Source of the DNA: Clostridiales bacterium
GTDB taxonomy: Bacteria > Bacillota > Clostridia > Saccharofermentanales > Saccharofermentanaceae
DNA length: 64,000 bases
Reading direction: 5' to 3'
Assembly: GCA_017552455.1 (NCBI GenBank)
Contig: JAFZPX010000017.1
Location: forward strand, 1 to 64,000
The position numbers and the translations under genes are program-made. This document shows positions 1-64,000 of this stretch, one piece after another. Every line of letters starts with the position of its first letter. Positions within the stretch are counted from its first letter, which is position 1. The notes beneath the pieces were generated by a model. The model ran no database searches, was not told the origin of the DNA, and saw only the letters and a program-made list of their open reading frames with translations.

Positions 1-309
1 AGAGGAAAGAATTACGGCCAGCACTATCGTTATAAGTACAGGTATAGCGGAGATAATGATGCACACAGTCGCATATATGCTCTTGGTGTTGATGCTTTTC
101 GCGATGATGGCAAGGACAAGACTTACAAAGAATCCGAAGCCGCCGGCTAAGATGAGGAACGTAAGGGAGTCTGTCATGGCTGCGTTGCCGCCGAGCCCTG
201 ACAGAACCCACATTACGATAAAGAACGGCGTCGCGATAACGCTTAATACCAACACGACAGTTGATATTATGCAAAGAGTTTTGGATGCAGTGTTATTCTT
301 GTCGTTCAT
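1..309 (-). CDS. Small multi-spanning membrane protein, C-terminus cut by window edge
   Basis: Reading leftwards from an ATG at 309-307 gives 103 codons without a stop before the window ends. The product begins MNDKNNTASK and then has three hydrophobic stretches at about residues 11-35, 46-68 and 78-103, separated by short polar loops (GGNAAMTDS; AKSINTKS). This is the pattern of a small integral membrane protein. No family is recognised. There is no convincing Shine-Dalgarno sequence in front of the ATG. An ORF of similar size on the opposite strand here is rich in Met/Arg and is judged a shadow. Confidence 0.65.
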   Translation of the reverse strand, partial: MNDKNNTASKTLCIISTVVLVLSVIATPFFIVMWVLSGLGGNAAMTDSLTFLILAGGFGFFVSLVLAIIAKSINTKSIYATVCIIISAIPVLITIVLAVILSS

Positions 310-316
310 AGAATTA

Positions 317-379
317 TTAGTTCACTAATATCTCGATGTAGCCGGGCAGAAAACTGTCTATCTCTTCTATCGCTTCAGG
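317..379 (-). pseudogene. Possible gene remnant (C-terminal fragment)
   Basis: Read leftwards, this stretch encodes EAIEEIDSFLPGYIEILVN followed by a stop, a protein-like ending. It has no start codon, and a TGA lies in frame just upstream. It looks like the decayed end of a gene, but its short length makes this weak. Confidence 0.2.
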
Positions 380-443
380 TCATCGACATTGAGACGATAC
401 TATAAGTGACGCAAGCACTTTATTAACGCGGTTGGACATATCC

Positions 444-1127
444 TTAGTTAGCGCTTATCGGAATATCAATCTGAATAGAATTACTGCCCATTCCTTGTCT
501 CAGCATTTCGTAAGATCCGACTGAAGAATTCCAAATGTTGCCGTCGCGGTCATCTGTAACCTCCGCATCGGGAAGCTCTTCGCACAACATATTAAACACC
601 CTGTCATATACTTCGATTGACAGTTCCTCATCGCTAAAGTCAAACACGATGTCAACATAATCGCCGTCAGCAAGAGCGAATGTTCCGTCTTCATTAATTG
701 TGGATACAACGCCGGCAGACAAGATTATGTCATCATCACCATTTTCTCTTTCGAAATAAGCAAGACATGGAGAAACAATGAACATCGGTTCTACAGGGAA
801 CTTGCTGCAATAAGAATCTGCTGTATCACCCGCTGATACATCAGACAGATAAGCGATCAGATCCATAATCTCATCAGCATCCATTCCTGCAACAGAATAT
901 ATGCCACCGGGTCTTGAAGTTTCCGGTTCCTGAACATCAGTCTCTTCAGACTCAACAACTACAGAAGTGGTTTCTGATGTATCGGCATTAGTTTCTTGAA
1001 CTTCAGTCTCTTCAGCATCGTCAGAGGATCTGTCAGGCTTTCCTTCCGCCTCAGATGAACATGCAAAAACAGAGAATGCCATTGAAGCACAGACGAGCAA
1101 TGCACATACTTTCTTCATTGATTTCAT
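444..1127 (-). CDS. Hypothetical lipoprotein
   Basis: A 227-aa protein with a lipoprotein signal: MKSMKK, a hydrophobic core and the lipobox VFAC, with the lipidated Cys at about residue 23. About 50 residues rich in Glu, Asp, Thr and Ser follow (an acidic linker such as ETEVQETNADTSE). The globular part covers roughly residues 75-227, including a ADGDYVDIVFDFSDEEL segment. It is expected to sit on the outer face of the membrane. A GGGAGG site lies 8 bases before the ATG. No enzyme motif or known family was recognised, so the function is unknown. Confidence 0.8.
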   Translation of the reverse strand: MKSMKKVCALLVCASMAFSVFACSSEAEGKPDRSSDDAEETEVQETNADTSETTSVVVESEETDVQEPETSRPGGIYSVAGMDADEIMDLIAYLSDVSAGDTADSYCSKFPVEPMFIVSPCLAYFERENGDDDIILSAGVVSTINEDGTFALADGDYVDIVFDFSDEELSIEVYDRVFNMLCEELPDAEVTDDRDGNIWNSSVGSYEMLRQGMGSNSIQIDIPISAN

Positions 1128-1200
1128 AATTAAATCCTCCCTTATTCTTGGTTTCCAACACCAAAATACTGCAAAGAGGTTACCCTCTCGACCCTCATTA

Positions 1201-1350
1201 TATCAAGAATGTTTGCCCAAATGTCAGCGTAATGGGTTTGACGACGACCTGCGGATGCCGCTTGATATGAATGCTATAAATGAGTTGTACGGGCAGGAGA
1301 ATGATTACTCGCTCGAATACGCCGTGCAGTGGTTAGACAGATTAGGATAA
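1201..1350 (+). pseudogene. Remnant of an unknown gene (3' end only)
   Basis: The frame ending at the TAA 1348-1350 reads NGFDDDLRMPLDMNAINELY then GQENDYSLEYAVQWLDRLG. That is normal amphipathic protein sequence, but no start or ribosome-binding site lies near enough to make a complete gene, and the frame continues upstream without a credible beginning. It is best read as the surviving C-terminus of a degraded gene. It could instead be a very short real ORF starting at one of the internal ATGs. Confidence 0.35.
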
Positions 1351-1452
1351 ATCTGTCGGAAAACCAACACAAAGCAACGTTATTATTGATTGGTTTCACT
1401 TTCTGCACCTGCAATAATGAGTTTTGTAAGTACTCATTACGGAGGTGAGCAT

Positions 1453-1683
1453 ATGAAAGAACTTAATATAAAAGATCTTACTAATGTAATAGGCGGCGCA
1501 GAGTTAGGCGAGGTTCAGAACACATACTATCCGCCCGAGAGAAGTCCTATGCGCAAGTATGCAGCTACAGGCAACTGGGTAAGGCTTAAGTGCCATAAGT
1601 GCAGAAGTCTTGACATTAACTATATCGTAGTCGGCGACCACTCGGTCATGATGTGCAGAGACTGTGGTTCGATAGTCGTGTAA
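1453..1683 (+). CDS. Double-glycine leader peptide with zinc-ribbon-like core
   Basis: The 76-aa product starts at ATG 1453, fixed by GGAGGTGAGCAT directly upstream; a longer frame from 1390 lacks such a site. Residues 1-15, MKELNIKDLTNVIGG, fit the double-glycine leader of class II bacteriocins and related exported peptides: Leu at -12, Asp at -8, Leu at -7, Val at -4 and Gly-Gly at -2/-1. Known leaders of this kind are cut by C39 peptidase-ABC transporters (PCAT). The 61-residue core holds two CxxC pairs (Cys47/50 and Cys68/71; motifs KCHKC and MCRDCG), the layout of a zinc ribbon. No transporter or immunity gene is adjacent. Its role could be a secreted peptide or a signalling molecule; that is inference. 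Confidence 0.75.
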   Translation: MKELNIKDLTNVIGGAELGEVQNTYYPPERSPMRKYAATGNWVRLKCHKCRSLDINYIVVGDHSVMMCRDCGSIVV

Positions 1684-1715
1684 CTTATTTCTTGCCTGTC
1701 AGATAGTAAACCGCG

Positions 1716-1741
1716 AGGGCTGTCCTGTGTGACAGCCCTTT
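1716..1741 (+). terminator. Hairpin terminator after the GG-leader gene
   Basis: AGGGCTGTC and GACAGCCCT form a perfect 9-bp stem around a 6-base loop, 33 bases after the stop codon. The T-run that follows is short (TTT), so it may be only moderately efficient. Confidence 0.6.
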
Positions 1742-2008
1742 GGACTGCGGCGAAAAATGTATAGTCGGTTTTCCATCCATCTGCTTCAATCTGTATTCAA
1801 CCGGAATCACATAGCCCAATACTCTATTTTAAAGGTATTTCATGCTTTGGCAGTCTCTTGGGGACGGACCTTCGATCGTACACGGAATACCCAGCTTTTC
1901 TAGTTCTTCTCTGAAGAGATTAGAAATACTGATAGTTTTCTTAAGTCTCATTATCCGCCGCCGGCAGGAGAAACAACCCCGGCGGTACCAGGGTTCGATA
2001 AATAATGA
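1742..2008. other. Gene-poor spacer
   Basis: With the preceding terminator this makes about 325 bases without a supported gene. An ORF from 1842 on the plus strand overlaps the end of the transporter on the other strand and has no ribosome-binding site. A GC-rich 7-bp inverted repeat (CCGCCGG at 1958-1964, CCGGCGG at 1979-1985) could help end transcription of the leftward transporter gene, but it lacks a T-run. Confidence 0.4.
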
Positions 2009-3367
2009 TTATTTCATGAATCCGCTGATGAATATCAGCAATATCAAAACAGGAAGCACATACTTAAAGTAACCGATCATTCTGCGGCTGATCTTAATTC
2101 CTTTTCCGGTATTTGCTTCATCAAGAAACTTATCCGCACCCCACCCGAATTTGGTTACACAGAAAAGGAGGAAAATCAGGGATCCTGAAGGCAGCAGAAT
2201 ATTGCTTACAATGAAATCCGCGCTGTCGAGGATATCGCGGCCGCCGATGAGATGAACGTTCTTAATAACATTGTATCCCAAGATGCAGGGAATACTGCCC
2301 AGAAGGATTACAACACAGTTTATCAGTACCGACTTTATCCTGCTCCATCCGTAATTATCAACAGCTGATCCGACAAGGTTCTCAAATACGGCAATTATCG
2401 TTGAGAAGCTTGCAAATGTCATAAAGATAAAGAACAAAGTCCCCCAGATTCTTCCGCCCGGCATATCAATGAAAATGCAGGGCAAAGTAATAAATATGAG
2501 AGAGGGTCCTTCAGAAGGTTCTATTCCGAATGAAAAGCAGGCAGGGAAAATAATCAAACCTGACATGACAGCTACGAATGTATCCAGGACACAGATCCTT
2601 ACCGCTTCTCCCGCAAGCGTATATTCTTTTGATATATAGCTTCCGAAGACCTCTATCGAAGCTATGCCCAGACTCAGTGTGAAAAAAGCCTGGTTCATTG
2701 CACTTACAACCACATTCAATAAACCGGCCTGTTTTACATTCTCAATGTTGGGAAGAAGATAGAAACTCAAACCCTCGCCGGCTTTCTCAAGGAATAAACT
2801 CTTACCCGCAAGAGCAAAAATGAGCACAAGCAGTCCCAGCATCATGTATTTATTAACACGCTCAAGACCGTTTTTGACGCCCAAACTTATAACAAGGAAA
2901 CCCGTAACAACCGTTATGCTCATAAAGATGAGCATCTCCGCGGGATTATCGAGCATATTTGCAAATTCATTTGCAGCCTCTTCGTTTCCCAACCCGTCAA
3001 AAGTGCCAGTCAAAAACTTCCATGCGTATGCAAGCATCCACCCTGAGACGGTCGTATAATACATCATCAAAAGATAGCATCCTGCCAGACAAACCCAGCC
3101 GTGAAGATGCCACTTGCTGCCCTTTTTCTCAAGCTTTCTGTAGGCCTGAACAATAGTGCTTCCGCTTCCGCGTCCTATACTCAATTCCATTGTAAGAATG
3201 GGAATCCCCATCAATGCGAGAAACAGCAGATAAAAAAGAACAAAAACCGCGCCGCCGTTCTGACCTGTCACATATGGGAATTTCCATACGTTCCCGATTC
3301 CTATGGCACATCCTGCGCTGACAAGTATGAATCCCAGCCTGCTGGCAAAGCCTTCTCTGTTTTCCAT
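2009..3367 (-). CDS. Sodium-dependent amino-acid transporter, NSS/SNF family
   Basis: A 452-aa polytopic protein of the neurotransmitter:sodium symporter family, which imports amino acids or related compounds with Na+. The N-terminus carries the family signature in TM1 (GCAIGIGNVWKFPYVTGQNG), whose unwound segment binds sodium and substrate, followed by TM2 and the SIGRGSG loop. The TM6 region contains TLSLGIASIEVFGSY. About eleven or twelve membrane segments can be counted, the usual number for bacterial members of 440-500 aa. The ATG is preceded by AAGGAAAAAGTT. It lies 33 bases downstream of a small membrane-protein gene that probably encodes a partner. The substrate cannot be read from sequence. 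Confidence 0.93.
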   Translation of the reverse strand: MENREGFASRLGFILVSAGCAIGIGNVWKFPYVTGQNGGAVFVLFYLLFLALMGIPILTMELSIGRGSGSTIVQAYRKLEKKGSKWHLHGWVCLAGCYLLMMYYTTVSGWMLAYAWKFLTGTFDGLGNEEAANEFANMLDNPAEMLIFMSITVVTGFLVISLGVKNGLERVNKYMMLGLLVLIFALAGKSLFLEKAGEGLSFYLLPNIENVKQAGLLNVVVSAMNQAFFTLSLGIASIEVFGSYISKEYTLAGEAVRICVLDTFVAVMSGLIIFPACFSFGIEPSEGPSLIFITLPCIFIDMPGGRIWGTLFFIFMTFASFSTIIAVFENLVGSAVDNYGWSRIKSVLINCVVILLGSIPCILGYNVIKNVHLIGGRDILDSADFIVSNILLPSGSLIFLLFCVTKFGWGADKFLDEANTGKGIKISRRMIGYFKYVLPVLILLIFISGFMK

Positions 3368-3400
3368 AACTTTTTCCTTCTTGTTTAACTCAGTAGTAGA

Positions 3401-3637
3401 TTATATCCAACCGAAGTATTCACCTATCATAGTGAACAACAGCGGCAGATTCATAAGACCGCTAGCGGTAACGATAATGGAGACAATACCGAGAGGACCG
3501 AATTTCTTGCTCTTTCCGCTCTTCACTCGTTTGATCCAGATAATGTCCAGAATGAGCGGAGGCACGATGCTAACGAGCGCATAAGCGATCAAAATAAATA
3601 TAACGATTCCCTCCAAAACTATAAACCCACTGTCCAC
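3401..3637 (-). CDS. Small two-helix membrane protein, putative NSS transporter partner
   Basis: A 78-aa protein from a GTG start, with AAAGGA 11 bases upstream. Two hydrophobic helices (about residues 5-32 and 47-75) flank a basic loop, KRVKSGKSKK. It is encoded immediately before the NSS transporter in the same direction. Small membrane subunits encoded next to NSS transporters are known, for example MetS with MetP in Corynebacterium, so a similar helper role is a reasonable inference from context. Sequence similarity to MetS is not claimed. Confidence 0.7.
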   Translation of the reverse strand: MDSGFIVLEGIVIFILIAYALVSIVPPLILDIIWIKRVKSGKSKKFGPLGIVSIIVTASGLMNLPLLFTMIGEYFGWI

Positions 3638-3700
3638 TGCTTGTTGTTCCTTTCTGTCAGTAAATGTTGTTCAATAATGAAATCTCTTTTGTGGAGTGTT

Positions 3701-6499
3701 TTACTTTCTTACAAAGCGGAAGACGTTGCTCTTGTCTTCGGGGGAGAGTGAGCGGATGTACTCAAGATACATCGTTGTGACGTAGTCGGCACGGCCTTCG
3801 TCTGACAGTTTCTCCAGGGCTTTTGCTGCGTCTTCGCGGCGGCCGAGCTGGAAGAGTCTCATAGCTTCGCGGAACTCGACGCTGTTGCTCGAGCGCAGTT
3901 CTTTTTCTTCGTCTTTCAGGCAGTCGAGGATCTCATACACACCCTTAACCTCATTGACGCCTGCGACCTGTATCATACCGAGGTATCTTATGTCGAGATC
4001 TTCGGGGGCGGCGAGTCGGTCGATGGTATCCTTGGATACGAGGATCGCGGTCTTATACTGCTTCGTCAAAGACTCAAGCCTCGATGAGAGATTAACGGTA
4101 TCGGATATGACGGTGCCCGACAGACGCTCACTCTCGCCGACGATTCCGATCATCGCCATGCCCGTGTGGATTCCTATGCCTATATTGATATCGCTTACTT
4201 TAAGTTCCTTTGCCGTATCCGGGTTGAGCACGATCGCGCGGTAAAGATCCGCGGCGGCCTTAATCGCGTCATCAGGCTTCTCGAAAAGTGCCATCACGGC
4301 ATCCCCGATATACTTGTCTACGAAGCCGTTGTGCTCCCTTATGATGGGGCCCGCTTTGCCGTAGATTGTGTTGACGAAGGCGAAGTTCTCCTTTGCTGTC
4401 ATGATCTCGGAGTTGATAGAGAAAGATCTGATGTCGCAGAACAGGACGGTAAGTTCACGGGAGCTCGCATCACCCAGCGAGAGATCGGTGAAGTTCTCTT
4501 TGCCTAAGTACTCGCGGAACTTCTCGGGGACGAACTTATAGTAGAACTGCTCTGTGCGGTCCTTCTCTTCGAATGACTTCTCGAGGTTTATCGCCATATC
4601 GTTTACTTCATTACAGATCTCTCCAAGCTCATCCTTCGATTTGTAATTGATTCTCGCAGAGAGGTCTCCGTCAGCGATGCGCTTGACTGTCTTAGTAGCC
4701 CTCTTAATGACACCGGTGATGAGGAGCATCGACAGAATGATCAGGACTATGAGAACGAATACGATTATAAAGCTGAAGACGGTGATCAGTCCCCATAATT
4801 CACTTCTGTCAATGTAGAGGAAATAAATATCCTCAGAGACCTTCAGGTAGTAATCGCCGGTTGAATCCGTATCTGCGATCTTGCCGTAAGCGCTGATATT
4901 GCTGCGGGATAAAGCGTTAAAGCCGACAAGACCATTCATGTTGCTCGACAGATTCAGATCAGAAGTCCTGTCGAATCCTTCGTCCAGGATCACTTCCTGC
5001 AACATAGGTATCTCAAGGCTGTAGTCTGAAGCAATAAGATATGCGTGACCGTCGTCGCTTATGTAGATTATGGAGAACTCATATCCCTCGCTCCAATCAG
5101 CACCCGATCCCAATGCTGCGAGTTCGGACCGAAGCTCCTGATAAGCTACTCCGGTGTCTTCGTTCAGCGTCATCAACTTCGAGAAGTCATATCCTCTGAA
5201 GTTGTCGGTAGCAAGGTCACATACAGAGGTTATGTCTTTCTCTATCTCAGCCTGCTTCTGAATATCCGCTCTGTTATATATCGATACGGCCATGACGATC
5301 GCGAGTATGACGAATACGGGTATCGTAATTATCAGTTGCTTATAAAGAAGAGTTTTCCTTCTGATTATAAGATGGATGACAAGTCCGAATACCGGGATCA
5401 GGAACAAATAACTCAACCAGTAAACGAAGTACATGAGCGGAGTGTTATTAGGTCTTAATAAGATATTCCTCGCGATGAGTTCTCCGTTATAAGTCAGAAG
5501 ACCTCTCTCGAAGCTTATGACGAGCGAATCCTCGGAAGCTCCCTGCGGACGGTATGATTCTATAGAAACAAAACATCCGGGATCATCGATCACACCTTCA
5601 GTATCGAATACTTCGGTTAATTCTCCGTTCTCAAGAAGATAAACGGTAACGGGATCTCCATCGACAGCCACATAGATCTTTCCGTTGGAGATGACTGCAT
5701 CATCGAAGAACGGGTGACCGCTGTCCGCGGGATCAAAATAGTAGATGCTTTCTCCTATAGGCTCGTCGAACCTGACATCATATACATTGCCGTCGTTTCT
5801 TAAGAAGAGGAAAGAACCGTCTACCGGAATGACTTTAACCGTACATGTGCCGTTCGGATCCGTCTCATAGAGGCGGCTTGTGCTTACAGCCTGAGTCGCT
5901 GTATCGATCGAATAGAGCGTAACTCCGTTCATATCGATCTTCGCGAAAGTAACGTATCCGTCAAAGTAATGAAGTGCGCTTAACTTCCATCCGTTTAATC
6001 TGTCAGATGCGTCGTGCGCAATAGTAAATACCGAATCTTGGATCACATAATCTCCGGATACGCGTACTACTATGTCCTCAGTATTAGTCTCATATACTGC
6101 GTAAAGATCTCCGCTGTCGGTAAGCGCGAAGTTATTGATCAGGACCGAATCACCGTTGGCAAAGCCGTTGCCTGACACAACTCCGATACCGCAGTAGCCC
6201 TGATCACCTGTATCTATATTGATAAAGCCTGCAACACCATTCGGAGTCTGATCACAGTAGACCGCCATATCTCCGCTGTTGTTGATCGATAATGTCCCGG
6301 CTTTCTGGAGAGGATACTCATGAACAATGTGGTCATAATCGTCAGTCGTGGCCATAGTATAACGGTAAAGCGGGGTTGTAACAGAAATCGATATCGAGAC
6401 CACAAGAAGTATGAAGGCAGTCAGCAAAAGCCAACGGGCTTTACCGAAGAGCTTATATATGATTCTCTTGCACGCTTTCAAAAACTTCATATCAGCCAT
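3701..6499 (-). CDS. Membrane-bound class III adenylate cyclase with large sensory region
   Basis: A 932-aa receptor cyclase. Membrane helices lie at about 23-43, 354-378, 385-408 and 568-598. They enclose two outside regions (about 44-353, beta-rich with repeated GD/DSG loops that may form a propeller; and 409-567). A HAMP domain (RIADGDLSARINYKSKDELG) leads to a class III cyclase domain at about 680-855. Metal-binding Asp689 lies in FCDIRSFS and Asp733 in DKYIGDAVMALF. The Lys of DKYIGD and Asp of SDTVNLSSRLE agree with ATP rather than GTP as substrate, and Asn/Arg of NLSSRLE are the transition-state residues. It probably makes cAMP in response to an external signal. The start is uncertain: ATG 6499 is preferred over an upstream TTG at 6529, but neither has a good ribosome-binding site. 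Confidence 0.88.
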   Translation of the reverse strand: MADMKFLKACKRIIYKLFGKARWLLLTAFILLVVSISISVTTPLYRYTMATTDDYDHIVHEYPLQKAGTLSINNSGDMAVYCDQTPNGVAGFINIDTGDQGYCGIGVVSGNGFANGDSVLINNFALTDSGDLYAVYETNTEDIVVRVSGDYVIQDSVFTIAHDASDRLNGWKLSALHYFDGYVTFAKIDMNGVTLYSIDTATQAVSTSRLYETDPNGTCTVKVIPVDGSFLFLRNDGNVYDVRFDEPIGESIYYFDPADSGHPFFDDAVISNGKIYVAVDGDPVTVYLLENGELTEVFDTEGVIDDPGCFVSIESYRPQGASEDSLVISFERGLLTYNGELIARNILLRPNNTPLMYFVYWLSYLFLIPVFGLVIHLIIRRKTLLYKQLIITIPVFVILAIVMAVSIYNRADIQKQAEIEKDITSVCDLATDNFRGYDFSKLMTLNEDTGVAYQELRSELAALGSGADWSEGYEFSIIYISDDGHAYLIASDYSLEIPMLQEVILDEGFDRTSDLNLSSNMNGLVGFNALSRSNISAYGKIADTDSTGDYYLKVSEDIYFLYIDRSELWGLITVFSFIIVFVLIVLIILSMLLITGVIKRATKTVKRIADGDLSARINYKSKDELGEICNEVNDMAINLEKSFEEKDRTEQFYYKFVPEKFREYLGKENFTDLSLGDASSRELTVLFCDIRSFSINSEIMTAKENFAFVNTIYGKAGPIIREHNGFVDKYIGDAVMALFEKPDDAIKAAADLYRAIVLNPDTAKELKVSDINIGIGIHTGMAMIGIVGESERLSGTVISDTVNLSSRLESLTKQYKTAILVSKDTIDRLAAPEDLDIRYLGMIQVAGVNEVKGVYEILDCLKDEEKELRSSNSVEFREAMRLFQLGRREDAAKALEKLSDEGRADYVTTMYLEYIRSLSPEDKSNVFRFVRK

Positions 6500-6720
6500 A
6501 ATGTTAGAGGCAATGTCTGATGCTGTCAATGTTTTTTAATATATTAATAATTAAACGAACTGAGCCTCGATCTATATCTAATGCTTCGTTATACATAAAG
6601 ACCGGAGGATCTCACTGATATGTACCCAGGAAACTGGACACATAGATAATTGAATTAGTTTTAACAGATGGATGCCATCCTGCATGTTCATTGTGTGGTG
6701 TATCAGAGAAGCGAATACCG

Positions 6721-6750
6721 TTGAAATCAGTATTTACAAGGAATTATAAT
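6721..6750 (+). promoter_or_regulatory. Sigma-A type promoter for the methyltransferase gene
   Basis: TTGAAA (6721-6726) and TATAAT (6745-6750) are separated by 18 bases and lie 45 bases before the ATG at 6796. Confidence 0.6.
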
Positions 6751-6795
6751 CTCAATCAATTGATGACACAATGTGACATTTAAGGAGGGAATAAG

Positions 6796-7587
6796 ATGGA
6801 GATCAAAGACAGCAGGATAGATGCAGGCAAGGCTTTCGACTGGGGTAAGACCTCTGAATACTATGCGCGATACAGGGACATTTATCCCGAGGAGTTCTAC
6901 AGCAAGGTTGCAGACAGGGGACTTTGCGTTAGGGGACAGAAGGTATTGGACCTCGGCACAGGCACGGGCGTGCTGCCGCGCAACATGTATAAGTACGGAG
7001 CGCGGTGGACCGGAACCGACATTTCACCCGAGCAGATAGAGCAGGCGCGAAGGCTTGCTGCAGAGGAAGGAATGGACATCGAATTCAAAACAGTTTCTGC
7101 AGAGAAGTTAGATTACCCCGCGGAGACTTTCGACATAATCACAGCATGCCAGTGCTTCTGGTATTTCGATCACGAGAAGGTGGCCCCCGAGTTTCACAGG
7201 ATACTTAAGAAGGACGGCAGGATCGTAATCCTCTACATGGCGTGGCTTCCCTTTGAAGACGAGATCGCAGGCAAGAGTGAAGCAATCGTTCGCAAGTACA
7301 GCCCTGATTGGACGGGTGCAGGCGCGACACGAAAGCCCATCGACATCCCGGAAGTGATGTACGATTATTTCGAGCTTGAAGAGCACGAGGAGTACGACCT
7401 GAAGGTGCCCTTCACGAGAGACTCCTGGCACGGCCGTATGATCGCGTGCAGAGGTGTCGGTGCTTCGTTATCGCCGGAGGAGCTTGCGAAGTGGGATGCG
7501 GAGCACAGAAAGTTCATGGAAACCGTTCCTGACAGCTTTGACGTTCTTCACTATGCGGCTATAGCTGTATTAAAGCGAAAAGCTTAA
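6796..7587 (+). CDS. SAM-dependent class I methyltransferase
   Basis: A 263-aa protein of the UbiE/Methyltransf_11 type, which transfers a methyl group from S-adenosylmethionine. Motif I is VLDLGTGTGVLPRNM (about residues 51-65), followed by the acidic motif II region TGTDISPEQIEQAR and motif III/IV around FDIITACQCFWYFDHEKV. The remainder is the usual small-molecule methyltransferase cap with no recognisable acceptor signature. An AAGGAGGGAATAAG site precedes the ATG. It stands alone, with its own promoter upstream and a convergent gene downstream. The substrate is unknown. Confidence 0.9.
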   Translation: MEIKDSRIDAGKAFDWGKTSEYYARYRDIYPEEFYSKVADRGLCVRGQKVLDLGTGTGVLPRNMYKYGARWTGTDISPEQIEQARRLAAEEGMDIEFKTVSAEKLDYPAETFDIITACQCFWYFDHEKVAPEFHRILKKDGRIVILYMAWLPFEDEIAGKSEAIVRKYSPDWTGAGATRKPIDIPEVMYDYFELEEHEEYDLKVPFTRDSWHGRMIACRGVGASLSPEELAKWDAEHRKFMETVPDSFDVLHYAAIAVLKRKA

Positions 7588-7610
7588 GTTGCTTCTTGCG
7601 ACACACGTTA

Positions 7611-7973
7611 TCACGGTAGTCCTGCGATTTGTGCTGACTCCGGGAATAACGGGTTGTATAGAACGGTAACATAATCGCCCTGATATGCCAGATAACGGCC
7701 GACTTCTTCATAAGGAACATCAGCGTCACGATGGCATTCAAATGTACAAGTCTTTCCGTACCAGGTATTGAACCGTATTGTGCAATCAATGATCAGGTGT
7801 TTATCGCCGTAGCTGCCGTCAGGGTTTAACTCGATGCAATGGCAGGTGGTAATGCATCCGTTGATTACTTTTCCTCTGGCAGGAAGGCGGCAGAAACAGG
7901 ACAACACTAATGCTGTACCAAGTATGATTAACGCACCGATGATAATCGGTTTTTTCTTAATCTCAGTCTTCAT
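7611..7973 (-). CDS. Small membrane-anchored hypothetical protein
   Basis: A 120-aa protein with one N-terminal membrane helix (about residues 9-27, PIIIGALIILGTALVLSC) and an external domain of about 90 residues containing five Cys (GCITTCHC, IDCT, TCTFECH) and a tyrosine-rich end. A GGAGGATTCGATT site precedes the ATG, which supports it as a real gene. The helix ends in LSCFC, which is not a clean lipobox, so membrane anchoring by the helix is more likely. No family was recognised. The clustered cysteines suggest disulfides or metal binding. Confidence 0.65.
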   Translation of the reverse strand: MKTEIKKKPIIIGALIILGTALVLSCFCRLPARGKVINGCITTCHCIELNPDGSYGDKHLIIDCTIRFNTWYGKTCTFECHRDADVPYEEVGRYLAYQGDYVTVLYNPLFPESAQIAGLP

Positions 7974-8092
7974 AATCGAATCCTCCGTCTTGATTACAAT
8001 TTACAGCGCGTGAAGGTTCGATTTAAGACACTGAGAATATGAATTGCGTGTATTCTTTTCTACCGCTGGTATGAGTGTCCTTTATTGTTAGT

Positions 8093-8120
8093 TATAATAT
8101 ACTCATAAACCTGTACAGGT
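8093..8120 (+). promoter_or_regulatory. -10 element and perfect palindrome before the SDR operon
   Basis: A TATAAT (8093-8098) is followed at the expected transcription start by the perfect 12-bp palindrome ACCTGTACAGGT (8109-8120). Its position, overlapping +1, is typical of a repressor operator. No convincing -35 sequence was seen. The binding protein is not known. Confidence 0.5.
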
Positions 8121-8135
8121 ATGGGAGGCATTTAT

Positions 8136-8981
8136 ATGAAGGTTGTTCTTGCGGGCGCGTATGGCAACCTGGGCGCGGATGTGTTCAGGGAACTTATCGG
8201 AAATGGTCATGAAGTTGTTGCACTTGATATAGCACAAAGAGATATCGGAATTGATTCCTGCTTCAGTTTTACCAAAGTAGATGTAACAGACCCCAAGACA
8301 CTCGAAGGCGTGTGCGACGGCGCAGATGCCGTTATCACTACCGTAGGACTTACCAAAGGTTCTCCCACTATCAGCAACTACGACATCGATTATCAGGGCA
8401 ATCTCAACCTGCTTAACGAAGCGAAGAAAGCAGGAATTAAGAACTTCGTTTATATCTCCGTTGTTAAGGCAGATACGGCTCCCGATGTTCCTATGGTAAA
8501 TGCGAAATACCTCTTTGAGCAGGAGCTTAAGAAGAGCGGCATCACGTATGTAATTCACCGCCCGACGGGTTATTTCTACGACATCATCAAAGTATTCAAG
8601 CCCATGATCGAGAAGGGCAAAGTAACGCTTCTTGGCAAGGACCCTGTCTATGCCAATATCGTTTCTACAGAGGATTTCGCGAAGTTTATCGTCGCTCATA
8701 TGACAGACGAGAACGTGACTTACTCTGTCGGAGGTAAGGAGAAGTACTCTTACGAAGAGATCGCGAATATGTGTTTCGAGGCTGCAGGAAAAGAGCCCGT
8801 TATCAAGAGGGCATCACCGGGTATCTTCGATATGCTGGCGTGGATCAACAAGCTTAAGAAGAACGGCAAGGAAGCGATAATACGCTTTTCTAAGTGGACG
8901 CTTACACACGACATGGTCGGCGACACTATCGCAGGTGACATGAGCTTCGCCGAATACATAAAGCAGAGCTTTCAGAAATGA
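8136..8981 (+). CDS. NAD(P)-binding atypical SDR (NmrA-like)
   Basis: A 281-aa Rossmann protein. The dinucleotide loop GAYGNLG is at residues 6-12, an acidic end of beta-2 (VVALD) follows, and the pattern DGADAVITTVG then NFVYISVV is typical of atypical short-chain dehydrogenases such as NmrA-like and NAD(P)H-binding proteins. A catalytic YxxxK is not obvious. ATG 8136 is chosen over an in-frame ATG at 8121 because GGGAGG lies between them. It overlaps the next gene by four bases (ATGA), so the two are translationally coupled. Members of this superfamily act as flavin or quinone reductases, biliverdin-IXbeta-type reductases or redox sensors. Confidence 0.85.
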   Translation: MKVVLAGAYGNLGADVFRELIGNGHEVVALDIAQRDIGIDSCFSFTKVDVTDPKTLEGVCDGADAVITTVGLTKGSPTISNYDIDYQGNLNLLNEAKKAGIKNFVYISVVKADTAPDVPMVNAKYLFEQELKKSGITYVIHRPTGYFYDIIKVFKPMIEKGKVTLLGKDPVYANIVSTEDFAKFIVAHMTDENVTYSVGGKEKYSYEEIANMCFEAAGKEPVIKRASPGIFDMLAWINKLKKNGKEAIIRFSKWTLTHDMVGDTIAGDMSFAEYIKQSFQK

Positions 8982-9637
8982 TTGAAAGCATCAAGCAGAA
9001 AGCTGTTGAGATCATTAACAACAGCGGTGCAGTCTTAATGCCGGAAGACCGGTATACGAATATGAAGTATCCGAGGCTTCTTCCGTTGATGCGTTTTCGC
9101 GTGGACAGATACAAAGTCCCGGGGTTTGGGTCTGTCATGCTTATGCACACGACAACAAAAATGGGAATGGAACTTATTACGATGTCATTTATGCCGTCTG
9201 AGTTAGTATCGCTTCCTTATCTTCTGGTCGATGCGATGACCATGAAGAAGAAACGCTGTGTGTTTGTGGAATACTACGGCTGCGGCATGGAAGGTCTTGA
9301 AGACAAGGCTCTTCGCGATGTTTATGAGAAGTACCGTGACCTCCCTGATTATCAGGAGAAGGAGAACTGGTATATCAAAGAGAGGACTCCGTATTCGCTG
9401 ATCAAGACAGGGGAGCCGGAGAAGCTTGAGGACATGGCTGCTGATTCGATCAAGGCGTATTTGAGTTCTGTCGGCAGTGCGAACGTTATTCCTGAATATA
9501 AGGACAAACTCCAAGCTTTCAGAGAGCGCATGATCGTCGACGGCAATCCTTCGAGTAAGACACTTAATATGCTGCTTAAAGAGGACGGAGCGAGAACGTT
9601 TATGGAAACCGTCATTATGCCTCTTAAGGGAGACTGA
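8978..9637 (+). CDS. Unknown protein with resemblance to ferredoxin-dependent bilin reductases
   Basis: A 219-aa soluble protein, overlapping the SDR gene by ATGA and followed one base later by a flavodoxin-ferredoxin gene. I do not recognise a family with certainty. Its layout recalls ferredoxin-dependent bilin reductases of similar length. A central beta strand pair is followed by SLPYLLVDAM, with Asp85 at the place of their conserved catalytic Asp. The C-terminus NPSSKTLNMLLKEDG then ARTFMETVIMP resembles the (N/D)P..K..L...LGEEWAE.Y...VLF ending. An electron-transfer protein next door fits such an enzyme. This is a remembered pattern, not an alignment. It could be an unrelated enzyme using the same electron donor. 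Confidence 0.55.
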   Translation: MIESIKQKAVEIINNSGAVLMPEDRYTNMKYPRLLPLMRFRVDRYKVPGFGSVMLMHTTTKMGMELITMSFMPSELVSLPYLLVDAMTMKKKRCVFVEYYGCGMEGLEDKALRDVYEKYRDLPDYQEKENWYIKERTPYSLIKTGEPEKLEDMAADSIKAYLSSVGSANVIPEYKDKLQAFRERMIVDGNPSSKTLNMLLKEDGARTFMETVIMPLKGD

Positions 9638-9638
9638 T

Positions 9639-10394
9639 ATGGTCTTTTATTTCACAGGCACCGGAAACAGCAGATATGTTGCGAAGATGATCGCGAGTGC
9701 GATTGGGCAGGAGGCTGTCGATATAACGACATATACCAAGCCCATGCAGCGTCCTGAGTTTACCGCGAACGAAGCGTATGTATTTGTCTGTCCTTCGTAT
9801 ATGTCTGCACCTGCGAGGGCGATTACGGACTTTGTGGATTGGGCAGGTTTTCCTTCCGGAATCAAAGCGTACTTCATCGTTACTTGTGCTGCATCTATGG
9901 GAATTACTCCCAGAGTTGCAAGCGAGCATTGTGCGAAGAATGATATGGTGTTTATGGGCGCCGCACAGATCGTGATGCCGCAGAATTACATAGCTTTGTT
10001 TAAGACCAAATCGGTCGAGGAGAGTATAGATGTTATCGAGAAGGCGGAGAATGATATCGATAGGATATCAACGCTGATAACCAACGGTGAAGCGATCGAG
10101 TGCAAGAAGATAAGTTCAGTCGAGTATGCCGTCACGAAGTGGGTGAGGGATGTGTACTATAAGTACTTCATGAGCACAAAGAAGTTTCGCGTAACGGATG
10201 CGTGTATCTCATGTCAGAAATGTGCGAATGCCTGTCCGGTGTCATGTATCACCATGAAGGACGGAAAACCCACATGGTCAGGCAGCTGCACACATTGCAT
10301 GGCATGCATCAACAAGTGTCCGAAGGACGCCATCGAATACGGCAAAGGCTCCGTGGGCAAGCCCCGCTATAAGGGACCGAAGCCTGGCGCGTGA
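9639..10394 (+). CDS. EFR1-type flavodoxin fused to a 2[4Fe-4S] ferredoxin domain
   Basis: A 251-aa electron carrier. Residues 1-150 form a flavodoxin-like domain beginning MVFYFTGTGNSRYVAK, whose TGTGNS loop holds the FMN phosphate. Residues 185-235 carry two cluster motifs, Cys189/192/195/199 (CISCQKCANACP) and Cys217/220/223/227 (CTHCMACINKCP). Such EFR1-family proteins pass low-potential electrons to partner reductases in anaerobes. It is the third gene of the operon with the SDR and the bilin-reductase-like protein and is the likely electron donor for the latter. Confidence 0.9.
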   Translation: MVFYFTGTGNSRYVAKMIASAIGQEAVDITTYTKPMQRPEFTANEAYVFVCPSYMSAPARAITDFVDWAGFPSGIKAYFIVTCAASMGITPRVASEHCAKNDMVFMGAAQIVMPQNYIALFKTKSVEESIDVIEKAENDIDRISTLITNGEAIECKKISSVEYAVTKWVRDVYYKYFMSTKKFRVTDACISCQKCANACPVSCITMKDGKPTWSGSCTHCMACINKCPKDAIEYGKGSVGKPRYKGPKPGA

Positions 10395-10413
10395 GAGGCG
10401 ATGACTATAAGTT

Positions 10414-10601
10414 GTGGCGCTTTTTTGAATTCTTAAGATTGCGCCACAAAAATCAGGGATATTTCGTGGCGTTATTACAGATTTGAGAGTTGTGCCACGA
10501 GAATATGGCTTATCTCGTGGCGACATTGAAAATATGGAGATTGCGCCACAAAATTGAGGTGTTTTCCGTGGCGAAAAGATTAATTTCAAGAAATGAGCCA
10601 C
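10414..10601. repeat. Four-unit 51-bp tandem array of inverted GTGGCG/GCCAC arms
   Basis: GTGGCG starts at 10414, 10466, 10517 and 10568. Its partner GCCAC closes each unit, with right arms beginning GCG/GTG/GCG/GAG at 10441, 10492, 10543 and 10595. The periods are therefore 51-52 bases. The arms are conserved but the roughly 22-base insert and roughly 18-base spacer differ between units. Each unit can fold as a hairpin. The array follows the stop of the flavodoxin-ferredoxin gene and precedes a terminator. It is not CRISPR-like: the repeat is too short and inverted. It probably belongs to a dispersed extragenic repeat family. Confidence 0.8.
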
Positions 10602-10645
10602 AAGAATCGTGCTAGAGCGGAATTTGTGGAAACAATAACTATAAT

Positions 10646-10675
10646 AAGGGCCGCCCCATACGGAGCGACCCTTTT
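10646..10675. terminator. Bidirectional hairpin terminator
   Basis: AAGGGCCGCCCC and GGAGCGACCCTTTT form an imperfect GC-rich stem around a 4-base loop between two convergent genes. It has a T-run on the plus strand and an AT-rich tail on the minus strand, and it directly follows the stop of the SPFH gene. Confidence 0.65.
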
Positions 10676-10678
10676 GCT

Positions 10679-11599
10679 TTAACCTTCCTCTGTGGTGTCA
10701 GTTGCTGCCGGAGCAGGTGCCGGTCCTGACGAAGCTTCATTGTACATCTCGCTCATGTCGATCATAGGAATGATGCCGCCGGCTTCGCCGGTCTGTATCA
10801 TAGGCAGTCTGCCGTCCCATCTGGAGATGGTCTCATAACGAATGATGTTGGGCGTCAGCGACTCTTCTCTGATGGAGTTTGCTTCTGCCTCGGCTTCTGC
10901 AGCGATCAGAAGTGCATCTGCCTCTGCCTGAGCTGATGTTCTCGTTACTGTAGCCTGCGCCTCAGCCTGCTCGATAGATCTCTGGTTCTCAATCTGCTGT
11001 GTCTGATAACGGATCTGTGCAGCCTGCTGTTCAGCGATTACCTGATTATAAGAATCCTCATAATCGGCATTGTTTACTACGACCTTGATAATCGTGATCG
11101 TATCCTCGCCGTACTTCTCATCTACAGAAGCCTGAAGAGCCTGTGCGATAGCGGGCTCGATGATACCTCTGTTGGTAGCGTCGATTGCAGAGAACTGCTT
11201 GGATGCCGTCTTTACGGAAGATGATACGAAGCTGCTTGTAAGAAGCGTATGCTCGTAATCATTTACATTAGCGACCAGCCATGCAGATCTGCCGGAATTG
11301 ATCCTGTAAGTGATGTTGATGCCTTCATAGTACAGAGCTGTACGCTCGCTTGTCTCGCTCCAGATTTGACCATCGATCGTGATATCCTGCTGCTTGTTGT
11401 TAACAAGTCTGATGTTATCGACGAACGGAATCTCAAATGCGATACCTGAAGGGATATTCTGCTCGCTTACCTGACCCAGTCTTACGCGTACGCCAGTGTA
11501 ACCTGTAGGTACGATCTTAAAGGCATTCGCGATCAGTACAAGGGCTGCGATTACGATCAGTCCTGTGACTATCCATCTTTTTGTAATTTTGTTTTTCAT
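10679..11599 (-). CDS. SPFH/Band 7 (prohibitin-like) membrane protein
   Basis: A 306-aa protein. An N-terminal membrane anchor (about residues 9-27) leads to a prohibitin/stomatin domain (FKIVPTGYTGVRVRLGQV to about residue 190), then a long coiled coil rich in Ala, Glu and Gln (IEQAEAQATVTRTSAQAEAD), and a Pro/Ala-rich tail. SPFH proteins form membrane-associated rings that scaffold or regulate proteases and lipid domains; HflK/HflC control FtsH in this way. It is preceded by a DUF896 gene in the same direction. The ribosome-binding site GGAGG is buried in an inverted repeat, described separately. Confidence 0.9.
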   Translation of the reverse strand: MKNKITKRWIVTGLIVIAALVLIANAFKIVPTGYTGVRVRLGQVSEQNIPSGIAFEIPFVDNIRLVNNKQQDITIDGQIWSETSERTALYYEGINITYRINSGRSAWLVANVNDYEHTLLTSSFVSSSVKTASKQFSAIDATNRGIIEPAIAQALQASVDEKYGEDTITIIKVVVNNADYEDSYNQVIAEQQAAQIRYQTQQIENQRSIEQAEAQATVTRTSAQAEADALLIAAEAEAEANSIREESLTPNIIRYETISRWDGRLPMIQTGEAGGIIPMIDMSEMYNEASSGPAPAPAATDTTEEG

Positions 11600-11603
11600 T
11601 TAA

Positions 11604-11658
11604 CATTCCTCCGTTAATGAATCCTTATTGGCAAGGATTATATATCAACGGAGGAATG
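11604..11658 (-). promoter_or_regulatory. Nested hairpin masking the SPFH ribosome-binding site
   Basis: On the minus-strand message, CATTCCTCCGTT (11658-11647 side) pairs perfectly over 12 bp with AACGGAGGAATG (11615-11604 side), which contains the Shine-Dalgarno GGAGG seven bases before the ATG. Inside the loop is a second perfect 7-bp hairpin, AATCCTT/AAGGATT (11639-11633 and 11626-11620). If the transcript starts upstream of 11658, the ribosome-binding site would be hidden. Confidence 0.6.
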
Positions 11659-11699
11659 ATAATAATTAAGGAAAGTATAAGTTGGTATCAGGTGAAGAA

Positions 11700-11915
11700 T
11701 TAATTCTTCGGAGGCGTCTTCTTAACGTCTTTAATAGTTCCGTCAGGATACTGGATCTTCATGGTATTAAGCTGGGCTGACAGATTGCCTACTACCATCG
11801 CTCTGTACTGGTTACGAAGCTCAGTCTGCTCCGCTTTCTCTGCTTCGCTAAGTTCTTCCGACTTAGACTTCCTGCTCAATTCATTTATGCGCTTAATAAG
11901 CTGATCGAATTCCAC
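11700..11915 (-). CDS. DUF896 (YnzC/YozC-like) small protein
   Basis: A 71-aa protein from a GTG start with AAGGAGAGAATC upstream. It matches the DUF896 pattern: LIKRINELSRKSKSEELSEA near the N-terminus, then a helix EKAEQTELRNQYR, then a short end with YPDGTIKD. Bacillus YnzC-type relatives are small helical proteins of unsettled function; one is LexA-controlled. It lies between the ABC operon and the SPFH gene, all in the same direction. Confidence 0.88.
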   Translation of the reverse strand: MEFDQLIKRINELSRKSKSEELSEAEKAEQTELRNQYRAMVVGNLSAQLNTMKIQYPDGTIKDVKKTPPKN

Positions 11916-11958
11916 GATTCTCTCCTTGGTATCTTAAGAATGATACATATACTATAAA

Positions 11959-13098
11959 CTACTTTCGCTTAACTTGGAGATAGTGGCGACACAAAATAAA
12001 CATAAGAAGCAGACTAAGCACTATATAAAGCACGGGTACAAACTCGAATGCTTTCATGTAATGCCCGCCCCATCCTACAAGCCTGAACTCATAGAGCATC
12101 CTCGGACTTATGAACGTCATCGGCGCCATGGAGACTGCCTGCGACAGCACACGCATATCGTTCGGCACAAACAGGCCCGCTGCAAAAGAGCCGACATTTA
12201 CGGCGATCATTATTCCGATTACCGCGATCTCGTTTCTCACAAGCTCGGACAGCGCTAAAGCTGTGAGAGCAGACAATACGGTTGATGCGATAAGCAGAAC
12301 GAGAATGTGCTTTATGAGGTCCGCCTGAGTCATGCTGACAGCTGCAAAAGGGCACTGGAGCTGCACCATCGCGCCGAAGCCTTCCGTGCCCCACACAGAG
12401 AGCGTAACGCCAACAAAAGCTGCGATTATCACCAGCATGCTTACCAGCGAGAAACAAAGCCCCGCACTTATCTTCGCGAGAAGAAGTTTCTTACTTCCGT
12501 TTCTTGAGCTTAAGATAAGCTTGTCCGTTCTTAATCTGTACTCACCCGCGAATACGCCCGACAGGCAGATGGCAGTATAGAACAAACCGAGCAAAGCGAT
12601 GTTGGAAAGACCGTTCGCCATCGCGACAGGAGCATTCACATTATCAACCGTAAAAGGGATCTGCACGGAAGCTTCTTCCTGCTCCCAGCAGCTGCGCTCA
12701 TTGTCTGTGATGCCTGCAAGAGTCATGCCTTCATCTATCATCTCAGCTCTTTTCTCATAAAACAGATCTGCATCTATATTTGAAAGAGGAATGTTCTCGC
12801 CGACAGTTTCTATGACAAGCGTAGCCGCATCCTCATAGGCAATGTCTTCAGGATTCCATACCAGTCCGTATTCATCGAGAGCTTTATCCGTCAGATCTGA
12901 AAAAAGAGTATCATCCATCACACGCCCGTTAAGGACATTACGGCCTTCGCTGATCTTAGCCGCCTGTCGGTTGCTGCTTCGTCCTTCCTCATTAAGACCC
13001 ATCGTCACGCCTGCAAGAAGAAGGACTATGAAAGCTATTACCATTACCTTGTTCGTAACAAGCTTCTTAAGCTCATAGATGAAAAGTGTCTTAAACAC
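11959..13098 (-). CDS. ABC-2 type transporter permease
   Basis: A 379-aa membrane subunit. One N-terminal helix (KVMVIAFIVLLLAGV) is followed by an external loop of about 150 residues, then five C-terminal helices from SNIALLGLFYTAICLSGVF onward: the ABC-2 permease layout. The start is the GTG at 13098-13096, preceded by AAGGAGGTGCCTCATA; the longer frame to 13161 lies inside the ATPase gene and is not needed. It overlaps the ATPase gene by eight bases and so is translationally coupled to it. It probably exports a lipid, peptide or antibiotic, or moves a substrate for resistance. The substrate is unknown. Confidence 0.88.
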   Translation of the reverse strand: MFKTLFIYELKKLVTNKVMVIAFIVLLLAGVTMGLNEEGRSSNRQAAKISEGRNVLNGRVMDDTLFSDLTDKALDEYGLVWNPEDIAYEDAATLVIETVGENIPLSNIDADLFYEKRAEMIDEGMTLAGITDNERSCWEQEEASVQIPFTVDNVNAPVAMANGLSNIALLGLFYTAICLSGVFAGEYRLRTDKLILSSRNGSKKLLLAKISAGLCFSLVSMLVIIAAFVGVTLSVWGTEGFGAMVQLQCPFAAVSMTQADLIKHILVLLIASTVLSALTALALSELVRNEIAVIGIMIAVNVGSFAAGLFVPNDMRVLSQAVSMAPMTFISPRMLYEFRLVGWGGHYMKAFEFVPVLYIVLSLLLMFILCRHYLQVKRK

Positions 13099-13801
13099 TA
13101 TGAGGCACCTCCTTCTCAAGCATAGTAAGATAGAATTCTTCCAAATCAGGGCTGCTCTCATCCCAGTCTCCCTGCCAGATCAGCTGTCCACTCTGCATAA
13201 CGAGAAGACGGTTGGCGATGTGCTCCAGATCAGACGTTATATGTGTCGATAAAAGCACAACGCTGTCTTTTCCTATGTCGCTGATAAGGTCGCGGAATCT
13301 CGCCCTCTCACGCGGATCAAGACCTGCCGTAGGCTCGTCGACCACAAGCATCTTAGGCTTATTAAGAAGAGCCTGTGCAATACCCACGCGCTGCTTCATG
13401 CCGCCTGAGAAAGTCTTTATCTTCTTTCTCATCTCATCCTTAAGTCCTACAACTTCCAGAAGCTCCTCGGCACGTGTGCGGGCCCTCTTCTTTTCGATGC
13501 CCTTAAGCGCCGCGAAGTACATAAGAAAATCCATCGCCGTGAACTCGGGGTAGTAACCGAAGTCCTGAGGGAGATATCCTAATACATCCCTGTACTGCTC
13601 GCTCATTACGCTCATGCCGTCGAAAGTAATCTCTCCGCTGTCGGGTATGAGTACTCCGCTGATCATGCGCATCAAGGTCGTTTTGCCGGCGCCGTTGGCT
13701 CCGAGAAGACCCGTTACGCCGGGCGTTAAGCTGAAGCTCATTCTGTCTACTGCAATCTTGTTTTTATATTGCTTGGTCACCCTGTCTACACAAAGTTCCA
13801 T
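13091..13801 (-). CDS. ABC transporter ATP-binding protein
   Basis: A 236-aa ATPase with Walker A GANGAGKTT (about residues 35-43), Q-loop at GYLPQDFG, signature SGGMKQRVGIAQ and Walker B MLVVDEPTAGLD, and the H-loop in STHITSDLEHIA. This BcrA/CcmA-type subunit powers the ABC-2 permease encoded directly downstream. The ATG has GGAGGAAAGCAA upstream, inside the end of the preceding membrane-protein gene (16-base overlap), showing tight coupling within the sigma-factor operon. Confidence 0.93.
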   Translation of the reverse strand: MELCVDRVTKQYKNKIAVDRMSFSLTPGVTGLLGANGAGKTTLMRMISGVLIPDSGEITFDGMSVMSEQYRDVLGYLPQDFGYYPEFTAMDFLMYFAALKGIEKKRARTRAEELLEVVGLKDEMRKKIKTFSGGMKQRVGIAQALLNKPKMLVVDEPTAGLDPRERARFRDLISDIGKDSVVLLSTHITSDLEHIANRLLVMQSGQLIWQGDWDESSPDLEEFYLTMLEKEVPHSV

Positions 13802-14478
13802 TTGCTTTCCTCCATCTTGTAAATGATTATGTACTCTCTAACGTTAGCTAAAATGAGAAGCGCCGTAACAGCTATGGAAACAGCGCCGGCAGCACCTGCG
13901 ATTAACGGCCACAGATACGACTGTGTCAGGTACACGAGGACTGCGATTATTCCCGACACGAGAAAACAGAAATACTGGCTGTCACGGCCGGCTTTCGTTC
14001 TCTCAAGCTCCATGCAAAGAGCGGATGTCAGAAGATAAGGTGCAACTATATGGCAGCCGGTACCCATGAAGATCGCGAGGATTATCATCAGGATCAGGTG
14101 GCTTACGGATATAATCGCGAACTTCGTAAATATCGAGCCTCTTAAGGACATCACGGTCGCTGCCTCAAGCTCGTTCATTCCGTACATTCTGGAACGCATC
14201 GTCGCAAATACACCTGTGCCTGCGACGAACGGCATGATAAGCGAAGAGAACCTTACGGCAGCCTGCACATCCTTCTGAAGAATTACAACGGCGGCAATGA
14301 GAACTGCAATGCTTAAGATCCACACACTCTTGTGAATGTACCCGATCTGCGATGTTATGAGACAGAGACGACTCTTTTTCGTATAAAGACCGTTCTCATA
14401 TAAAAACTTCTCCTTACGGACAGGAGCCGGCGCTTCAAATGCTTTAGCTATATCTTTTGAAAGTTTGCTTTTGTTCAT
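13786..14478 (-). CDS. Membrane protein of the sigma-ABC operon, possible sigma regulator
   Basis: A 230-aa protein starting at ATG 14478 (GGAGGGAACAGCTG upstream), overlapping the sigma-factor stop codon (TGATG). An N-terminal cytoplasmic segment of about 55 basic residues is followed by six hydrophobic helices, about 60-225. No family is recognised. Genes in this position after an ECF sigma factor often encode a membrane protein that holds the sigma factor in check, and the cytoplasmic N-terminus would suit that. It could equally be a second permease of the ABC transporter. Confidence 0.7.
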   Translation of the reverse strand: MNKSKLSKDIAKAFEAPAPVRKEKFLYENGLYTKKSRLCLITSQIGYIHKSVWILSIAVLIAAVVILQKDVQAAVRFSSLIMPFVAGTGVFATMRSRMYGMNELEAATVMSLRGSIFTKFAIISVSHLILMIILAIFMGTGCHIVAPYLLTSALCMELERTKAGRDSQYFCFLVSGIIAVLVYLTQSYLWPLIAGAAGAVSIAVTALLILANVREYIIIYKMEESKWNFV

Positions 14479-14927
14479 CAGCTGTTCCCTCCGTCCGTGT
14501 AATCTCTGCATTTTTTTAGTATCAACTGTATCCACCGGTAAACCGCGAATCTCGATTTGCCGTAGATGCTGCATATGACCGAGATCGATTCCTCGTTAGC
14601 GTAGCGCAACAGAAGAACTTCCCTCTCTTCTTCACTCAACTTTTGAAGGGCTTCTTTAAGGACGATGGAATCTACTACTGTTTCAGACAGATTGGTGCCG
14701 TCAGACACGTCCACATCATCTATCGGGTCAGCTTTAACTCTGCGGAATTCATCTATACACAGATTATGTGCGATACGATACAGATATCTTATGTCGACGC
14801 CGGTACCCTGAGCCTCGATACCGCGTAAGAAAGCTTCCTGCGTAATATCTTCAGCCAGATCCCTGTTTCTGACTTTGTAATAGCAGTACCTGTATATCTT
14901 GTCGTATTGTTCTTCTATGTGATTCAT
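14478..14927 (-). CDS. ECF-type RNA polymerase sigma factor
   Basis: A 149-aa sigma-70 family protein. Region 2 contains YRYCYYKVRNRDLAEDITQE and FLRGIEA, including the conserved DxAEDITQEAF core-binding and -10 recognition segment. Region 4 contains LQKLSEEEREVLLLRYANEE followed by a helix-turn-helix (SISVICSIYGKSRFAVYRW). The linker is short, as usual for ECF factors. It leads an operon with a membrane protein and an ABC ATPase and permease, which are the likely targets or sensors. The ribosome-binding site is weak (GGAGGG lies 17 bases away), and a TTG three bases upstream could also be used. Confidence 0.92.
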   Translation of the reverse strand: MNHIEEQYDKIYRYCYYKVRNRDLAEDITQEAFLRGIEAQGTGVDIRYLYRIAHNLCIDEFRRVKADPIDDVDVSDGTNLSETVVDSIVLKEALQKLSEEEREVLLLRYANEESISVICSIYGKSRFAVYRWIQLILKKCRDYTDGGNS

Positions 14928-15036
14928 CAACCGTTTCGATTGCTCCCTCCATAATGATTAACGGATGGAAAGAGATGATGTGCGGTTACAATTATAAATT
15001 TTTACATCTTTTTGGAAAACAATGCATCAAAGCACC

Positions 15037-15639
15037 TTACCCCTGTGCGATGATCTTCTTTATCATATCCCAGCCGGTGCACCTCGTATAGTTTTCGCCG
15101 GGGAAAACGCACTCCCTGTTCCACGGTCTGTCGAAGACCAGAACTTTAAGATTCGGCAGGTAATCGAAAAACTTAAATGCCTTTGGCGAATCCTCCACGG
15201 CGAAGTCGAACTTCATCTTATAGTAGTCTTCAAGTTCGAGGCTGAAATCAGTGTTGTAAAAGGAAGTGTCGCGGCCGTATTTATTAAGGCAATACAGTCT
15301 GACATCCTTAAGTCCGTGCTTATCAAGCCACTCACGTGACGGCTCATAGGCGCTGAACGGGCGACCCGTGATTATCGAGACTTCGTGACCTTGGGAGATC
15401 AACTCATTAATTGTCGCGGAAGCACCGGGAGTCTCCTCATACGACAGCAGCACCTCGGGATCGTGACCTCTGATCATAAACTGCGCGAACTGATCATCAT
15501 CAAGATCGAAGGATTTATCCAGATCGAAGTATCTTATCTTCTCATACGGAACGTGCTTACCGAACATCTCGACAGCAAGCCGCGAGAAACTTCTCGCGGT
15601 CTCACAAAGGCAGTCATCATAATCAACGTAAATCTTCAT
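15037..15639 (-). CDS. HAD-superfamily 5'(3')-nucleotidase-like hydrolase
   Basis: A 200-aa soluble protein. HAD motif I is IYVDYDDCLCET, with nucleophile Asp in D-x-D-D-C; motif II lies in VSIITGRPFSAYEPS; motif III Lys is near KYGRD; motif IV is AVEDSPKAF. This matches NIF/5'-nucleotidase C-type HAD hydrolases, which dephosphorylate nucleotides or similar compounds. No Shine-Dalgarno precedes ATG 15639. Instead TATAAT ends only eight bases before it, so the message may be leaderless. It stands alone. Confidence 0.85.
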   Translation of the reverse strand: MKIYVDYDDCLCETARSFSRLAVEMFGKHVPYEKIRYFDLDKSFDLDDDQFAQFMIRGHDPEVLLSYEETPGASATINELISQGHEVSIITGRPFSAYEPSREWLDKHGLKDVRLYCLNKYGRDTSFYNTDFSLELEDYYKMKFDFAVEDSPKAFKFFDYLPNLKVLVFDRPWNRECVFPGENYTRCTGWDMIKKIIAQG

Positions 15640-15752
15640 CACGATCAATTATACAGCAAAGGCGAAGCTGTTATGCGCGGGCTGCCTTCTTTCTCTTAAC
15701 AACAGTAACTATGAAAACAACGATCGTTACGAATACGAAGCACAAGTTGCAA

Positions 15753-15807
15753 TTTAAGAAAGATTTAAGGGTTTCTTAAAGGCTCTTAAGAATCGCGCGG
15801 GTATTAT
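15753..15807 (+). promoter_or_regulatory. Direct-repeat response-regulator site and -10 element
   Basis: TTTAAG repeats at 15753 and 15764 (11-base period), then CTTAAA/CTTAAG at 15775 and 15785 (10-base period). Eleven bases later comes TATTAT (15802-15807), with no usable -35. This is the layout of an activator-dependent promoter bound by an OmpR/PhoB-type response regulator. The same arrangement precedes the operon at 24.2 kb on the other strand. Confidence 0.65.
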
Positions 15808-15840
15808 AAAGACAAGATAGATTAATGCGGAGGGACAGAT

Positions 15841-16515
15841 ATGAAGAAGGCGGTACGCAATACAATAATCACCATAGTCAGCATCCTGCTCGTGCTTGCA
15901 ATCGTATGCACGATAGGACTTGTACGTCTGGCGGCTAAGACCAAGGCCATTGACGACGGCTACGGCTATGTTTTCAGAGATAACTACTTTAACGAGCCCG
16001 TATATGTGGAAGGCGTTGACGTTATTACGCAGGATGTCTCCTGCGGATATGCGGTTCTCGAGATGTTCGCGGATTGGAACGGCACTCCCGGCATCACGGA
16101 AGAGAGCCTGTACGATGAGTACGGCAAGGTCGTAACTTCCACAGGAAAGTCATTTGAGGAGCAGATGAATCTTCGCTTCCCCGAGTACACAACGACGATG
16201 CACAGCTACATGACTAACTCTGAGCTCGTTACAGCCGTTTACGACAGCCTCAAGAACGGCATCCCGGTACCTATAGAGTGGGCGGCTCTTTATGAGGATA
16301 CATGGACACTTCATTATTCGCTCGTCATCGGTATGGATATCCCGAACGATCAGGTAACTATCGCGAATCCGTATGGTTATATCGAGCAGATCTCTCTTGC
16401 AGAATTTCTTAGCAGAACAAGATACGATGCATACGAGAACATGCCGCTGTTCATCAAGCTCGGCTTCGCATTCGGTATCTTCGAAGAGAATACAGTTTTC
16501 ATCGCGGAAAGATAA
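15841..16515 (+). CDS. Membrane-anchored C39-like (papain-fold) cysteine peptidase
   Basis: A 224-aa protein with one N-terminal membrane helix (about residues 8-30) and an external domain. The candidate catalytic residues follow the C39/C39-like order: Cys68 in TQDVSCGYAVLEMF, His158 in LHYSLVIGMD and Asn176 in IANPYGYIEQ. C39-like domains cleave peptides, often after Gly-Gly, though many stand-alone secreted members are uncharacterised. GGAGGGACAGAT precedes the ATG. It has its own promoter, which shares response-regulator boxes with the six-gene operon at 16.8-24.2 kb, suggesting joint control. Confidence 0.82.
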   Translation: MKKAVRNTIITIVSILLVLAIVCTIGLVRLAAKTKAIDDGYGYVFRDNYFNEPVYVEGVDVITQDVSCGYAVLEMFADWNGTPGITEESLYDEYGKVVTSTGKSFEEQMNLRFPEYTTTMHSYMTNSELVTAVYDSLKNGIPVPIEWAALYEDTWTLHYSLVIGMDIPNDQVTIANPYGYIEQISLAEFLSRTRYDAYENMPLFIKLGFAFGIFEENTVFIAER

Positions 16516-16588
16516 TGAATAAAAGAACTGCCATCATACTCTCCATACTGTATTTTTCAAATTGTAAAGCAACATTGACATATCCGAG

Positions 16589-16604
16589 TGTCGCTTAAGC
16601 GACA
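16589..16604 (+). promoter_or_regulatory. 16-bp palindrome ahead of the mini-prepilin gene
   Basis: TGTCGC-TTAA-GCGACA is a perfect palindrome located 70 bases after the peptidase stop and downstream of a TTGACA (16575-16580). It may be an operator or a weak terminator. A second inverted repeat, AATACTTG (16648-16655) and CAAGTATT (16676-16683), lies just before the ribosome-binding site. Confidence 0.35.
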
Positions 16605-16700
16605 TTTGCCACTTACATTAACCATTGGTTTGGCCGCAAATCCTTGCAATACTTGGGCTACAAGCAAAACAAACTCAAGTATTCAAGGAGGAATCGGAAA

Positions 16701-16841
16701 ATGAAGAAGTCAATGAAGTCTAAGAAGGGTCTTTGCCTTATCGAGATGGTACTTGTTATCGCCATCATCTGCATTCTCGCTTCAGTTATGGTATGGAACT
16801 TCATGAGCATTCTCAGAACGCTCGATATTACACTGTTCTGA
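16701..16841 (+). CDS. Mini-prepilin, 46 aa
   Basis: A complete 46-aa ORF starting at ATG 16701, with AAGGAGGAATCGGAAA upstream. The N-terminus is a class III prepilin signal: basic leader MKKSMKSKK, then cleavage at Gly before LCLIEMVLVIAIICILASV, with Glu at position +5 of the mature chain as required for pilin assembly. After the single hydrophobic helix only about 15 residues remain (FMSILRTLDITLF), so the globular pilin head is missing. It is far from the main pilus locus. It could be a true mini-pilin, like the short pilins of some Gram-negative bacteria, or a truncated gene; the strong ribosome-binding site favours use. Confidence 0.72.
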   Translation: MKKSMKSKKGLCLIEMVLVIAIICILASVMVWNFMSILRTLDITLF

Positions 16842-16846
16842 TAAGC

Positions 16847-17599
16847 TTAACCCACAGTCCCGACGCGACGTAAGTGCTCCGCTTCGAGCACCCCGTAGCT
16901 GTAAAGGCCGACGCCGTCAGGTGCGGTCGGGTGACATCCGTTAAACATAAACCGTGTCGCGCCCTCTTCGTCCATCACGGAGAGCATAGCAGGCAGCGGG
17001 TCGATATAGACGGAATCGTTGCCGTTACACCACTCGAGCTGCGCCTCGCGAAAACTTTCTCCGCGCGCATCCGGGTCTTCGTTAAAGTATATCCAGGGGG
17101 AGATAAAGTAAACTCTCGCCTCAGGATTGACTGCAGTAACGCAGTCGAGAAGCTCCTGCAAAGACGCCGTGTATTCTTCCGCGGTAGTTGCGACACCTTC
17201 GTCGCATGGACTTAAGATGTCATTTATTCCGATTGCTATTACATATACATCAGCTTCAGGTATTTTATCTGCGCGCTTGATAAGATCATTTACTACCCAA
17301 CCACCATCAGCGAGCTGACTTACATCGCCGTTAATGTAGGGAAGAAGAGGCTCGTACCAGGGGATATCCCAGATGACGGATCCGCGCGTGATACTGTCGC
17401 CCATAAAACAGAAAGACTTCCCGCTTTGCATATCTTCATAAAACTCACTGTCAGTAAGCTCATCCGTCATACCGCCCCAGACTTCATAATCAAGGGCTTT
17501 CATCTTATTGTGCATGTGGATCGGATAGTAGATGAGTACGATAAGAAGAGCGACTAATAATGCGAGGACAACAGACAGGATTAATGTGGTTTTCTTCAT
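16847..17599 (-). CDS. SGNH/GDSL-family hydrolase, membrane-anchored
   Basis: A 250-aa protein with an N-terminal membrane helix (about residues 5-25). Block I is FCFMGDSITRGS with nucleophile Ser69, block III is IAIGINDIL (Gly-x-Asn-Asp) and block V is FNGCHPTAPDG with the catalytic His. The usual Asp three residues before that His is Asn here, so the triad may be altered. SGNH enzymes remove acyl groups from lipids, glycans or cell-wall polymers. It is the last gene of the operon, six bases after the kinase gene. Confidence 0.85.
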   Translation of the reverse strand: MKKTTLILSVVLALLVALLIVLIYYPIHMHNKMKALDYEVWGGMTDELTDSEFYEDMQSGKSFCFMGDSITRGSVIWDIPWYEPLLPYINGDVSQLADGGWVVNDLIKRADKIPEADVYVIAIGINDILSPCDEGVATTAEEYTASLQELLDCVTAVNPEARVYFISPWIYFNEDPDARGESFREAQLEWCNGNDSVYIDPLPAMLSVMDEEGATRFMFNGCHPTAPDGVGLYSYGVLEAEHLRRVGTVG

Positions 17600-17605
17600 A
17601 AGCTT

Positions 17606-18874
17606 TTACAGATAGATCAATACTTCCGTGGTGTTGCCCTCGACCTTCATCATGACGTCGCCGCCTAGAGTGCGAATGATAGAACGCACTTCATAAAGAC
17701 CGATGCCGCTGCCTTCTTTCTCAGTGGAGTTAGAGCCTCTCCAATAGCAGTTGAAGACGAACGGGAGCTCGCTCTCAGATAAAGTCGCGCCGTTGTTCCT
17801 GACACTTATGAATGTCATGTCATCCTGGCGGTACAGCTTCATCGCGATGCCTGTGCCGTCGCCGTATTTGATGGCGTTCTCCATTATCTGTGCGATGCAT
17901 CTTGCGACCGCTTCGAAGTCGCTTGTCACCATCGGATTACCCTGAAGTTCGATGGAGAAGGGGATGTTGCTTACCTTGAGTCTGTTGCTGAAGTCATCAG
18001 TTATTCTCGTCTTGATGTCGGCGAGGTAGAACGAACTGATCTCAGGCTCGTACGAACTCTTGAGTGATCCCGGATCATCAAGGATCTCGCTTACGAGCTT
18101 CGCGATATCATCGGCATTCTTTCCAATCTTCGCTGCGACTTCCTTATCTTTCTCATCGGGAACGCCGCCTTTGTAAAGACCGGTCTCGATAGCTTCTGAG
18201 TAGAGCTTGATGTTCGCTACAGGAGTCTTGATTCCGTGTGCGATGATGGAGACAAATTGCTTTCTGTCGTACATAAGGCGGTCGATCTGACGGCGGTCAG
18301 CTTCGAGCTTATCATTAAGCATATTCATGCCCCAGACGTATTTCCCAAACAGACGGTTCTTCGTCTCGGGTATTCCTTCAGTCGCAAGACCCTTCGACAG
18401 CTTGACCGGATACTCCGAGAATCTTTGGAACGGACGAAGGATATTAAAGTAAACATAGATCGCGAAGATAAGAAGCGGGATACCTGCGATAAAAAGCGAG
18501 ATCTCTGCAAGCGCGATCAAACGAAGATTCGGGTCGTGATAGTACTCGTATTTTACGAAGCCTTTGACGCTTCCGTCTTCGTTCATGAGCGTCCATACAT
18601 ATGTATTATTCTCGCCGCCAAGGTGGACATCGGTGCCCATCTCATCGAGGTAATAAACTTCAACATTGTCTGCGATATCGTCATCGTTAAACTGACGCCG
18701 GTCATAGACGTTGGTGTCGCCGGTCTCGTTTATCTGAGCGGTCATTCTGTTCATGAAAGCAACACGGTTCTTGGAAGAACTCTTGGTCATCTTCGTTCCA
18801 ATGCACGGCGCGAACACCGCCCATACAAGGAAATAGATGATAACCGCTATTATGTACTTCCGGTATTGCTTCAT
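17606..18874 (-). CDS. Sensor histidine kinase
   Basis: A 422-aa membrane kinase with helices at about 7-25 and 119-143 and a sensor domain of about 90 residues outside the cell. The phospho-acceptor His213 lies in the H-box IIAHGIKTPVANIK; the residue after His is Gly instead of the usual Glu/Asp. The ATPase domain shows N-box CIAQIMENAIKYGDG, and the G box GSGIGLYEVRSII. It pairs with the response regulator encoded one base upstream, and ATP-driven phosphorylation of that regulator is expected. It belongs to the operon with the FtsX transporter, as in Bce-type systems. Confidence 0.93.
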   Translation of the reverse strand: MKQYRKYIIAVIIYFLVWAVFAPCIGTKMTKSSSKNRVAFMNRMTAQINETGDTNVYDRRQFNDDDIADNVEVYYLDEMGTDVHLGGENNTYVWTLMNEDGSVKGFVKYEYYHDPNLRLIALAEISLFIAGIPLLIFAIYVYFNILRPFQRFSEYPVKLSKGLATEGIPETKNRLFGKYVWGMNMLNDKLEADRRQIDRLMYDRKQFVSIIAHGIKTPVANIKLYSEAIETGLYKGGVPDEKDKEVAAKIGKNADDIAKLVSEILDDPGSLKSSYEPEISSFYLADIKTRITDDFSNRLKVSNIPFSIELQGNPMVTSDFEAVARCIAQIMENAIKYGDGTGIAMKLYRQDDMTFISVRNNGATLSESELPFVFNCYWRGSNSTEKEGSGIGLYEVRSIIRTLGGDVMMKVEGNTTEVLIYL

Positions 18875-18875
18875 G

Positions 18876-19547
18876 TCACTCGCCGAACTTGTAGCCTACA
18901 CGCCACACAGTCTTGATGTACTTGGGTTCCTTGGGGTCGTCTTCGAGCTTCTCACGAAGCCATCTTATGTACACGTTAAGCGAGCTCATCTCAGTGTCGC
19001 TGTAGTAGCCCCACACATTATCGAACAACTCATTCTTGTCTACGACCTTACCCTTGTTCTGCATAAGATACACGAGTATGTCGAACTCTTTTCCTTTGAT
19101 GTCGACGGGAGTTCCGCCGCGTGTTACGGTGCGTCCCTTGATGTCGACGGACAGGTCCCCGTATGTCAAAGTGCGCTCGTTGTCTTCGCCGTAAGCGCGC
19201 CTCATGGAGGCCTTTATCTTCGAGAGGAGAACGGGGATGGAGAAGGGCTTCGCGATGTAGTCGTCTGCGCCCGTATCCATGCCGAGTATTTTGCTGTCGT
19301 CGTCTGTTCGCGCACTCATCATGAGCACGGGCATGTTGTGTTCTTTTCGAATCTTGGCTAATGCTGTGAAGCCGTCCTGCCCCGGGAGCATAACGTCCAG
19401 GAGCAGCAGCTTATATGTGTTGTCTGTGAGCTTATCGAGAGCGTCTTCGGCGGACTTTACCCACTCGGTCGAATAACCCGAGTTGGACACGAAGTCATAT
19501 ATGAGCTGTCCGAGTTCTTCGTTGTCTTCGATAAGCAGAATATCCAT
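18876..19547 (-). CDS. OmpR/PhoB-family response regulator
   Basis: A 223-aa regulator. The receiver domain has the acidic pocket IEDNEE, phosphorylation site Asp51 in LLLLDVMLPGQDG, and Lys100 in DDYIAKPFS. The winged-helix DNA-binding domain (about 125-223) includes VDIKGKEFDILVYLMQNKGK and VYIRWLREKLEDD. Regulators of this family bind direct repeats of 10-11 bases, which is exactly what lies upstream of its own operon (24.2 kb) and of the C39-like gene (15.8 kb). It is likely the activator of both. Confidence 0.94.
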   Translation of the reverse strand: MDILLIEDNEELGQLIYDFVSNSGYSTEWVKSAEDALDKLTDNTYKLLLLDVMLPGQDGFTALAKIRKEHNMPVLMMSARTDDDSKILGMDTGADDYIAKPFSIPVLLSKIKASMRRAYGEDNERTLTYGDLSVDIKGRTVTRGGTPVDIKGKEFDILVYLMQNKGKVVDKNELFDNVWGYYSDTEMSSLNVYIRWLREKLEDDPKEPKYIKTVWRVGYKFGE

Positions 19548-19553
19548 GCGTGA

Positions 19554-20966
19554 TCAGCACCAATCGTTAATGTTTCCTACATCGGTAAATACGGGGTGAT
19601 CGACTACGCCTTCCGTGCCCGTAAATACAATCTGTACGTTGCCTGTATGATAGTCGATTATGAACATCTGCGTCAAATTATCGCGGTGCACATTCTGGAC
19701 TATCGGCGAGCCGTAAAGCATGGTGTCGACCTGCTCAGTTGTCATGGCATTCTTAAGCTCTGCAACGGAGAACGAATCCTGTGATAAGACGAGCTCGTTG
19801 TAGCGCGCGAATCTTACGGCGTTAACGTAGTAGCCTGACATCATCTCGTAGTTGCCCTCTGTCACGAAAGAGTTCACACAGCAAAGACTGTCGGGGCTGT
19901 CCCAGATGACATCGTTCATTAAAGGTGTGTTGGCATCGCGAAGGCAGGGAGCGCCTGTGCCTGCTTCAACAATCTGAAGTACAGCATCTTCTGCGCAGTA
20001 AGCACCGTTCGCATCAGTGCAGAAAATATTATGATTGAAAGTGAAAGTCGCGGCATTGTCGACCATGTACTGACCGCAGTCCTGAGCGTTGTCGTAAGCC
20101 TCGAGCGCATGACGGATAGCGTATTCATAGCAGGTGCGTCCCTCATAGTCGTAAGCGTACTCCGAGTCTGCATCGAGAGTCGCCATCATGACTCCGTTAT
20201 CGTTGAATCCTGTGATGCTGAAGAAAAGGCAGAGGAAGCCTACGTTGGTGACAGTCCTCTCGCCGTTCTTGATGTGCAGGATGCAGTGAATGCGGCCCAT
20301 GGAATTGTCGCTCCCGAGGAGCCACTCGAGGTTTCTTACGACAAGCATGTCGCCGGTCTCAGTCTTGCTTCCCCAGAGCGCGAGTCCGGAGCATGCAGTA
20401 GGGCGGAGCGCGGAAGGAACCATGTTCATCAGTGTAAGTTCTTCAACAGAGATCTGGCCGTCCTGGCAGATGCCGTGAACGTCGCCGCAAATCTCATCGC
20501 ACAAGCCTCTTATCTCGTCCTGATAATGAGGATCGATGGAATCAAATAAAGAGTTAATTCGCTCAAGAACAGGATCGTAGTTCTCGCCTATGTCAGGGAA
20601 CGCCATGCGGATGTTCTCGAAGATGTACGGCTCCGTCATTTCTGCGATATCAGGGTTAATAATATTGACCGCCTTTCCGTAAGCGACACCTGCCTCGTAG
20701 GGCGTGCATGAAGTCTCGTCGAGCGTCACCTCGAAGTAGCAGTCGTATACCTTCACATTGCAAATCCCGTCGTCTGTCGTGAACTCGTTAATAAGCTCAG
20801 CCGGTGTGCCCTCATCGGTGTAGGGCGTGTTGTCATCCGTGTTGTAGTTGCCGACAGGAGTAACGGGTGTGTCGAGACCCGATGTGAGCGGTTCGACGGG
20901 GTTGTTGCATGCCGTAAGTGACAGGCACAGTGCGGCTGCAGTTATCGTTGTAAAAAGCTTTCTCAT
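19554..20966 (-). CDS. C45-type Ntn hydrolase lipoprotein (acyltransferase-like)
   Basis: A 470-aa lipoprotein; the start at 20966 gives a signal MRKLFTTITAAALCLSLTAC with lipidated Cys20. The enzyme domain resembles the C45/penicillin acyltransferase family of N-terminal nucleophile hydrolases. The predicted self-processing nucleophile is Cys192 in LRPTACSGLALWG, followed by the typical VVRNLEW strand. These enzymes cleave or form amide bonds of acyl compounds. Being surface-bound and encoded with an antimicrobial-type ABC transporter, it may inactivate an amide-containing toxin or modify envelope lipids; this is inference. Codons upstream of 20966 overlap the ATPase gene. Confidence 0.82.
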   Translation of the reverse strand: MRKLFTTITAAALCLSLTACNNPVEPLTSGLDTPVTPVGNYNTDDNTPYTDEGTPAELINEFTTDDGICNVKVYDCYFEVTLDETSCTPYEAGVAYGKAVNIINPDIAEMTEPYIFENIRMAFPDIGENYDPVLERINSLFDSIDPHYQDEIRGLCDEICGDVHGICQDGQISVEELTLMNMVPSALRPTACSGLALWGSKTETGDMLVVRNLEWLLGSDNSMGRIHCILHIKNGERTVTNVGFLCLFFSITGFNDNGVMMATLDADSEYAYDYEGRTCYEYAIRHALEAYDNAQDCGQYMVDNAATFTFNHNIFCTDANGAYCAEDAVLQIVEAGTGAPCLRDANTPLMNDVIWDSPDSLCCVNSFVTEGNYEMMSGYYVNAVRFARYNELVLSQDSFSVAELKNAMTTEQVDTMLYGSPIVQNVHRDNLTQMFIIDYHTGNVQIVFTGTEGVVDHPVFTDVGNINDWC

Positions 20967-20970
20967 ATCA

Positions 20971-21735
20971 TTACCATCCCATCTCATCGAGCCAGTTCTT
21001 AAGCTTTCTCTCGCGTGCAGAAGTCTCGTTCTCGTCCGATTGCTTTCCAAGGTTCAGCTCGCCCTGGATGTTGCCGTCAACGAGATAGATTACTCTGTCT
21101 GAACTTGCGGCTACCTTCTCGCTGTGCGTTACCATAAGGATGGTAGTTCCCTCTGCGTTGGCCTTTCTAAGCTCGCGCATAACTTCAGAGGAAGCCTTGG
21201 AGTTAAGTGCACCCGTAGGCTCATCTGCGAAAAGTATCTTGGGGCTGTTTATAAGTGCACGGCAAAGGCACGCACGCTGCAGCTGTCCTCCCGAGACCTC
21301 GCAGATCTCGTTGGTAGCGATGTCATCGATCCCCAAGTTGTGCATGAGCTGACGCGCTCTGTCGTTGACCTCGTCCCTTGTTTTCTTTCCAGCCTGATAG
21401 CCGGGAAGAACGATGTTGTCCATGATGCACAGCTTCTTAAGCATATACATCTGCTGGAACACGAAGCCCATCTTGTTAAGTCTTAAGTTAGTAAGCTGTT
21501 TGTGGTTCATCTTCGCCATCTCGTCACCGTCAAACTTGACTGAACCGGATGTCATCTTGTCCATGCCGGAGAGTGTATAAAGCAGAGTTGATTTACCTGA
21601 ACCTGAAGGACCCATGATCGCTGTGAACTCGCCCTCGTTAAGCTTGAAGTCGACGTTCTGCAGAACGTTGTTGCTGTAGCCGTTTACGATGTATGTTTTG
21701 CAAAGCTCTTTTGATTCCAATACTGTATTAGTCAT
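20971..21735 (-). CDS. ABC transporter ATP-binding protein (MacB/BceA type)
   Basis: A 254-aa ATPase: Walker A GPSGSGKST, Q-loop FVFQQMYML, signature VSGGQLQRACLCRAL, Walker B ILFADEPTGALN and H-loop MVTHSEKVA. It matches the LolD/MacB/BceA group that powers FtsX-type permeases. The start at ATG 21735 is set by GGAGGATCAGAA. It overlaps the permease gene by eight bases. A 50-residue charged tail follows the nucleotide-binding domain. Confidence 0.94.
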   Translation of the reverse strand: MTNTVLESKELCKTYIVNGYSNNVLQNVDFKLNEGEFTAIMGPSGSGKSTLLYTLSGMDKMTSGSVKFDGDEMAKMNHKQLTNLRLNKMGFVFQQMYMLKKLCIMDNIVLPGYQAGKKTRDEVNDRARQLMHNLGIDDIATNEICEVSGGQLQRACLCRALINSPKILFADEPTGALNSKASSEVMRELRKANAEGTTILMVTHSEKVAASSDRVIYLVDGNIQGELNLGKQSDENETSARERKLKNWLDEMGW

Positions 21736-24154
21736 TTCTGATCCTCCATAATTCAATCGAGTTAACTTTCTTCAATACGATGCTTAGTACAAGCAGGATG
21801 GCCGCGATGATGATCGACGGTATCAGGATGTAGTAGTTAAGTATGTTTCTGTTAGGTATGAGACGCATTATGTGTCCCATGTTGTTGTACAGTTTTGTTA
21901 CCAGGAACAGCGCGATGGTGTTGTCGAATATCACCGCGATTATCGCTGATGACACGAGGATAAGAAGTCCTCTTATAAGCTGCCATGCTTTGATGTTCCC
22001 GTTGGTAAAGCCCGTGCACTTAAGTAGTGCGATCTCCGGGACTTCATCAAGGATGTTAACGGACATATAAAGTACCGTGACCATGATCATCATGAGAACG
22101 ATGAAGGGAAGGATGATAGAGAGGAGCATCGCCCACATATCATGAAGATCTTTCAGGCAGAATGCGGTGTGCTCATCATGGTCACGGATACTTCCTTTTC
22201 CAAACAGGTCGCGGAGCTGCTCGATGACCTGAGGATGCTGATCCTCGGGGGCATTGATAACACAGCCGCAAGGGTAGATCTCGCCTCTGGCGCACCCTTC
22301 GAAAGCATCGCCCCACGTAAGAGCAAGATATGCTTCCGGACCGTCATACAGACCGACAACAATAAAGTCTTCGGTAACGAGCGATGAAGTCAGACCGTCA
22401 TCGCTGTATTTGTAGTAATCAACGCTTACAGTGTCGCCGACATCTATTCCAAAGCTTGTTGCGTGGTAAGCATCAAGGAGGACTTCGTTACGAAGAACGG
22501 GATTAACGCCCTCATACAGTTCCCCGTTAACTTTACTGGGAGCGTTCCACTCGAGATAGACTTCGTATGTGTTTCCCTCATGCGTAAGAGAAGTGGTTCC
22601 ATATGTCTGATGATAGTTGATCTCGGCAGGGATGCCCGCAGCCTCAATCTCTTCGTTCATTATGTCGTATGCGCCTCTAATGCTGCCGCCACGCTCGATG
22701 TATGTCTCCATAACATCATCCGGAAGATCGATCGCGAAGTCGTAGTGAGGCTGTCCCCAGTATTTTGTTATCCAATATTCCTTATTAGTTGTGTTCTCAA
22801 GCTCAAGACAAATGATGATAAGAGTGATGCCCATAACGTATGCAAGGATAAGGAATGAGTATCTCTTGATCTTTGTAAGAAGGTCAGTAAGAGCAAGGTA
22901 GAACGGGATGTTGATGTTCTTGATCTTGTGAAGGAAAAGTCCCGGAAGTCTGCCGAATCTCTCTCCTCTGTTCTCGCCTGCAATGACATCCATGATGCTG
23001 ATCTTCTTCATCCTTCTAAGTGCGAGTGTGACGAAGACGATTATCAGAACGAAGATCATAAGTGATGCGATGAGAGCCGTGATCACCATGGGTGTAACTT
23101 CCGGCTTAAGAAGATTGAAGGCGAGGTACTTTAAGTAAAGTCCTGCGATGTGTATTCCTCCGAAGAAGCCTGCGACCGTACCTAGAAGTGAGAACGCGAG
23201 ATATTTCGCTGCGAAGAGCCAGTTGAAGGAAGCGGATTCAACGCCGAGTGCCTTAAGCATGCCGAGCTCTTTTTCTTCGTTCTTGATGGCGGTCTTGATG
23301 GTGAAGCTTACTGTCATGAAGACCATGATTATGAGGAAGACGGCTACTATGATCATGCAGGCGTTGGTTACGTTAGAGCTGTCGTTCGCGCCGTTAAATC
23401 CCAGGCGGGAATCAGAGACCTCGATAGAGCCGAAGTCTGACTCATTTTCCGTGAATGCGGAGATGAGCAAAGACTGTCCGACGCTGGTACCTCCCTCAGG
23501 CATAGTTGCAAGATATACATCATAGATGACAGGGCTCTCGGATAAGAGTATCTGATAGTCTTCATTGTTAAAGAACAGACGGTAGAAGTTGGAGATGCCG
23601 ATGTCCTTGGTGAAAGCGGCGATAGTGAACTCATAGATGTTTCCCATCTGTGTGACGATGCGAACCTTATCGCCGATTTTAAGTCCCATGGTGCTCTGAA
23701 CGTCCTGAGGCACCGCGATCGTGCCATAGGGAAGGTTCAGGAAATTGCCGTCCAAGTCCGTGACGAGGTCGTGCTCCATGGTTGTATCGAACGCATAGAA
23801 ATTACTGTTTACGATCTTGCTGTAGTCATCGTTGTTTAAGTCAGCGAAGAAGACCGCATTGGATCTGAATCTTACAGTCTGTCCGAGCTCGACATCCGTA
23901 ACGTCTGCGCGACTTTGGAACCACTCGAGAACTTCCTGCTGATTAGCTTCTGTTCCGTCCAGATCTCTTTGTGCGACTATCGCTATATCAGCAGCGTTGA
24001 TCTTGTTATATGCGGCGGGCTTGCCCAGGTAATTCGCATACAGAACAATCGCACTTGCCACAGTCAGAATCGAAGCAAAACACATAAACAGAAATAGGAT
24101 TATATTTAATCCTTTCTTATCTGCCAGGTCTTTCTTTAACATCCTCCAAAACAT
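21728..24154 (-). CDS. FtsX-domain ABC transporter permease
   Basis: An 808-aa permease. An N-terminal helix is followed by a large extracytoplasmic domain (about residues 40-275), a first FtsX block of three helices with cytoplasmic ALRRMKKISIMDVI, a further helix near 440, a second external domain, and a second FtsX block at about 690-808. This type-VII design uses ATP to drive work outside the cell (peptide removal, lipoprotein or signal handling) rather than simple transport. ATG 24154 (MFWRMLKKDL, the usual N-terminus of relatives) is chosen. AAGGAG lies 12 bases upstream and the predicted transcript start falls near 24183, which leaves little room for the upstream ATG at 24178. Confidence 0.88.
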   Translation of the reverse strand: MFWRMLKKDLADKKGLNIILFLFMCFASILTVASAIVLYANYLGKPAAYNKINAADIAIVAQRDLDGTEANQQEVLEWFQSRADVTDVELGQTVRFRSNAVFFADLNNDDYSKIVNSNFYAFDTTMEHDLVTDLDGNFLNLPYGTIAVPQDVQSTMGLKIGDKVRIVTQMGNIYEFTIAAFTKDIGISNFYRLFFNNEDYQILLSESPVIYDVYLATMPEGGTSVGQSLLISAFTENESDFGSIEVSDSRLGFNGANDSSNVTNACMIIVAVFLIIMVFMTVSFTIKTAIKNEEKELGMLKALGVESASFNWLFAAKYLAFSLLGTVAGFFGGIHIAGLYLKYLAFNLLKPEVTPMVITALIASLMIFVLIIVFVTLALRRMKKISIMDVIAGENRGERFGRLPGLFLHKIKNINIPFYLALTDLLTKIKRYSFLILAYVMGITLIIICLELENTTNKEYWITKYWGQPHYDFAIDLPDDVMETYIERGGSIRGAYDIMNEEIEAAGIPAEINYHQTYGTTSLTHEGNTYEVYLEWNAPSKVNGELYEGVNPVLRNEVLLDAYHATSFGIDVGDTVSVDYYKYSDDGLTSSLVTEDFIVVGLYDGPEAYLALTWGDAFEGCARGEIYPCGCVINAPEDQHPQVIEQLRDLFGKGSIRDHDEHTAFCLKDLHDMWAMLLSIILPFIVLMMIMVTVLYMSVNILDEVPEIALLKCTGFTNGNIKAWQLIRGLLILVSSAIIAVIFDNTIALFLVTKLYNNMGHIMRLIPNRNILNYYILIPSIIIAAILLVLSIVLKKVNSIELWRIRND

Positions 24155-24189
24155 CTCGTGAAGGTACTCCTTTGTCATTTTCTGATGGC

Positions 24190-24223
24190 ATCTTATCAAC
24201 GCAATTATTAAGAAATCTTTAAG
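24190..24223 (-). promoter_or_regulatory. Direct-repeat promoter of the FtsX/two-component operon
   Basis: On the minus strand CTTAAA (24223-24218) and CTTAAT (24212-24207) repeat with an 11-base period. Eleven bases later comes the -10 TAAGAT (24195-24190). The spacer AATTGCGTTGA resembles AATCGCGCGGG at the 15.8-kb promoter. Autoregulation by the operon's own response regulator is likely. Confidence 0.6.
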
Positions 24224-24238
24224 TTGGATTCGGGAGTA

Positions 24239-24266
24239 TTGACCGGGGGCGGGGGGATGGTAATAT
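24239..24266 (+). promoter_or_regulatory. Promoter of the flotillin gene with G-rich spacer
   Basis: TTGACC (24239-24244) and TAATAT (24261-24266) are separated by 16 bases that are almost entirely G (GGGGGCGGGGGGATGG). It lies 72 bases before the flotillin ATG, back to back with the operon promoter on the other strand. Confidence 0.5.
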
Positions 24267-24337
24267 ATCTTCAATGTTCCTCGCGAGAACATATGGGATA
24301 GGAAAACATTTTAGGAATAAGGAATAGGAGAAAAGTT

Positions 24338-25849
24338 ATGAAGATTTTGGTTGGTGCGGTTGTGCCTGCCGGAATTCAGGCAACATTTTTGATACCCGCG
24401 ATCTTGATCGCTATCGCAGTTATTCTGCTGATCATCATTATCGCAACGAGCTATGTAAAGGCTCCGCCGAACAAGGCATACATCATCACGGGCCTCAAGA
24501 AGAGACCTAAGATCCTTATCGGTAAAGCAGGTCTGAAGCTCCCGTTCCTTGAGAGAAAAGACGAGCTGCTCATCGAGCAGATCTCTATAGATATCAAGAC
24601 GGGCGACTTCGTTCCTACAGCAGACTTCATCGGTGTTAACATCGACGCTGTAGCGAAGGTTCAGATCAGGACAGATGAAGAGGGCATCAAGCTCGCTATG
24701 AAGAACTTCCTCAACATGAGGAGTGAGCAGATCAATGCACAGCTTGTAGATTCTCTGCAGGGTAACATGCGTGAGATCATCGGTACCATTACACTTAAGG
24801 AGCTCTGCAACGACAGAAAGTCCTTCGGTGATCAGGTACAGGAGAAGGCTCAGGTAGACATGAACAATCTGGGTATCCAGATCATCTCCTGCAACATCCA
24901 GCATGTAGAAGATAAGAACGATCTTATTACAGCTCTTGGTCAGGACAACATGGCTACGATCCAGAAGACAGCATCCATTGCTAAGGCAAATGCTGAGAGG
25001 GACGTAGCGATCGCTCAGGCAGAGGCTGCCAAGGAAGCCAACGATGCGAAGGTTTCTTCTGAGACAGAGATTGCTATTAAGCAGAATGAACTGTCTATCA
25101 AGAGATCCGAACTCCAGGTTATCCAGGATACAAAGCAGGCTGAAGCAGACGCCGCTTACAAGATCCAGGAGCAGGCTCAGAGAAAGTCTATCGAGGTAGC
25201 AAACTCCGAAGCTGATATTGCAAAGCAGGAGAAAGAGATCGAGCTGAAGATGAAGGAAGCTCAGGTCCGCGAGCAGGCTCTCGACGCAGAGATCAAGAAG
25301 CAGGCCGACGCTGAGCGTTATCGTCAGCAGCAGATGGCAGAGGTCGAGCTGTTCAAGAGACAGAAAGAAGCTGAGGCTCGTAAGTATGAGCTTGCACAGC
25401 AGGCTGAGGCTAAGAAGATCCAGGCTGAAGCAGACCTTATCGCGATGCAGAAGGAAGCTGAAGGTATTCGTGCCAAGGGTGAAGCAGAAGCTGATGCAAT
25501 CCGTGCAAAGGCAGAAGCTGAGGCCATCGGTATCGATAAGAAGGCTGAGGCAATGCAGAAGTACGGCGAAGCAGCCGTCATCGAGATGCTCTGTAAGATG
25601 TATCCTCTCGTAGCTGAGGCTATTGCAAAGCCTCTTGCAAACATCGATTCCATTACGATGTATGGCGAGGGCAATACAGCCAAGATGACAGAGGATATCA
25701 CAAAGTCCTTCAAGCAGACGATCGACGGTATCGGCGACAGCCTCGGAATCGATCTTTCATCCGTAATCGGATCCTTCGCAGGCACAAAGCTTGCAGGTAC
25801 ACCCGGACTCGGACTGAAGGCTGAGACAAACAATAACGCAGAGGGCTAA
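24338..25849 (+). CDS. floT: Flotillin-like SPFH membrane scaffold protein
   Basis: A 503-aa protein. The membrane segment is at about residues 17-38, followed by the flotillin SPFH domain beginning YVKAPPNKAYIITGLKKRPK and running to about 200. A long charged coiled coil (200-430) is rich in Ala-Glu-Ala repeats such as AKAEAEAIGIDKKAEAMQ, and a glycine-containing tail follows. Length and order match bacterial FloT/YuaG, which organises membrane microdomains. TAGGAGAAAAGTT precedes the ATG and a strong terminator follows. It is divergent from the FtsX operon and is the second SPFH protein of the window. Confidence 0.94.
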   Translation: MKILVGAVVPAGIQATFLIPAILIAIAVILLIIIIATSYVKAPPNKAYIITGLKKRPKILIGKAGLKLPFLERKDELLIEQISIDIKTGDFVPTADFIGVNIDAVAKVQIRTDEEGIKLAMKNFLNMRSEQINAQLVDSLQGNMREIIGTITLKELCNDRKSFGDQVQEKAQVDMNNLGIQIISCNIQHVEDKNDLITALGQDNMATIQKTASIAKANAERDVAIAQAEAAKEANDAKVSSETEIAIKQNELSIKRSELQVIQDTKQAEADAAYKIQEQAQRKSIEVANSEADIAKQEKEIELKMKEAQVREQALDAEIKKQADAERYRQQQMAEVELFKRQKEAEARKYELAQQAEAKKIQAEADLIAMQKEAEGIRAKGEAEADAIRAKAEAEAIGIDKKAEAMQKYGEAAVIEMLCKMYPLVAEAIAKPLANIDSITMYGEGNTAKMTEDITKSFKQTIDGIGDSLGIDLSSVIGSFAGTKLAGTPGLGLKAETNNNAEG

Positions 25850-25906
25850 CAAAAAACAAACTAAAACACGTACCTCTTGAATAAGGGCCCTCATAAACAC
25901 ACACTG

Positions 25907-25939
25907 GCGGCAGATCGGAAACGGTCTGCCGCTTCTTTT
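25907..25939 (+). terminator. Rho-independent terminator after floT
   Basis: GCGGCAGA and TCTGCCGC make an 8-bp perfect stem around TCGGAAACGG, followed by TTCTTTTC. Confidence 0.85.
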
Positions 25940-26033
25940 CGAGGCGGAAATCCACCAAAGTGATCCACCAAAATCGCGTTTCGAAGCGAAAAAAGGGGAA
26001 TTTTCTGTGGACAAGGGGCAAAACCTGTAGTAA

Positions 26034-26061
26034 CCTATTATTGAACGTGTTCAATAATAGG
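26034..26061 (+). promoter_or_regulatory. 28-bp palindromic operator of the TetR gene
   Basis: CCTATTATTGAAC-GT-GTTCAATAATAGG is a perfect palindrome with 13-bp arms. It ends eight bases before the TetR ATG and includes part of its ribosome-binding site, so autorepression is expected. Confidence 0.85.
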
Positions 26062-26069
26062 TGTTAATT

Positions 26070-26648
26070 ATGAAGAAAGACGAGAAACTACAGTTAACAA
26101 AAGACAAGCTTCTGGACGCGACCTTCGAGCTTATGGAGGCTTCCGAGGACCCGCTCGCGGTAACTTCGAGGCAGATCGCGGCGAAGGCTGACGTAAAGCC
26201 CGCCATGATCAACTACTGCTTCGGCTCCCGCGAGAACCTTATCTACCAGACTTTCCAGAACAGGTACTTAAACTTCCTCGGGAGCGCGGATGTGGAGCAG
26301 ATTTTGAACTCGGATCTGCCCCTGAGGGAGGTTCTGAAGAAGCTTCACTATGCTGTAGCCGAGTGCCTTGTGCAGAATCACAAGTTCACGCAGGCAGTGA
26401 CGGCTTTTGTCCTATTCAAAAGGGATCTCGGACAGGAATCTTTCAGTTTTAACTATGTTAAAAAGCATTTCGAGGGCAGAAAAACGGACGCGGAGTGCAA
26501 GCTCATCGCGTACGAGATGTCCACCATGATGCAGCTCATAATTTACAGGAAAGAAGACATCAAACGTGACTTCGGGATCGACCTCGACGACCCAGAGCAG
26601 CTTCGTCACTACATCGACATGAGGATCGACCTCTTACTTGGCTTATGA
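26070..26648 (+). CDS. TetR-family transcriptional regulator
   Basis: A 192-aa repressor. The N-terminal helix-turn-helix spans about 10-55: LTKDKLLDATFELMEASEDP, then TSRQIAAKADVKPAMINYCF and GSRENLIYQTF. The C-terminal ligand domain is helical with no recognisable family. ATG 26070 is used; a GTG three codons upstream lies inside the operator. It overlaps the following RPH-like gene by four bases (ATGA), so it almost certainly controls that enzyme. The ligand may be the enzyme's substrate. Confidence 0.92.
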   Translation: MKKDEKLQLTKDKLLDATFELMEASEDPLAVTSRQIAAKADVKPAMINYCFGSRENLIYQTFQNRYLNFLGSADVEQILNSDLPLREVLKKLHYAVAECLVQNHKFTQAVTAFVLFKRDLGQESFSFNYVKKHFEGRKTDAECKLIAYEMSTMMQLIIYRKEDIKRDFGIDLDDPEQLRHYIDMRIDLLLGL

Positions 26649-28918
26649 TTTATCCGCTTAACAACATACGTGAAGACAAGCTTCGTTACGCAGGCGGCAA
26701 GGCGCGTTCCCTGTCGCATATGTTCACGCACACTAAGATCAGGATCCCCGAGGGCTATGTGCTTCTTGCAGGGGAGACGGCCACTGTCACGGACCTCGAG
26801 AAGCTTAGTAAGAGCTGTACCTACGCGGTGCGCTCCTCCGCGATAAGCGAAGACGGCGAGAATGCTTCCTATGCGGGGCAGTACGAGACAGTAACGGACG
26901 TGAAGTTCGAAGACATTCCTGAAGCCATAAAGACAGTGCAGACCTCTGCTCGAAATGAGCGCGTACAGGCCTACGCAGACGGCACTGAGGGAGTTGCCGT
27001 TGTAATTCAGAGGTTCGTGAAGCCTGAATTTGCAGGCGTTGTGTTCACTTCGGACGTGATTACGGGCAAGGACGAGGAGCTTGTGGGAAACTACGTGCGC
27101 GGCGAGGGCGAACAGCTCGTGTCGGGTGCGGCAAATGCCGAAGAATTCAGGATTAACGCGATAAAGTACGCTTATAGCGGCCCTGCGGAGTTTGCGCCTT
27201 ATGCTAAGAAGCTCGGCAAGTACTGCCAGGAGATTCGCAGGTTGTATGGGATGCCGATGGACATCGAGTGGGCGGTAAGCGGCGGTGTCGTTTACATCCT
27301 GCAGGCGCGCCCGATAACGACTTTAAGAAGGCTTGATCCAGAGACATATGAAGTCAACGGCACGAAGTCGGGGTATAAGCTTCTGACGAGGACGAATGTG
27401 GGCGAGATCTTTATGAAGCCGGTGTCGCCCATGACTTTCAGCGTTCTTGAGAAGATTAACGATATGCTCGGGCTGCCGGACTGGCTTGATAACATAAATG
27501 GTCAGGCCTACATGAACATCTCCGTGATGTGCTCGATTGCGGTTGCTTTCGGAAAGACGCGCGAGGAGGCATTCGAGGCGATGAAGGAGCTCGCGGGCAA
27601 CGTTCCCGAGGGCATAGAGGTGCCGATCTCGCCGTTCGATAAGAAGGCTTTCTGGGGCAAGATGAAGGTGCTGTTCTTCCCGAAGGAGAAGTGCAAGCTC
27701 ACCAAGAAGCAGAAGCGCGAGATGGTGCGCGACCTGCCGGATATCGCGAGGGCGAAGATCGAGCAGATACGCGCGGTTCAGAGCAACGAGGAGCTGCTGA
27801 GGCTTTGGGATAACGAGCTGCTTCCGCAGGTGAAGGATTGTTTTGCATCGATTCTGGGCGTGTGCGGAACGCAGATGGTGCCGCTGTTCGGAACGCGTAA
27901 GAAGATAGCGAAAGTCGCGGGTGAGCAGATGGCGGACCGCTTGTGCGGCGGGTGTTTGGGCGTGGTCGAGAGCATGAAGCCGATGCTTCTGATCGACGAT
28001 GTTATCGCCGGCAGGCTTTCTAAAGAGGAATATGTGAAGATTTGCGGCCACAGAAGTCCTTCCGAGATGGAGCTGATGTCGCCGAGACCCTATGAGGATC
28101 CTTCGTTCCCGGATAACGTTATCGAGGAAAGAAGGGCGAGCGGCGTCGATATGTATGCGATGCTCGAGACCCAGAATAAGGCGTACGAGGAGGCTTTGGC
28201 CGAGTTTAAGGCGAAGTACCCGGGGAAGAGTAAGTGGATAGATAAGCAGGTGAAGGGCTTCGCGGGGGCGAATGCTTTTCGCGAGGAGATACGAAGCAAA
28301 GGTGTGTATATCTTCTGCGTTTTCAGGGAGTTCCTACTGCGTGCGGGGGTGCTGAACGGGCTCGGAGATGACGTGTTTACGTTCATGTGGGACGAGCTGT
28401 TCGAGAGCCTTCGTGCGGGGAAGATGCCGCTTGAGATGCTTCGCAGGAGGCGCGAGACCTATGAGGGATACCTTAAATACCCGAATTTCCCGAATATCGT
28501 GATGGGCAGATTCGAGCCGGATGAGTGGGTGAAGGACCCTGACAGGCGTGCGGACTATTATGTGCAGGACATGAAGGCACGTCCTGCTGCGGACGGTGAT
28601 ATTAAAGGCTTTGCGAGTGCTGCAGGCAAGGTTCGCGGACGCGTAGTCGTGATCGACAGTGTCGATAATATCGGGCTTATTAAGCAGGGTGACATCCTGG
28701 TGACGACGGCTACAAATATCGGCTGGACGCCCGCGTTCTCGAAGGTGTCGGCGATCGTGACGGATATCGGTGCGCCGCTGTCTCATGCGGCGATCGTGGC
28801 GCGTGAGTTCGGTATTCCCGCTGTTGTAGGGTGCGGAAACGCGACGATGCTGCTTAAGACGGGCGATGAGGTCGAGGTTGACGGCGCCGCGGGTGTTGTA
28901 AGGAAGGTGCACATGTGA
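26645..28918 (+). CDS. PEP-synthase-like phosphotransferase, rifampin phosphotransferase architecture
   Basis: A 757-aa enzyme. The N-terminal ATP-grasp domain of the PPDK family has GGKARSLSHM, YAVRSSAISEDGENASYAGQ and the QARPITT end near residue 225. A variable middle domain (about 240-655) follows, then a swivelling phosphohistidine domain with His714 in GAPLSHAAIVAREFGIPAV. The C-terminal PEP/pyruvate barrel of true PEP synthase is absent, as in rifampin phosphotransferases, which use ATP to phosphorylate rifamycins. The middle domain, which sets the substrate, cannot be assigned by eye. Co-transcription with a TetR regulator supports inducible detoxification, but an unrelated substrate is possible. 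Confidence 0.82.
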   Translation: MIYPLNNIREDKLRYAGGKARSLSHMFTHTKIRIPEGYVLLAGETATVTDLEKLSKSCTYAVRSSAISEDGENASYAGQYETVTDVKFEDIPEAIKTVQTSARNERVQAYADGTEGVAVVIQRFVKPEFAGVVFTSDVITGKDEELVGNYVRGEGEQLVSGAANAEEFRINAIKYAYSGPAEFAPYAKKLGKYCQEIRRLYGMPMDIEWAVSGGVVYILQARPITTLRRLDPETYEVNGTKSGYKLLTRTNVGEIFMKPVSPMTFSVLEKINDMLGLPDWLDNINGQAYMNISVMCSIAVAFGKTREEAFEAMKELAGNVPEGIEVPISPFDKKAFWGKMKVLFFPKEKCKLTKKQKREMVRDLPDIARAKIEQIRAVQSNEELLRLWDNELLPQVKDCFASILGVCGTQMVPLFGTRKKIAKVAGEQMADRLCGGCLGVVESMKPMLLIDDVIAGRLSKEEYVKICGHRSPSEMELMSPRPYEDPSFPDNVIEERRASGVDMYAMLETQNKAYEEALAEFKAKYPGKSKWIDKQVKGFAGANAFREEIRSKGVYIFCVFREFLLRAGVLNGLGDDVFTFMWDELFESLRAGKMPLEMLRRRRETYEGYLKYPNFPNIVMGRFEPDEWVKDPDRRADYYVQDMKARPAADGDIKGFASAAGKVRGRVVVIDSVDNIGLIKQGDILVTTATNIGWTPAFSKVSAIVTDIGAPLSHAAIVAREFGIPAVVGCGNATMLLKTGDEVEVDGAAGVVRKVHM

Positions 28919-28952
28919 TACAAACAATTAGACCGTTTTACGGAGGTATCAC

Positions 28953-29558
28953 ATGAGTCCCGAGAGAATCAAAACAGTACGTAACCACATGATAATCGCA
29001 AGCATCCTGCTCCTTCTTATCGGAGTGGCGTTTATTGCTTGGCCGGACGAGGCTGCAAGGATCCTGGCACGTGCGACGGCTCTCATTATCATCGGTGTGA
29101 GTGTGTTCGAACTGATTCTGTTCTTTATCGGGAAACATAAGGGAATCGTTGATGTTCCTGCAATCATATCGGGCGTGCTGCTCGGTGCGCTGGGCATTTA
29201 TCTGCTGATCCAGCCTGATACAATGCTCAATTTCTTCAATATCATCTTCGGAATCATTATCCTGATCATTGGTCTGGACCACCTGTTCCAGGCGATTTTC
29301 ATCATCAGACACATAAGAAGCCTGTGGTGGGTGTCCCTTATCGTGGGCGTCGCTGCGATAGGTTTGGGTGTGCTGATCCTTGTAAATCCGTTCTCTGCGG
29401 TAAGGACAGCTATGGTAATCGTTGGTATCACGATGGTTGTCGAGGCTCTCGGAGGCTTTTGGAACCTGCCCGCGCTCAAGGCTAAGCCCGGTGCTGTAAG
29501 CAAGGATGCAAGCTCTGTAGGCTCTACAGGCAGCGCTGATGAGGATATTAACGCGTAA
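28953..29558 (+). CDS. DUF308 / HdeD-like membrane protein
   Basis: A 201-aa integral membrane protein with six helices of about 20 residues in the paired pattern of the DUF308/HdeD family. Glycine-rich turns recur (SGVLLGALGIYLLIQP, then IVGVAAIGLGVLILVNP). A soluble tail of about 25 residues follows. HdeD is linked to acid resistance in Escherichia coli; the role in Gram-positives is unclear. TACGGAGGTATCAC gives a good ribosome-binding site. It lies 34 bases after the RPH-like gene and may share its transcript. Confidence 0.87.
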   Translation: MSPERIKTVRNHMIIASILLLLIGVAFIAWPDEAARILARATALIIIGVSVFELILFFIGKHKGIVDVPAIISGVLLGALGIYLLIQPDTMLNFFNIIFGIIILIIGLDHLFQAIFIIRHIRSLWWVSLIVGVAAIGLGVLILVNPFSAVRTAMVIVGITMVVEALGGFWNLPALKAKPGAVSKDASSVGSTGSADEDINA

Positions 29559-29625
29559 TTTGTTTTTTGACAGAAGCACCATTTTGACCGTAACAATTTA
29601 GTCATCAATTTAACATTAATTTTAT

Positions 29626-29654
29626 TTGACTACCCACAACCTCGCGTCTATAGT
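29626..29654 (+). promoter_or_regulatory. Promoter of the giant prepilin gene
   Basis: TTGACT (29626-29631) and TATAGT (29649-29654) have an ideal 17-base spacer. Transcription would start near 29661, giving a leader of about 65 bases. Confidence 0.75.
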
Positions 29655-29724
29655 GAAGTTAATAATAGATTAATGTGTCCTAGTGTCGGATTCTGTCTTC
29701 ACGGGGCACACTCTAGGAGGGGAC

Positions 29725-32700
29725 ATGAGGGTTACGAAGAAAACATCTTCAATCGCCACAGCAAGACGCGCACGCCGCGGCTTTACATTGGTCGAGCTCA
29801 TCGTTGTCCTCACGATCCTCGCGATACTTGCTGCGATCGGTGTGGCTAGTGCGGTTCGCTACATTGACCGCTCGAGATTTGAAGAGAACTCACAGAGTGC
29901 TGTAACTGTATATCAGGCGGCGCAGACAGCCATTTCTCAGAAGATCGAGAATGGAACCATAAGCAGTTGGGTAGAAGGTTTGAATGGTTTTTCTCCTGCC
30001 GAGATCTCATACCTCAACAATCAGGCGCAGGATAACCTTTCTGTTCATCATACAGTAGCACTCACATATAACCCCAATAATCCTAACAAAGCAGTCGAGG
30101 GGACAGAAGATAAGAAGCTTCATGATCTTCTTACCAGCTGCTTTTATGATCAGACGATATTCAGTGGAACAATATCCGTAGTCTTTGATGTCAGTGCTAC
30201 ATATGGCAATGGAACGATCTACTATTCTGCGAATGTTATTTCTGCCTTCTACAGCAAGCAGAATAATGCGACTACGGGTTGGCAGGCAGATTTCTGTAAC
30301 CATTCAGGCCACGAAGGATATATTGATGAAGAGCCTTGGAAGAGTCTTCCTTGTACAGACTACAATTGCAGAAGAGATACAACTCGCGTCGGTTATTTTA
30401 ACGGTCTCGAATCGTCCATTGTCGGATCGGTAGTTCTTCCTCAGGCAGATTCCGATCTGGTTGCTGATGTAACGCTTCGTAACAGCGAGACCCTTGATAT
30501 CAACTGGGTCGTATTCAGTTCTCATTCATCTACTGATGAGTTTGACCTTAACTTCTACGATAATATCGGTTCTGGAACAGATCCTCTCATCACCATAACC
30601 GTTGATGAGAAGACCATTAATGACGCGGCTCTTACACAGACATCTACAGTTTATGAGCGTGTGACGATGACGAGTGAAGGCGTTGCATACGATATGAATA
30701 TAACCAGAACCTCTCGGCAGGGAGTGGCTTCGTTCGAAGTTACCCAAAGCGATGGTACAACTGTTACATATGAGTTCCCCGTAACGAAGACGACAGTAAC
30801 GGGTGACGCTCGTGCTTCAGTTACTGAATATGCTAATCCCATGACCGGCTATACCGTATATACTCTGTCGTTAGACTGTATGATGACTCGTAATGATTAT
30901 CAGGTTAACGCCGACGCCATGTATGACTCTTCGAGATTATTCGCTAATCCCACCAATATCTATGCTGAGTTAGTAGCAGATGGAAAGGATCCGATCGTCG
31001 CTACCAGAGCTATAGACGATCCTGTTCATTTCACCGGGGTTGAGCGAGTTTACTTTAGAGACGGCGGCCATACAGCTTATTGTTATAACTTAAACGACGG
31101 TCAGAAGGCCGGATTGGACACTGATGATAGATGCGTAGTCAACACGTTGTTTGGTGACCTTCAGTATGGCGATGATCTTAATGGTATCCGCGGTAGTTTT
31201 GCAGGTGCTGTAAGCAACAATCAGACTGTAACGGCTATAATCACTTCGTACAGACATTTGTCGAACATTCGCAGGATAACTGATAATAACAACAAACATC
31301 ACTTCAATTACCTCATTGCCAGGGATCTTAACTGGTATATCCCCGGAACAGCCACGACGATGCCGGTAAGCGAAGTTAAGGTATTCGCGTCGTCAACAAA
31401 CAGCAACAGAGGACTGCTTGGATATACCGGTTATTATTATCATTCTCCGGTAGAGAACGGATCAATAAGGATAGTATCATTCCCTGCTATTCAGGAGCTT
31501 AAGGGTAATGCTGTTTTGTCTGCGGCTGTTCGTACAGATACCGGCACGGGACTGTATTCTATCAACAATGTCCAGATGCGACTTGCTTCGTTCTGGACCG
31601 GCACAGATCAGGGATATGGCCTTATCTGTAAGAACTTAGGTAAGATAACGAATATTGTTACGAATAGCTTGAATCTGGTAATGGTCAATGTTACTGACGG
31701 TTCTGCGAATGACTACGGCAGTATTTGTCCTAATTCTGTTCAGCTTACAGAGACTTCTGTTAACCGCCCGAAATCCGGAGATGGAAGAAACAAGGACTTT
31801 GACGATAAACCGATAGGTGGTCTTGTCGGTCTTAATCAGGGAACGGTCGGTATTGATAATGATGCTGTGATCATTATGAATAATCCTATAGTAATGGGTG
31901 GCCGTTATTGGTCGATCATGAAGTTCATGAAAGGCATCGGCGGTGTAATCGGAAAGAATGAAGGAAATAACGGCTTACTTAACGGAACAATAGAGGTTAA
32001 TGGATCTTTCGCTATTGTCGGTCATACATATGTCGGCGGAATAATCGGACACAGCAAGACTAATACTGTTAATGCGAGATTCATTGTTAATGGAGCTAAT
32101 CCTGCGGATGTTCCTGCAAGCAATATCGGAGTACTGCCAAGAGAGAGTAATTATACTTCCGGTTCGATGTCATGCTCCGTGGTATCATGGAATACTTCTG
32201 CCGGAGCCATCGGCTATCTCGAGAATGCTGCGCTCACATATAATATTAGCAACAAATTCGCATCTGTTTCTAATTCTGATGCTGATACGGGTTCGTTCTC
32301 GTTTATCAATCAGGATAATTTCGACTATATAATCGATGTTACTCTTCCGACAAATTCGCTCCTGATAAGCTTCGGAAACGGAAGTAGTTATGATGTTAAC
32401 GAGTCACGAAGACTGGGCAATGGCGGTGCAGTCGGTTATATGCGTGACTGTAATGTTAATAATGTCGCTGCGGGTGAGTATGTAAGTATCAGAGTACATA
32501 ATTATGGCAAGATCCTAATCGCCACTACTAATCTGGATACGGGTCACCCTAATGTAACGCTTATTTCAAGCGGTGGTGCGGTTGGACGAGATGAGAACAG
32601 TCGGGTTGATACTGTTTTTGTCAATGTTATTAATGAGCCGGGCTCGCAGATTGGAAATGTAAGTTCGCATAACATATTGTCAAGTTGCGGCGGTGCATAC

Positions 32701-35700
32701 GGTTATATTGAAGGTTCGGAACATGACGGCAGAACGTATGCGGTAAGCGTTATCAACCGAGGAACATACATCCGAGCTGAAGGCGGAGCCGAAGGTTATG
32801 GTGCCGGTGGTGCTGTCGGCGGCATAGGTTCTGATTTCGACGGCTGCTACTATATTAATGTTAATAACGCATTAGGAATCGGAACTGCCCCCAGAATAAC
32901 TGATATTGGAGATCATGGTGCCGATGTTTACGATGGTGCCGGCGGTGCTATTGGAAGTATGTACCGTGCGAACTCTTCAATTATGGCAAGTTCTGTTATT
33001 TATGCAGAGAATCACGGATCTGTCACGGGTGATTATCATGTCGGCGGAGCGATAGGTAATGCATCATCTAATTTGGGTAAGATTTATTCTAATAATGTAA
33101 ACGCTACCATTTCAGGAAATGACTTCATTGGTGGCGCTATCGGATATGAGTTAGCCTCTCAGTCCGGTACGGTTCAGTCGATCTTGGCTAATACAACAGT
33201 AAGCGGAGCGGACTTTATCGGCGGTGCTGCAGGATCATTGCAGGAATACAATGCCGGTTCAGTTACTACTGTTGTCAACGGTTCTTCATCCGTAATAGGT
33301 ACAGGCTCCTTTGTAGGTGGTGTATGCGGAGAGACTCTTAGAACTGTAGCGGATGCTACATATACATCAGTTACTCTTAAGAGAGGCAGTAATTCGACAT
33401 CCGTTCCCAGTCTTACTGTTACGGGTGGCGGTTCTTCGATAGCTGTTGGCGGTGCAGTTGGTATGCTTCGTGCACAGAACTGTGCAAACTACTGTAACGT
33501 TACAATGCCTTCGACAGAAGGAATAATCTTCAATATTGATGGTGGAGAGTGTGTTGGCGGCGCTGTCGGCGAGATTCGTTCATCTACGGCCGGAGCTTCC
33601 CATTCATCTGCTGAATCCCTCGCAGGTGATATTAAGGCTTATGATGAATACGTAAAGGTCGATGTAGTGCTTCGTTCTGAGTCACATATCATCGGTACCG
33701 GTGCTAATGTTGGCGGTGCAGTCGGTCTTGTTAATTCACAGGGTGCCGTATACAGAGAGTCGATTAGTGTAACTGCTGCTTCCGGAACTGCTTCCGGAAC
33801 GGGCATCTCAGGATCTGTGAATGTAGGAGGTGCCGTAGGATTATTTTCAAATTGCTATCCTTCGAACAGCATCACTGTTGATATCAGTGCAGTAAGTGCT
33901 CCGTTTACTATATCTTCGACAGCTTCAGATGCATCAGTTGATGCTAATCTTGGAGGCGCTATAGGAATTGTCAGTTGTGCTGTTGACGGGGATTCAGGAG
34001 TCGGATCCATAACTGTCAGACTTGGAGTTGCAAGCATTACGGCAACCGGATCTAATGTAGGCGGGGCAATTGGAAAGAACAATGTAAGTGTTACGTCCAG
34101 TTCTGCAATAAGTGTTACCTACGGCGGGGCTATTCGGGGATCAGACAGAGTCGGCGGAGCAATCGGGTATAATTTGTCTTCAGTCGGCAGCATATCATCT
34201 TCAGGTACCGGTAGTTCGAGTGGAGTTATCGGTAATGAATGTGTCGGTGGTGCCGTAGGTCTGACAGAGAATAGTATCGCCGGTATATCCGTTACGTTAA
34301 GCGGAGATAATGCAGTTGTTGGTAAGAGGTATGTTGGTGGCGCATTAGGAAGAGTAGGCACTTCCACTGATAATCCGACCATCTCGTCTGTATCTGTAGA
34401 AGTGAATACGGGCAAGCCGGTTTCTCAATCTCAGGCAATAGGTGTAAACGAAGATGCATTTATCGGAGGAGCAATCGGCCAGGTATTAAGAGGAACGGTT
34501 GCAAGTATATCCATAAGCGGATCGGGTGCAAACGTTAATCCGTATTCAGTGAATCCGAGTGCACCTAACAGGAGTGTACCAAACTCAATGCTGGTATCGG
34601 GTGCAGGAAGATCGATCGGCGGAATAATAGGACAGATAGGTGATGAGAACAGTAATACAGGAGCTGTTGTTAACGATATAACGGTTGCCGATAGCATTGG
34701 TATCTGTGTAGTGTCTACTTCAGGCTCAGAAAAGATAGGCGGTTGGATTGGCAGCTGCTATGGCCAGCTTACTGCTGTTTCTTTGCAGAGCAGCACATAC
34801 AGTGTAAAGACAGTTAAAGTGGTTTATTCTTCAGGTGAAGCCGTGGGCGGTTTCTGTGGAATAGTCAGACCAAGTGCAGATTCGCTTCAGGAGCGTGTTT
34901 CGATTAACGGAAGTGTCAGCATAGTTTATTCAGGCGCTTCTGTTACGGGCCTTGCCAGGGTCGGCGGTGCTATTGGTGAGGTTTCCGGCGGAGCCAAGCT
35001 TAGTGGCAGTATTACCGTTGATCTTGATCAGGATATATACGGAAACTTTACGAGCATAGGTGATTATCAAGGGAATACTTCAGATATTTCTCTCTGCTTT
35101 TGTATTGAAGCAGGTGGAGCTGTAGGCTATCTTGACTGTGAAGGTGCGATCTATCGAGTCATCGATGGTAAGGTGGAAGTTAACATTAAGAAGGGAAGCC
35201 GAGTATTTGCCGGAGGAACAAGCCTCGCGGGCAGTACGATAAGTTCTTTTGAGATTGCCGGAGTTGGCGGTGCATATGGACGAGTTGGTTCGATTGATAA
35301 CACAGTAGGTCCATATGTAGGTGCAGAGAATAGTACTGTTCCAAATGATAACAGTCGAAATAATAACAGTAACCAATATTTAATCGTAACTTGTGACAAT
35401 GCCAATTCATATATTTATTCAGCCAGATCGAATGTTGGTGGTTCCATAGGTCACTTGATAAGGGGTTATTTATCATACAGTCGTTCAACGGCCATTGTTG
35501 TCGGCGGCGGAAGCGGACCTAACGGTCTTGGTACAGGACAGGGATGTACGGGAGGATTGATCGGAAGAGCTGATAACGGTCATATCGAGAACTGTATTGT
35601 CGGAGGCCATACATCATATGGTCAGTATATGCGCGGAGAAGAGAATATTTCCGGATTAAATTATGTTGGCGGTTTTATTGGATATTCAGACACCGGAATC

Positions 35701-37908
35701 AATGCGATTGATCAGTGTTATACTACCGCTTCAGTGCGAGGAGACTCATATGTAGGCGGATTTGCCGGATATATCCATACTCCTAATAAGAAAGGTGCAT
35801 TGCATCAGACATATTCTACAGGCTTGGTGACGATAATAGGCACAGGGAATAATACAGGTGCTTATGCCGGATTTATAGATTTTAATAACAATTGGAATTC
35901 TATTAGATGGGATCGCAACAATGGTATGTTTAATTATGCGCTTACCGGAGTTAACAGCAATATGATGCCACGCGTAGGCAATATTGATGAGAGTGAGTTA
36001 GATTCACATGATGACGGACGTTACATTGCGTGGGCTATACCGAGTGCAACCAGATATGACACGGGGTCAAAGTCGTGGACGGACGAATATGGCAACACAC
36101 ACATATACTACTATATCAGAAATAGAAATACTATTTATACGGTTCATCCGCTCGATCCTACTTTAACTCAGAATGGATGGTTCCCATTCAGAACATTTAT
36201 GGGTAATGATCATTATGGAGATTGGCCGGTAATTGACACAGATCACCCCAACCTTTCTACGGCATTAGTCGATCTGATGGTAGATGGTAATATGTGGAAT
36301 GCTTATGATGAACCGATATCTGTAGAATATTCAGGCAGTAATGTTACTATTCCTAATCTTCAGGTGCTTGTTAACGGAGTTCCGTTGGATTCGGATGATT
36401 ACATCCTGAATTACAGTAATAATCTTCATGTAGGAACAGCTGTTCTTAACATTGTCGGTCGTAACAACTATACAGGTGTTTATGGACCGAGACAGATTAC
36501 GATCATTCCTCGTGACATTCATAACCATGAGGATGAGTTTACTGTTACATTAGATGTTCCGGATGGCGGAGTACCTTATACAGGCAGTCCGATTACACCT
36601 GAGGTAACGGTTGAATATGCGGGTAACCAATTAAGACGTGGTGAGGATTATGTATTGAGATATAGCAATAACACTAATGTTTCTGATGGTAACAGCAGTA
36701 ATCCTCCAACGGTTACGATAGTCGGACATGGTGATTATACAGGTGAAATAGTAAGGACATTCACAATTGCGGCTCCTGACTTATCCGGTGCAACGATTAC
36801 TGTCAATGGTGTGTATACGTATGATGGAACATCCCAAGAGCCGACCGTCTCTGATATGACAGTAGTTTACAATGGAATCACTCTCGAACCCAATACTGAT
36901 TATGAAGTAACTGGATATGAGGATAATACTAATGCGGGAACAGCGAGAGTATTCATTTCCGGTCTTAATAATTATTTCGGCAGCACTGCAACAGGAGAGT
37001 TTGCTATAAGCCCTGCAGATATATCTTCCGATGAGTTTACGGCAAGTCTTGTAAATGATGTTGATGCAGGTCTGTATTATGATCAGGGTGTACCGGAAAG
37101 AGGAAGTGCATATGAACCTGCTGTAACAGTAACCAGAGGGACGACCGATCTTGATGCAACAAGTGACTATACTGTTGTTTATGATGCTAACACTGCTCAC
37201 GGAACCGCTACTGTTACTATTACCGGAACCGGTAACTATACAGGAGTAAGAGTACTGACATTCAGAATACTTGAACTCTTTACTGTTACATTCAACAGTA
37301 ATGAAGGTTCAGCAGTTGATGATCAGTCTGTTGTCGATGGCGGATATGCAGCAGAGCCTACTCCTGCTCCTACAAGAAACGGGTATACATTATTGTTCTG
37401 GTATGAGCATCTTGATGAGTCGGGTAATCCGGTTGCCTTCGATTTTGCAAATACGGCAATTACAGGCAATACTACGCTCTATGCAGAGTGGGGAGGAACC
37501 ATTACATTTGTAACTAATGGCGGTACATCTATCGACCCTCAGGCGTATAGACTGGGAGAGATTGTAACGGTAGAGCCCACAAGAGATGAGTATGTGTTTG
37601 ACGGATGGTTTACTGATGAGGGTCTGACGACACCGTTTACTTCTGTTGATGGTGATACTACTCTTTATGCTCGTTGGGTTCATACAGTCACGTTAGTTTA
37701 TGGAGAAGACACCGGGATAGAAGATGTAGTGCAGCGTGTAGCTCATGAGGGGTATGCAACAGTTCCTTCGTCCATTCCGACATGGGAGGGTCACACATTC
37801 TCCGGTTGGTATGATTCAGCTGCAGGTGGAACTGTATTCGATTTCACGAATCAGCGGATAATGTCCAACTGTGTCATATATGCTCATTGGGATGAACAAA
37901 CCCCATAA
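29725..37908 (+). CDS. Giant prepilin-type adhesin with GLUG-like, Ig-like and InlB-type repeats
   Basis: A 2,727-aa protein from ATG 29725 (GGAGGGGAC directly upstream). Residues 1-45 are a class III prepilin signal: basic leader ending RRARRG, cleavage after Gly19, then FTLVELIVVLTILAILAAIG with Glu24 at +5. Residues about 45-690 form a large unassigned head. Roughly 690-2050 contain about 33 copies of a Gly-Gly-(Ala/Val/Ile)-x-Gly motif (GGAVGYM, GGAIGYEL, GGAVGLVN) spaced about 40 residues, resembling the GLUG motif and suggesting a beta-solenoid. Four Ig/MBG-like repeats of about 80 residues (2195-2515, ending ..NYTG...F.I) and three InlB B-repeats (2515-2727, ending TLYAEW, TLYARW, VIYAHW) follow. 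There is no LPxTG. It probably extends from a type IV pilus as an adhesin. Its own promoter and a terminator flank it. Confidence 0.9.
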   Translation: MRVTKKTSSIATARRARRGFTLVELIVVLTILAILAAIGVASAVRYIDRSRFEENSQSAVTVYQAAQTAISQKIENGTISSWVEGLNGFSPAEISYLNNQAQDNLSVHHTVALTYNPNNPNKAVEGTEDKKLHDLLTSCFYDQTIFSGTISVVFDVSATYGNGTIYYSANVISAFYSKQNNATTGWQADFCNHSGHEGYIDEEPWKSLPCTDYNCRRDTTRVGYFNGLESSIVGSVVLPQADSDLVADVTLRNSETLDINWVVFSSHSSTDEFDLNFYDNIGSGTDPLITITVDEKTINDAALTQTSTVYERVTMTSEGVAYDMNITRTSRQGVASFEVTQSDGTTVTYEFPVTKTTVTGDARASVTEYANPMTGYTVYTLSLDCMMTRNDYQVNADAMYDSSRLFANPTNIYAELVADGKDPIVATRAIDDPVHFTGVERVYFRDGGHTAYCYNLNDGQKAGLDTDDRCVVNTLFGDLQYGDDLNGIRGSFAGAVSNNQTVTAIITSYRHLSNIRRITDNNNKHHFNYLIARDLNWYIPGTATTMPVSEVKVFASSTNSNRGLLGYTGYYYHSPVENGSIRIVSFPAIQELKGNAVLSAAVRTDTGTGLYSINNVQMRLASFWTGTDQGYGLICKNLGKITNIVTNSLNLVMVNVTDGSANDYGSICPNSVQLTETSVNRPKSGDGRNKDFDDKPIGGLVGLNQGTVGIDNDAVIIMNNPIVMGGRYWSIMKFMKGIGGVIGKNEGNNGLLNGTIEVNGSFAIVGHTYVGGIIGHSKTNTVNARFIVNGANPADVPASNIGVLPRESNYTSGSMSCSVVSWNTSAGAIGYLENAALTYNISNKFASVSNSDADTGSFSFINQDNFDYIIDVTLPTNSLLISFGNGSSYDVNESRRLGNGGAVGYMRDCNVNNVAAGEYVSIRVHNYGKILIATTNLDTGHPNVTLISSGGAVGRDENSRVDTVFVNVINEPGSQIGNVSSHNILSSCGGAYGYIEGSEHDGRTYAVSVINRGTYIRAEGGAEGYGAGGAVGGIGSDFDGCYYINVNNALGIGTAPRITDIGDHGADVYDGAGGAIGSMYRANSSIMASSVIYAENHGSVTGDYHVGGAIGNASSNLGKIYSNNVNATISGNDFIGGAIGYELASQSGTVQSILANTTVSGADFIGGAAGSLQEYNAGSVTTVVNGSSSVIGTGSFVGGVCGETLRTVADATYTSVTLKRGSNSTSVPSLTVTGGGSSIAVGGAVGMLRAQNCANYCNVTMPSTEGIIFNIDGGECVGGAVGEIRSSTAGASHSSAESLAGDIKAYDEYVKVDVVLRSESHIIGTGANVGGAVGLVNSQGAVYRESISVTAASGTASGTGISGSVNVGGAVGLFSNCYPSNSITVDISAVSAPFTISSTASDASVDANLGGAIGIVSCAVDGDSGVGSITVRLGVASITATGSNVGGAIGKNNVSVTSSSAISVTYGGAIRGSDRVGGAIGYNLSSVGSISSSGTGSSSGVIGNECVGGAVGLTENSIAGISVTLSGDNAVVGKRYVGGALGRVGTSTDNPTISSVSVEVNTGKPVSQSQAIGVNEDAFIGGAIGQVLRGTVASISISGSGANVNPYSVNPSAPNRSVPNSMLVSGAGRSIGGIIGQIGDENSNTGAVVNDITVADSIGICVVSTSGSEKIGGWIGSCYGQLTAVSLQSSTYSVKTVKVVYSSGEAVGGFCGIVRPSADSLQERVSINGSVSIVYSGASVTGLARVGGAIGEVSGGAKLSGSITVDLDQDIYGNFTSIGDYQGNTSDISLCFCIEAGGAVGYLDCEGAIYRVIDGKVEVNIKKGSRVFAGGTSLAGSTISSFEIAGVGGAYGRVGSIDNTVGPYVGAENSTVPNDNSRNNNSNQYLIVTCDNANSYIYSARSNVGGSIGHLIRGYLSYSRSTAIVVGGGSGPNGLGTGQGCTGGLIGRADNGHIENCIVGGHTSYGQYMRGEENISGLNYVGGFIGYSDTGINAIDQCYTTASVRGDSYVGGFAGYIHTPNKKGALHQTYSTGLVTIIGTGNNTGAYAGFIDFNNNWNSIRWDRNNGMFNYALTGVNSNMMPRVGNIDESELDSHDDGRYIAWAIPSATRYDTGSKSWTDEYGNTHIYYYIRNRNTIYTVHPLDPTLTQNGWFPFRTFMGNDHYGDWPVIDTDHPNLSTALVDLMVDGNMWNAYDEPISVEYSGSNVTIPNLQVLVNGVPLDSDDYILNYSNNLHVGTAVLNIVGRNNYTGVYGPRQITIIPRDIHNHEDEFTVTLDVPDGGVPYTGSPITPEVTVEYAGNQLRRGEDYVLRYSNNTNVSDGNSSNPPTVTIVGHGDYTGEIVRTFTIAAPDLSGATITVNGVYTYDGTSQEPTVSDMTVVYNGITLEPNTDYEVTGYEDNTNAGTARVFISGLNNYFGSTATGEFAISPADISSDEFTASLVNDVDAGLYYDQGVPERGSAYEPAVTVTRGTTDLDATSDYTVVYDANTAHGTATVTITGTGNYTGVRVLTFRILELFTVTFNSNEGSAVDDQSVVDGGYAAEPTPAPTRNGYTLLFWYEHLDESGNPVAFDFANTAITGNTTLYAEWGGTITFVTNGGTSIDPQAYRLGEIVTVEPTRDEYVFDGWFTDEGLTTPFTSVDGDTTLYARWVHTVTLVYGEDTGIEDVVQRVAHEGYATVPSSIPTWEGHTFSGWYDSAAGGTVFDFTNQRIMSNCVIYAHWDEQTP

Positions 37909-37924
37909 GCGAATAAGCTGTTTG

Positions 37925-37951
37925 ACGGCACTCGAGAGAGTGCCGTTTTTG
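37925..37951 (+). terminator. Rho-independent terminator after the giant prepilin
   Basis: ACGGCACTC-GAGA-GAGTGCCGT is a perfect 9-bp stem followed by TTTTTG, 16 bases after the stop codon. Confidence 0.9.
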
Positions 37952-37988
37952 TGTAACAGTATAGACATCTTCTTAACAATAAATTTAT

Positions 37989-38017
37989 TTGACACTTGTT
38001 TTTAGCGTGCTTATATT
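37989..38017 (+). promoter_or_regulatory. Promoter of the pilus assembly operon
   Basis: TTGACA (37989-37994), a 17-base spacer and TATATT (38012-38017), about 70 bases before the GTG at 38086. It uncouples the assembly genes from the giant prepilin. Confidence 0.75.
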
Positions 38018-38085
38018 TAATTATATAAAGGTAATATGACATAGTTTGGATAACTGTAGTCATATGCCGGCAGGGGGAGAGAACT

Positions 38086-38583
38086 GTGTCGGACGACAGA
38101 TCGTCTCATGAAGTGCATGTTGAAGGCACACAGTTTTACAGGAGAAGCGCGATAGCGGATATTTTCCGCATCGTTCTCATTACTGTCGTTGTGCTTGTTG
38201 CAGTTTCTGTCTTAGCTGCTTGGGCCATAGTTGATGCCGGAGCCAGACAGGCCCATAAAGAGGCCAGAGATATTAGAAAAGCTCTCCGAATTGTCGGAAC
38301 AGAGTACTATGGTGAACTTACGTCGATATATGATCCCTATAGTTCCAATGGTATGGTCGACGGTGCGGCAGAAAAGATTGCCGATATTTCTACAAGGGGC
38401 GGAGAAGTAATACTTTATTCATGGGATGATAGCAGTAATGCGCCTTTACAGTTCGAATATCGCAATGGCCTGTACAGAGTGATCTATACTGACACGGGTG
38501 TTTCAGAAGGATACTCAGCAGGAGTGGAAGGCGAGTTCAATGTTTATTACTCATTTGAGATATTGCATTTTGACGCAGAGTAA
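38086..38583 (+). CDS. Unknown single-pass membrane protein of the pilus operon
   Basis: A 165-aa protein starting at GTG 38086, after CAGGGGGAGAGAACT. A short cytoplasmic part (about 25 residues) is followed by one helix (IFRIVLITVVVLVAVSVLAAW) and an external domain with a helical KEARDIRKALRIVGTEYYG segment and a beta-rich end (GEVILYSWDD, FEYRNGLYRVIY). It lacks the prepilin cleavage site, so it is not a pilin. As first gene of the assembly operon it may be an assembly or regulatory component specific to this pilus type. No family is recognised. Confidence 0.65.
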   Translation: MSDDRSSHEVHVEGTQFYRRSAIADIFRIVLITVVVLVAVSVLAAWAIVDAGARQAHKEARDIRKALRIVGTEYYGELTSIYDPYSSNGMVDGAAEKIADISTRGGEVILYSWDDSSNAPLQFEYRNGLYRVIYTDTGVSEGYSAGVEGEFNVYYSFEILHFDAE

Positions 38584-38611
38584 GAAGAGAGGAAAAGGAA
38601 GGACTTGACGG

Positions 38612-39808
38612 ATGCCGGAATATAAATATCAGGCACAAGACAGTAAGGGCAAGATAATTAAAGGTAAAGCCGACGCTGCTGACGAGACAGATCTTCAGAG
38701 ACGTTTTCATGATTCAGGGCTGCTGCTTCTTGATGCTAAGCCTGTCACTAAGCAAATTGCACTTAAGTCTCTTAAGAAGCCTAAGCTGGCAGATTTCTGC
38801 CGTCAGCTGGGAACTCTTACCAAGGCCGGTGTCACATTGGTTAAGGCGCTTGAGATCGTCGCCAATGACGAGTCCATTACACCCTATGAGCGACAGTTGT
38901 ATATTAGGCTGCGTGACCGCGTAGTACAGGGCGTAGCGCTCTCTAATGTTATGGAAGAACTGGAACCTGCGTTTCCTCCGCTTCTTATCTACATGATACG
39001 CGCGGCAGAAACATCCGGTACACTCGATACGACATGCCTGAGACTCGCAGATCAGTATACAAGCGAAGCTAAGATGGAGCAGACCGCCAAGAACTCTCTT
39101 ACGTATCCTAAGATACTAAGTGTGTTGATCGTAGCTGTTGTTGCCATTCTCTTCGGATATGTATTACCCCAGTTCGAGGATATGTTCTCGACAATGGGAA
39201 CACTGCCTCTTGCGACACGAATTCTCATGGCGATATCTAATTTCGTCAAGACCAAGTGGTATGTATTAATAGTTGCAGTTGTTCTTATAGTTATCTTCGG
39301 CAAAATAGTAAAGAAGATTCCGATCGTCGCTTATACAATAGATATGATCAAATGTAAGGGCAAATGGGGCAAGCTGTTTAAGGTAATCTATTCCGCGCGA
39401 TTCGCCCGTACAATGAGTTCTCTGTATTCTTCCGGTATTCCGATCTACAGTTGTATTCAGATATCTAAGGGTACTATCGGTAACAAATACATTGAGAAGC
39501 AGTTCGAGGAGGTCGAGAGACAGGTCCTCGGAGGTTCCCCGATGTCTGCATCTCTGCAGAACGTTGACGGATTCGTCAGTAAACTACCGGCTACCATAAA
39601 GGTCGGTGAGGAGACAGGTATGTTAGGTCCTATGCTAGAGTCTGTCGCCAATGATCTTGATTTCTATTCCGAACAGGCGCTTGTACGCCTTACTTCGTAT
39701 ATTGAGCCCGTTATGATAGTCGTTATGGCAACCATAGTAGGTTTCATAATGATCGCTATCATACAGCCGATCTATCAGTCTTATTCGACGATCGGTGCCG
39801 GTTCGTAA
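38612..39808 (+). CDS. pilC: Type IV pilus inner-membrane platform protein PilC (T2SF family)
   Basis: A 398-aa platform protein with two T2SF domains. The first has FCRQLGTLTKAGVTLVKALE and ends in a helix pair at about 170-190. The second starts ARFARTMSSLYSSGIPIYSC and ends in a C-terminal helix (VVMATIVGFIMIAIIQPIY). The N-terminal YKAQDSKG-type motif reads EYKYQAQDSKGK. PilC/GspF links the cytoplasmic ATPase to pilin extraction. GGAAGGACTTGACGG precedes the ATG. Length matches the family. Confidence 0.94.
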   Translation: MPEYKYQAQDSKGKIIKGKADAADETDLQRRFHDSGLLLLDAKPVTKQIALKSLKKPKLADFCRQLGTLTKAGVTLVKALEIVANDESITPYERQLYIRLRDRVVQGVALSNVMEELEPAFPPLLIYMIRAAETSGTLDTTCLRLADQYTSEAKMEQTAKNSLTYPKILSVLIVAVVAILFGYVLPQFEDMFSTMGTLPLATRILMAISNFVKTKWYVLIVAVVLIVIFGKIVKKIPIVAYTIDMIKCKGKWGKLFKVIYSARFARTMSSLYSSGIPIYSCIQISKGTIGNKYIEKQFEEVERQVLGGSPMSASLQNVDGFVSKLPATIKVGEETGMLGPMLESVANDLDFYSEQALVRLTSYIEPVMIVVMATIVGFIMIAIIQPIYQSYSTIGAGS

Positions 39809-39827
39809 AGAAAGGAAGAGTATGTAA

Positions 39828-41318
39828 ATGGCTGTAGTAGTATTTCTGTCAAATACCAATATTCAGGTAGCGACCGGATCGCCGACGCCGGGCGGTGTTA
39901 AGGCTACCAAATTGTTCTCTGCGCCGCTTCCGGAGGGAGCAGTTCTTAACGGTGTAGTTATGGACAAGGATATGCTCACACAGACGATAAAGACAGTGTG
40001 GCAGACGAACAAGCTTCCGAAGGCTGAGGTAACGCTCATCATTAACAGTCCTCAGCTTCGTGCTAACAGAACTGATGCTCCTATCCTGTCAGATAAGAAG
40101 ACAACAGCGTTTATAAAGAGGGAGACGGCGGATTCCGAATATGGAAGATTCACGAAGCCTGTTACCGGCTGGTATCTGATAGGCAAGGACAGTAAGGCCA
40201 AGACACAGCAGATCATATATGAGACGGCTGAGTCTGATTTCGTAACGGGATATGTCGATATCTTCGACAAGGCGGGACTTAAGCTTAAGTCCATCCATAA
40301 CGGCGTGCATATCGCGACTGAATTCCTGACCAAGGCTTCTGCGGGCAAGACGGTCATCTACATGATCCTCGACGGTAATTCACTGGTCACGATCTTCTTT
40401 GCCGAGGGTAAGTTCTACTACGACTCGACATCGCGAGTATTCGCTCAGCCCGGAACGCCAGAGTTCGCTCGAGAGATCTATTCGTCCATATCGTCCATCA
40501 GACAGTTCATGTCAGCTCAGCATATTGAAGCAACGGTCAAGGATGTCCTGTTTGCGGGTTTGACCCAGCCGCAGGTTACATCACTGTCGAATGACATACT
40601 TAACATAGACAGTCAGATCGACATATCCGTCATTACTGCTCCTGCAGGAACATCTATTTCTGAAGGAATGGCTGCGTTCCCGTTCTATGTTTATCCGATT
40701 GCAGGTCTTCGTAAGATTGACGAGAGACTGTCGGTTCTTAAGGCTTCCAAGCAGAGTGTTGCTAAGGAAGGAGATAAGGGCAGTCTTGTTAAGCTCATAA
40801 TTCCTTTTGTTGGTTTTTTTATTCTGGCGGGAATAATCCTAGCTGCAGTTACGGCGATCAGAGCCTCAAAGAAGGCTGAACTTAAAGAGCTTAACGACTA
40901 TATTCAGGACCCTGATGTTATTGTTCAGGTAGCAGAGTACGATGCGATGTATGAGAACATGGGAGAGATGGGAACGATACAAGGCGGGGCAGATCTGCTT
41001 CATCAGGATATCGAATCATATCCGATACCGGACTCTTCTATCAATCAGAGAATTATCGAAGCTGCTATTCCTCACGACGTTGATATAGAGATCAATTCGT
41101 ATGATGCGTCAACCGGAGTATTCAGTGTTACGGCATCTTCGCCGGTAGTAGATGACATAAACATGTTTATAGCTGATCTCATGTCCATGGATATATTCGA
41201 GAATGTCGATTACACAGGCTATGCCATCACAGCCGATGGTGAGACGTGGAAGATCAATGTAGTATGTACCCTCGCCGGAAGAGAGCTTCCTTCCGATGCA
41301 GAAGGGGAGGTGAACTGA
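39828..41318 (+). CDS. PilM-PilN fusion-like pilus assembly protein
   Basis: A 496-aa protein. Residues 1-310 have the PilM pattern: an actin-like fold starting AVVVFLSNTNIQVATG, with phosphate-loop-like turns and a central TVIYMILDGNSLVTIFF strand pair. One membrane helix lies at about 325-345 (IIPFVGFFILAGIILAAV), and an external ferredoxin-like domain follows, as in PilN. In most species PilM and PilN are separate and join through the PilN cytoplasmic tail; here both appear in one chain. It is followed at one base by PilO and sits between PilC and PilB. The assignment rests on layout and gene order more than on motifs. Confidence 0.75.
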   Translation: MAVVVFLSNTNIQVATGSPTPGGVKATKLFSAPLPEGAVLNGVVMDKDMLTQTIKTVWQTNKLPKAEVTLIINSPQLRANRTDAPILSDKKTTAFIKRETADSEYGRFTKPVTGWYLIGKDSKAKTQQIIYETAESDFVTGYVDIFDKAGLKLKSIHNGVHIATEFLTKASAGKTVIYMILDGNSLVTIFFAEGKFYYDSTSRVFAQPGTPEFAREIYSSISSIRQFMSAQHIEATVKDVLFAGLTQPQVTSLSNDILNIDSQIDISVITAPAGTSISEGMAAFPFYVYPIAGLRKIDERLSVLKASKQSVAKEGDKGSLVKLIIPFVGFFILAGIILAAVTAIRASKKAELKELNDYIQDPDVIVQVAEYDAMYENMGEMGTIQGGADLLHQDIESYPIPDSSINQRIIEAAIPHDVDIEINSYDASTGVFSVTASSPVVDDINMFIADLMSMDIFENVDYTGYAITADGETWKINVVCTLAGRELPSDAEGEVN

Positions 41319-41319
41319 T

Positions 41320-42183
41320 ATGGCGAAGTTTGAAACTAACCTCAATAAAAAAGACAAGATGACGATAGCGATTGTGCTGTTTGTCGGTGCGTTGTTTGCC
41401 TTTTCATGGTATTTGATAAAGCCTGCTATAACAGATATCAGATCTTTATCGGATGATATTGAGCAGGCGGAGATACTTAAGACTCAGTACAGGAACAAGA
41501 TAATTAACTTAACTAGTGCAGAATCTGCATTTGATCGAGTCGTAACAGACTTGTCAGATTCTACAACAGGTTTTTATGAGATCATGCCAAGTTCGACTAT
41601 CGACCGAATGGCGACAAATTATGTATTAAGCTTCGGGTTGTTTCCTGAGTCATTGGAGATTACTATGCCGACTGGTCCGATTGAGGAAACACCGTATGTC
41701 TATTCGGAAGCATATGAAGTACAGATTAATTCGGTTGTAGATTCATTGCCCACACCTACTCCTATTACGACGACAGGACTGGGGTTGACGGCATCAGGGT
41801 CTGTCAGTTCAAGTTCCGGTACTACACCTTCTGTTGAGGTTGAAAGCTTGTTTGTTCCATATAATCAAGCTAGGGCAAATGCAGTTTCAACTTCTTATTC
41901 GGGTGTACAGGGTGCAGATCTTACACTTATCATGACTGGTTCACCGGAGGCCTGTCAGGCTCTTATCGATGATCTGTGTACTAAACCTGCTATTAGGATA
42001 ACCGGATTTGAGTGGATGACTATTGATCCGGTTGAGCATTATGATGAGGAGACGGGTGAAGTCGAATATATTGATCCTGATTATACAAGACTTCGTGTGA
42101 GTCTTCGACTATATATGGCAGATGTGGCTGACTACGAGGCGATGGTCTCCGATGCGGTAGAGGCTGCAGGAGCGGAGGGATAA
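41320..42183 (+). CDS. pilO: PilO-like pilus assembly protein
   Basis: A 287-aa bitopic protein. A short cytoplasmic start is followed by a helix at about 15-35 (MTIAIVLFVGALFAFSWYL), a coiled coil (SDDIEQAEILKTQYRNKI) and an external domain interrupted by a Thr/Ser/Pro-rich linker at about 145-175. It ends in a ferredoxin-like fold with ADLTLIMTGSPEACQALI, the usual end of PilO. It would form the alignment subcomplex with the PilN part of the preceding protein. GGGGAGGTGAACTGAT precedes the ATG. Confidence 0.8.
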   Translation: MAKFETNLNKKDKMTIAIVLFVGALFAFSWYLIKPAITDIRSLSDDIEQAEILKTQYRNKIINLTSAESAFDRVVTDLSDSTTGFYEIMPSSTIDRMATNYVLSFGLFPESLEITMPTGPIEETPYVYSEAYEVQINSVVDSLPTPTPITTTGLGLTASGSVSSSSGTTPSVEVESLFVPYNQARANAVSTSYSGVQGADLTLIMTGSPEACQALIDDLCTKPAIRITGFEWMTIDPVEHYDEETGEVEYIDPDYTRLRVSLRLYMADVADYEAMVSDAVEAAGAEG

Positions 42184-42185
42184 TC

Positions 42186-43871
42186 ATGGCAGACAATTCC
42201 AAGATTCGTATAGGCGACTTGATGGTCTCGGCGGGTTATATTACCGAAGACCAGCTTAAAGAAGCTCTCGGAATACAGAAAGAATCAGGCGGTAAGAGAA
42301 TCGGTCAGGTCCTTCTTGACCTGGGATATGTTACCGAGGTTCAGATGTTGTCTGCGCTCGCCGACAGACTTGATATCCAGCTTATTGACATCACCGCATA
42401 TCCGATCGATGTCGAGACTGTTCAGCTTATTCCCAAGCAGCTCGCAGAGCAGTACGTTATGCTCCCCATCGGTCAGGAGAACGGTGAAGTAATCCTTGCA
42501 GTTAACGATCCTCTTAACCTCTATGCCATCGAGGATATAAGACAGACGATCGGTATGCCGGTAAGGACTGTCCTTGCACAGGAAGTACCTCTCAAGGAAG
42601 CTATCAACTACCAGTATGCAGGGATCAAGGCCCGTATGGCTGCCGAGCATGCGAACGCCAATACTGCGGGTATCAATGTTGATGAACTCGTTATCGATAC
42701 GTCTGCAGGTGCCGATGATGCTCCTATCATCAACCTCGTTAACTCACTCCTTGATAAGGCTTTCCAGGATAATGCGTCCGATATCCATATCGAGCCATTC
42801 GAGACTAACGTTATGGTAAGAATGCGTATCGACGGTACGCTCATTGATTACATCACACTGCAGAAGAATGTTCAGGATTCACTTGTCGCCAGAATCAAGA
42901 TCATGGGTGACATGGATATCGCCGAGAGGCGTATCCCTCAGGACGGCCACTTCCGTGTAAGGATCCAGGGGCAGATTGTCAACGTCCGTGTTAACGTCAT
43001 CCCTACGGTATTTGGCGAGAAGGTCGTTATGAGACTTATCATGTCTGCAGTTGCTATCGACAACAACCAGACGTTCGGTATGACTCAGGAGTGTTACGAC
43101 AAGTTCACCAAGATGCTTATGTCGCCTAACGGACTTATCTATATTACGGGTCCTACGGGTTCAGGTAAGTCCACTACGCTTTATAACGCTCTCGGCTCTC
43201 TCTCTCAGAAGCCGATCAATATCAGTACCATCGAGGATCCTGTCGAGAAGAATCTGCCTAGATTAAATCAGGTTCAGGTCCATCCTACTGCAGGTCTTAC
43301 ATTCGAAGTCGGACTTAGAGCTCTCATGCGTCAGGACCCTGACGTAATCATGGTAGGTGAGACGCGTGATGCCGAGACTGCATCGATCTCCATCAGAGCT
43401 GCCGTTACAGGTCACCTGGTACTGTCAACACTTCATACTAATGATGCCGCATCGACGATCGTAAGACTTATCGATATCGGTGCCGAGCCGTACATGCTCT
43501 CGTCCGCTCTTGTAGGTGTAGTAGCCCAGAGACTCATGCGTAAGGTATGTCCTTACTGTGCCAAGCCGGAGCCGCTGTCCCAGAGACAGATAGAATTCCT
43601 GGGACACGATATTCCCGGAGCCAAGAAGGGTGCGGGCTGCGGTCAGTGCCATAACTCGGGTTATCTCGGTCGTACCGCCATTCACGAGGTCCTTGTCGTC
43701 GATAAGGCAATGCGTAAGATGATAGCCGAGAATGCTGAGGCTGAAGAGATGAAGCAGTATGCCATCAAGAACCAGGGCATGAAGACTTTGAGAATGGCTG
43801 CCGAGCTTCTTGTTCAGCAGGGCATCACATCGATGGAAGAGTTAGAGCGTGTCGCCTACAATGACGACTGA
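42186..43871 (+). CDS. pilB: Pilus extension ATPase PilB/GspE
   Basis: A 561-aa hexameric motor. The N-terminal MshEN/GspE-N domain (about 5-150) begins IRIGDLMVSAGYITEDQL. The ATPase part has ASDIHIEPFETNVMVRMRID, Walker A GPTGSGKSTTLYNA (about 321-334), an Asp/His box region, and Walker B DPDVIMVGETRDAETA (about 382-397). A tetracysteine metal site follows in CPYCAKP and CGQCHN. This is the extension type, not the retraction ATPase PilT. GGAGGGATAATC precedes the ATG. Confidence 0.96.
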   Translation: MADNSKIRIGDLMVSAGYITEDQLKEALGIQKESGGKRIGQVLLDLGYVTEVQMLSALADRLDIQLIDITAYPIDVETVQLIPKQLAEQYVMLPIGQENGEVILAVNDPLNLYAIEDIRQTIGMPVRTVLAQEVPLKEAINYQYAGIKARMAAEHANANTAGINVDELVIDTSAGADDAPIINLVNSLLDKAFQDNASDIHIEPFETNVMVRMRIDGTLIDYITLQKNVQDSLVARIKIMGDMDIAERRIPQDGHFRVRIQGQIVNVRVNVIPTVFGEKVVMRLIMSAVAIDNNQTFGMTQECYDKFTKMLMSPNGLIYITGPTGSGKSTTLYNALGSLSQKPINISTIEDPVEKNLPRLNQVQVHPTAGLTFEVGLRALMRQDPDVIMVGETRDAETASISIRAAVTGHLVLSTLHTNDAASTIVRLIDIGAEPYMLSSALVGVVAQRLMRKVCPYCAKPEPLSQRQIEFLGHDIPGAKKGAGCGQCHNSGYLGRTAIHEVLVVDKAMRKMIAENAEAEEMKQYAIKNQGMKTLRMAAELLVQQGITSMEELERVAYNDD

Positions 43872-44454
43872 TAAGACTTCTTCCTGTAAGTTAATACAAG
43901 ATCTGAGAAGCGTGCCGTCGCCGGTGTTTTACATCTTTGCGGCGGTCGCTGTTTTTTGTTCTTTCTTCGTGTTAGGCTTCACCTTGAGGAGTATTTTCAC
44001 GGCGCTCTTTATACTCGCTCTTGTAGCATGTGCTTCAGCTGATATCAACAAGGGCATCGTGCCTGACCTGATGCTTATATTCATAGCGGCGCTTGCGATT
44101 GTGAACTTCTTTGTGACAGAAGGCTTCAGTACGCAGGGTCTTCTGGATCATCTTATAGGTGCCGTTTGTATGTCGGTACCGATGCTGATAATAGCGCTTC
44201 TGGTTAAGGGGGCATTCGGTGGCGGCGACATTAAGCTCATGGCTGCAGCAGGGCTTTATCTGGCCTGGAGGTATACGGTCGCAGGGGCGATAGTGGGTAT
44301 GTTTATCTCAGGTTTTTATGGTATGTATCTTCTGCTTATTAAGAAAGCTGGCGCCCGTGCCAAGATGAAACTCGCGCCGTTTCTCGCTTACGGACTTGCT
44401 ACAGCGGCCCTGTTCGGAGACAGGATAATCGCACTGTTAAGCTTATATCAGTGA
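43861..44454 (+). CDS. Prepilin peptidase, A24 family, lacking the methylase domain
   Basis: A 197-aa integral membrane aspartic peptidase that cuts class III signals. Catalytic Asp61 lies in CASADINKGIVPD and Asp123 in FGGGDIKLM, the two-Asp signature of the family. About six helices are visible. It lacks the N-terminal cysteine-rich methyltransferase domain of PilD, so mature pilins may not be N-methylated by this protein. ATG 43861 overlaps the pilB stop by 11 bases; a GTG at 43849 is an alternative. Its last 12 bases overlap the convergent XRE gene. Confidence 0.92.
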   Translation: MTTDKTSSCKLIQDLRSVPSPVFYIFAAVAVFCSFFVLGFTLRSIFTALFILALVACASADINKGIVPDLMLIFIAALAIVNFFVTEGFSTQGLLDHLIGAVCMSVPMLIIALLVKGAFGGGDIKLMAAAGLYLAWRYTVAGAIVGMFISGFYGMYLLLIKKAGARAKMKLAPFLAYGLATAALFGDRIIALLSLYQ

Positions 44455-44781
44455 GTCGCAGTATTTCTTAAGTAATTCCAGTTTTTTCTCGTCGAAGTCT
44501 TTACACGATTCGATTATCGAGAACAGAGTAGGCGAGACATTCTTATCCGTATAAATAAAGTCAGGAGCATTCTCTTTGGTTTTACCGGTGAGGTAGTCAA
44601 CGGAAGTGTTTAATTCTCTCGCGATTGCCGTTATCACCTGAATTGACGGGGTGCGTGAGCCGTCCTCATATCTTAAATATGCCGGCTGAGATACACCGAC
44701 ACGCTTAGAGGTCTCTCTCTTTGATAATCCGGCTTTCTCTCTGCATTTCTTAAGTCTGTTAACATCCAGCTGATGATCCAT
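44443..44781 (-). CDS. XRE-family helix-turn-helix regulator
   Basis: A 112-aa protein from ATG 44781 (ACGGAGGCCTGAT upstream). A Cro/C1-type HTH lies at about 8-62: LKKCREKAGLSKRETSKRVG, then VSQPAYLRYEDGSRTPSIQV. The acidic C-terminal helix is probably for dimerisation. It is divergent from the ORF6N gene, with two near-palindromic sites between them, and is likely their shared regulator. It converges on the prepilin peptidase gene with a small overlap. Confidence 0.9.
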   Translation of the reverse strand: MDHQLDVNRLKKCREKAGLSKRETSKRVGVSQPAYLRYEDGSRTPSIQVITAIARELNTSVDYLTGKTKENAPDFIYTDKNVSPTLFSIIESCKDFDEKKLELLKKYCDSLI

Positions 44782-44805
44782 ATCAGGCCTCCGTTGCTTG
44801 TTGAT

Positions 44806-44850
44806 TATACCAATGGAATAGGGTACAATCAAACATATACCAAAGGAATA
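44806..44850. promoter_or_regulatory. Two repeated near-palindromic operators between XRE and ORF6N genes
   Basis: TATACCAATGGAATA (44806-44820) and TATACCAAAGGAATA (44836-44850) are direct copies exactly 30 bases apart. The first is nearly symmetric (TATnCCAnTGGnATA). Placement between divergent genes and on the same helical face fits binding by the XRE protein. Confidence 0.6.
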
Positions 44851-44855
44851 TAGCT

Positions 44856-45851
44856 ATGGAAAACAATGACAGATCAATGATCGTAAATGAATCTACTTTG
44901 AAGGATAAGCTATATATCATACGTGGCCAGCAAGTAATGCTAGACTTTGATCTTGCAGAGATTTACGGATATACAACCAAGGCGTTTAACCAACAGGTGA
45001 AGAGAAATCTTGATCGATTTGCTGATGATTTTATGTTTGAATTGACTAAAGAAGAGATTGCCTTAGTATCGAAGTCACAAAATGTGACTTCGATACAGAC
45101 GATTGGAATTAGAGGGGGGAGATCAAAACCTATACATGCATTTACAGAGCAGGGAGTCTATATGCTAATGACGGTATTGAAGGGTAGTCTTGCGGTAGAA
45201 CAAAGTAAGACACTCATTCGTTTGTTTAAGGCCTTGAAGGATTGTTATATAGAGAATCAACCTTTCTTGTTGCAGAAGAACTATTATGCATTGGTTGATA
45301 AGGTTGAAGAGAATTCCAATGAAATTAAAACAATACGTGAATCTATGGTTTCCAAAAACGAACTATCAGAATTCATGAAGCTCTTTGATCAAGGCCTTAA
45401 CGATGAAGAAATCCTTATTCTCGACGGTAAACCATTCAAAGCAGATGAAGCATATCAGAAGATATATAAAGGCGCCAAGAGTAAGATAACGATTATCGAC
45501 GATTATATAGGAACAAAGACACTACACCACTTGGCACATTCCAAGAAAAATGTGAAGATAACGATAATAAGTGACAATATGGCTAGGCCTAGACTCAGTT
45601 TGGCTGAGTATAAAGACTATGTTACTGAGAATCCAGGCAGATCAATTACATTCCTGCAATCTTTGAATCGGGTTCATGACAGGTATATTGTGTTGGATGA
45701 GGGAACAAAGGATATGAAGGTGTATCACTGTGGAGCGTCCAGTAAAGATGCCGGGAAAAGGATTACTACTATAACAAGAATCATAGATGTTGATGATCAT
45801 AAAGCGATGATAAGAACGCTTATGCGCAATCCGGAATTGGAGCTTATATGA
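44856..45851 (+). CDS. ORF6N-domain DNA-binding protein with PLD-like C-terminus
   Basis: A 331-aa protein. The N-terminal ORF6N domain (about 12-120) has IIRGQQVMLDFDLAEIYGY, TKAFNQQVKRNLDRF and the end AFTEQGVYMLMTVLKGS, as in phage-type DNA-binding proteins. After a linker helix, the C-terminal part (about 205-331) has KITIIDDYIGTKTLHHL and HDRYIVLDEGTKDMKVYHCG, resembling PLD-superfamily nuclease folds, but with only one HxR/D-like motif visible. The gene is clearly more AT-rich than its neighbours, suggesting recent transfer. Its function in defence or phage-related regulation is not established. Confidence 0.85.
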   Translation: MENNDRSMIVNESTLKDKLYIIRGQQVMLDFDLAEIYGYTTKAFNQQVKRNLDRFADDFMFELTKEEIALVSKSQNVTSIQTIGIRGGRSKPIHAFTEQGVYMLMTVLKGSLAVEQSKTLIRLFKALKDCYIENQPFLLQKNYYALVDKVEENSNEIKTIRESMVSKNELSEFMKLFDQGLNDEEILILDGKPFKADEAYQKIYKGAKSKITIIDDYIGTKTLHHLAHSKKNVKITIISDNMARPRLSLAEYKDYVTENPGRSITFLQSLNRVHDRYIVLDEGTKDMKVYHCGASSKDAGKRITTITRIIDVDDHKAMIRTLMRNPELELI

Positions 45852-46006
45852 ATGAAAAGAAGGACATTATAGAGAGCAATAAGAATAATAAAATTCCTAA
45901 GGAAATGATCAATTCTCTGGTGGAATCAGGGTTCGGGGGAGCTGGTGCGGATTTCTTAACAGAGGGGCGAGATCAGGGCCTTCCGGAGGAGAGAAAACCG
46001 CTGTAA
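45848..46006 (+). CDS. Small 52-aa protein coupled to the ORF6N gene
   Basis: This ORF starts within the ORF6N stop codon (ATGA overlap) and encodes MNEKKDIIESNKNNKIPKEM then INSLVESGFGGAGADFLTEG, ending in RKPL. Lys/Asn/Glu-rich helices and a glycine turn are seen, with no known family. The four-base overlap argues for real coupled translation. It could be a remnant of a longer gene. Confidence 0.5.
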   Translation: MNEKKDIIESNKNNKIPKEMINSLVESGFGGAGADFLTEGRDQGLPEERKPL

Positions 46007-46128
46007 GGCCTGATTTATAAGGGGTTTCCGTGGATGTTTACTGATTGGCCACAGGTTTACGAATTAGCAATAAACGGCGGTTTGTTTAAACAGATTGTTA
46101 AGCGACGGTTAATTGTGGCCTGAAGCTA

Positions 46129-46157
46129 TTGAAATCGGTTTTTCCAGTTGATATAGT
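46129..46157 (+). promoter_or_regulatory. Promoter of the major prepilin gene
   Basis: TTGAAA (46129-46134), a 17-base spacer and TATAGT (46152-46157). The leader would be about 70 bases. A TTGACA nearer the gene (46194) has no -10 partner. Confidence 0.65.
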
Positions 46158-46234
46158 GCAGTCATAACAAACGATCAAACCAAATTGATTCGGTTGACAA
46201 ATAACTCTTAACTCATACGAAGGAGGACAGAAAG

Positions 46235-46666
46235 ATGAAAAAGATTACAAGTAAGTCAAAGAAGGGCTTCACATTAGTTGAGCTTATCGTAGTATTGGTT
46301 ATCCTCGCTATCCTCGCAGCTATGCTCGTACCTGCTCTCACAGGCTACATCAAGAGAGCTAGAGAAGAGAAGGAATATCAGACAGCATCTACAGTTTATA
46401 GTGCAGCCCAGGCGGAAGTAACAGAGTACTATGGTAGATCTACAGGCACATTTGCAGCAGGAACAATTACTCAGTCTACACCTACAGGTTATGGCGACAA
46501 GGTTCTTGACCTCGCAGGAGTAGACACCAGTGCAGTTACAGCATTCTCATTCAGCTATGGTGCTAATGGTATTATTACCGGTGGTTCTGTAACAATCAAT
46601 GGTAGCGTTTATACATTGACTATTACAAGTGGTGTTCCTTCTTGGACAGCTGCAGCATCGACATAA
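46235..46666 (+). CDS. Major type IV prepilin
   Basis: A 143-aa prepilin. Leader MKKITSKSKKG is cleaved after Gly11, then FTLVELIVVLVILAILAAML with Glu at +5 and a helix to about residue 45. The small head (about 95 residues) is rich in Thr, Ser, Ala and Gly with no Cys, and ends in repeated short beta strands (SVTINGSVYTLTITSG). Size, a strong ribosome-binding site (AAGGAGGACAGAAAG), its own promoter and an immediate terminator suggest it is the abundant structural subunit. Confidence 0.92.
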   Translation: MKKITSKSKKGFTLVELIVVLVILAILAAMLVPALTGYIKRAREEKEYQTASTVYSAAQAEVTEYYGRSTGTFAAGTITQSTPTGYGDKVLDLAGVDTSAVTAFSFSYGANGIITGGSVTINGSVYTLTITSGVPSWTAAAST

Positions 46667-46694
46667 TGTAGTCATTTGATTGATTAATGAAACT

Positions 46695-46717
46695 AGCCGG
46701 GGTCTCCCCGGCTTTTT
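46695..46717 (+). terminator. Rho-independent terminator after the major prepilin
   Basis: GCCGGGG-TCT-CCCCGGC is a perfect 7-bp stem followed by TTTTT. Confidence 0.9.
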
Positions 46718-46870
46718 CTTTGTGATATTGGCAGCTCACTGTTTCTGTTTTATATATTTACGGACTCGTGACTTATTGTTCACAGAACGTAACTCTGTAA
46801 TTATTGAAGTATATGGCTTACGGGGTTAAAATTACTATTGAATAGGTGTGTTATGAGGGAGATTGGGTTT

Positions 46871-47578
46871 ATGAGAAAGACTATCAAATCATCAATCGAC
46901 AGCAAGCGGGCATTTACGCTCGTTGAGCTTATAGTTGTTCTTGTTGTTCTTGCAATCCTTGCAGCTATGGTAGTCCCTGCACTTACGGGTTATTTTAGAA
47001 AAGCCAAAAAGGCTCAGTATATACAGAAGGCTGATGAAGCCCGAGTTGCTGCGCAGGCTGTTATGCAGGAACTGTATGGTTTGGATGATGGCAATGCAGC
47101 GCATAACTCGACTACCGATGGTAATAATGTCTTCTGGAATAGCGGAACTGATAAAAAGTGGGGAGATAAGGTTCTTCAGCTGTTAGGCTGTGGCAGAGGC
47201 GCTGCTAACGGTGAGCCATATATCTTTATTATCGGAGTAGGAACACACAATTCTGCCGGTGGAATGAGTTTGACTCAGCGATATACTGTTTACTATGTGG
47301 CATATGTTGAGAATGAGAATTCCCCTGCGCTATTCTATGTCAATGGTGAATGGATGTATGAGTATCCTCGTTATGATGGTTCACCGGCGATCGATACCAG
47401 ATCTTTTGGCACCACCAGTTTCAGAAATACGATAGTACTTAACGGAGCAAAGATACCGCTTCAGTTCTATATTATTAGTAATAGAACAGGGCTTAATGCT
47501 TCGAGTGCTACATTCTGGACGGGTTCAGATTCACGTTCGTTATATAGCCATAGCGATGGCTATTATGGCAAGTCATAA
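46871..47578 (+). CDS. Minor prepilin, 235 aa
   Basis: The signal reads MRKTIKSSIDSKRA then FTLVELIVVLVVLAILAAMV, with Ala instead of Gly before the cleavage point and Glu at +5. A helix with ALTGYFRKAKKAQ is nearly the same as in the major pilin, pointing to a common origin. The head is about 190 residues and contains several aromatic loops (WMYEYPRYDG). ATG 46871 follows GGGAG at 9 bases; earlier in-frame starts are possible. It is likely a minor pilin. It begins the group of four minor pilin-like genes. Confidence 0.85.
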   Translation: MRKTIKSSIDSKRAFTLVELIVVLVVLAILAAMVVPALTGYFRKAKKAQYIQKADEARVAAQAVMQELYGLDDGNAAHNSTTDGNNVFWNSGTDKKWGDKVLQLLGCGRGAANGEPYIFIIGVGTHNSAGGMSLTQRYTVYYVAYVENENSPALFYVNGEWMYEYPRYDGSPAIDTRSFGTTSFRNTIVLNGAKIPLQFYIISNRTGLNASSATFWTGSDSRSLYSHSDGYYGKS

Positions 47579-47590
47579 AGTGTGGTTCCA

Positions 47591-48019
47591 ATGAGGTGCT
47601 TGCGAAAGACATCAACATCTCTTAGAGCCGCCGCTGTAATTATGCGCGGTAATGATGGCGCGAGTCTTGTTCTGGTTTCTATTATCGCGATCATTATTAT
47701 TACAGGTGTAGTTATTCTTAAGATGACTACGAATTCCCTCTGGGCTTCTGCCGATAAACAGTATTATCAGGATCAGGCTTATGTTGAAGCAACCAGTCTG
47801 GGAGAGTCAATAGACAAGCTAATTAGTGAAGGCAAGATAGATCTTTCAACCGAGCAGTTCAACAGCATAAGAAGATCGGACCTTATTATCAGCGTAGCTG
47901 AGATCGATACTACGAATCATGTCTACCGGCTGTCAATCACATCACATGTCGGCAATTCTGAATATACTTATACAGCGACATATAAGGGTTCAGGAACATC
48001 GTATACGAGGCAGTACTGA
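47591..48019 (+). CDS. PilX/GspK-like minor pilin component
   Basis: A 142-aa protein with a basic leader, then GASLVLVSIIAIIIITGVVI and a head of about 95 residues. The hydrophobic segment starts after Gly as in pilins, but the residue at +5 is Leu rather than Glu. Loss of Glu5 is typical of GspK-type tip pseudopilins. It lies between minor pilin genes, a position held by PilX-type proteins in other clusters. ATG 47591 is preferred to the GTG at 47582; both have weak ribosome-binding sites. Confidence 0.7.
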   Translation: MRCLRKTSTSLRAAAVIMRGNDGASLVLVSIIAIIIITGVVILKMTTNSLWASADKQYYQDQAYVEATSLGESIDKLISEGKIDLSTEQFNSIRRSDLIISVAEIDTTNHVYRLSITSHVGNSEYTYTATYKGSGTSYTRQY

Positions 48020-48020
48020 A

Positions 48021-48350
48021 ATGAAGATTATCAGAAAGACAATGCATATCTTTAGTGATAATTCAGGCGAGACCATGGCAGAGGTTCTCGTAGCGTTTAC
48101 GTTGCTGTCCATAATGTTGGTTGTATTCTCAGAAGGAATCGCATGGGCTACGAGATCGGAGGCTAATGCAAGTGTAAGCCGTAACGGAGCGGACGCTGCC
48201 ATGCAGTATCTTCAGAAGGATATAGCATCCGGGACTACGGCTAACAGAGAATTGGTTGCTACAACGAGTGTTGGCAATGACGGTAAGATTAACACCTACA
48301 CATATACGTATGGCAATTACACATATACAGTTTATGAGGCAGCGGGTTGA
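48021..48350 (+). CDS. PilV-like minor prepilin
   Basis: A 109-aa prepilin from ATG 48021 (GAGG ten bases upstream), one base after the previous stop. The leader ends DNSG; the mature chain starts ETMAEVLVAFTLLSIMLVVF, with Glu at +5 and the EVLVAF motif usual for PilV/GspI proteins. The head is only about 65 residues. The longer frame to 47919 overlaps the preceding gene and is not needed. Confidence 0.8.
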   Translation: MKIIRKTMHIFSDNSGETMAEVLVAFTLLSIMLVVFSEGIAWATRSEANASVSRNGADAAMQYLQKDIASGTTANRELVATTSVGNDGKINTYTYTYGNYTYTVYEAAG

Positions 48351-48353
48351 TCT

Positions 48354-49130
48354 ATGAGAAGGATAAAGAGCAGAAGAAGATCAAAAAGAGCTTTTACACT
48401 CGTGGAATTGATCGTCACGATGACTTTGACGTCGATCTTTGCCGGGTCTTGTGTGCTGCTCATTCTTCCTATCACCAAGATCTATACTCACATGAATGAC
48501 TTAAGCCGTGCTCAGCTTCTGGCGGATACCATTGTTGACGAACTTCGTGCCGAGTGTGCCAACACATATATAGAAGGCCGCGGCGATGTATGGATAGCAT
48601 CGGGTATGCCTGGGAATGCTAAACCTGCGATAGATTCTCGTGACAATGGAGGAACGGTTCTTGTCATAAGGAGAAACAGGGGTTACTGTGAGACTATCAG
48701 TTCCAGTTATGAAATTCCGGGCGGAGCTGACGGGGCGTGGAATATTATTTCTGAAGGGGATGAAGAATTCATTAATGGTAATTTTACGAGCCGCGCCATA
48801 TACAGGATGTACGATTCTTCAGGCAACAGTCTCAACTCCGATGTAGATTCAGGATATGTTCACTTCGGATACTATACCCGTGATACCGCTGATGTTAGCG
48901 GCGTTGATTATGTATTGCCGGGCGACTATTACGATTTTACTAATCCTTTTACAGGTGCTACATATAACAGCTCTAAAGAAGGGTTTACTGTTGAACTGTA
49001 TTTCCACTGGGATGGGACCGAGCCTTCCGGAGCGGCATCGTATGTTCTTTGTGATGTAAGGATCTTACGTTCGGATGAAGTCGTCTATACCCGTACGGCA
49101 GTTCTCTGCTTCGCATCTCCTGTTAATTGA
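48354..49130 (+). CDS. PilW/GspJ-like minor prepilin
   Basis: A 258-aa prepilin. The basic leader MRRIKSRRRSKRA is cut before FTLVELIVTMTLTSIFAGSC, again with Ala at -1 and Glu at +5. The helix continues into IYTHMNDLSRAQLLADTIVD, as in PilW/GspJ. The head of about 200 residues includes SSGNSLNSDVDSG and a C-terminal strand with Cys (YVLCDVRILRSDE). It is the last gene of the pilus cluster. Confidence 0.82.
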   Translation: MRRIKSRRRSKRAFTLVELIVTMTLTSIFAGSCVLLILPITKIYTHMNDLSRAQLLADTIVDELRAECANTYIEGRGDVWIASGMPGNAKPAIDSRDNGGTVLVIRRNRGYCETISSSYEIPGGADGAWNIISEGDEEFINGNFTSRAIYRMYDSSGNSLNSDVDSGYVHFGYYTRDTADVSGVDYVLPGDYYDFTNPFTGATYNSSKEGFTVELYFHWDGTEPSGAASYVLCDVRILRSDEVVYTRTAVLCFASPVN

Positions 49131-49199
49131 AATATAACTTCCCTCTCATTGGGTTATAATTATCTTTATATAAGATAAAGCTCGGAGGAAGTGATTTCC

Positions 49200-49826
49200 A
49201 TGAAGATTACTTATCTGGGGCACTCGTGCTTTAAGTTCGAGAAGGACGGGTTTGCCATGATCATCGATCCTTATCAGGCGGGCAGTGTGCCCGGGTATGC
49301 GCCGCTCAAGGAGAAAGCCAATCAGGTGCTCTCGACTCATAAGCACGGCGATCACTTCGGACTTAACGAGGTCAAACTCGCGGTTACCCGCGCGGACACT
49401 CCTTTCATGGTCAGTTTTATAGAGACTTTTCACGATGATAAAAAAGGTGCTCTAAGGGGCTTTAACAATGTTATAATTGTCGACGTGGACGGACTGCGTC
49501 TGGTCCACATGGGTGATATCGGATGCGATCTCGAAGACGAAGATATAGAGAGAATCAAGGGCTGTGATGTCCTGATGATCCCTGTCGGAGGCTTCTATAC
49601 CATCGATGCCAAGCAGGCTAAGAAGATGGCTGACCAGATCAATCCTTCGATCACGATCCCGATGCACTACAGAGGCGATGGCTTCGGTTATGGTGAGATC
49701 GGTACAGTCGATGAGTTCGTTAAGCTCTGCGACAAGATCGAAGAGGGCGGTTCGGAACTGATCCTCGAAGGAAAGCCCGAAGGACACAAGGTAATCGTAA
49801 TGAGAGGTGTAAAGGCAGATGTTTAA
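49200..49826 (+). CDS. MBL-fold metal-dependent hydrolase (UlaG-like)
   Basis: A 208-aa metallo-beta-lactamase-fold protein. The start [17 protein letters not shown] is typical of UlaG/YtkL-type proteins; the metal motif is THKHGDHFG (HxHxDH), followed by [10 protein letters not shown] and [12 protein letters not shown] 49200 is set by GGAGG 11 bases upstream, behind a TATAAT at 49155-49160. The substrate is unknown; relatives include a lactonase. It overlaps the DUF1846 gene by eight bases. Confidence 0.9.
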
Positions 49827-51303
49827 GGTCGGATTTGACAGTGACAAGTACGCGGAGCTTCAGAGTAAGCACATCAGAGAAAGGATAGAGAAGTTCGGCG
49901 GAAAGCTCTACCTCGAATTCGGCGGAAAGCTGTTTGACGATCATCACGCTTCAAGAGTACTCCCGGGATTCGAGCCCGACAGTAAGATCAAGATGCTCAT
50001 GAAGCTTCAGGAAGACGTCGAGATCATCATCGCCATCAACGCTGACGCTATCGAGAAGAGTAAGCGCAGAGGCGACCTCGGAATCACATACGATCAGGAT
50101 GTATTAAGACTCATAGATGCATTTACAGAGTTCGGTCTGTGCGTCGGATCCGTCTGCATCACACAGTACAGAGGTCAGACACTTGCTGAGAAGTTCGAGA
50201 AGAGACTTCGTCAGCTCGGAGTTAAGGTTTATAAGCACTATCCCATCGAAGGTTATCCTTCCAATATCCCGCTCATCGTAAGTGATGACGGTTACGGAAA
50301 GAACGATTATATCGAGACAACACATAAGCTCGTCGTTGTTACGGCTCCGGGTCCCGGATCCGGAAAGATGGCTACTTGCTTGTCTCAGCTTTATCACGAG
50401 AATAAGCGCGGAATTAAGGCGGGTTACGCTAAGTTCGAGACATTCCCTATCTGGAGCTTGCCTCTTGCTCACCCCGTTAACATCGCATACGAGGCAGCAA
50501 CAGCTGACCTTTCTGACGTTAACATGATCGACCCGTTCCACCTTGAGGCTTACGGTGAGACTACAGTTAACTACAACCGTGACGTAGAGATCTTCCCTGT
50601 AGTAAATGCGATTTTCGACAAGATTTACGGAGAGTCCCCTTACAAGAGCCCCACGGATATGGGTGTAAATATGGCGGGCTTTGCTATCGTTGATGACGAG
50701 GCTTGTTGCGAGGCAAGTAAGCAGGAGATCATCCGCCGTTACTACCAGGCTAAGTGTGCTGTAAAGCAGGGCCTGTCTGATGGTTCTGATGTTAATAAGT
50801 TAGAGCTTCTTATTAATAAGACAGGCATCGATGTTGCAGACCGCCGCTGTGTAGGTGCTGCTATGGTGCGTGCTGACCAGACTAACGGTCCCGCAGTAGC
50901 TATCGAGCTTGCTGACGGACGTATGGTTACAGGTAAGACGACAGACCTCATGGGTCCTTCTTCTGCTGCATTGCTTAATGCCCTGAAGGTGCTTGCAGGT
51001 ATCGATCACAACATGCCTTTGATATCACCTAATGTTATCGAGCCTATTCAGGATCTGAAGGTTAATCATATGGGTAACCATAACCCGAGACTTCATATGG
51101 ATGAGACGCTGATCGCGCTGTCGATGTCTGCTACTACTAACCCGGTTGCGGAGCTTGCTATGCAGCAGCTCAATAACTTAAAGAATGCGGATGCACATTC
51201 GACCACGATGCTGTCGACGGTCGATGAGAATGTGTTTAGAAAGCTCGGTGTAAATATCACCTGCGAACCGGTGTACGCGACCAAGAAACTCTATCATAAG
51301 TAA
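49819..51303 (+). CDS. DUF1846 family protein
   Basis: A 494-aa soluble protein of the conserved DUF1846 family of Firmicutes and relatives. It begins [19 protein letters not shown] and contains the conserved [20 protein letters not shown] segment, whose GPGSGK loop looks like a phosphate-binding loop, and [20 protein letters not shown]. No established activity is known to me. Length is normal for the family. It is translationally coupled to the MBL hydrolase and ends at a strong terminator. Confidence 0.92.
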
Positions 51304-51310
51304 TCTTACG

Positions 51311-51338
51311 ACCCGGCTCACGCCGGGTTTTATTTTTG
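51311..51338 (+). terminator. Rho-independent terminator after the DUF1846 gene
   Basis: CCCGGC-TCAC-GCCGGG stem followed by TTTTATTTTT. Confidence 0.9.
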
Positions 51339-51350
51339 TCAAAATTGTTC

Positions 51351-51407
51351 TTGACATTCTTTGACATTGAAGTGATAATAGTAATATCAAAGAAAGTCAA
51401 AGTCAAA
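51351..51407 (+). promoter_or_regulatory. CtsR-controlled promoter of the heat-shock operon
   Basis: The promoter is TTGACA (51351-51356), 17 bases, GATAAT (51374-51379). Two CtsR boxes flank it: TTGACATTCTTTGAC (51351-51365, reverse orientation, over the -35) and ATCAAAGAAAGTCAAA (51386-51401, after the -10), with an extra GTCAAA at 51402-51407. They match the heptad repeat GTCAAANANRGTCAAA. Confidence 0.88.
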
Positions 51408-51420
51408 GGAGGGCATATAG

Positions 51421-51879
51421 ATGGCACGGCTGGTAGATGTAATCGAAGCCATGATCAAGCAGATGATCGAAGAGAATAACGGCAGTGCGACGATCAGCAG
51501 AAGCATGCTGGCAGAACAGGCGAACTGCGTACCTTCGCAGGTAACGTATGTCCTCTCTACGAGATTCTCGACGGGATCAGGCTACATAGTAGAGAGCAGA
51601 CGAGGCGGCGGCGGTCAGATCACGATCACACAGATCAAGCCGGTCGGCGCGGAGGACTATATAAAGTCGATCATCGAAGCTACAGGTGACAGCCTGACTC
51701 AGCGGGAGGCGAAGATCTTCCTTGAGAATGCAGTAGAACTTGGAGCGATCAAGCCCAGAGAAGCGACATCGATCATGTCCGCGGTATCGGACAGATCACT
51801 TGTCAAAGTTGATACAGATATCAGAGCGCAGGTCAGAGCGGATGTATTCAGAAATGCACTTGCCGGCCTGCTGATATAA
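51421..51879 (+). CDS. ctsR: Heat-shock repressor CtsR
   Basis: A 152-aa repressor. The winged-helix part is VDVIEAMIKQMIEENNGSAT, then RSMLAEQANCVPSQVTYVLS and the wing ESRRGGGGQITI, whose Arg/Gly tip enters the minor groove and senses temperature in CtsR. The C-terminal dimer domain follows (about 75-152). Strong ribosome-binding site AAAGGAGGGCATATAG. It represses its own operon through the boxes upstream. Confidence 0.96.
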   Translation: MARLVDVIEAMIKQMIEENNGSATISRSMLAEQANCVPSQVTYVLSTRFSTGSGYIVESRRGGGGQITITQIKPVGAEDYIKSIIEATGDSLTQREAKIFLENAVELGAIKPREATSIMSAVSDRSLVKVDTDIRAQVRADVFRNALAGLLI

Positions 51880-51899
51880 GAAGCGAAAGGAGAACAACA

Positions 51900-52529
51900 A
51901 TGAGGTGTTCAAGATGCGGAGCGCAGATAGGTAATTCATACGTCAGATTCAACGGCGTGCTTCTGTGCGAAGATTGTGCCAGAGAGTTAAAGGTTGACGA
52001 GGTTTTCAGAAGACAGAACTCGTTATTCGATCAGGCTTTCCCGATGCTCGGGGATTTCCCGGGTGTGTTCTCCTCCGGTTCTGACCTGGACTTCGCGAAT
52101 GCGAAGATCAGATGCCCCAGATGCGGAACTACTTTAAGAGAATTAGAGTCCGGCGGACAACTCGGATGTATCGAGTGTTACAACACATTCAACGAGAGCA
52201 TCCTGAAGGATATCCTGAAGCGTCAAGGCTCAAGCGAATATATGGGTAGAAAGCCCGGCGAAGCTGCAAATATCAAGCTAAATACAAAGGCTGAAGCAGC
52301 TCCTTCTGATGATAAGCAGGAGACCGCGGAAGCTGCACCTTCTAAGGAAGAAGCAAAGCAGCCTGAGACGAAGCAGGAAGACATCCTCGAGAAGGTAAAG
52401 GATGCGGATCTGTCCGGCTTTACAGATTTGGAGATTGAGGACGCGATGAAGAAGGCGGCAGCGGCTGAGGATTATGCACTCGCGGTCAAGCTTCGTGATG
52501 AACTTAAGTCAAGAAAGGAGGGGAACTGA
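51900..52529 (+). CDS. mcsA: McsA-like zinc-finger adaptor
   Basis: A 209-aa protein. Four CxxC motifs (CSRCG, CEDC, CPRCG, CIEC) form two zinc fingers, and the C-terminal UVR motif reads LEIEDAMKKAAAAEDYALAV then KLRDELKSR. Between them lies an Ala/Glu/Lys-rich linker of about 60 residues that makes it longer than Bacillus McsA. McsA activates the McsB arginine kinase and has chaperone-adaptor roles. Here its partner McsB looks inactive as a kinase. Confidence 0.92.
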   Translation: MRCSRCGAQIGNSYVRFNGVLLCEDCARELKVDEVFRRQNSLFDQAFPMLGDFPGVFSSGSDLDFANAKIRCPRCGTTLRELESGGQLGCIECYNTFNESILKDILKRQGSSEYMGRKPGEAANIKLNTKAEAAPSDDKQETAEAAPSKEEAKQPETKQEDILEKVKDADLSGFTDLEIEDAMKKAAAAEDYALAVKLRDELKSRKEGN

Positions 52530-52530
52530 T

Positions 52531-53553
52531 ATGTGGTACGAGAATGACGGAAAAAACATGGACGTAGTACTGTCAACGAAGATAATCCTTAACCGTAACA
52601 TCAAGGGTTTCCCGTTCCCTCCGAAGATGAGTGACTCGGACCGCGAGAATGTTCTAGGTATGGTAAGACAGGCCGCAGGTTCGATGGACTTGAACTTCGT
52701 AAGAACAGATGAGCTCGACGATGCAGCGAAGGCAGATCTGTATAACCAGTTCTTCTCCGGTTATGCATTCTTGAACTCTGATGCGAAGACAGGATATCTC
52801 ATCAGTAAAACTGAAGGTCTTGGTGTGGTAATCAACAACACAGATCACATCAGCATCGTATCGATGGTGCCCGGCACGGACGTTGCCACTGCATACAAGA
52901 GAGCTGATGAGCTCGCGGTAAAGTTCGAGCAGAGCATGGATATCGCTTACAGTGATAAGTTTGGTTTCCTTACATCACAGATAAAGTCCGTAGGTACAGG
53001 AATGCAGCTTATCATGACGCTCGCACTTCCCGGCATCGAGAAGACAGAAGGAGCGGTAAATGTACTTGCAAGAAGAGTCGAGAAATACGACTGGCAGCTG
53101 ATCCCTATGACTCATCAGGACGGTATCCGCGAGAGCGGTATCTACATCCTGACGAACGTCGCTACACTCGGCGTTACTGAGCAGGAGATCATCGATAAGG
53201 CACAGAAGGTCCAGGACGATATCATCAAGCTCGAGAAGTCCTGCAGAAAGAATATCTGCACTAAGAAGAAGGGCATCGTCGAGGATCAGTACTACAGAGC
53301 TTATGCGACATTAAGCTACTGCAGAAGAATAGAGACAGCGGAAGCTTTGACACTCATCAACTGGTTAAGACTCGGACAGGATTATGTAGATACATCTGAG
53401 GCAAATCTTGACTGGAAGAAGATCAATAAGCTTACGCAGAAAGTAAGAAGAAATTATTCGGATTCAGCAGGTAAGGGATCGCGTCCGAAGGACAAATCCA
53501 TGGCACGCGCAGCGCTGATCCGTGACATTATGAAGGGAGGACAGGCTTCATGA
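52531..53553 (+). CDS. mcsB: McsB-like protein with degenerate arginine-kinase active site
   Basis: A 340-aa homologue of the protein-arginine kinase McsB by position and overall pattern (DKFGFLTSQIKSVGTGMQL; ILTNVATLGVTEQEIIDKA; MARAALIRDIM). Key sites differ from active McsB. The nucleotide-binding SSRIRLARN is STKIILNRN; the catalytic NEEDH is NNTDH; the Cys of TSCPTNVGTG is Gln150; the GEGSEA loop is lost. The allosteric RDxxRR motif reads KSMARA. It therefore probably cannot phosphorylate arginine and may serve as an adaptor or regulator. The start at 52531 follows AGGAGGGGAACTGAT, and the end overlaps clpC by four bases. Confidence 0.88.
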   Translation: MWYENDGKNMDVVLSTKIILNRNIKGFPFPPKMSDSDRENVLGMVRQAAGSMDLNFVRTDELDDAAKADLYNQFFSGYAFLNSDAKTGYLISKTEGLGVVINNTDHISIVSMVPGTDVATAYKRADELAVKFEQSMDIAYSDKFGFLTSQIKSVGTGMQLIMTLALPGIEKTEGAVNVLARRVEKYDWQLIPMTHQDGIRESGIYILTNVATLGVTEQEIIDKAQKVQDDIIKLEKSCRKNICTKKKGIVEDQYYRAYATLSYCRRIETAEALTLINWLRLGQDYVDTSEANLDWKKINKLTQKVRRNYSDSAGKGSRPKDKSMARAALIRDIMKGGQAS

Positions 53554-56168
53554 ATATAAAACTCACTGAAGAAACAACACGCGTCATTGTTTACGCGAAG
53601 AGGTTTGCCGATTCATCCGGCAACCGCATGATCTCGACAGAGTATCTGCTCGCGGGAGCAAGCGCTCTGTCCGGACCTGCATCAGACATCCTCGAGCGTA
53701 ACGGAGTCACACTCGAAGCACTCGCATCTGTGCTCGGCTTCGACGATTCCGTTGTAGAGGATACAGTTAACAACTACGAAGTAGAGGACGGCTTGAGACT
53801 TTTAAGACTCGAGTCCAAGAGACTTCTTAACGATGCCATGGAGGTGTCAACAAGAATCGGCGATAACGGAATCGTAAAGCCTGAGCATCTCCTCTTCGTT
53901 ATAGCTACAAACAAGGCTCTTACAGGAAACTCAGTTCTTATCAGAATGGGTGCTGACGTCAATGGCATCATCGATGAGCTCTCGGGCCAGCTGTCTGAAG
54001 GCGGCGACCTCGACGGAGCGGACGGTTTCCTTTCTTCCGAGAGTGAAGGCAACTTAGGCCCTGCATCATCAAGGACTCCTGCCGCACGCGGAAGAGGCGC
54101 TAACAAGAAGGGCGCCAAGGGCGGTCGCAAGACACTTGATAAGTTCGGTAAGAACCTTACTCAGATGGCAGCAGACGGCAAGATCGATCCCGTTATCGGA
54201 AGAGAGCAGGAGATCAACCGCGTCATGCAGATCCTTGCAAGAAGAACGAAGAACAACCCCTGCCTCGTCGGTGATCCCGGTGTAGGTAAGACGGCTATCG
54301 CTGAGGGCCTCGCACTTGCCATCTCACAGGGCGACGTTCCTGAGATCATCAAGGGCAAGACAGTCTACAGTATCGATATGGGTTCTCTCGTTGCAGGATC
54401 CAAGTACAGAGGTGATTTCGAGGAGAGAATAAAAAATGTTCTCGAGGAAGCTTCTTCCGACCCTAACGTAATTCTCTTCATCGATGAGATCCATACGTTG
54501 ATCGGTGCAGGCGGCGGTGGCGAAGGCGGCTCACTTGATGCAGCTAACATCATGAAGCCTATGCTCACCAGAAATGAACTTCAGATCGTCGGCGCTACCA
54601 CACTTGATGAGTACAGCAAGTATATCGAGAAGGATTTCGCTCTCGAGAGAAGATTCCAGAAGGTACTCGTAGATGAGCCTTCACAGAGCGAAGCAATCGA
54701 GATCCTGAAGGGTCTTCGCACAAAGTACGAAGAGCATCACAAGATCCACATCCCTGACGATGCTATCGAGCAGGCGGTCATCCTCTCTGCAAGATATGTA
54801 TCCGACAGATTCCTTCCTGATAAGGCTATCGACCTTATCGACGAGGCTGCTGCCCGTAAGAGGATCAACTTCGCTGTAACGGATAAGAAGCACAAGCTCA
54901 GCAAGCGCCTCGAGGAGATCGAGGAGCAGAAGAAGCTCGCTGTAGATAACATGGAGTTCGAGAAGGCTGCAGCTCTTCGTGATGAGGAGAACAAGCTTAA
55001 GGCTGACCTCGAGTCCATGACAGGTTCTTCTGACGGTGAGGGCTTCACAGGTACGCTCACAGTAGACGACATCGCTGACGTTCTGTCCCAGTGGTCCGGC
55101 ATCCCCGTCTCGAAAATCACAGAGACAGACGCGGAGAAGCTTCGTACCCTCGAGGAAGAGCTCAAGAAGAGAGTCATCGGCCAGGACGAGGCTGTCACAG
55201 CCGTCGCGAAAGCAATCAGAAGATCACGTCTCGGCCTTAAGGATCCTACAAAGCCGTCAGGCTCGTTCATCTTCCTGGGTACTACCGGTGTAGGTAAGAC
55301 GGAGCTTGCCAAGGCACTTGCAGAAGTCATGTTCGGCAACGAGAATGCGCTCGTACGTATCGACATGTCAGAGTACATGGAGAAGCACGATGTGTCTAAG
55401 CTCATCGGTTCTCCTCCGGGATACGTAGGCTACGACGAGGGCGGACAGCTTACAGAGAAGGTAAGACGTCACCCGTACTCTGTTGTACTTTTCGACGAGA
55501 TTGAGAAGGCGCACCCTGAGGTGTTCAACTCCATGCTCCAGGTGCTCGATGACGGAAGACTTACAGACGGTAAGGGCAGAGTCGTAGACTTCAAGAACAC
55601 TATCATAATCATGACGAGTAACATCGGAGCAAGAATGCTCACGAGTGCTGCCGGAAGAAAGATCGGTTTCGACATGGCGGCGGACGACAAGGATCAGGAC
55701 GAGGCAAGTAGAGAGAGGCTGTACGGCGGCAAGTCCTACGACGATGCGAAGACTACAGTTCTCGACGAGCTCAAGAAGGCGTTCTCACCTGAGTTCATCA
55801 ACCGTGTGGACGAGATCATCTTCTTCAGAATGCTCGGCAAGGAGGCTCTCATCAAGATCGTCGACATTCTCACAGCACAGGTTGCAAAGAGGATCTCCGA
55901 CATCGGAATCGAGATCAGACTTACCGATGCTGCTAAGGAGCTTCTTGCTAAGAAGGGCTACGATCCGCAGTACGGTGCAAGACCTCTGAAGAGAGTTATG
56001 CAGTCCATGATCGAAGACAATTTCTCTGAAGCACTTCTTGACGGAGTCATCAAATCGGGTAGAATAGCTCTCGTTGACGCCGAGGGTGACGAGATCAGGA
56101 TCTCGGACGCCGGCCCGATAGAAGAAGTGAAAGTAGAAGTTGCAAAGACCGATGGAGCAAACGCTTAA
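53550..56168 (+). CDS. clpC: ATP-dependent Clp protease ATPase subunit ClpC
   Basis: An 872-aa Hsp100 unfoldase. The N-domain has two repeats (about 1-145). D1 has Walker A GDPGVGKTAIAEGLA and Walker B VILFIDEIHTLIGAGG. A middle coiled coil with a UVR-like stretch (NMEFEKAAALRDEENKLK) follows. D2 has Walker A GTTGVGKTELAKALAE and Walker B VVLFDEIEKAHPEVF. A glycine-rich linker follows the N-domain. ClpC delivers proteins to ClpP. The N-domain keeps the Glu of both pockets that read phospho-arginine in Bacillus (STEYLL, KPEHLL), although the second has Pro for Thr. Confidence 0.97.
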   Translation: MNIKLTEETTRVIVYAKRFADSSGNRMISTEYLLAGASALSGPASDILERNGVTLEALASVLGFDDSVVEDTVNNYEVEDGLRLLRLESKRLLNDAMEVSTRIGDNGIVKPEHLLFVIATNKALTGNSVLIRMGADVNGIIDELSGQLSEGGDLDGADGFLSSESEGNLGPASSRTPAARGRGANKKGAKGGRKTLDKFGKNLTQMAADGKIDPVIGREQEINRVMQILARRTKNNPCLVGDPGVGKTAIAEGLALAISQGDVPEIIKGKTVYSIDMGSLVAGSKYRGDFEERIKNVLEEASSDPNVILFIDEIHTLIGAGGGGEGGSLDAANIMKPMLTRNELQIVGATTLDEYSKYIEKDFALERRFQKVLVDEPSQSEAIEILKGLRTKYEEHHKIHIPDDAIEQAVILSARYVSDRFLPDKAIDLIDEAAARKRINFAVTDKKHKLSKRLEEIEEQKKLAVDNMEFEKAAALRDEENKLKADLESMTGSSDGEGFTGTLTVDDIADVLSQWSGIPVSKITETDAEKLRTLEEELKKRVIGQDEAVTAVAKAIRRSRLGLKDPTKPSGSFIFLGTTGVGKTELAKALAEVMFGNENALVRIDMSEYMEKHDVSKLIGSPPGYVGYDEGGQLTEKVRRHPYSVVLFDEIEKAHPEVFNSMLQVLDDGRLTDGKGRVVDFKNTIIIMTSNIGARMLTSAAGRKIGFDMAADDKDQDEASRERLYGGKSYDDAKTTVLDELKKAFSPEFINRVDEIIFFRMLGKEALIKIVDILTAQVAKRISDIGIEIRLTDAAKELLAKKGYDPQYGARPLKRVMQSMIEDNFSEALLDGVIKSGRIALVDAEGDEIRISDAGPIEEVKVEVAKTDGANA

Positions 56169-56817
56169 GGAGAAGCTGAAGTACTGGCAGTTCGTACTGT
56201 ACGTACCGATATACATGCCGTTCTTCTTCCTCGCTGAGAAGATGACGCACGACGTAACATACATAAACATACCCCTCGACGACTGTATCCCTTTCGTCGA
56301 GGGGTTTATCATACCTTACTTATTGTGGTTTCCCTTTATGGCGCTCGCTATCACATACGTCTTCTTCAAGGATAAGAAGGAGTTCTTCGCTATGTGCTGG
56401 CACCTCATTATAGGTATGTCTCTGTTCATCGTGGTAAGCTTCGTGTTCCCGAACGGACTGCAGCTTCGCCCCACAGAGTTTCCTCGCGACAACATCTGCA
56501 CGGACCTTGTGAGGTATCTTTACTCGATCGACACTTCAACGAACGTTATACCTTCTATCCATGTATTTAATTCGCTTGCATGCGGCATCTCTTTCGGCCG
56601 TGTGCTGTGGCGCGAAAAGCATAAAAAATCCGCCATCGCTTCTTACACGATGGCGGGTCTTATTTGTATTTCTACTGTTTTTGTTAAGCAGCACTCCGTG
56701 GTGGATGTTGCTGCAGGACTGTTGTTATCAGGCCTTTGCTTCTTCCTTCTTAGGAGCCTTTACAAGCACGAAGCAGACGATAAGAGCAATGATGTAAAGA
56801 GCGCAGGTAGCGTATAA
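56152..56817 (+). CDS. PAP2-family membrane phosphatase
   Basis: A 221-aa membrane protein with six helices. The acid-phosphatase motifs are partly conserved: PSIHVFNSLACG for the PSGH motif (Ile replaces Gly) and VKQHSVVDVAAG for the third motif with catalytic His and Asp. Motif 1 (KxxxxxxRP) is seen as QLRPTEFPRD. Such enzymes dephosphorylate lipids, for instance undecaprenyl pyrophosphate. The start overlaps clpC by 17 bases; its 3' end overlaps the convergent transporter gene by 90 bases, so the last 25 residues may be a late extension. Confidence 0.82.
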   Translation: MEQTLKEKLKYWQFVLYVPIYMPFFFLAEKMTHDVTYINIPLDDCIPFVEGFIIPYLLWFPFMALAITYVFFKDKKEFFAMCWHLIIGMSLFIVVSFVFPNGLQLRPTEFPRDNICTDLVRYLYSIDTSTNVIPSIHVFNSLACGISFGRVLWREKHKKSAIASYTMAGLICISTVFVKQHSVVDVAAGLLLSGLCFFLLRSLYKHEADDKSNDVKSAGSV

Positions 56818-58002
56818 AACATTCTGATAGCACTCGGCGGGATAGTAACCGGTTACTGCATCCTTCTCGCCTGACATGGAGAGGATCTTTGTAGCCATCT
56901 GGTTGCCTGTAAGTCCTGCGATAGCCCATGCAGAGAGGCACATGCCGTGAACTGCGGAGATGGACTTCATTCCGAAGTGGTCGGAGAGAAGTGTAGGTAC
57001 GTTGGAGAAGCCTCCGCCGTATCCTGCGTTTACCATGATGAGAAGTGCTACGCACAGAACAACGATCTTGTTCTCGATTCCATGTGTGAGGATTGTAGCG
57101 GCTGTAAGTCCGATCGAGAGAATGAAGATCAGCTTGTAGATAGTGTTTCTGTCCTTGAATGTGTCAGCCCACGCTGAGAAGCCCAGACGGCCTGCTGCAT
57201 TTGCGATAGCTGTAACGGAACCCAATGTGGCAGCTACACCGGCTGTGAGTCCGACTGAAGTGAAGATCGCCTTCTCCTGAGAGATAAGAGCGAGACCGCA
57301 GTGGATGTTGATGTAGAACATGATCCAGATTCCGATGAATGTCTTGTTGGAGAAAGAGTACTTGAAGTTCTTTCCGAGTGTCGCGAAGAACTCCTTGATG
57401 CCGCCCTTCTCATGAGACTCGACCCAGCCCTCAGGCTTCTTGAGAAGCATGTGTCCTATGAACATCATTACGCAGTAGACACCGCCCATGATGAAGAACA
57501 TGTAAGCAGGGTTGTTGTTGAATATGTTAAGGAGCTTCTGCATTACAGGTGTTGCGATCGCCTTTGCAAGACCGAAGCCTGCAACTGCAAGTCCTGTAGC
57601 AAGACCCTTACGATCCTTGAACCACAGCATAAGAGTCTTTACGGGTGAAAGATATCCGGTACCAAGTCCGATACCCATTATGCATCCGTAGAAAAGGAAG
57701 ATGAGGGGAAGTGACTTAAGAAGAATAGCTGCACCTGTTCCGACCATACCTACTGTGAAGCAGATGGTAGCGATCAGGGATGACTTCTTGATGTCCTTCT
57801 CAACTACGTCGCCAAGGAAAGCGGCAGACATACCGAGGAAGAAGATAGCAAGTGAGAATGCCCACTGAACATCGTCTCCGTTCTCAGCGCCGATATAATT
57901 GGCAATCTCCTTCGAGAATGTACCCCAGCAGTAAACTGTACCGATACTGCAGTGCAAGAGCAGCGCAGGGATAGCGGCACGTATCCATTTGTTTTCGCCC
58001 AT
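56728..58002 (-). CDS. MFS transporter, oxalate/formate antiporter (OFA) family type
   Basis: A 424-aa carrier with twelve helices. It begins WIRAAIPALLLHCSIGTVYCWGTF, and the OFA/monocarboxylate pattern GTGYLSPVKTLMLWFKDRKG between TM4 and TM5 marks the family; the second half repeats it at GGGFSNVPTLLSDHFG. These carriers exchange small organic acids. It has its own promoter inside a large inverted repeat, and AAAGGAGG before the ATG. Substrate unknown. Confidence 0.92.
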   Translation of the reverse strand: MGENKWIRAAIPALLLHCSIGTVYCWGTFSKEIANYIGAENGDDVQWAFSLAIFFLGMSAAFLGDVVEKDIKKSSLIATICFTVGMVGTGAAILLKSLPLIFLFYGCIMGIGLGTGYLSPVKTLMLWFKDRKGLATGLAVAGFGLAKAIATPVMQKLLNIFNNNPAYMFFIMGGVYCVMMFIGHMLLKKPEGWVESHEKGGIKEFFATLGKNFKYSFSNKTFIGIWIMFYINIHCGLALISQEKAIFTSVGLTAGVAATLGSVTAIANAAGRLGFSAWADTFKDRNTIYKLIFILSIGLTAATILTHGIENKIVVLCVALLIMVNAGYGGGFSNVPTLLSDHFGMKSISAVHGMCLSAWAIAGLTGNQMATKILSMSGEKDAVTGYYPAECYQNVLYATCALYIIALIVCFVLVKAPKKEEAKA

Positions 58003-58017
58003 AAGGAGCCTCCTTTA

Positions 58018-58063
58018 AATTGCAATCACGTAATAATATATAATTTATTCGTGATTTGCAATT
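58018..58063 (-). promoter_or_regulatory. Promoter enclosed by an inverted repeat, upstream of the MFS gene
   Basis: AATTGCAATCACG (58018-58030) and CGTGATTTGCAATT (58050-58063) are inverted copies, differing by one extra T. On the minus strand the -35 TTGCAA lies in the first-read arm and the -10 TATTAT lies 17 bases on, so a bound regulator would cover the promoter. Confidence 0.7.
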
Positions 58064-58090
58064 AACAGGAGTGTTACTGTTTTCTAACGA

Positions 58091-59137
58091 TTATCGCTTG
58101 TCCTTGTCGATGAACTCGAGTGCGGCTGTCGCGATGGCGATGTATGCCAGGATCTCGAATCCGAGCATGCTCCAGCTGTTCTTAACGATCGCAGGATCGG
58201 AAGCGTATTTGGCGGTGTAATTGAGCTCGCCTGACTTCATCTCGATCTCATAAGCGCCGTTGTTGGCTTCGATGACAGCGAGCATGTCTCCGAGGTTGAA
58301 GACCGCATCGTCAGGAATAGCCAGGATCGCGACTGCCACTTCGGGGTTCTCAACGATGTCGGGAGATGTCATCAGGTATTCCTTCATCTGCTCTCCGGTG
58401 ACTTCCGCGCTGCCCATCTTCTTCATGCTTACCCACAGCGACGTCATGGGAAGCTCGTTATAGCGGCCCTGTGCGCATGTGGCGGTAAGGCTCCACTTGG
58501 TGATCGTAAGATTCGTAAGTCCGAGCACGCTGTCGGGAAGTGAGAAGAATCCGCCCGAGAAGACGAGCTGGAAGATAAGAAGGAACGGCATGACCGTCAT
58601 CGCCGTCGTGGTGTTTCTTACGAAGGATGATACGAGCAGGCTCAACATGTCGGCTGCGAATGTCGTAAGGAAAATAGTTAAGCCAATATCAAGGTAGAAG
58701 TTGGGAAGGACGATTCCGCCTTTGTCCGCAGGGAAAGCGACGCCCATTCTGCTGAGTACCACAAGCGTGATTATGGTCTGCAGCAGGCATAGGAATGCCT
58801 GGTAGATCGTGTGCGCCGTGATGTAGGAGCTGATGTGCACACCGCTTCTGTGCTCACGCTTTACGATCGCACGTTCACGGCAGACATTCTGGATTGAATT
58901 GAAGAATCCGTTCCATACGCAGATGCATGACAGTGCGAATGAACCCGTGAGAGTACCTTCCATAGTCTTGAACAGGGTTCCACTCATGACAAGCCCGACG
59001 AGACCTGCGATGACCGCGGCCATCGGCATTACCTTCCAGTCGCTCTGGAATACGAACATTCTGAAGAATTTTCCCAGATAGATCCCTGTCTGGTACACGC
59101 GTCCTTTATGCTTTACGTCTTTGATTTCTCTGTTCAT
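58091..59137 (-). CDS. ABC-2 type permease (ABCG-like exporter)
   Basis: A 348-aa permease with six helices: pairs near 35-75 and 110-135, others near 165-210, and one at the C-terminus (about 320-340), with a large external loop before the last. The motif NVCRERAIVKREHRSGVHIS after TM2 is the connecting/coupling helix of ABCG-type transporters (ER..xxRE). It overlaps the ATPase gene by four bases (ATGA) and works with it. Substrate unknown. Confidence 0.88.
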   Translation of the reverse strand: MNREIKDVKHKGRVYQTGIYLGKFFRMFVFQSDWKVMPMAAVIAGLVGLVMSGTLFKTMEGTLTGSFALSCICVWNGFFNSIQNVCRERAIVKREHRSGVHISSYITAHTIYQAFLCLLQTIITLVVLSRMGVAFPADKGGIVLPNFYLDIGLTIFLTTFAADMLSLLVSSFVRNTTTAMTVMPFLLIFQLVFSGGFFSLPDSVLGLTNLTITKWSLTATCAQGRYNELPMTSLWVSMKKMGSAEVTGEQMKEYLMTSPDIVENPEVAVAILAIPDDAVFNLGDMLAVIEANNGAYEIEMKSGELNYTAKYASDPAIVKNSWSMLGFEILAYIAIATAALEFIDKDKR

Positions 59138-60522
59138 GATGCAGCCACCTCCCTCTCAGAAGCCAGGACTTCATTTACGGCTTCGTCGCAGCTCTTTCCT
59201 TCTTCCATGAGTCTTATAACATGGGAGAAACGCGCTATGAATTCGTCGGCACGGCCTTCACCGCCCTCTTCCTTCTGGTTGATGGTACGCAGAACGGCTT
59301 CCATGGTGCCTCTTGCGAAAAACCTCTTCGCGGTGCTTACAGGACCGTAGAAAGCAAGCCTTCCCGTGCGTGTGCTGTCCTTGGCCAGTACGATAACGTC
59401 ATCGAAAAGGTCGATAACTCTGTCCGGGGTGTGCGTGATAACTATAACGATCTTGCCCTCATCGGCGATGGCTCGAAGCTTCTCGAACAGGGATCTCGCG
59501 ACTACGCCGTCGAGACCTGAGTCAGGCTCGTCGAGGATGAACAGATTCGGGTCGGAGATGAATTCGAGAGCGATGGAAAGACGCTTCTTCTGGCCGCCCG
59601 AGAGCTTCTCGACCATGGTGCCTGACAGCATCGCAAGTCCGAATGCTTCGAGAACTTCCATTACTCGGGCATCTTTCTCTTTACGCGTCATCGAGGCGGG
59701 AAGACGGATCTCGGCAGCGTCGGATAAAGTCTTCAGTACGGTGTCATTGCCGCGCATGAGTTCCTGCTGAGGAACGAAGCCCAATTCATACTTGATGCTG
59801 TTGTATTCTTCATAGATGTTGACACCGTTTAACGTGATGACGGCATCAGCCTTCTCGTAGCCTGTTACGGCATTGAGGTAAGTTGTCTTGCCGGCGCCGG
59901 AGCCTCCGAGAAGAAGGACCATGTGACCCTTGGGAATAGTCATGTGGATATCCTTAAGAAGGACATTGGTCTGGAATGCTGTCTTAGCCGTTCTCTCATT
60001 GATGTTGACCGTGAGGCCTTCTCCGGATGCTGCGGCTTCGATGCCAGACAGCTCGGCTTCTTCCTCCTTGTCGGTGGCAAGCCTGTTAGGCACAAACTTC
60101 TTCGACAGACCCCACCAGGCTGCCGTAAGAGAATCAAACGGGATCCAAAGCCACAGCCACTTCTTGCTCCTGCCGAAGACTTCGCACAGAGCGATGCTCA
60201 TGCGGATATCATAAACGAGAAGCATGATAAAGCAGATCATGAAGACCAGTATGCACATAAGAAGTACCGGTGTGGGCACAGATTCACTGGTTTGCCCGAT
60301 CAGAATGGGAATCTCCAGAATCAGCATAATGGCCTCAAGAACGGCCATGATCTTGCCTTCCTTCTTCCTGTTGGCACATAAGCCCTTATAGTAGTTGTTC
60401 AGGACGGGGACGAAGCTCTGCCACCACTTGAGTCCGCATTTTTTGAAAAGGAACATCCAGGCGACGCAGTTGATAAGTTCAGTAATCAAAGAGCCGACGG
60501 GGTCAGACATAATATCGAACAT
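59134..60522 (-). CDS. ABCG-like ATP-binding protein with N-terminal membrane domain
   Basis: A 462-aa protein starting at ATG 60522 (AAAGGAGAGTGCCGT upstream). Residues 1-140 form a membrane domain of about four helices with KKCGLKWWQSFVPVLNNYY, resembling DUF5684-type proteins. The ABC domain follows: Walker A GGSGAGKT at 206-213, Q-loop FVPQQELM, signature LSGGQKKRLSIALE and Walker B LFILDEPDSGLDG. The downstream permease completes a half-transporter pair. Fusion of this membrane domain to the ATPase is unusual. Confidence 0.88.
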   Translation of the reverse strand: MFDIMSDPVGSLITELINCVAWMFLFKKCGLKWWQSFVPVLNNYYKGLCANRKKEGKIMAVLEAIMLILEIPILIGQTSESVPTPVLLMCILVFMICFIMLLVYDIRMSIALCEVFGRSKKWLWLWIPFDSLTAAWWGLSKKFVPNRLATDKEEEAELSGIEAAASGEGLTVNINERTAKTAFQTNVLLKDIHMTIPKGHMVLLLGGSGAGKTTYLNAVTGYEKADAVITLNGVNIYEEYNSIKYELGFVPQQELMRGNDTVLKTLSDAAEIRLPASMTRKEKDARVMEVLEAFGLAMLSGTMVEKLSGGQKKRLSIALEFISDPNLFILDEPDSGLDGVVARSLFEKLRAIADEGKIVIVITHTPDRVIDLFDDVIVLAKDSTRTGRLAFYGPVSTAKRFFARGTMEAVLRTINQKEEGGEGRADEFIARFSHVIRLMEEGKSCDEAVNEVLASEREVAAS

Positions 60523-60602
60523 ACGGCACTCTCCTTTAAAATTATTTGAGAATTTACAATAATAATAATCAGGCATAACGGAGTATTTTGCAAATAAAGA
60601 TT

Positions 60603-60611
60603 TGTTATAAT
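60603..60611 (+). promoter_or_regulatory. Extended -10 promoter of the acyltransferase gene
   Basis: TGTTATAAT is an extended -10 (TGn plus TATAAT) 33 bases before the ATG at 60644. No good -35 is seen, as usual for this promoter class. Confidence 0.6.
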
Positions 60612-60643
60612 AACGGGAAATTATTGTTAACGGAGGCCTATGG

Positions 60644-61963
60644 ATGGCAAAAAAGCCTGTTGAATACGACATCGGATGCGTGCCGAGCAATTGGTGGTAT
60701 CACTGTATCGGAGAGAACATCCTTGTATCTTTGATCGCATTATTTACCGGCATTAAGGTAAAGCCCGATCAGGACTACCTCAATGAGGAGGGTCCGATCA
60801 TAGTTATCTCGAACCACGAGTCTTACCTTGACCCGATGGTAACAAGTAAGCTTACAAGAGGCCGCCCGGGGAATTTCGTTACGGGTGAGTTCGTTTTCAG
60901 AAAGAACCCTTGGGGTCACTGGTTCCGCTTGGGCGGCGCTATCCCCAAGAAGCAGTTCGTAGTAGATACCGTCGCAGTTAAGGCCATGATGAAGGTCATG
61001 AAGCGCAAGGGTGTGCTCTTTATCTACCCTGAGGCTACACGTTCCGTTGACGGATCTACGATAACCTTTGACGACGGCGTGGCGAAGATGGCGAAGAAGG
61101 CCGGAGCTGCGATCTACATCGCGCACATTCACGGCGCGTACCTGACAATGCCCCGCTGGGGTAAGGGTTTAAGCATTCGCAAAGGCAAGATCACGGCTGA
61201 GTTTACCCATAAGCTTCCTGGTGCGAAGGTCAAGGAGATGAGTGCGGAGGAGATCCAGCAGTACATCCTCGACGGTATGAAGTACGACGAGAACGATTAT
61301 GCTCGTGAGACCAAGCTCGTCTATAAGGGAAAGAACCTTGCGTGCGGCCTTCAGAATGTAGCTTATATCTGCCCCAAGTGCGCACAGGAGTTTACCGTGC
61401 AGTGGGCAGGAAAGAAGGAGAGCGACTGCGTTGTCTGCTCTTCCTGCGGCAACAAGGTGCGTTACCTGCCTACGGGACTTCTTGAAGGAGCTTCCGGTGA
61501 GGACAAGAGCTTTGACGACCTTCACAAGTGGACGCTGTGGGAGAAGGACCAGGTCGAGCAGGAGCTTGCGAAAGGAGATTTTCGCATGGAGCTCGAGGCG
61601 GATCTTCACAAGATGTTCGACCCTCTGACATGGGCGAAGACGGGCAGCGGCAAGGTTACGATCACTTCCACGGAGATTACTTACGATGGTACTGACTGCG
61701 ACGCTTCCGACGGCATACCGTATAAGAAGGGCAAGCCTATGAAGAAGTACAGAAACCGCACTCTTGACGGTGTCGCGAAGCCCGTAAAGCAGGTCTTCGA
61801 GATTGCTACCATGAGAGGCCTCGTAGCGAAATACGGCAAGTGCTTCGAGATCTACAGCAAGGACGGCGAGCTGTTCAGATTCTATGTGGACGGCCAGAAA
61901 GTATATAAGGTGCATCAGGTGGTAGAGCTTCTTGGCAAGCACCGTGAAGTAGGACAGGCATGA
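60644..61963 (+). CDS. PlsC-type acyltransferase with C-terminal zinc ribbon
   Basis: A 439-aa protein. Residues about 1-215 form a 1-acyl-glycerol-3-phosphate acyltransferase domain: HX4D motif ISNHESYLDPM, then GGAIPKKQFVVD, and EATRS in FIYPEATRS, a variant of EGTRS. Around 240-285 a zinc ribbon (CPKCAQEFT, CVVCSSCGNK) follows, then a C-terminal domain of about 150 residues unlike common PlsC proteins. It likely acylates a glycerolipid or related acceptor. CGGAGG is ten bases before the ATG. It overlaps the CPBP gene by four bases. Confidence 0.88.
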   Translation: MAKKPVEYDIGCVPSNWWYHCIGENILVSLIALFTGIKVKPDQDYLNEEGPIIVISNHESYLDPMVTSKLTRGRPGNFVTGEFVFRKNPWGHWFRLGGAIPKKQFVVDTVAVKAMMKVMKRKGVLFIYPEATRSVDGSTITFDDGVAKMAKKAGAAIYIAHIHGAYLTMPRWGKGLSIRKGKITAEFTHKLPGAKVKEMSAEEIQQYILDGMKYDENDYARETKLVYKGKNLACGLQNVAYICPKCAQEFTVQWAGKKESDCVVCSSCGNKVRYLPTGLLEGASGEDKSFDDLHKWTLWEKDQVEQELAKGDFRMELEADLHKMFDPLTWAKTGSGKVTITSTEITYDGTDCDASDGIPYKKGKPMKKYRNRTLDGVAKPVKQVFEIATMRGLVAKYGKCFEIYSKDGELFRFYVDGQKVYKVHQVVELLGKHREVGQA

Positions 61964-62784
61964 GTAAGAAGATAGAACATCCGGTATTTGATCATAAGAT
62001 CATCAGTTATTTTCTGATCGCATTCTGCACGTTGATGGCGATTTCCATAGGAAGCCTGATCGGATCGATCATAGGAAAACTGATCTTTCCTTCGTTTGAT
62101 ACGGGCGCGACAGGGGGTATAGCTTCTGCGTTGACCTCTGTGGCGATGGCTGTCATTTTCTGGCTGTATTTCAAGAGGGAAGGGTACAAGGGAATCCTTA
62201 AGGGACACAAGTTCGGCTGGGCTTTCCTTATGCTGGCTCCTTTCCTCGCAGTGCATTATGCGGGAAGCGTTGTAAGCTGGAGTGAGTTTGGTTTCTCGGG
62301 CAAGGTTTTGATCGCAATCCTTTCTGCACTTACTCCCGGATTCGGAGAAGAGATGTCTTTCAGAGGCCTCGCGGTCGCGAACTTCATGAGAGGTGTGAAG
62401 GACGGCAAGAGCATAAAGTTGATTTTCTGGCTCTCATCCATAGTATTCGGTCTTGTACATCTTATGAATATCACTGCAGGCGGAGACGTGCTCTCGTGCA
62501 TAATCCAGTCTGTCTACGCTATCGGCGTAGGAATGGTATTCTGCGCAGTTTACCTTCGTACAGGTAACCTCTGGCCCATGATGATCGCTCATGCGAGCGT
62601 TGACTGCATGGAGTTCTTAAGAGGCGACCTCGATGTGAGCGGCGGAGTTATGGTCGGCTTGGGTGTTGGTGACTGGATAACGATAGCAGCTTCCGGCGTG
62701 GGTGTCGTTATTGCTCTTTTCCTTATGAATAAGAAGCATGACGAGGAAATTATCGCCCTCTGGAACAAAAAATGGGGACAATAA
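61960..62784 (+). CDS. CPBP-family intramembrane metalloprotease
   Basis: A 274-aa membrane protein of about eight helices. The ABI/CPBP motifs are complete: GFGEEMSFRGLAVANF (EExxxR), FGLVHLMN (His) and IAHASVDCMEF (His, Asp). Members cleave peptides within the membrane or handle bacteriocin self-immunity. It is coupled by ATGA overlap to the acyltransferase gene and followed by the pgk promoter region. Confidence 0.92.
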   Translation: MSKKIEHPVFDHKIISYFLIAFCTLMAISIGSLIGSIIGKLIFPSFDTGATGGIASALTSVAMAVIFWLYFKREGYKGILKGHKFGWAFLMLAPFLAVHYAGSVVSWSEFGFSGKVLIAILSALTPGFGEEMSFRGLAVANFMRGVKDGKSIKLIFWLSSIVFGLVHLMNITAGGDVLSCIIQSVYAIGVGMVFCAVYLRTGNLWPMMIAHASVDCMEFLRGDLDVSGGVMVGLGVGDWITIAASGVGVVIALFLMNKKHDEEIIALWNKKWGQ

Positions 62785-62786
62785 GC

Positions 62787-62815
62787 TTTATAATCGCCCC
62801 AAAAGCATATATAAT
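62787..62815 (+). promoter_or_regulatory. Promoter of pgk
   Basis: TATAAT (62810-62815) with a 17-base spacer from a weak -35 TTTATA (62787-62792), 57 bases before the pgk ATG. Confidence 0.45.
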
Positions 62816-62871
62816 ATTACGCGGTAATGAAGCGGTTAACGCTACAAAATAAATAATAGGAGTGTGGCATC

Positions 62872-64000
62872 ATGGCACAGTATCTTAAGAAGAATGTTGA
62901 AGATTTGGATGTCAGCGGCAAGAGAGTCATCGTAAGAGTTGACTTCAACGTACCGCTCGACAAGGAGACAGGAGCTATCACAGATGATAAGCGTATCACT
63001 GCAGCTCTCCCTACAATTAAGTATCTCGTAGACAATAACGCGAAGGTTATCCTCGTATCACACCTCGGTCGTCCGAAGAACGGTCCTGAGGCTAAGTTCT
63101 CCATGAAGCCTGCAGCTGACAGACTTGCTGAGCTCATCGGTAAGCCCGTTACTCTTGCTGCTGACGTTATCGGCGAGGATGCTAAGGCTAAGGCTGCTGC
63201 TCTTAAGGACGGCGAGATCCTTATGCTCGAGAACGTAAGATTCCACAAGGAAGAGACAAAGAACGATCCCAAGTTCGCTGCTGAGCTCGCTTCCATGGCT
63301 GACCTCTATGTAAACGATGCATTCGGTACAGCTCACAGAGCACACGCTTCTACAGCAGGTCTTGCTAACTTCCTTCCTTCTGCTTCCGGATACCTCATCC
63401 AGAAGGAGATCGACTTCATCGGCGGTGCACTTTCCAATCCCGAGAGACCTTTCGTAGCTATCCTCGGCGGTGCTAAGGTATCCGATAAGATCGGCGTAAT
63501 CACAAACCTTATGGACAAGGCTGACACTATCATCATCGGTGGTGGTATGGCTTATACATTCATCGCTGCTCAGGGCGGTAAGATCGGTAACTCCCTCTTC
63601 GAGGCTGACAAGGTTGAGCTTGCTAAGGAGCTCCTCTCTAAGGCTCAGGAGAAGGGCGTTAAGCTCCTTCTTCCCGAGGATACTGTAGTTGCTGATGATT
63701 TCTCCGCTGACGCTAACAGCCAGATCGTTCCTACAATGGAGATCCCCGACGGTTGGGAGGGTCTTGATATCGGACCTAAGACTATCGAGAAGTTCTCTGC
63801 TGAGATCAAGGCTGCTAAGACAGTTATCTGGAACGGTCCTGCAGGCGTATTCGAGTTCGAGAAGTTCGCTGTAGGTACAAAGGCTCTTGCAGCTGCTATC
63901 GCTGAGTCCAGCGCTATCTCCATCATCGGTGGCGGTGACTCCGCTGCTGCTATCGAGAAGCTCGGCTTCGCTGATAAGGTATCTCACATCTCCACAGGCG
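62872..64000 (+). CDS. pgk: Phosphoglycerate kinase, 3' end beyond the window
   Basis: From ATG 62872 (ATAGGAGTGTGGCATC upstream) 376 codons run to the right edge, of about 395 expected. It begins [20 protein letters not shown] and has the substrate-binding motif [34 protein letters not shown], the hinge and nucleotide motifs [23 protein letters not shown], and GGGDSAAA, stopping inside the final STGGG motif. It makes ATP from 1,3-bisphosphoglycerate in glycolysis. Codon use is strongly biased, as for a highly expressed gene. Confidence 0.97.

Follow-up and report, generated by a model that had tools for sequence, protein, structure and literature searches.

A double-glycine leader peptide with a zinc-ribbon-like core in a rumen bacterium, a candidate substrate of an NHLP-type C39 exporter

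When analyzing a 64,000-nucleotide window of the genome of a rumen bacterium (genome G000; the window begins at base 1 of contig C26), we noticed a gene at 1453 to 1683 on the plus strand that translates into 76 residues plus stop, a 15-residue double-glycine leader followed by a 61-residue core. We propose, with a probability of about 0.6, that this precursor is cut after Gly15 by a C39 exporter and that the zinc-ribbon mini-protein thus set free acts as an extracellular effector. An earlier, sequence-only reading of the window had offered two options, a new exported metal-binding peptide or a precursor modified after translation. The first is the better supported of the two, with export and zinc binding both predicted.

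Precursor gene and leader

The features of the locus are listed below.

1214 to 1350, plus strand: 3'-terminal remnant of an S41-type peptidase gene, found by tblastn and outside the working unit; G014 has the whole gene upstream of its orthologue
1441 to 1449, plus strand: strong ribosome-binding site GGAGGTGAG, 5' of the ATG, read from the sequence
1453 to 1683, plus strand: precursor gene, 76 residues plus stop, from translation; probably under purifying selection, judged with the orthologue
1453 to 1497, plus strand: double-glycine leader, residues 1 to 15, with the cut expected after Gly15; above the TIGR01847 cut-off and 19.8 bits with a leave-out leader model
1498 to 1680, plus strand: zinc-ribbon-like core of 61 residues, from translation; calculated mass 6962, pI 8.5
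1591 to 1602, plus strand: first CxxC pair, C47 and C50, read from the translation and kept in the orthologue
1654 to 1665, plus strand: second CxxC pair, C68 and C71, read from the translation and kept in the orthologue
1717 to 1738, plus strand: GC-rich hairpin 3' of the stop, 8 pairs with a loop of 6, read from the sequence

The ATG at 1453 is preferred to an upstream TTG, which would give a 97-residue frame, because of the ribosome-binding site and the point at which homology begins. A promoter scan returned 3 sites (shuffle mean of 1.8), none of them just 5' of the peptide gene on its strand. The hairpin, with just three T behind it, is a possible terminator and was absent from the output of a terminator scan.

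The leader, MKELNIKDLTNVIGG, has Leu at -12, Asp at -8, Leu at -7, Val at -4, and Gly at -2 and -1, which agrees with the earlier claim that it fits the class II bacteriocin consensus at these six positions. Residues important for C39 recognition are Leu-12, Glu-8, Leu-7, Val-4, and the double glycine, as described in the excerpted text of PMC6363468. The double-glycine consensus M(R/K)ELx3E(I/L)x2(I/V)xG(G/A) of Dirix et al. 2004, in the wording quoted in an excerpt of PMC3140520, fits the window leader except for Asp in place of Glu at -8, and the leader of the orthologue fits it exactly. Residues 1 to 15 match the NCBIfam model TIGR01847 (bacteriocin_sig) with 17.9 bits (cut-off, 15.7). A further leader model, built from 18 peptides with the window peptide and its orthologue excluded, gave the window peptide 19.8 bits. 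With this model, the second-best frame of the window reached 5.5 bits, and 20 shuffled windows, which preserve base composition only, reached no more than 7.1 bits at best. The window leader thus has the features of a C39 substrate (hydrophobic at -12, -7, and -4, acidic at -8, and ending in a double glycine), and the same genome encodes a C39 exporter (see below). Pfam and NCBIfam scans, taken to an E value of 10, returned no nitrile-hydratase-like or Nif11-like leader model.

Zinc-ribbon likeness of the core

The two CxxC pairs lie at residues 47 to 50 and 68 to 71, bearing out the earlier description of a 61-residue core with zinc-ribbon-like spacing, and both are conserved between the window peptide and its orthologue. 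They are common to this core and the zinc ribbons of the S27e, TFIIS, and Rpb9 kinds, but sequence and fold similarity to those proteins is weak and everywhere below cut-off. To our knowledge, the S27e, TFIIS, and Rpb9 proteins are intracellular and have no leader. The window peptide has neither a zinc-ribbon family match over cut-off nor a confident fold. All zinc-ribbon-type hits in its Pfam scan were subthreshold, the best being Ribosomal_S27e (17.2 bits; cut-off, 24.5), and a sequence search of solved structures gave just two entries of one protein at a meaningless E value of 1.1. AlphaFold, run with two sequences, predicted a leader helix at residues 6 to 12 and three strands surrounding the two CxxC pairs, with a mean pLDDT of 48.6 and about 63 over the ribbon. 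When this model was submitted to Foldseek, the top hits were largely RNA polymerase zinc-ribbon subunits and TFIIS and TFS4 chains (best E value of 0.37, not significant). The predicted structure is consistent with a ribbon but is no proof of one.

Orthologue, selection, and gene neighborhood

The orthologue, in a metagenome-assembled genome from yak rumen (G014), shares 64% identity with the window peptide and has retained its leader, double glycine, and all four cysteines. A search of named genomes gave one homologous locus, JAGDCV010000033.1, whose protein is the same as the G014 copy. Among 85 congeneric genomes, clear whole-peptide matches were found only in G000 (E value of 4.7e-52) and G014 (7.5e-51). 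The remaining matches had E values of 1e-4 or weaker and were mostly within longer proteins; those in frames of 442 to 453 residues were rejected as homologues, being other proteins with a ribbon. The sequence-only reading would have been undermined by homologues without the leader or the double glycine; no leaderless homologue was found in the 85 congeners.

Comparison of the two genes by the Nei-Gojobori method gave a dN of 0.256 and a dS of 1.30, a dN/dS of about 0.2 that is rough since dS is high; for the ribbon part alone, dN was 0.127 and dS was 1.62. The differences are most frequent at the third codon position (21, 14, and 34 at the first, second, and third positions), and the frame appears to evolve under purifying selection.

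A 581-residue protein with weak similarity to S41 peptidases ends about 80 bases 5' of the peptide frame in G014, on the same strand. In the window, tblastn recovered two pieces of the last 94 residues of this protein, residues 488 to 502 at 1214 to 1258 and residues 548 to 581 at 1246 to 1347, with the intervening stretch lost. The peptide has outlived the upstream peptidase gene. This relic would also suit a decaying peptide gene, the remnant of a lost peptidase-peptide unit, but that explanation is highly improbable given the intact frame, the strong ribosome-binding site, the third-position differences, and the low dN/dS. Moreover, the peptidase is not a regular partner: only G014 and G030, among 30 peptidase loci, have a zinc-ribbon peptide with a double-glycine leader nearby. 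As a general processing partner, the S41 peptidase was rejected on this count.

Inspection by eye of the window and of the G014 neighborhood revealed no shared candidate for an immunity or modification gene. In neither neighborhood did we see a shared small membrane protein that could be the immunity gene beside a class II precursor, nor, around the gene and its orthologue, a modification enzyme of the kind found in NHLP/Nif11 RiPP clusters. A search of viral contigs for a phage link found no relative. Elsewhere in the window, an open reading frame of 2,741 residues (29683 to 37908, plus strand) starts with a pilin-type GFTLVELIVV N terminus followed by long glycine-rich repeats, and sits among apparent type IV pilus assembly genes (38612 to 43871).

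The C39 exporter and its co-occurrence with the leader

The earlier reading reported no adjacent C39 transporter and regarded the lack of one in the whole genome as contrary evidence. The first statement stands for the window, where open reading frames of at least 120 residues were inspected by eye, but not for the genome, which encodes an NHLP-type C39 exporter pair elsewhere. PF03412 locates the exporter at 142978 to 143367 (minus strand) of contig C67. The exporter gene (L052, 8236 to 10416, minus strand) scores 896.9 bits with the NCBIfam model NHLM_micro_ABC1 (equivalog cut-off, 853.3), and the gene next to it scores 743 bits with NHLM_micro_ABC2 (equivalog cut-off, 709.4). The pair thereby resembles the NHLP/Nif11 export system (TIGR03796, TIGR03797, and TIGR03794). 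It differs in that the third gene, a 157-residue HlyD-like gene preceding the ABC pair, is far below cut-off (27.1 versus 156.2 bits), and in that the window leader is short and bacteriocin-type, not a nitrile-hydratase or Nif11 leader. The peptide gene on C26 and the exporter on C67 lie on separate contigs of this genome, which is 69% complete.

For the genus, we used a leader model of 20 hand-chosen rows; the peptides behind six of these rows have cores with one or two CxxC. Other peptides with such a leader, for which a search had been suggested, occur both in G000 and in the genus. Six clear matches (E value of 0.003 or better) were found in G000, namely, the window peptide, four on contig C33, and one on C67, with two weak ones besides. 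In total, there were 173 leader matches in 37 of the 85 congeneric genomes (E value of 0.2 or better). The scattered short leader peptides on C33 (L051, 442 to 6629, minus strand) have mutually dissimilar cores.

The C39 exporter is present in 32 of the 85 genomes (E value of 1e-10 or better). Leader matches were found in 28 of these 32, compared with 9 of the 53 genomes without a detected exporter (Fisher P value of 1.1e-10, which is too generous since the test ignores the relatedness of the genomes). Leaders are present with no C39 match in the nearly complete genomes G012, G092, and G074, and the exporter is present with no leader match in G005, G066, G096, and G099. Most leader genes, the window's included, are far from the exporter; at least nine, among the matches listed, are within 20 kb of a C39 match on the same contig. 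This distance, and the fact that zinc ribbons are intracellular as a rule, would fit a cytosolic zinc-ribbon protein whose N terminus is merely leader-like. We consider this very unlikely, as the leader scores far above the next frame in the window and is kept in the orthologue, and as the leader class tracks the exporter.

Cores carried by the leader across the genus

From 216 DNA sequences, the window among them, we read out 140 distinct leader peptides. Hydrophobic residues occupy -12, -7, and -4 in 138 of the 139 that have a full 15-residue leader. An ATG start was assigned in 139 of the 140 and a ribosome-binding motif in 137, both favored by our start-site rule. Two CxxC pairs, defined as a CxxC and a second one 5 to 45 residues further on, are found in 24 of the 140 cores (1,000 within-core shuffles: mean of 0.27, maximum of 3). 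As a control, 3 of 79 other small open reading frames with a ribosome-binding site at the same loci have two such pairs (Fisher P value of 0.0045). The 24 peptides stem from 17 genomes, counted by locus. The distance between the two pairs ranges from 7 to 28 residues, and the cores form several groups, with poor alignment between groups. Because of this poor alignment, judged without a tree, ribbons seem to have joined the leader more than once.

A Pfam scan of 10 leader peptides without a zinc ribbon gave two matches over cut-off, one to LysM (45.4 bits; cut-off, 20.9) and one to the phosphopantetheine-binding domain (39.7 bits; cut-off, 20.8). The latter is a double-glycine leader fused to an acyl-carrier-type domain (PF00550; L054, 6844 to 7149, plus strand) in G016, a 64% complete genome with no C39 exporter detected. 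The LysM match belongs to a family of LysM-like cores with the leader (plus strand, L038 1501 to 1749, L057 11085 to 11333, L146 880 to 1128, and L113 1828 to 2079; minus strand, L148 647 to 889), in which the L038 member passes the Pfam model and the L057 member is near exporter genes. Another family, of about 110 residues with the core VIGEVxNDSEFLHKxGLMD..., is found at L137, L138, L114, L186, L143, L151, L110, and L111; the tested member, L137, has no Pfam match, and in G027 some 3 kb separate the family from a radical SAM gene.

The window peptide could be a conventional class II bacteriocin that kills closely related bacteria and happens to have an unusual fold. It shares with the TIGR01847 leader peptides the 15-residue leader, the recognized positions, and the double glycine, and its core is slightly cationic (calculated charge of +1.9 at pH 7). 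However, this core is zinc-ribbon-like, not a membrane-active peptide, and no immunity candidate was seen beside it or its orthologue. The 116 cores of the leader set without two pairs are mostly acidic (median pI of 5.2), which is unusual for bacteriocins. The acidic cores of the relatives and the lack of a visible immunity gene speak against a typical bacteriocin, and we regard this explanation as quite unlikely.

Zinc-ribbon peptides at exporter genes

Zinc-ribbon peptides with the double-glycine leader were found at exporter genes in three congeners, G032, G106, and G098. The clearest case is G106, where the peptide, a TetR-type regulator, an HlyD-like gene, ABC1, and ABC2 lie on one strand, flanked by what we take to be recX/recA and rimO. 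No modification enzyme was seen in or beside this operon. Two ABC genes and a regulator gene in G032 are followed directly by the peptide, whose second pair is C-x4-C and which is thus outside the 24. The G098 peptide faces the end of ABC2 across a gap of about 40 bases. A five-member family including the G106 and G098 peptides was compared once by hhalign with the window/G014 pair (probability of 96.9, E value of 1.9e-10); the alignment spans 72 columns from leader to C terminus, and its score is owed partly to the shared leader. The model of this family, with the pattern CPxC...CQDCG, matched in 9 of 391 genomes of the class at an E value of 0.001 or better, at full length only in G061 and otherwise partially or in longer frames.

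On contig C13 of G098 (L275, 4973 to 7490, minus strand), a zinc-ribbon-like peptide with a double-glycine leader adjoins a radical SAM gene and two precursors that look Nif11-type, and the locus looks like a RiPP cluster. The CCRG-2 RiPP model matches 6 of 25 double-glycine zinc-ribbon peptides (E value of 0.05 or better), and each of 10 genomes checked has at least one SPASM-type radical SAM protein. The window peptide might be a RiPP precursor whose cysteines form no zinc site but undergo modification ahead of export; a trans-acting radical SAM enzyme could be responsible, for example. Against this, no modification enzyme was seen near the window gene, its orthologue, or in the G106 exporter operon, and LanC-like enzymes are present in only 1 of the 10 genomes, that of G014. 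In addition, the spacing of the ribbon and the residues flanking it show the conservation seen in metal sites, which is an argument from resemblance. We hold a modified precursor to be unlikely; it has little support because no such enzyme was seen at the operon of G106, the clearest exporter-linked relative.

Proposed export route and relation to known systems

In the export route that we favor, the gene would yield a 76-residue precursor whose leader, in helical form, would bind the C39 domain of the NHLP-type exporter from contig C67. The exporter would cleave after Gly15 and pass the 61-residue core out of the cell. Cleavage at this site and release of an unmodified core are expected because the leader has the residues recognized by C39. 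The two CxxC pairs would hold one metal ion, most likely zinc, and the ribbon would stabilize the mini-protein. The presence of this exact peptide in only 2 species of 85 counts against the proposal, as does the distance of its gene from the exporter. We would guess that the released mini-protein is a small extracellular effector, most likely directed towards neighboring bacteria; that diverse cores share one leader points, again as a guess, to dealings with other bacteria.

Double-glycine leaders are usually taken as a sign of bacteriocins or modified peptides. A comparable system is the C39 protease LahT with its LahA substrates from Lachnospiraceae C6A11 (excerpted text of PMC6363468), which shares positions -12, -7, and -4, the double glycine, and diverse cores on one leader type. 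In that text, LahA peptides have Nif11-type leaders and a lanthipeptide cluster, whereas peptides of the window type have a short leader, scattered genes, and no linked modification enzyme. Cyanobacterial HetP proteins bear a double-glycine motif although they are not bacteriocins, according to an excerpt of PMC3140520; they are another protein family and have no zinc ribbon. Our search of open-license literature found no paper joining a double-glycine leader to a zinc-ribbon core; PMC9200625, in its excerpted parts, uses both terms but separately. The leader, the exporter family, and the fold are each already known, and zinc ribbons as recurrent cargo were not found in the literature searched.

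The tag sits on cores among which small independent domains stand out, zinc ribbons foremost, and it tracks the exporter. Small zinc-binding folds look like regular cargo of the C39 export route. More tentatively, and with doubt outweighing confidence, one C39 exporter pair may be a general secretion route in this rumen genus for small folded domain proteins on the same short leader, which would have taken on zinc ribbons several times independently as well as LysM and an acyl-carrier-like domain; the zinc ribbons would then be a new class of secreted metal-stabilized effectors. Should the cores leave the cell unmodified, a common gut exporter would carry a class of cargo that searches for bacteriocins would miss or misname.

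Follow-up and report, generated by a model that had tools for sequence, protein, structure and literature searches.

The window, by which we mean the whole 64,000-nucleotide stretch of DNA analysed, encodes at 29725..37908 (+) a giant modular prepilin of 2,727 aa, delimited by its ORF and Pfam matches. In the sequence, an AGGAGG ribosome-binding site (29715..29720, +) lies 4 nt 5′ of the ATG at 29725. The leader peptide (residues 1–19; 29725..29781, +; PF07963 and TIGR02532) ends in RRG with cleavage expected before F20, and the signal RRG/FTLVE places Glu at mature position +5. The N_methyl profile PF07963 matches residues 14–38 with 32.9 bits (cut-off 21.2) and TIGR02532 matches the N-terminus with 30.4 bits (cut-off 16.3), in agreement with a sequence-only reading that had assigned a class III signal to a protein of this length. 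Two objections foreseen in that reading, a start downstream of the signal and homologues devoid of one, do not arise: the ATG is upstream of the signal and no second in-frame Met occurs in residues 1–120, and no giant whose N-terminus is complete lacks the signal. The single Met and the good ribosome-binding site rule out a misplaced start. F20 and E24 are invariant in homologue alignments, and F+1, T+2 and E+5 show no exception in a 33-row alignment of the giant homologues. The class III signal of the protein is confirmed. Its size had been put at about twenty times that of a normal pilin; the giant size stands, but the figure is about 17–19 times.

The pilin module (residues 20–228; 29782..30408, +) is predicted to consist of an α1 helix (residues 22–75) followed by a β-sheet head, as judged by AlphaFold and a PDB profile match. 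AlphaFold2 model 1 (residues 1–1135, 33 sequences, mean pLDDT 82.5) displays, at pLDDT about 70–90, a 54-residue α1 helix and head strands between residues 105 and 177, in a head that runs to about residue 225. With a profile of the N-terminal 240 residues, the best PDB match was S. sanguinis PilE1 (E 6e-9), aligned over residues 1 to 121, that is, most of the mature pilin; other solved pilins also matched. No pilin appeared in the VIA-align list for model 1, which was filled by the Ig-like domain. The module is followed by a disordered linker (residues 230–245; 30412..30459, +; pLDDT under 50).

Beyond the linker lies a long display rod. It begins with an Ig/FnIII-like β-sandwich domain (residues 246–477; 30460..31155, +), for which VIA-align gave Z about 5, a weak match to a common fold, and continues into a predicted right-handed parallel β-helix of GLUG type (residues 507–2060; 31243..35904, +), assigned from motifs and fold matches. 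Exactly 33 GGxxG motifs occur between residues 698 and 2045 at a mean spacing of about 42 residues, which bears out the earlier count of about 33 GGAVG repeats; 2,000 shuffles gave a mean of 3.0 and a maximum of 10, ruling out a chance origin, and the narrower GGA[VI]G was found 17 times, where shuffled sequences averaged 0.11. A β-helix had been expected at residues 690–2050 upon structure prediction. In the models covering residues 1–1135 and 1500–2695 (model 2, pLDDT 76.9), the solenoid starts at about residue 507 and matches right-handed β-helices by VIA-align, including phage tailspike (Z 12.1) and pectin lyase A (Z 9.7) for model 1 and B. ovatus 3n6z (a putative IgA1 protease by annotation) for model 2 (Z 15.1 over 281 residues); residues 1136–1499, between the two models, carry the same motifs as the rest of the solenoid. 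Pfam Glug (PF07581) gave one match of 24.1 bits (cut-off 20.5), the other repeats being divergent, and no Glug match was returned by hmmscan of the whole protein. The GLUG assignment of the repeats is thus backed by the fold match but weakly by Pfam. Together, the models support a GLUG-type β-helix of roughly 1,550 residues, with an estimated length of about 30–35 nm, assuming ~21 residues and a rise of 0.48 nm per coil.

The solenoid is followed by four Ig/MBG-like repeats (residues 2173–2517; 36241..37275, +) and three InlB B-repeats (residues 2519–2725; 37279..37899, +). The former are plain as sequence repeats and form a β-sandwich array in the AlphaFold model, but the Pfam search found no match for them and their fold matches, to Ig-like stalk proteins, are weak (Z about 5). 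The InlB B-repeats, also proposed before, are recovered by both Flg_new PF09479 (110 bits over 3 stretches at the C-terminus) and the fold match to InlB B-repeat 2y5p (Z 7.6, rmsd 2.4; VIA-align, model 2). Foldseek with whole model 1 returned no match under E 0.001, and with whole model 2 mostly generic Ig and cadherin arrays.

We searched the giants for other means of attachment and for catalytic motifs. Neither LPxTG with a C-terminal TM tail nor a second TM segment was found in 34 giants, consistent with the proposed display without LPxTG anchoring and excluding sortase anchoring. The HExxH zinc motif was likewise absent from all 34, and on this ground an M26 metallopeptidase was rejected; a Pfam scan of the giant detected neither a catalytic domain nor a β-propeller domain.

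The sequence-only reading placed a prepilin peptidase and a T4P machine directly downstream, and profile matches to PilC, PilM, PilB and PilD, followed by five prepilin-like genes up to 49130, agree with it. All of these genes lie on the + strand. The first encodes orf165 (38086..38583), a signal-less pilin-like membrane protein recognised from its conserved family alignment; it adjoins pilC in nearly all operons seen, including one in a distant family (L142). Next come the PilC platform protein (38612..39808; PF00482, 163.7 bits), a PilM–PilN-like fusion (39828..41318; profile match to M. xanthus PilM 3jc8, E 4.5e-6, the PilN part being assigned by position and topology only), a PilO-like protein (41320..42183; assigned by position and topology only, with no Pfam match), the PilB extension ATPase (42186..43871; PF00437 422 bits, MshEN 59 bits) and the PilD prepilin peptidase (43849..44454; PF01478, 43 bits). 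The pilin genes comprise major-type pilA1 (46235..46666; PF07963, 40.1 bits), a second pilin, pilA2 (46874..47578; TIGR02532 27.8 bits, PF07963 33.9 bits), a GspK-like pilX-like minor pilin whose sequence (GASLVLVSI) lacks Glu+5 (47582..48019), a pilV-like minor pilin (48018..48350; PF07963 19.9 bits, below cut-off, with conserved position) and a pilW-like minor pilin of 258 aa (48354..49130; TIGR02532, 20.6 bits). Between pilD and the pilin genes lie an HTH (Cro/C1-type) regulator (44443–44832, −) and an ORF6N-domain protein (PF10543; 44856–45851, +), a pair that looks like an insertion; in relative G037 (L063) the pilin cluster, too, is followed by an ORF6N gene. Far from the operon, an 80-aa frame gives, at 16713–16790 (+), a weak match to the prepilin motif that stays under the cut-off (20.2 bits).

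The window's own pilus operon contains no pilT. A second T4P system, with a PilB of ~43% identity and a PilT-like ATPase, is encoded outside the window on another contig of the same genome (G000, contig C52) and is widespread in the genus: nearly all of the 35 genomes that have the window's PilB also have a second PilB (about 42%) with an adjoining PilT-like ATPase.

Glu+5 is missing from pilX in nearly all relatives and present in pilV, pilW and the giant, the pattern known from T2SS GspK versus GspI/GspJ. Having Glu+5, the giant is, by the usual salt-bridge rule, probably not the terminal pilus cap; sub-tip or shaft positions are possible.

Large prepilins beside pilC/pilB, for which a search had been advised, recur among relatives. 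By its named relatives, the genome belongs near Saccharofermentans, among Clostridia of rumen and gut. Besides 24 congeneric homologues of 1.5–3.75 kaa, a few of them truncated, we collected 11 from Lachnospiraceae and 3 from other Clostridia; the giant or a short homologue adjoins T4P genes on every contig that reaches far enough. This PilB (79–100% identity) is present in 35/85 genomes of the genus; 33 of these have the first-gene prepilin, and in the other two short contigs end before its place. Four additional genomes have the prepilin on contigs that end before PilB. The Lachnospiraceae giants (1,937–2,422 aa) occur in the gene order X-V-W-giant-orf165-C-M-O-B-A, and several stop soon after the solenoid, indicating that the InlB and MBG parts are optional. 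In more distant clostridial families, giants of 3,284, 2,035 and 1,893 aa stand beside minor pilins. As read from gene order, the pilus operon is rearranged in several ways among relatives. In about ten genomes (L040, L043, L045, L048, L052–L056, L058 and their named twins) the giant still adjoins orf165-pilC-pilM-pilO-pilB but is oriented divergently from it.

One lineage, clade B (about eleven genomes), has a first prepilin of only 474–556 aa without GGxxG repeats. Its pilW, seen in eight genomes (L066–L073), is enlarged and, if complete, encodes 945–1,390 aa; DUF285/PARCEL leucine-rich repeats (TIGR02167) are fused after a full-length PilW. By this predicted architecture, clade B PilW is a further type of giant modular pilin. 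In genomes with a giant first prepilin, PilW measures 243–348 aa. Wherever both proteins were seen there was exactly one giant per genome, never two and never none. G037 adjoins the short-prepilin clade but carries a giant first prepilin. On the PilC tree a single carrier switch is enough, and repeated switches were discarded for this reason; taking Lachnospiraceae as outgroup points to a giant first prepilin as the ancestral condition.

Pairwise comparisons locate a boundary between the pilin and display parts. G065 and G060 share 99% identity in PilB and PilC, 94–98% in X/V/W and 97% in the pilin module of the giant, versus 47% in the Ig-like domain and 23% in the later solenoid. The fall in identity sets in with the linker, around residues 229–260, at a place equivalent to the linker of the window's giant. 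This contrast, with its break in the linker, suggests that the pilin part is a carrier for exchangeable display modules. G015 and G080 differ otherwise: their machinery is 95–100% identical, but X/V/W share 35–44% and the giant pilin module 46%, so in this pair the giant and X/V/W were replaced together. Over 21 genomes, the giant pilin module tracked X/V/W once core genes were accounted for (partial Mantel r 0.33, P 0.0005), and in the same test pilA1 did not follow X/V/W. Split by gene arrangement, the co-variation came out strong for genomes in which the giant and X/V/W are neighbours (r 0.78); genomes in which they lie apart (n = 9) gave no significant effect (r 0.21, P 0.16). Linkage is therefore a sufficient cause, and we dropped the co-variation as proof of contact.

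Signal, pilin homology, β-helix, lack of another anchor, operon linkage, conservation and module exchange form the computed basis on which we read the protein as a giant modular minor pilin (probability about 0.62), one that would be processed by PilD and polymerised, most likely in the tip complex, with the rod reaching out to bind. PilD would remove the 19-residue leader, and PilB/PilC would polymerise the α1 helix and head (residues 20–228) with the other pilins, the pilin module most likely joining the minor pilins pilX/V/W in a complex at the tip. A rod composed of the Ig-like domain, the β-helix, the four Ig/MBG-like repeats and the three InlB repeats would be carried on the flexible linker. 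Extending past the cell wall, the rod could attach to some surface, for instance plant fibre, a mucosa or other cells; in this view the pilin part would serve as carrier and the rod as exchangeable display module. The giant is probably a pilus-borne attachment rod, although we infer its processing, its incorporation, its tip versus shaft position and its adhesion. Counting against this reading are the gene linkage that may explain the co-variation with X/V/W, the single origin of the carrier switch, the Glu+5 that makes a terminal cap improbable and the empty Foldseek result for whole model 1.

Alternatively, a PilD-processed giant might stay in the membrane as a surface-tethered stalk, its pilin helix acting solely as an anchor and never entering a filament. 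We consider this unlikely. A size far beyond known pilins and the want of a second anchor in the 34 giants would both suit a stalk, and X/V/W co-variation could be linkage; yet Glu+5, which is tied to assembly rather than to anchoring, is invariant in homologues, the pilin head is conserved to the extent of a PilE1 profile match, a T4P machine and minor pilins always adjoin the giant, and the giant module of clade B sits on another pilin, PilW. It is quite improbable that several copies line the shaft to form a bristled pilus instead of a tip adhesin. The Lachnospiraceae order X-V-W-giant, the inheritance of the giant with X/V/W and not with pilA1, and a minor pilin, PilW, as the alternative carrier in clade B all point away from the shaft, even though the giant has Glu+5 like shaft pilins and the flexible linker would permit lateral projection. 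An enzymatic rod on the pilus, be it an M26-type peptidase or a β-helix polysaccharide lyase/hydrolase, is very unlikely: fold matches do include the 'IgA1 protease' GLUG region, pectin lyase A and blood-group galactosidases, and S74 and M26 peptidase-like pilins are named in PMC8179133, but the 34 giants lack HExxH, the Pfam scan gave no catalytic domain, and the β-helix is a common structural fold.

Returning to the minor-pilin reading, the giant falls, by features testable in sequence or model, within the published 'modular pilin' class, of which it is a new and extreme variant. The sequence-only reading had noted neither this membership nor the giant module on another prepilin in clade B, a sister clade. 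Such proteins combine a pilin module with an extra functional module that is not specific to T4P, here the GLUG-type β-helix (IPR011493 is the GLUG entry) together with InlB repeats. The class survey reports more than 1,200 modular pilins, falling into 264 architectures, the most extreme by number of domains having 860 aa, and a pilin-IPR011493 architecture is taken as an M26 peptidase (Raynaud 2021, PMC8179133). The combination of pilin and GLUG may thus already be catalogued, perhaps including the giant's own family. That architecture likewise has a prepilin signal followed by GLUG-type sequence; unlike the M26 peptidase of the survey text, the giant has no zinc motif and the region is predicted to form a β-helix. 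The missing HExxH in the giants speaks against the M26 function given there for pilin-IPR011493. A literature search on GLUG with pilins, Saccharofermentans pili and giant modular pilins yielded nothing beyond the known modular-pilin papers.

In S. sanguinis PilB (vWA) and PilC (lectin), a class III signal and a small pilin module likewise precede a bulky module in a monoderm T4P (PMC8179133, PMC9934059). PilB has 454 aa when processed and the giant is about 6 times longer; in place of vWA or lectin, it bears a β-helix rod with surface repeats. Unlike those two, its display module is exchanged between alleles, and in one clade a giant module is borne by another pilin. In Thermus thermophilus, ComZ is also a minor pilin with a β-solenoid, proposed at the pilus tip (PMC6561018). 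Its DNA-binding solenoid of ~380 residues is inside the pilin sheet, whereas the giant's rod of ~1,550 residues follows the pilin module in a clostridial monoderm T4P.

PilY1/PilC is a tip adhesin of diderm T4P. The likeness is in role only, a large variable adhesin expected by, and encoded beside, that complex; PilY1 is a non-pilin with a C-terminal β-propeller domain, whereas the giant is itself a prepilin. Tentatively, and with more doubt than conviction, we suggest that clostridial T4P tips may offer one interchangeable giant display slot per operon, in which a first-gene prepilin or PilW carries rods of 1–3.5 kaa, exchanged through recombination at the linker, as a monoderm counterpart of the PilY1 role.

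Pilins of 2–3.75 kaa are well above the sizes met in the literature. If they are really polymerised, the T4P machine can lift a subunit that outweighs a dozen normal pilins, and one helix anchors a rod of tens of nanometres. Conservation of the family in rumen and gut Clostridia makes it a candidate means of holding fibre, host surfaces or each other. Cultured relatives exist, among them Ruminococcaceae bacterium KHP2, YRB3002 and AB4001 and Lachnospiraceae AB2028 and XPB1003, and naturally occurring allele pairs, like the carrier switch, provide a ready-made comparison of the pilin part with the display part. In another clostridial family, one genome (G421) encodes at least 6 prepilin-motif proteins of 507–631 aa on several contigs, perhaps another expanded modular pilin family.
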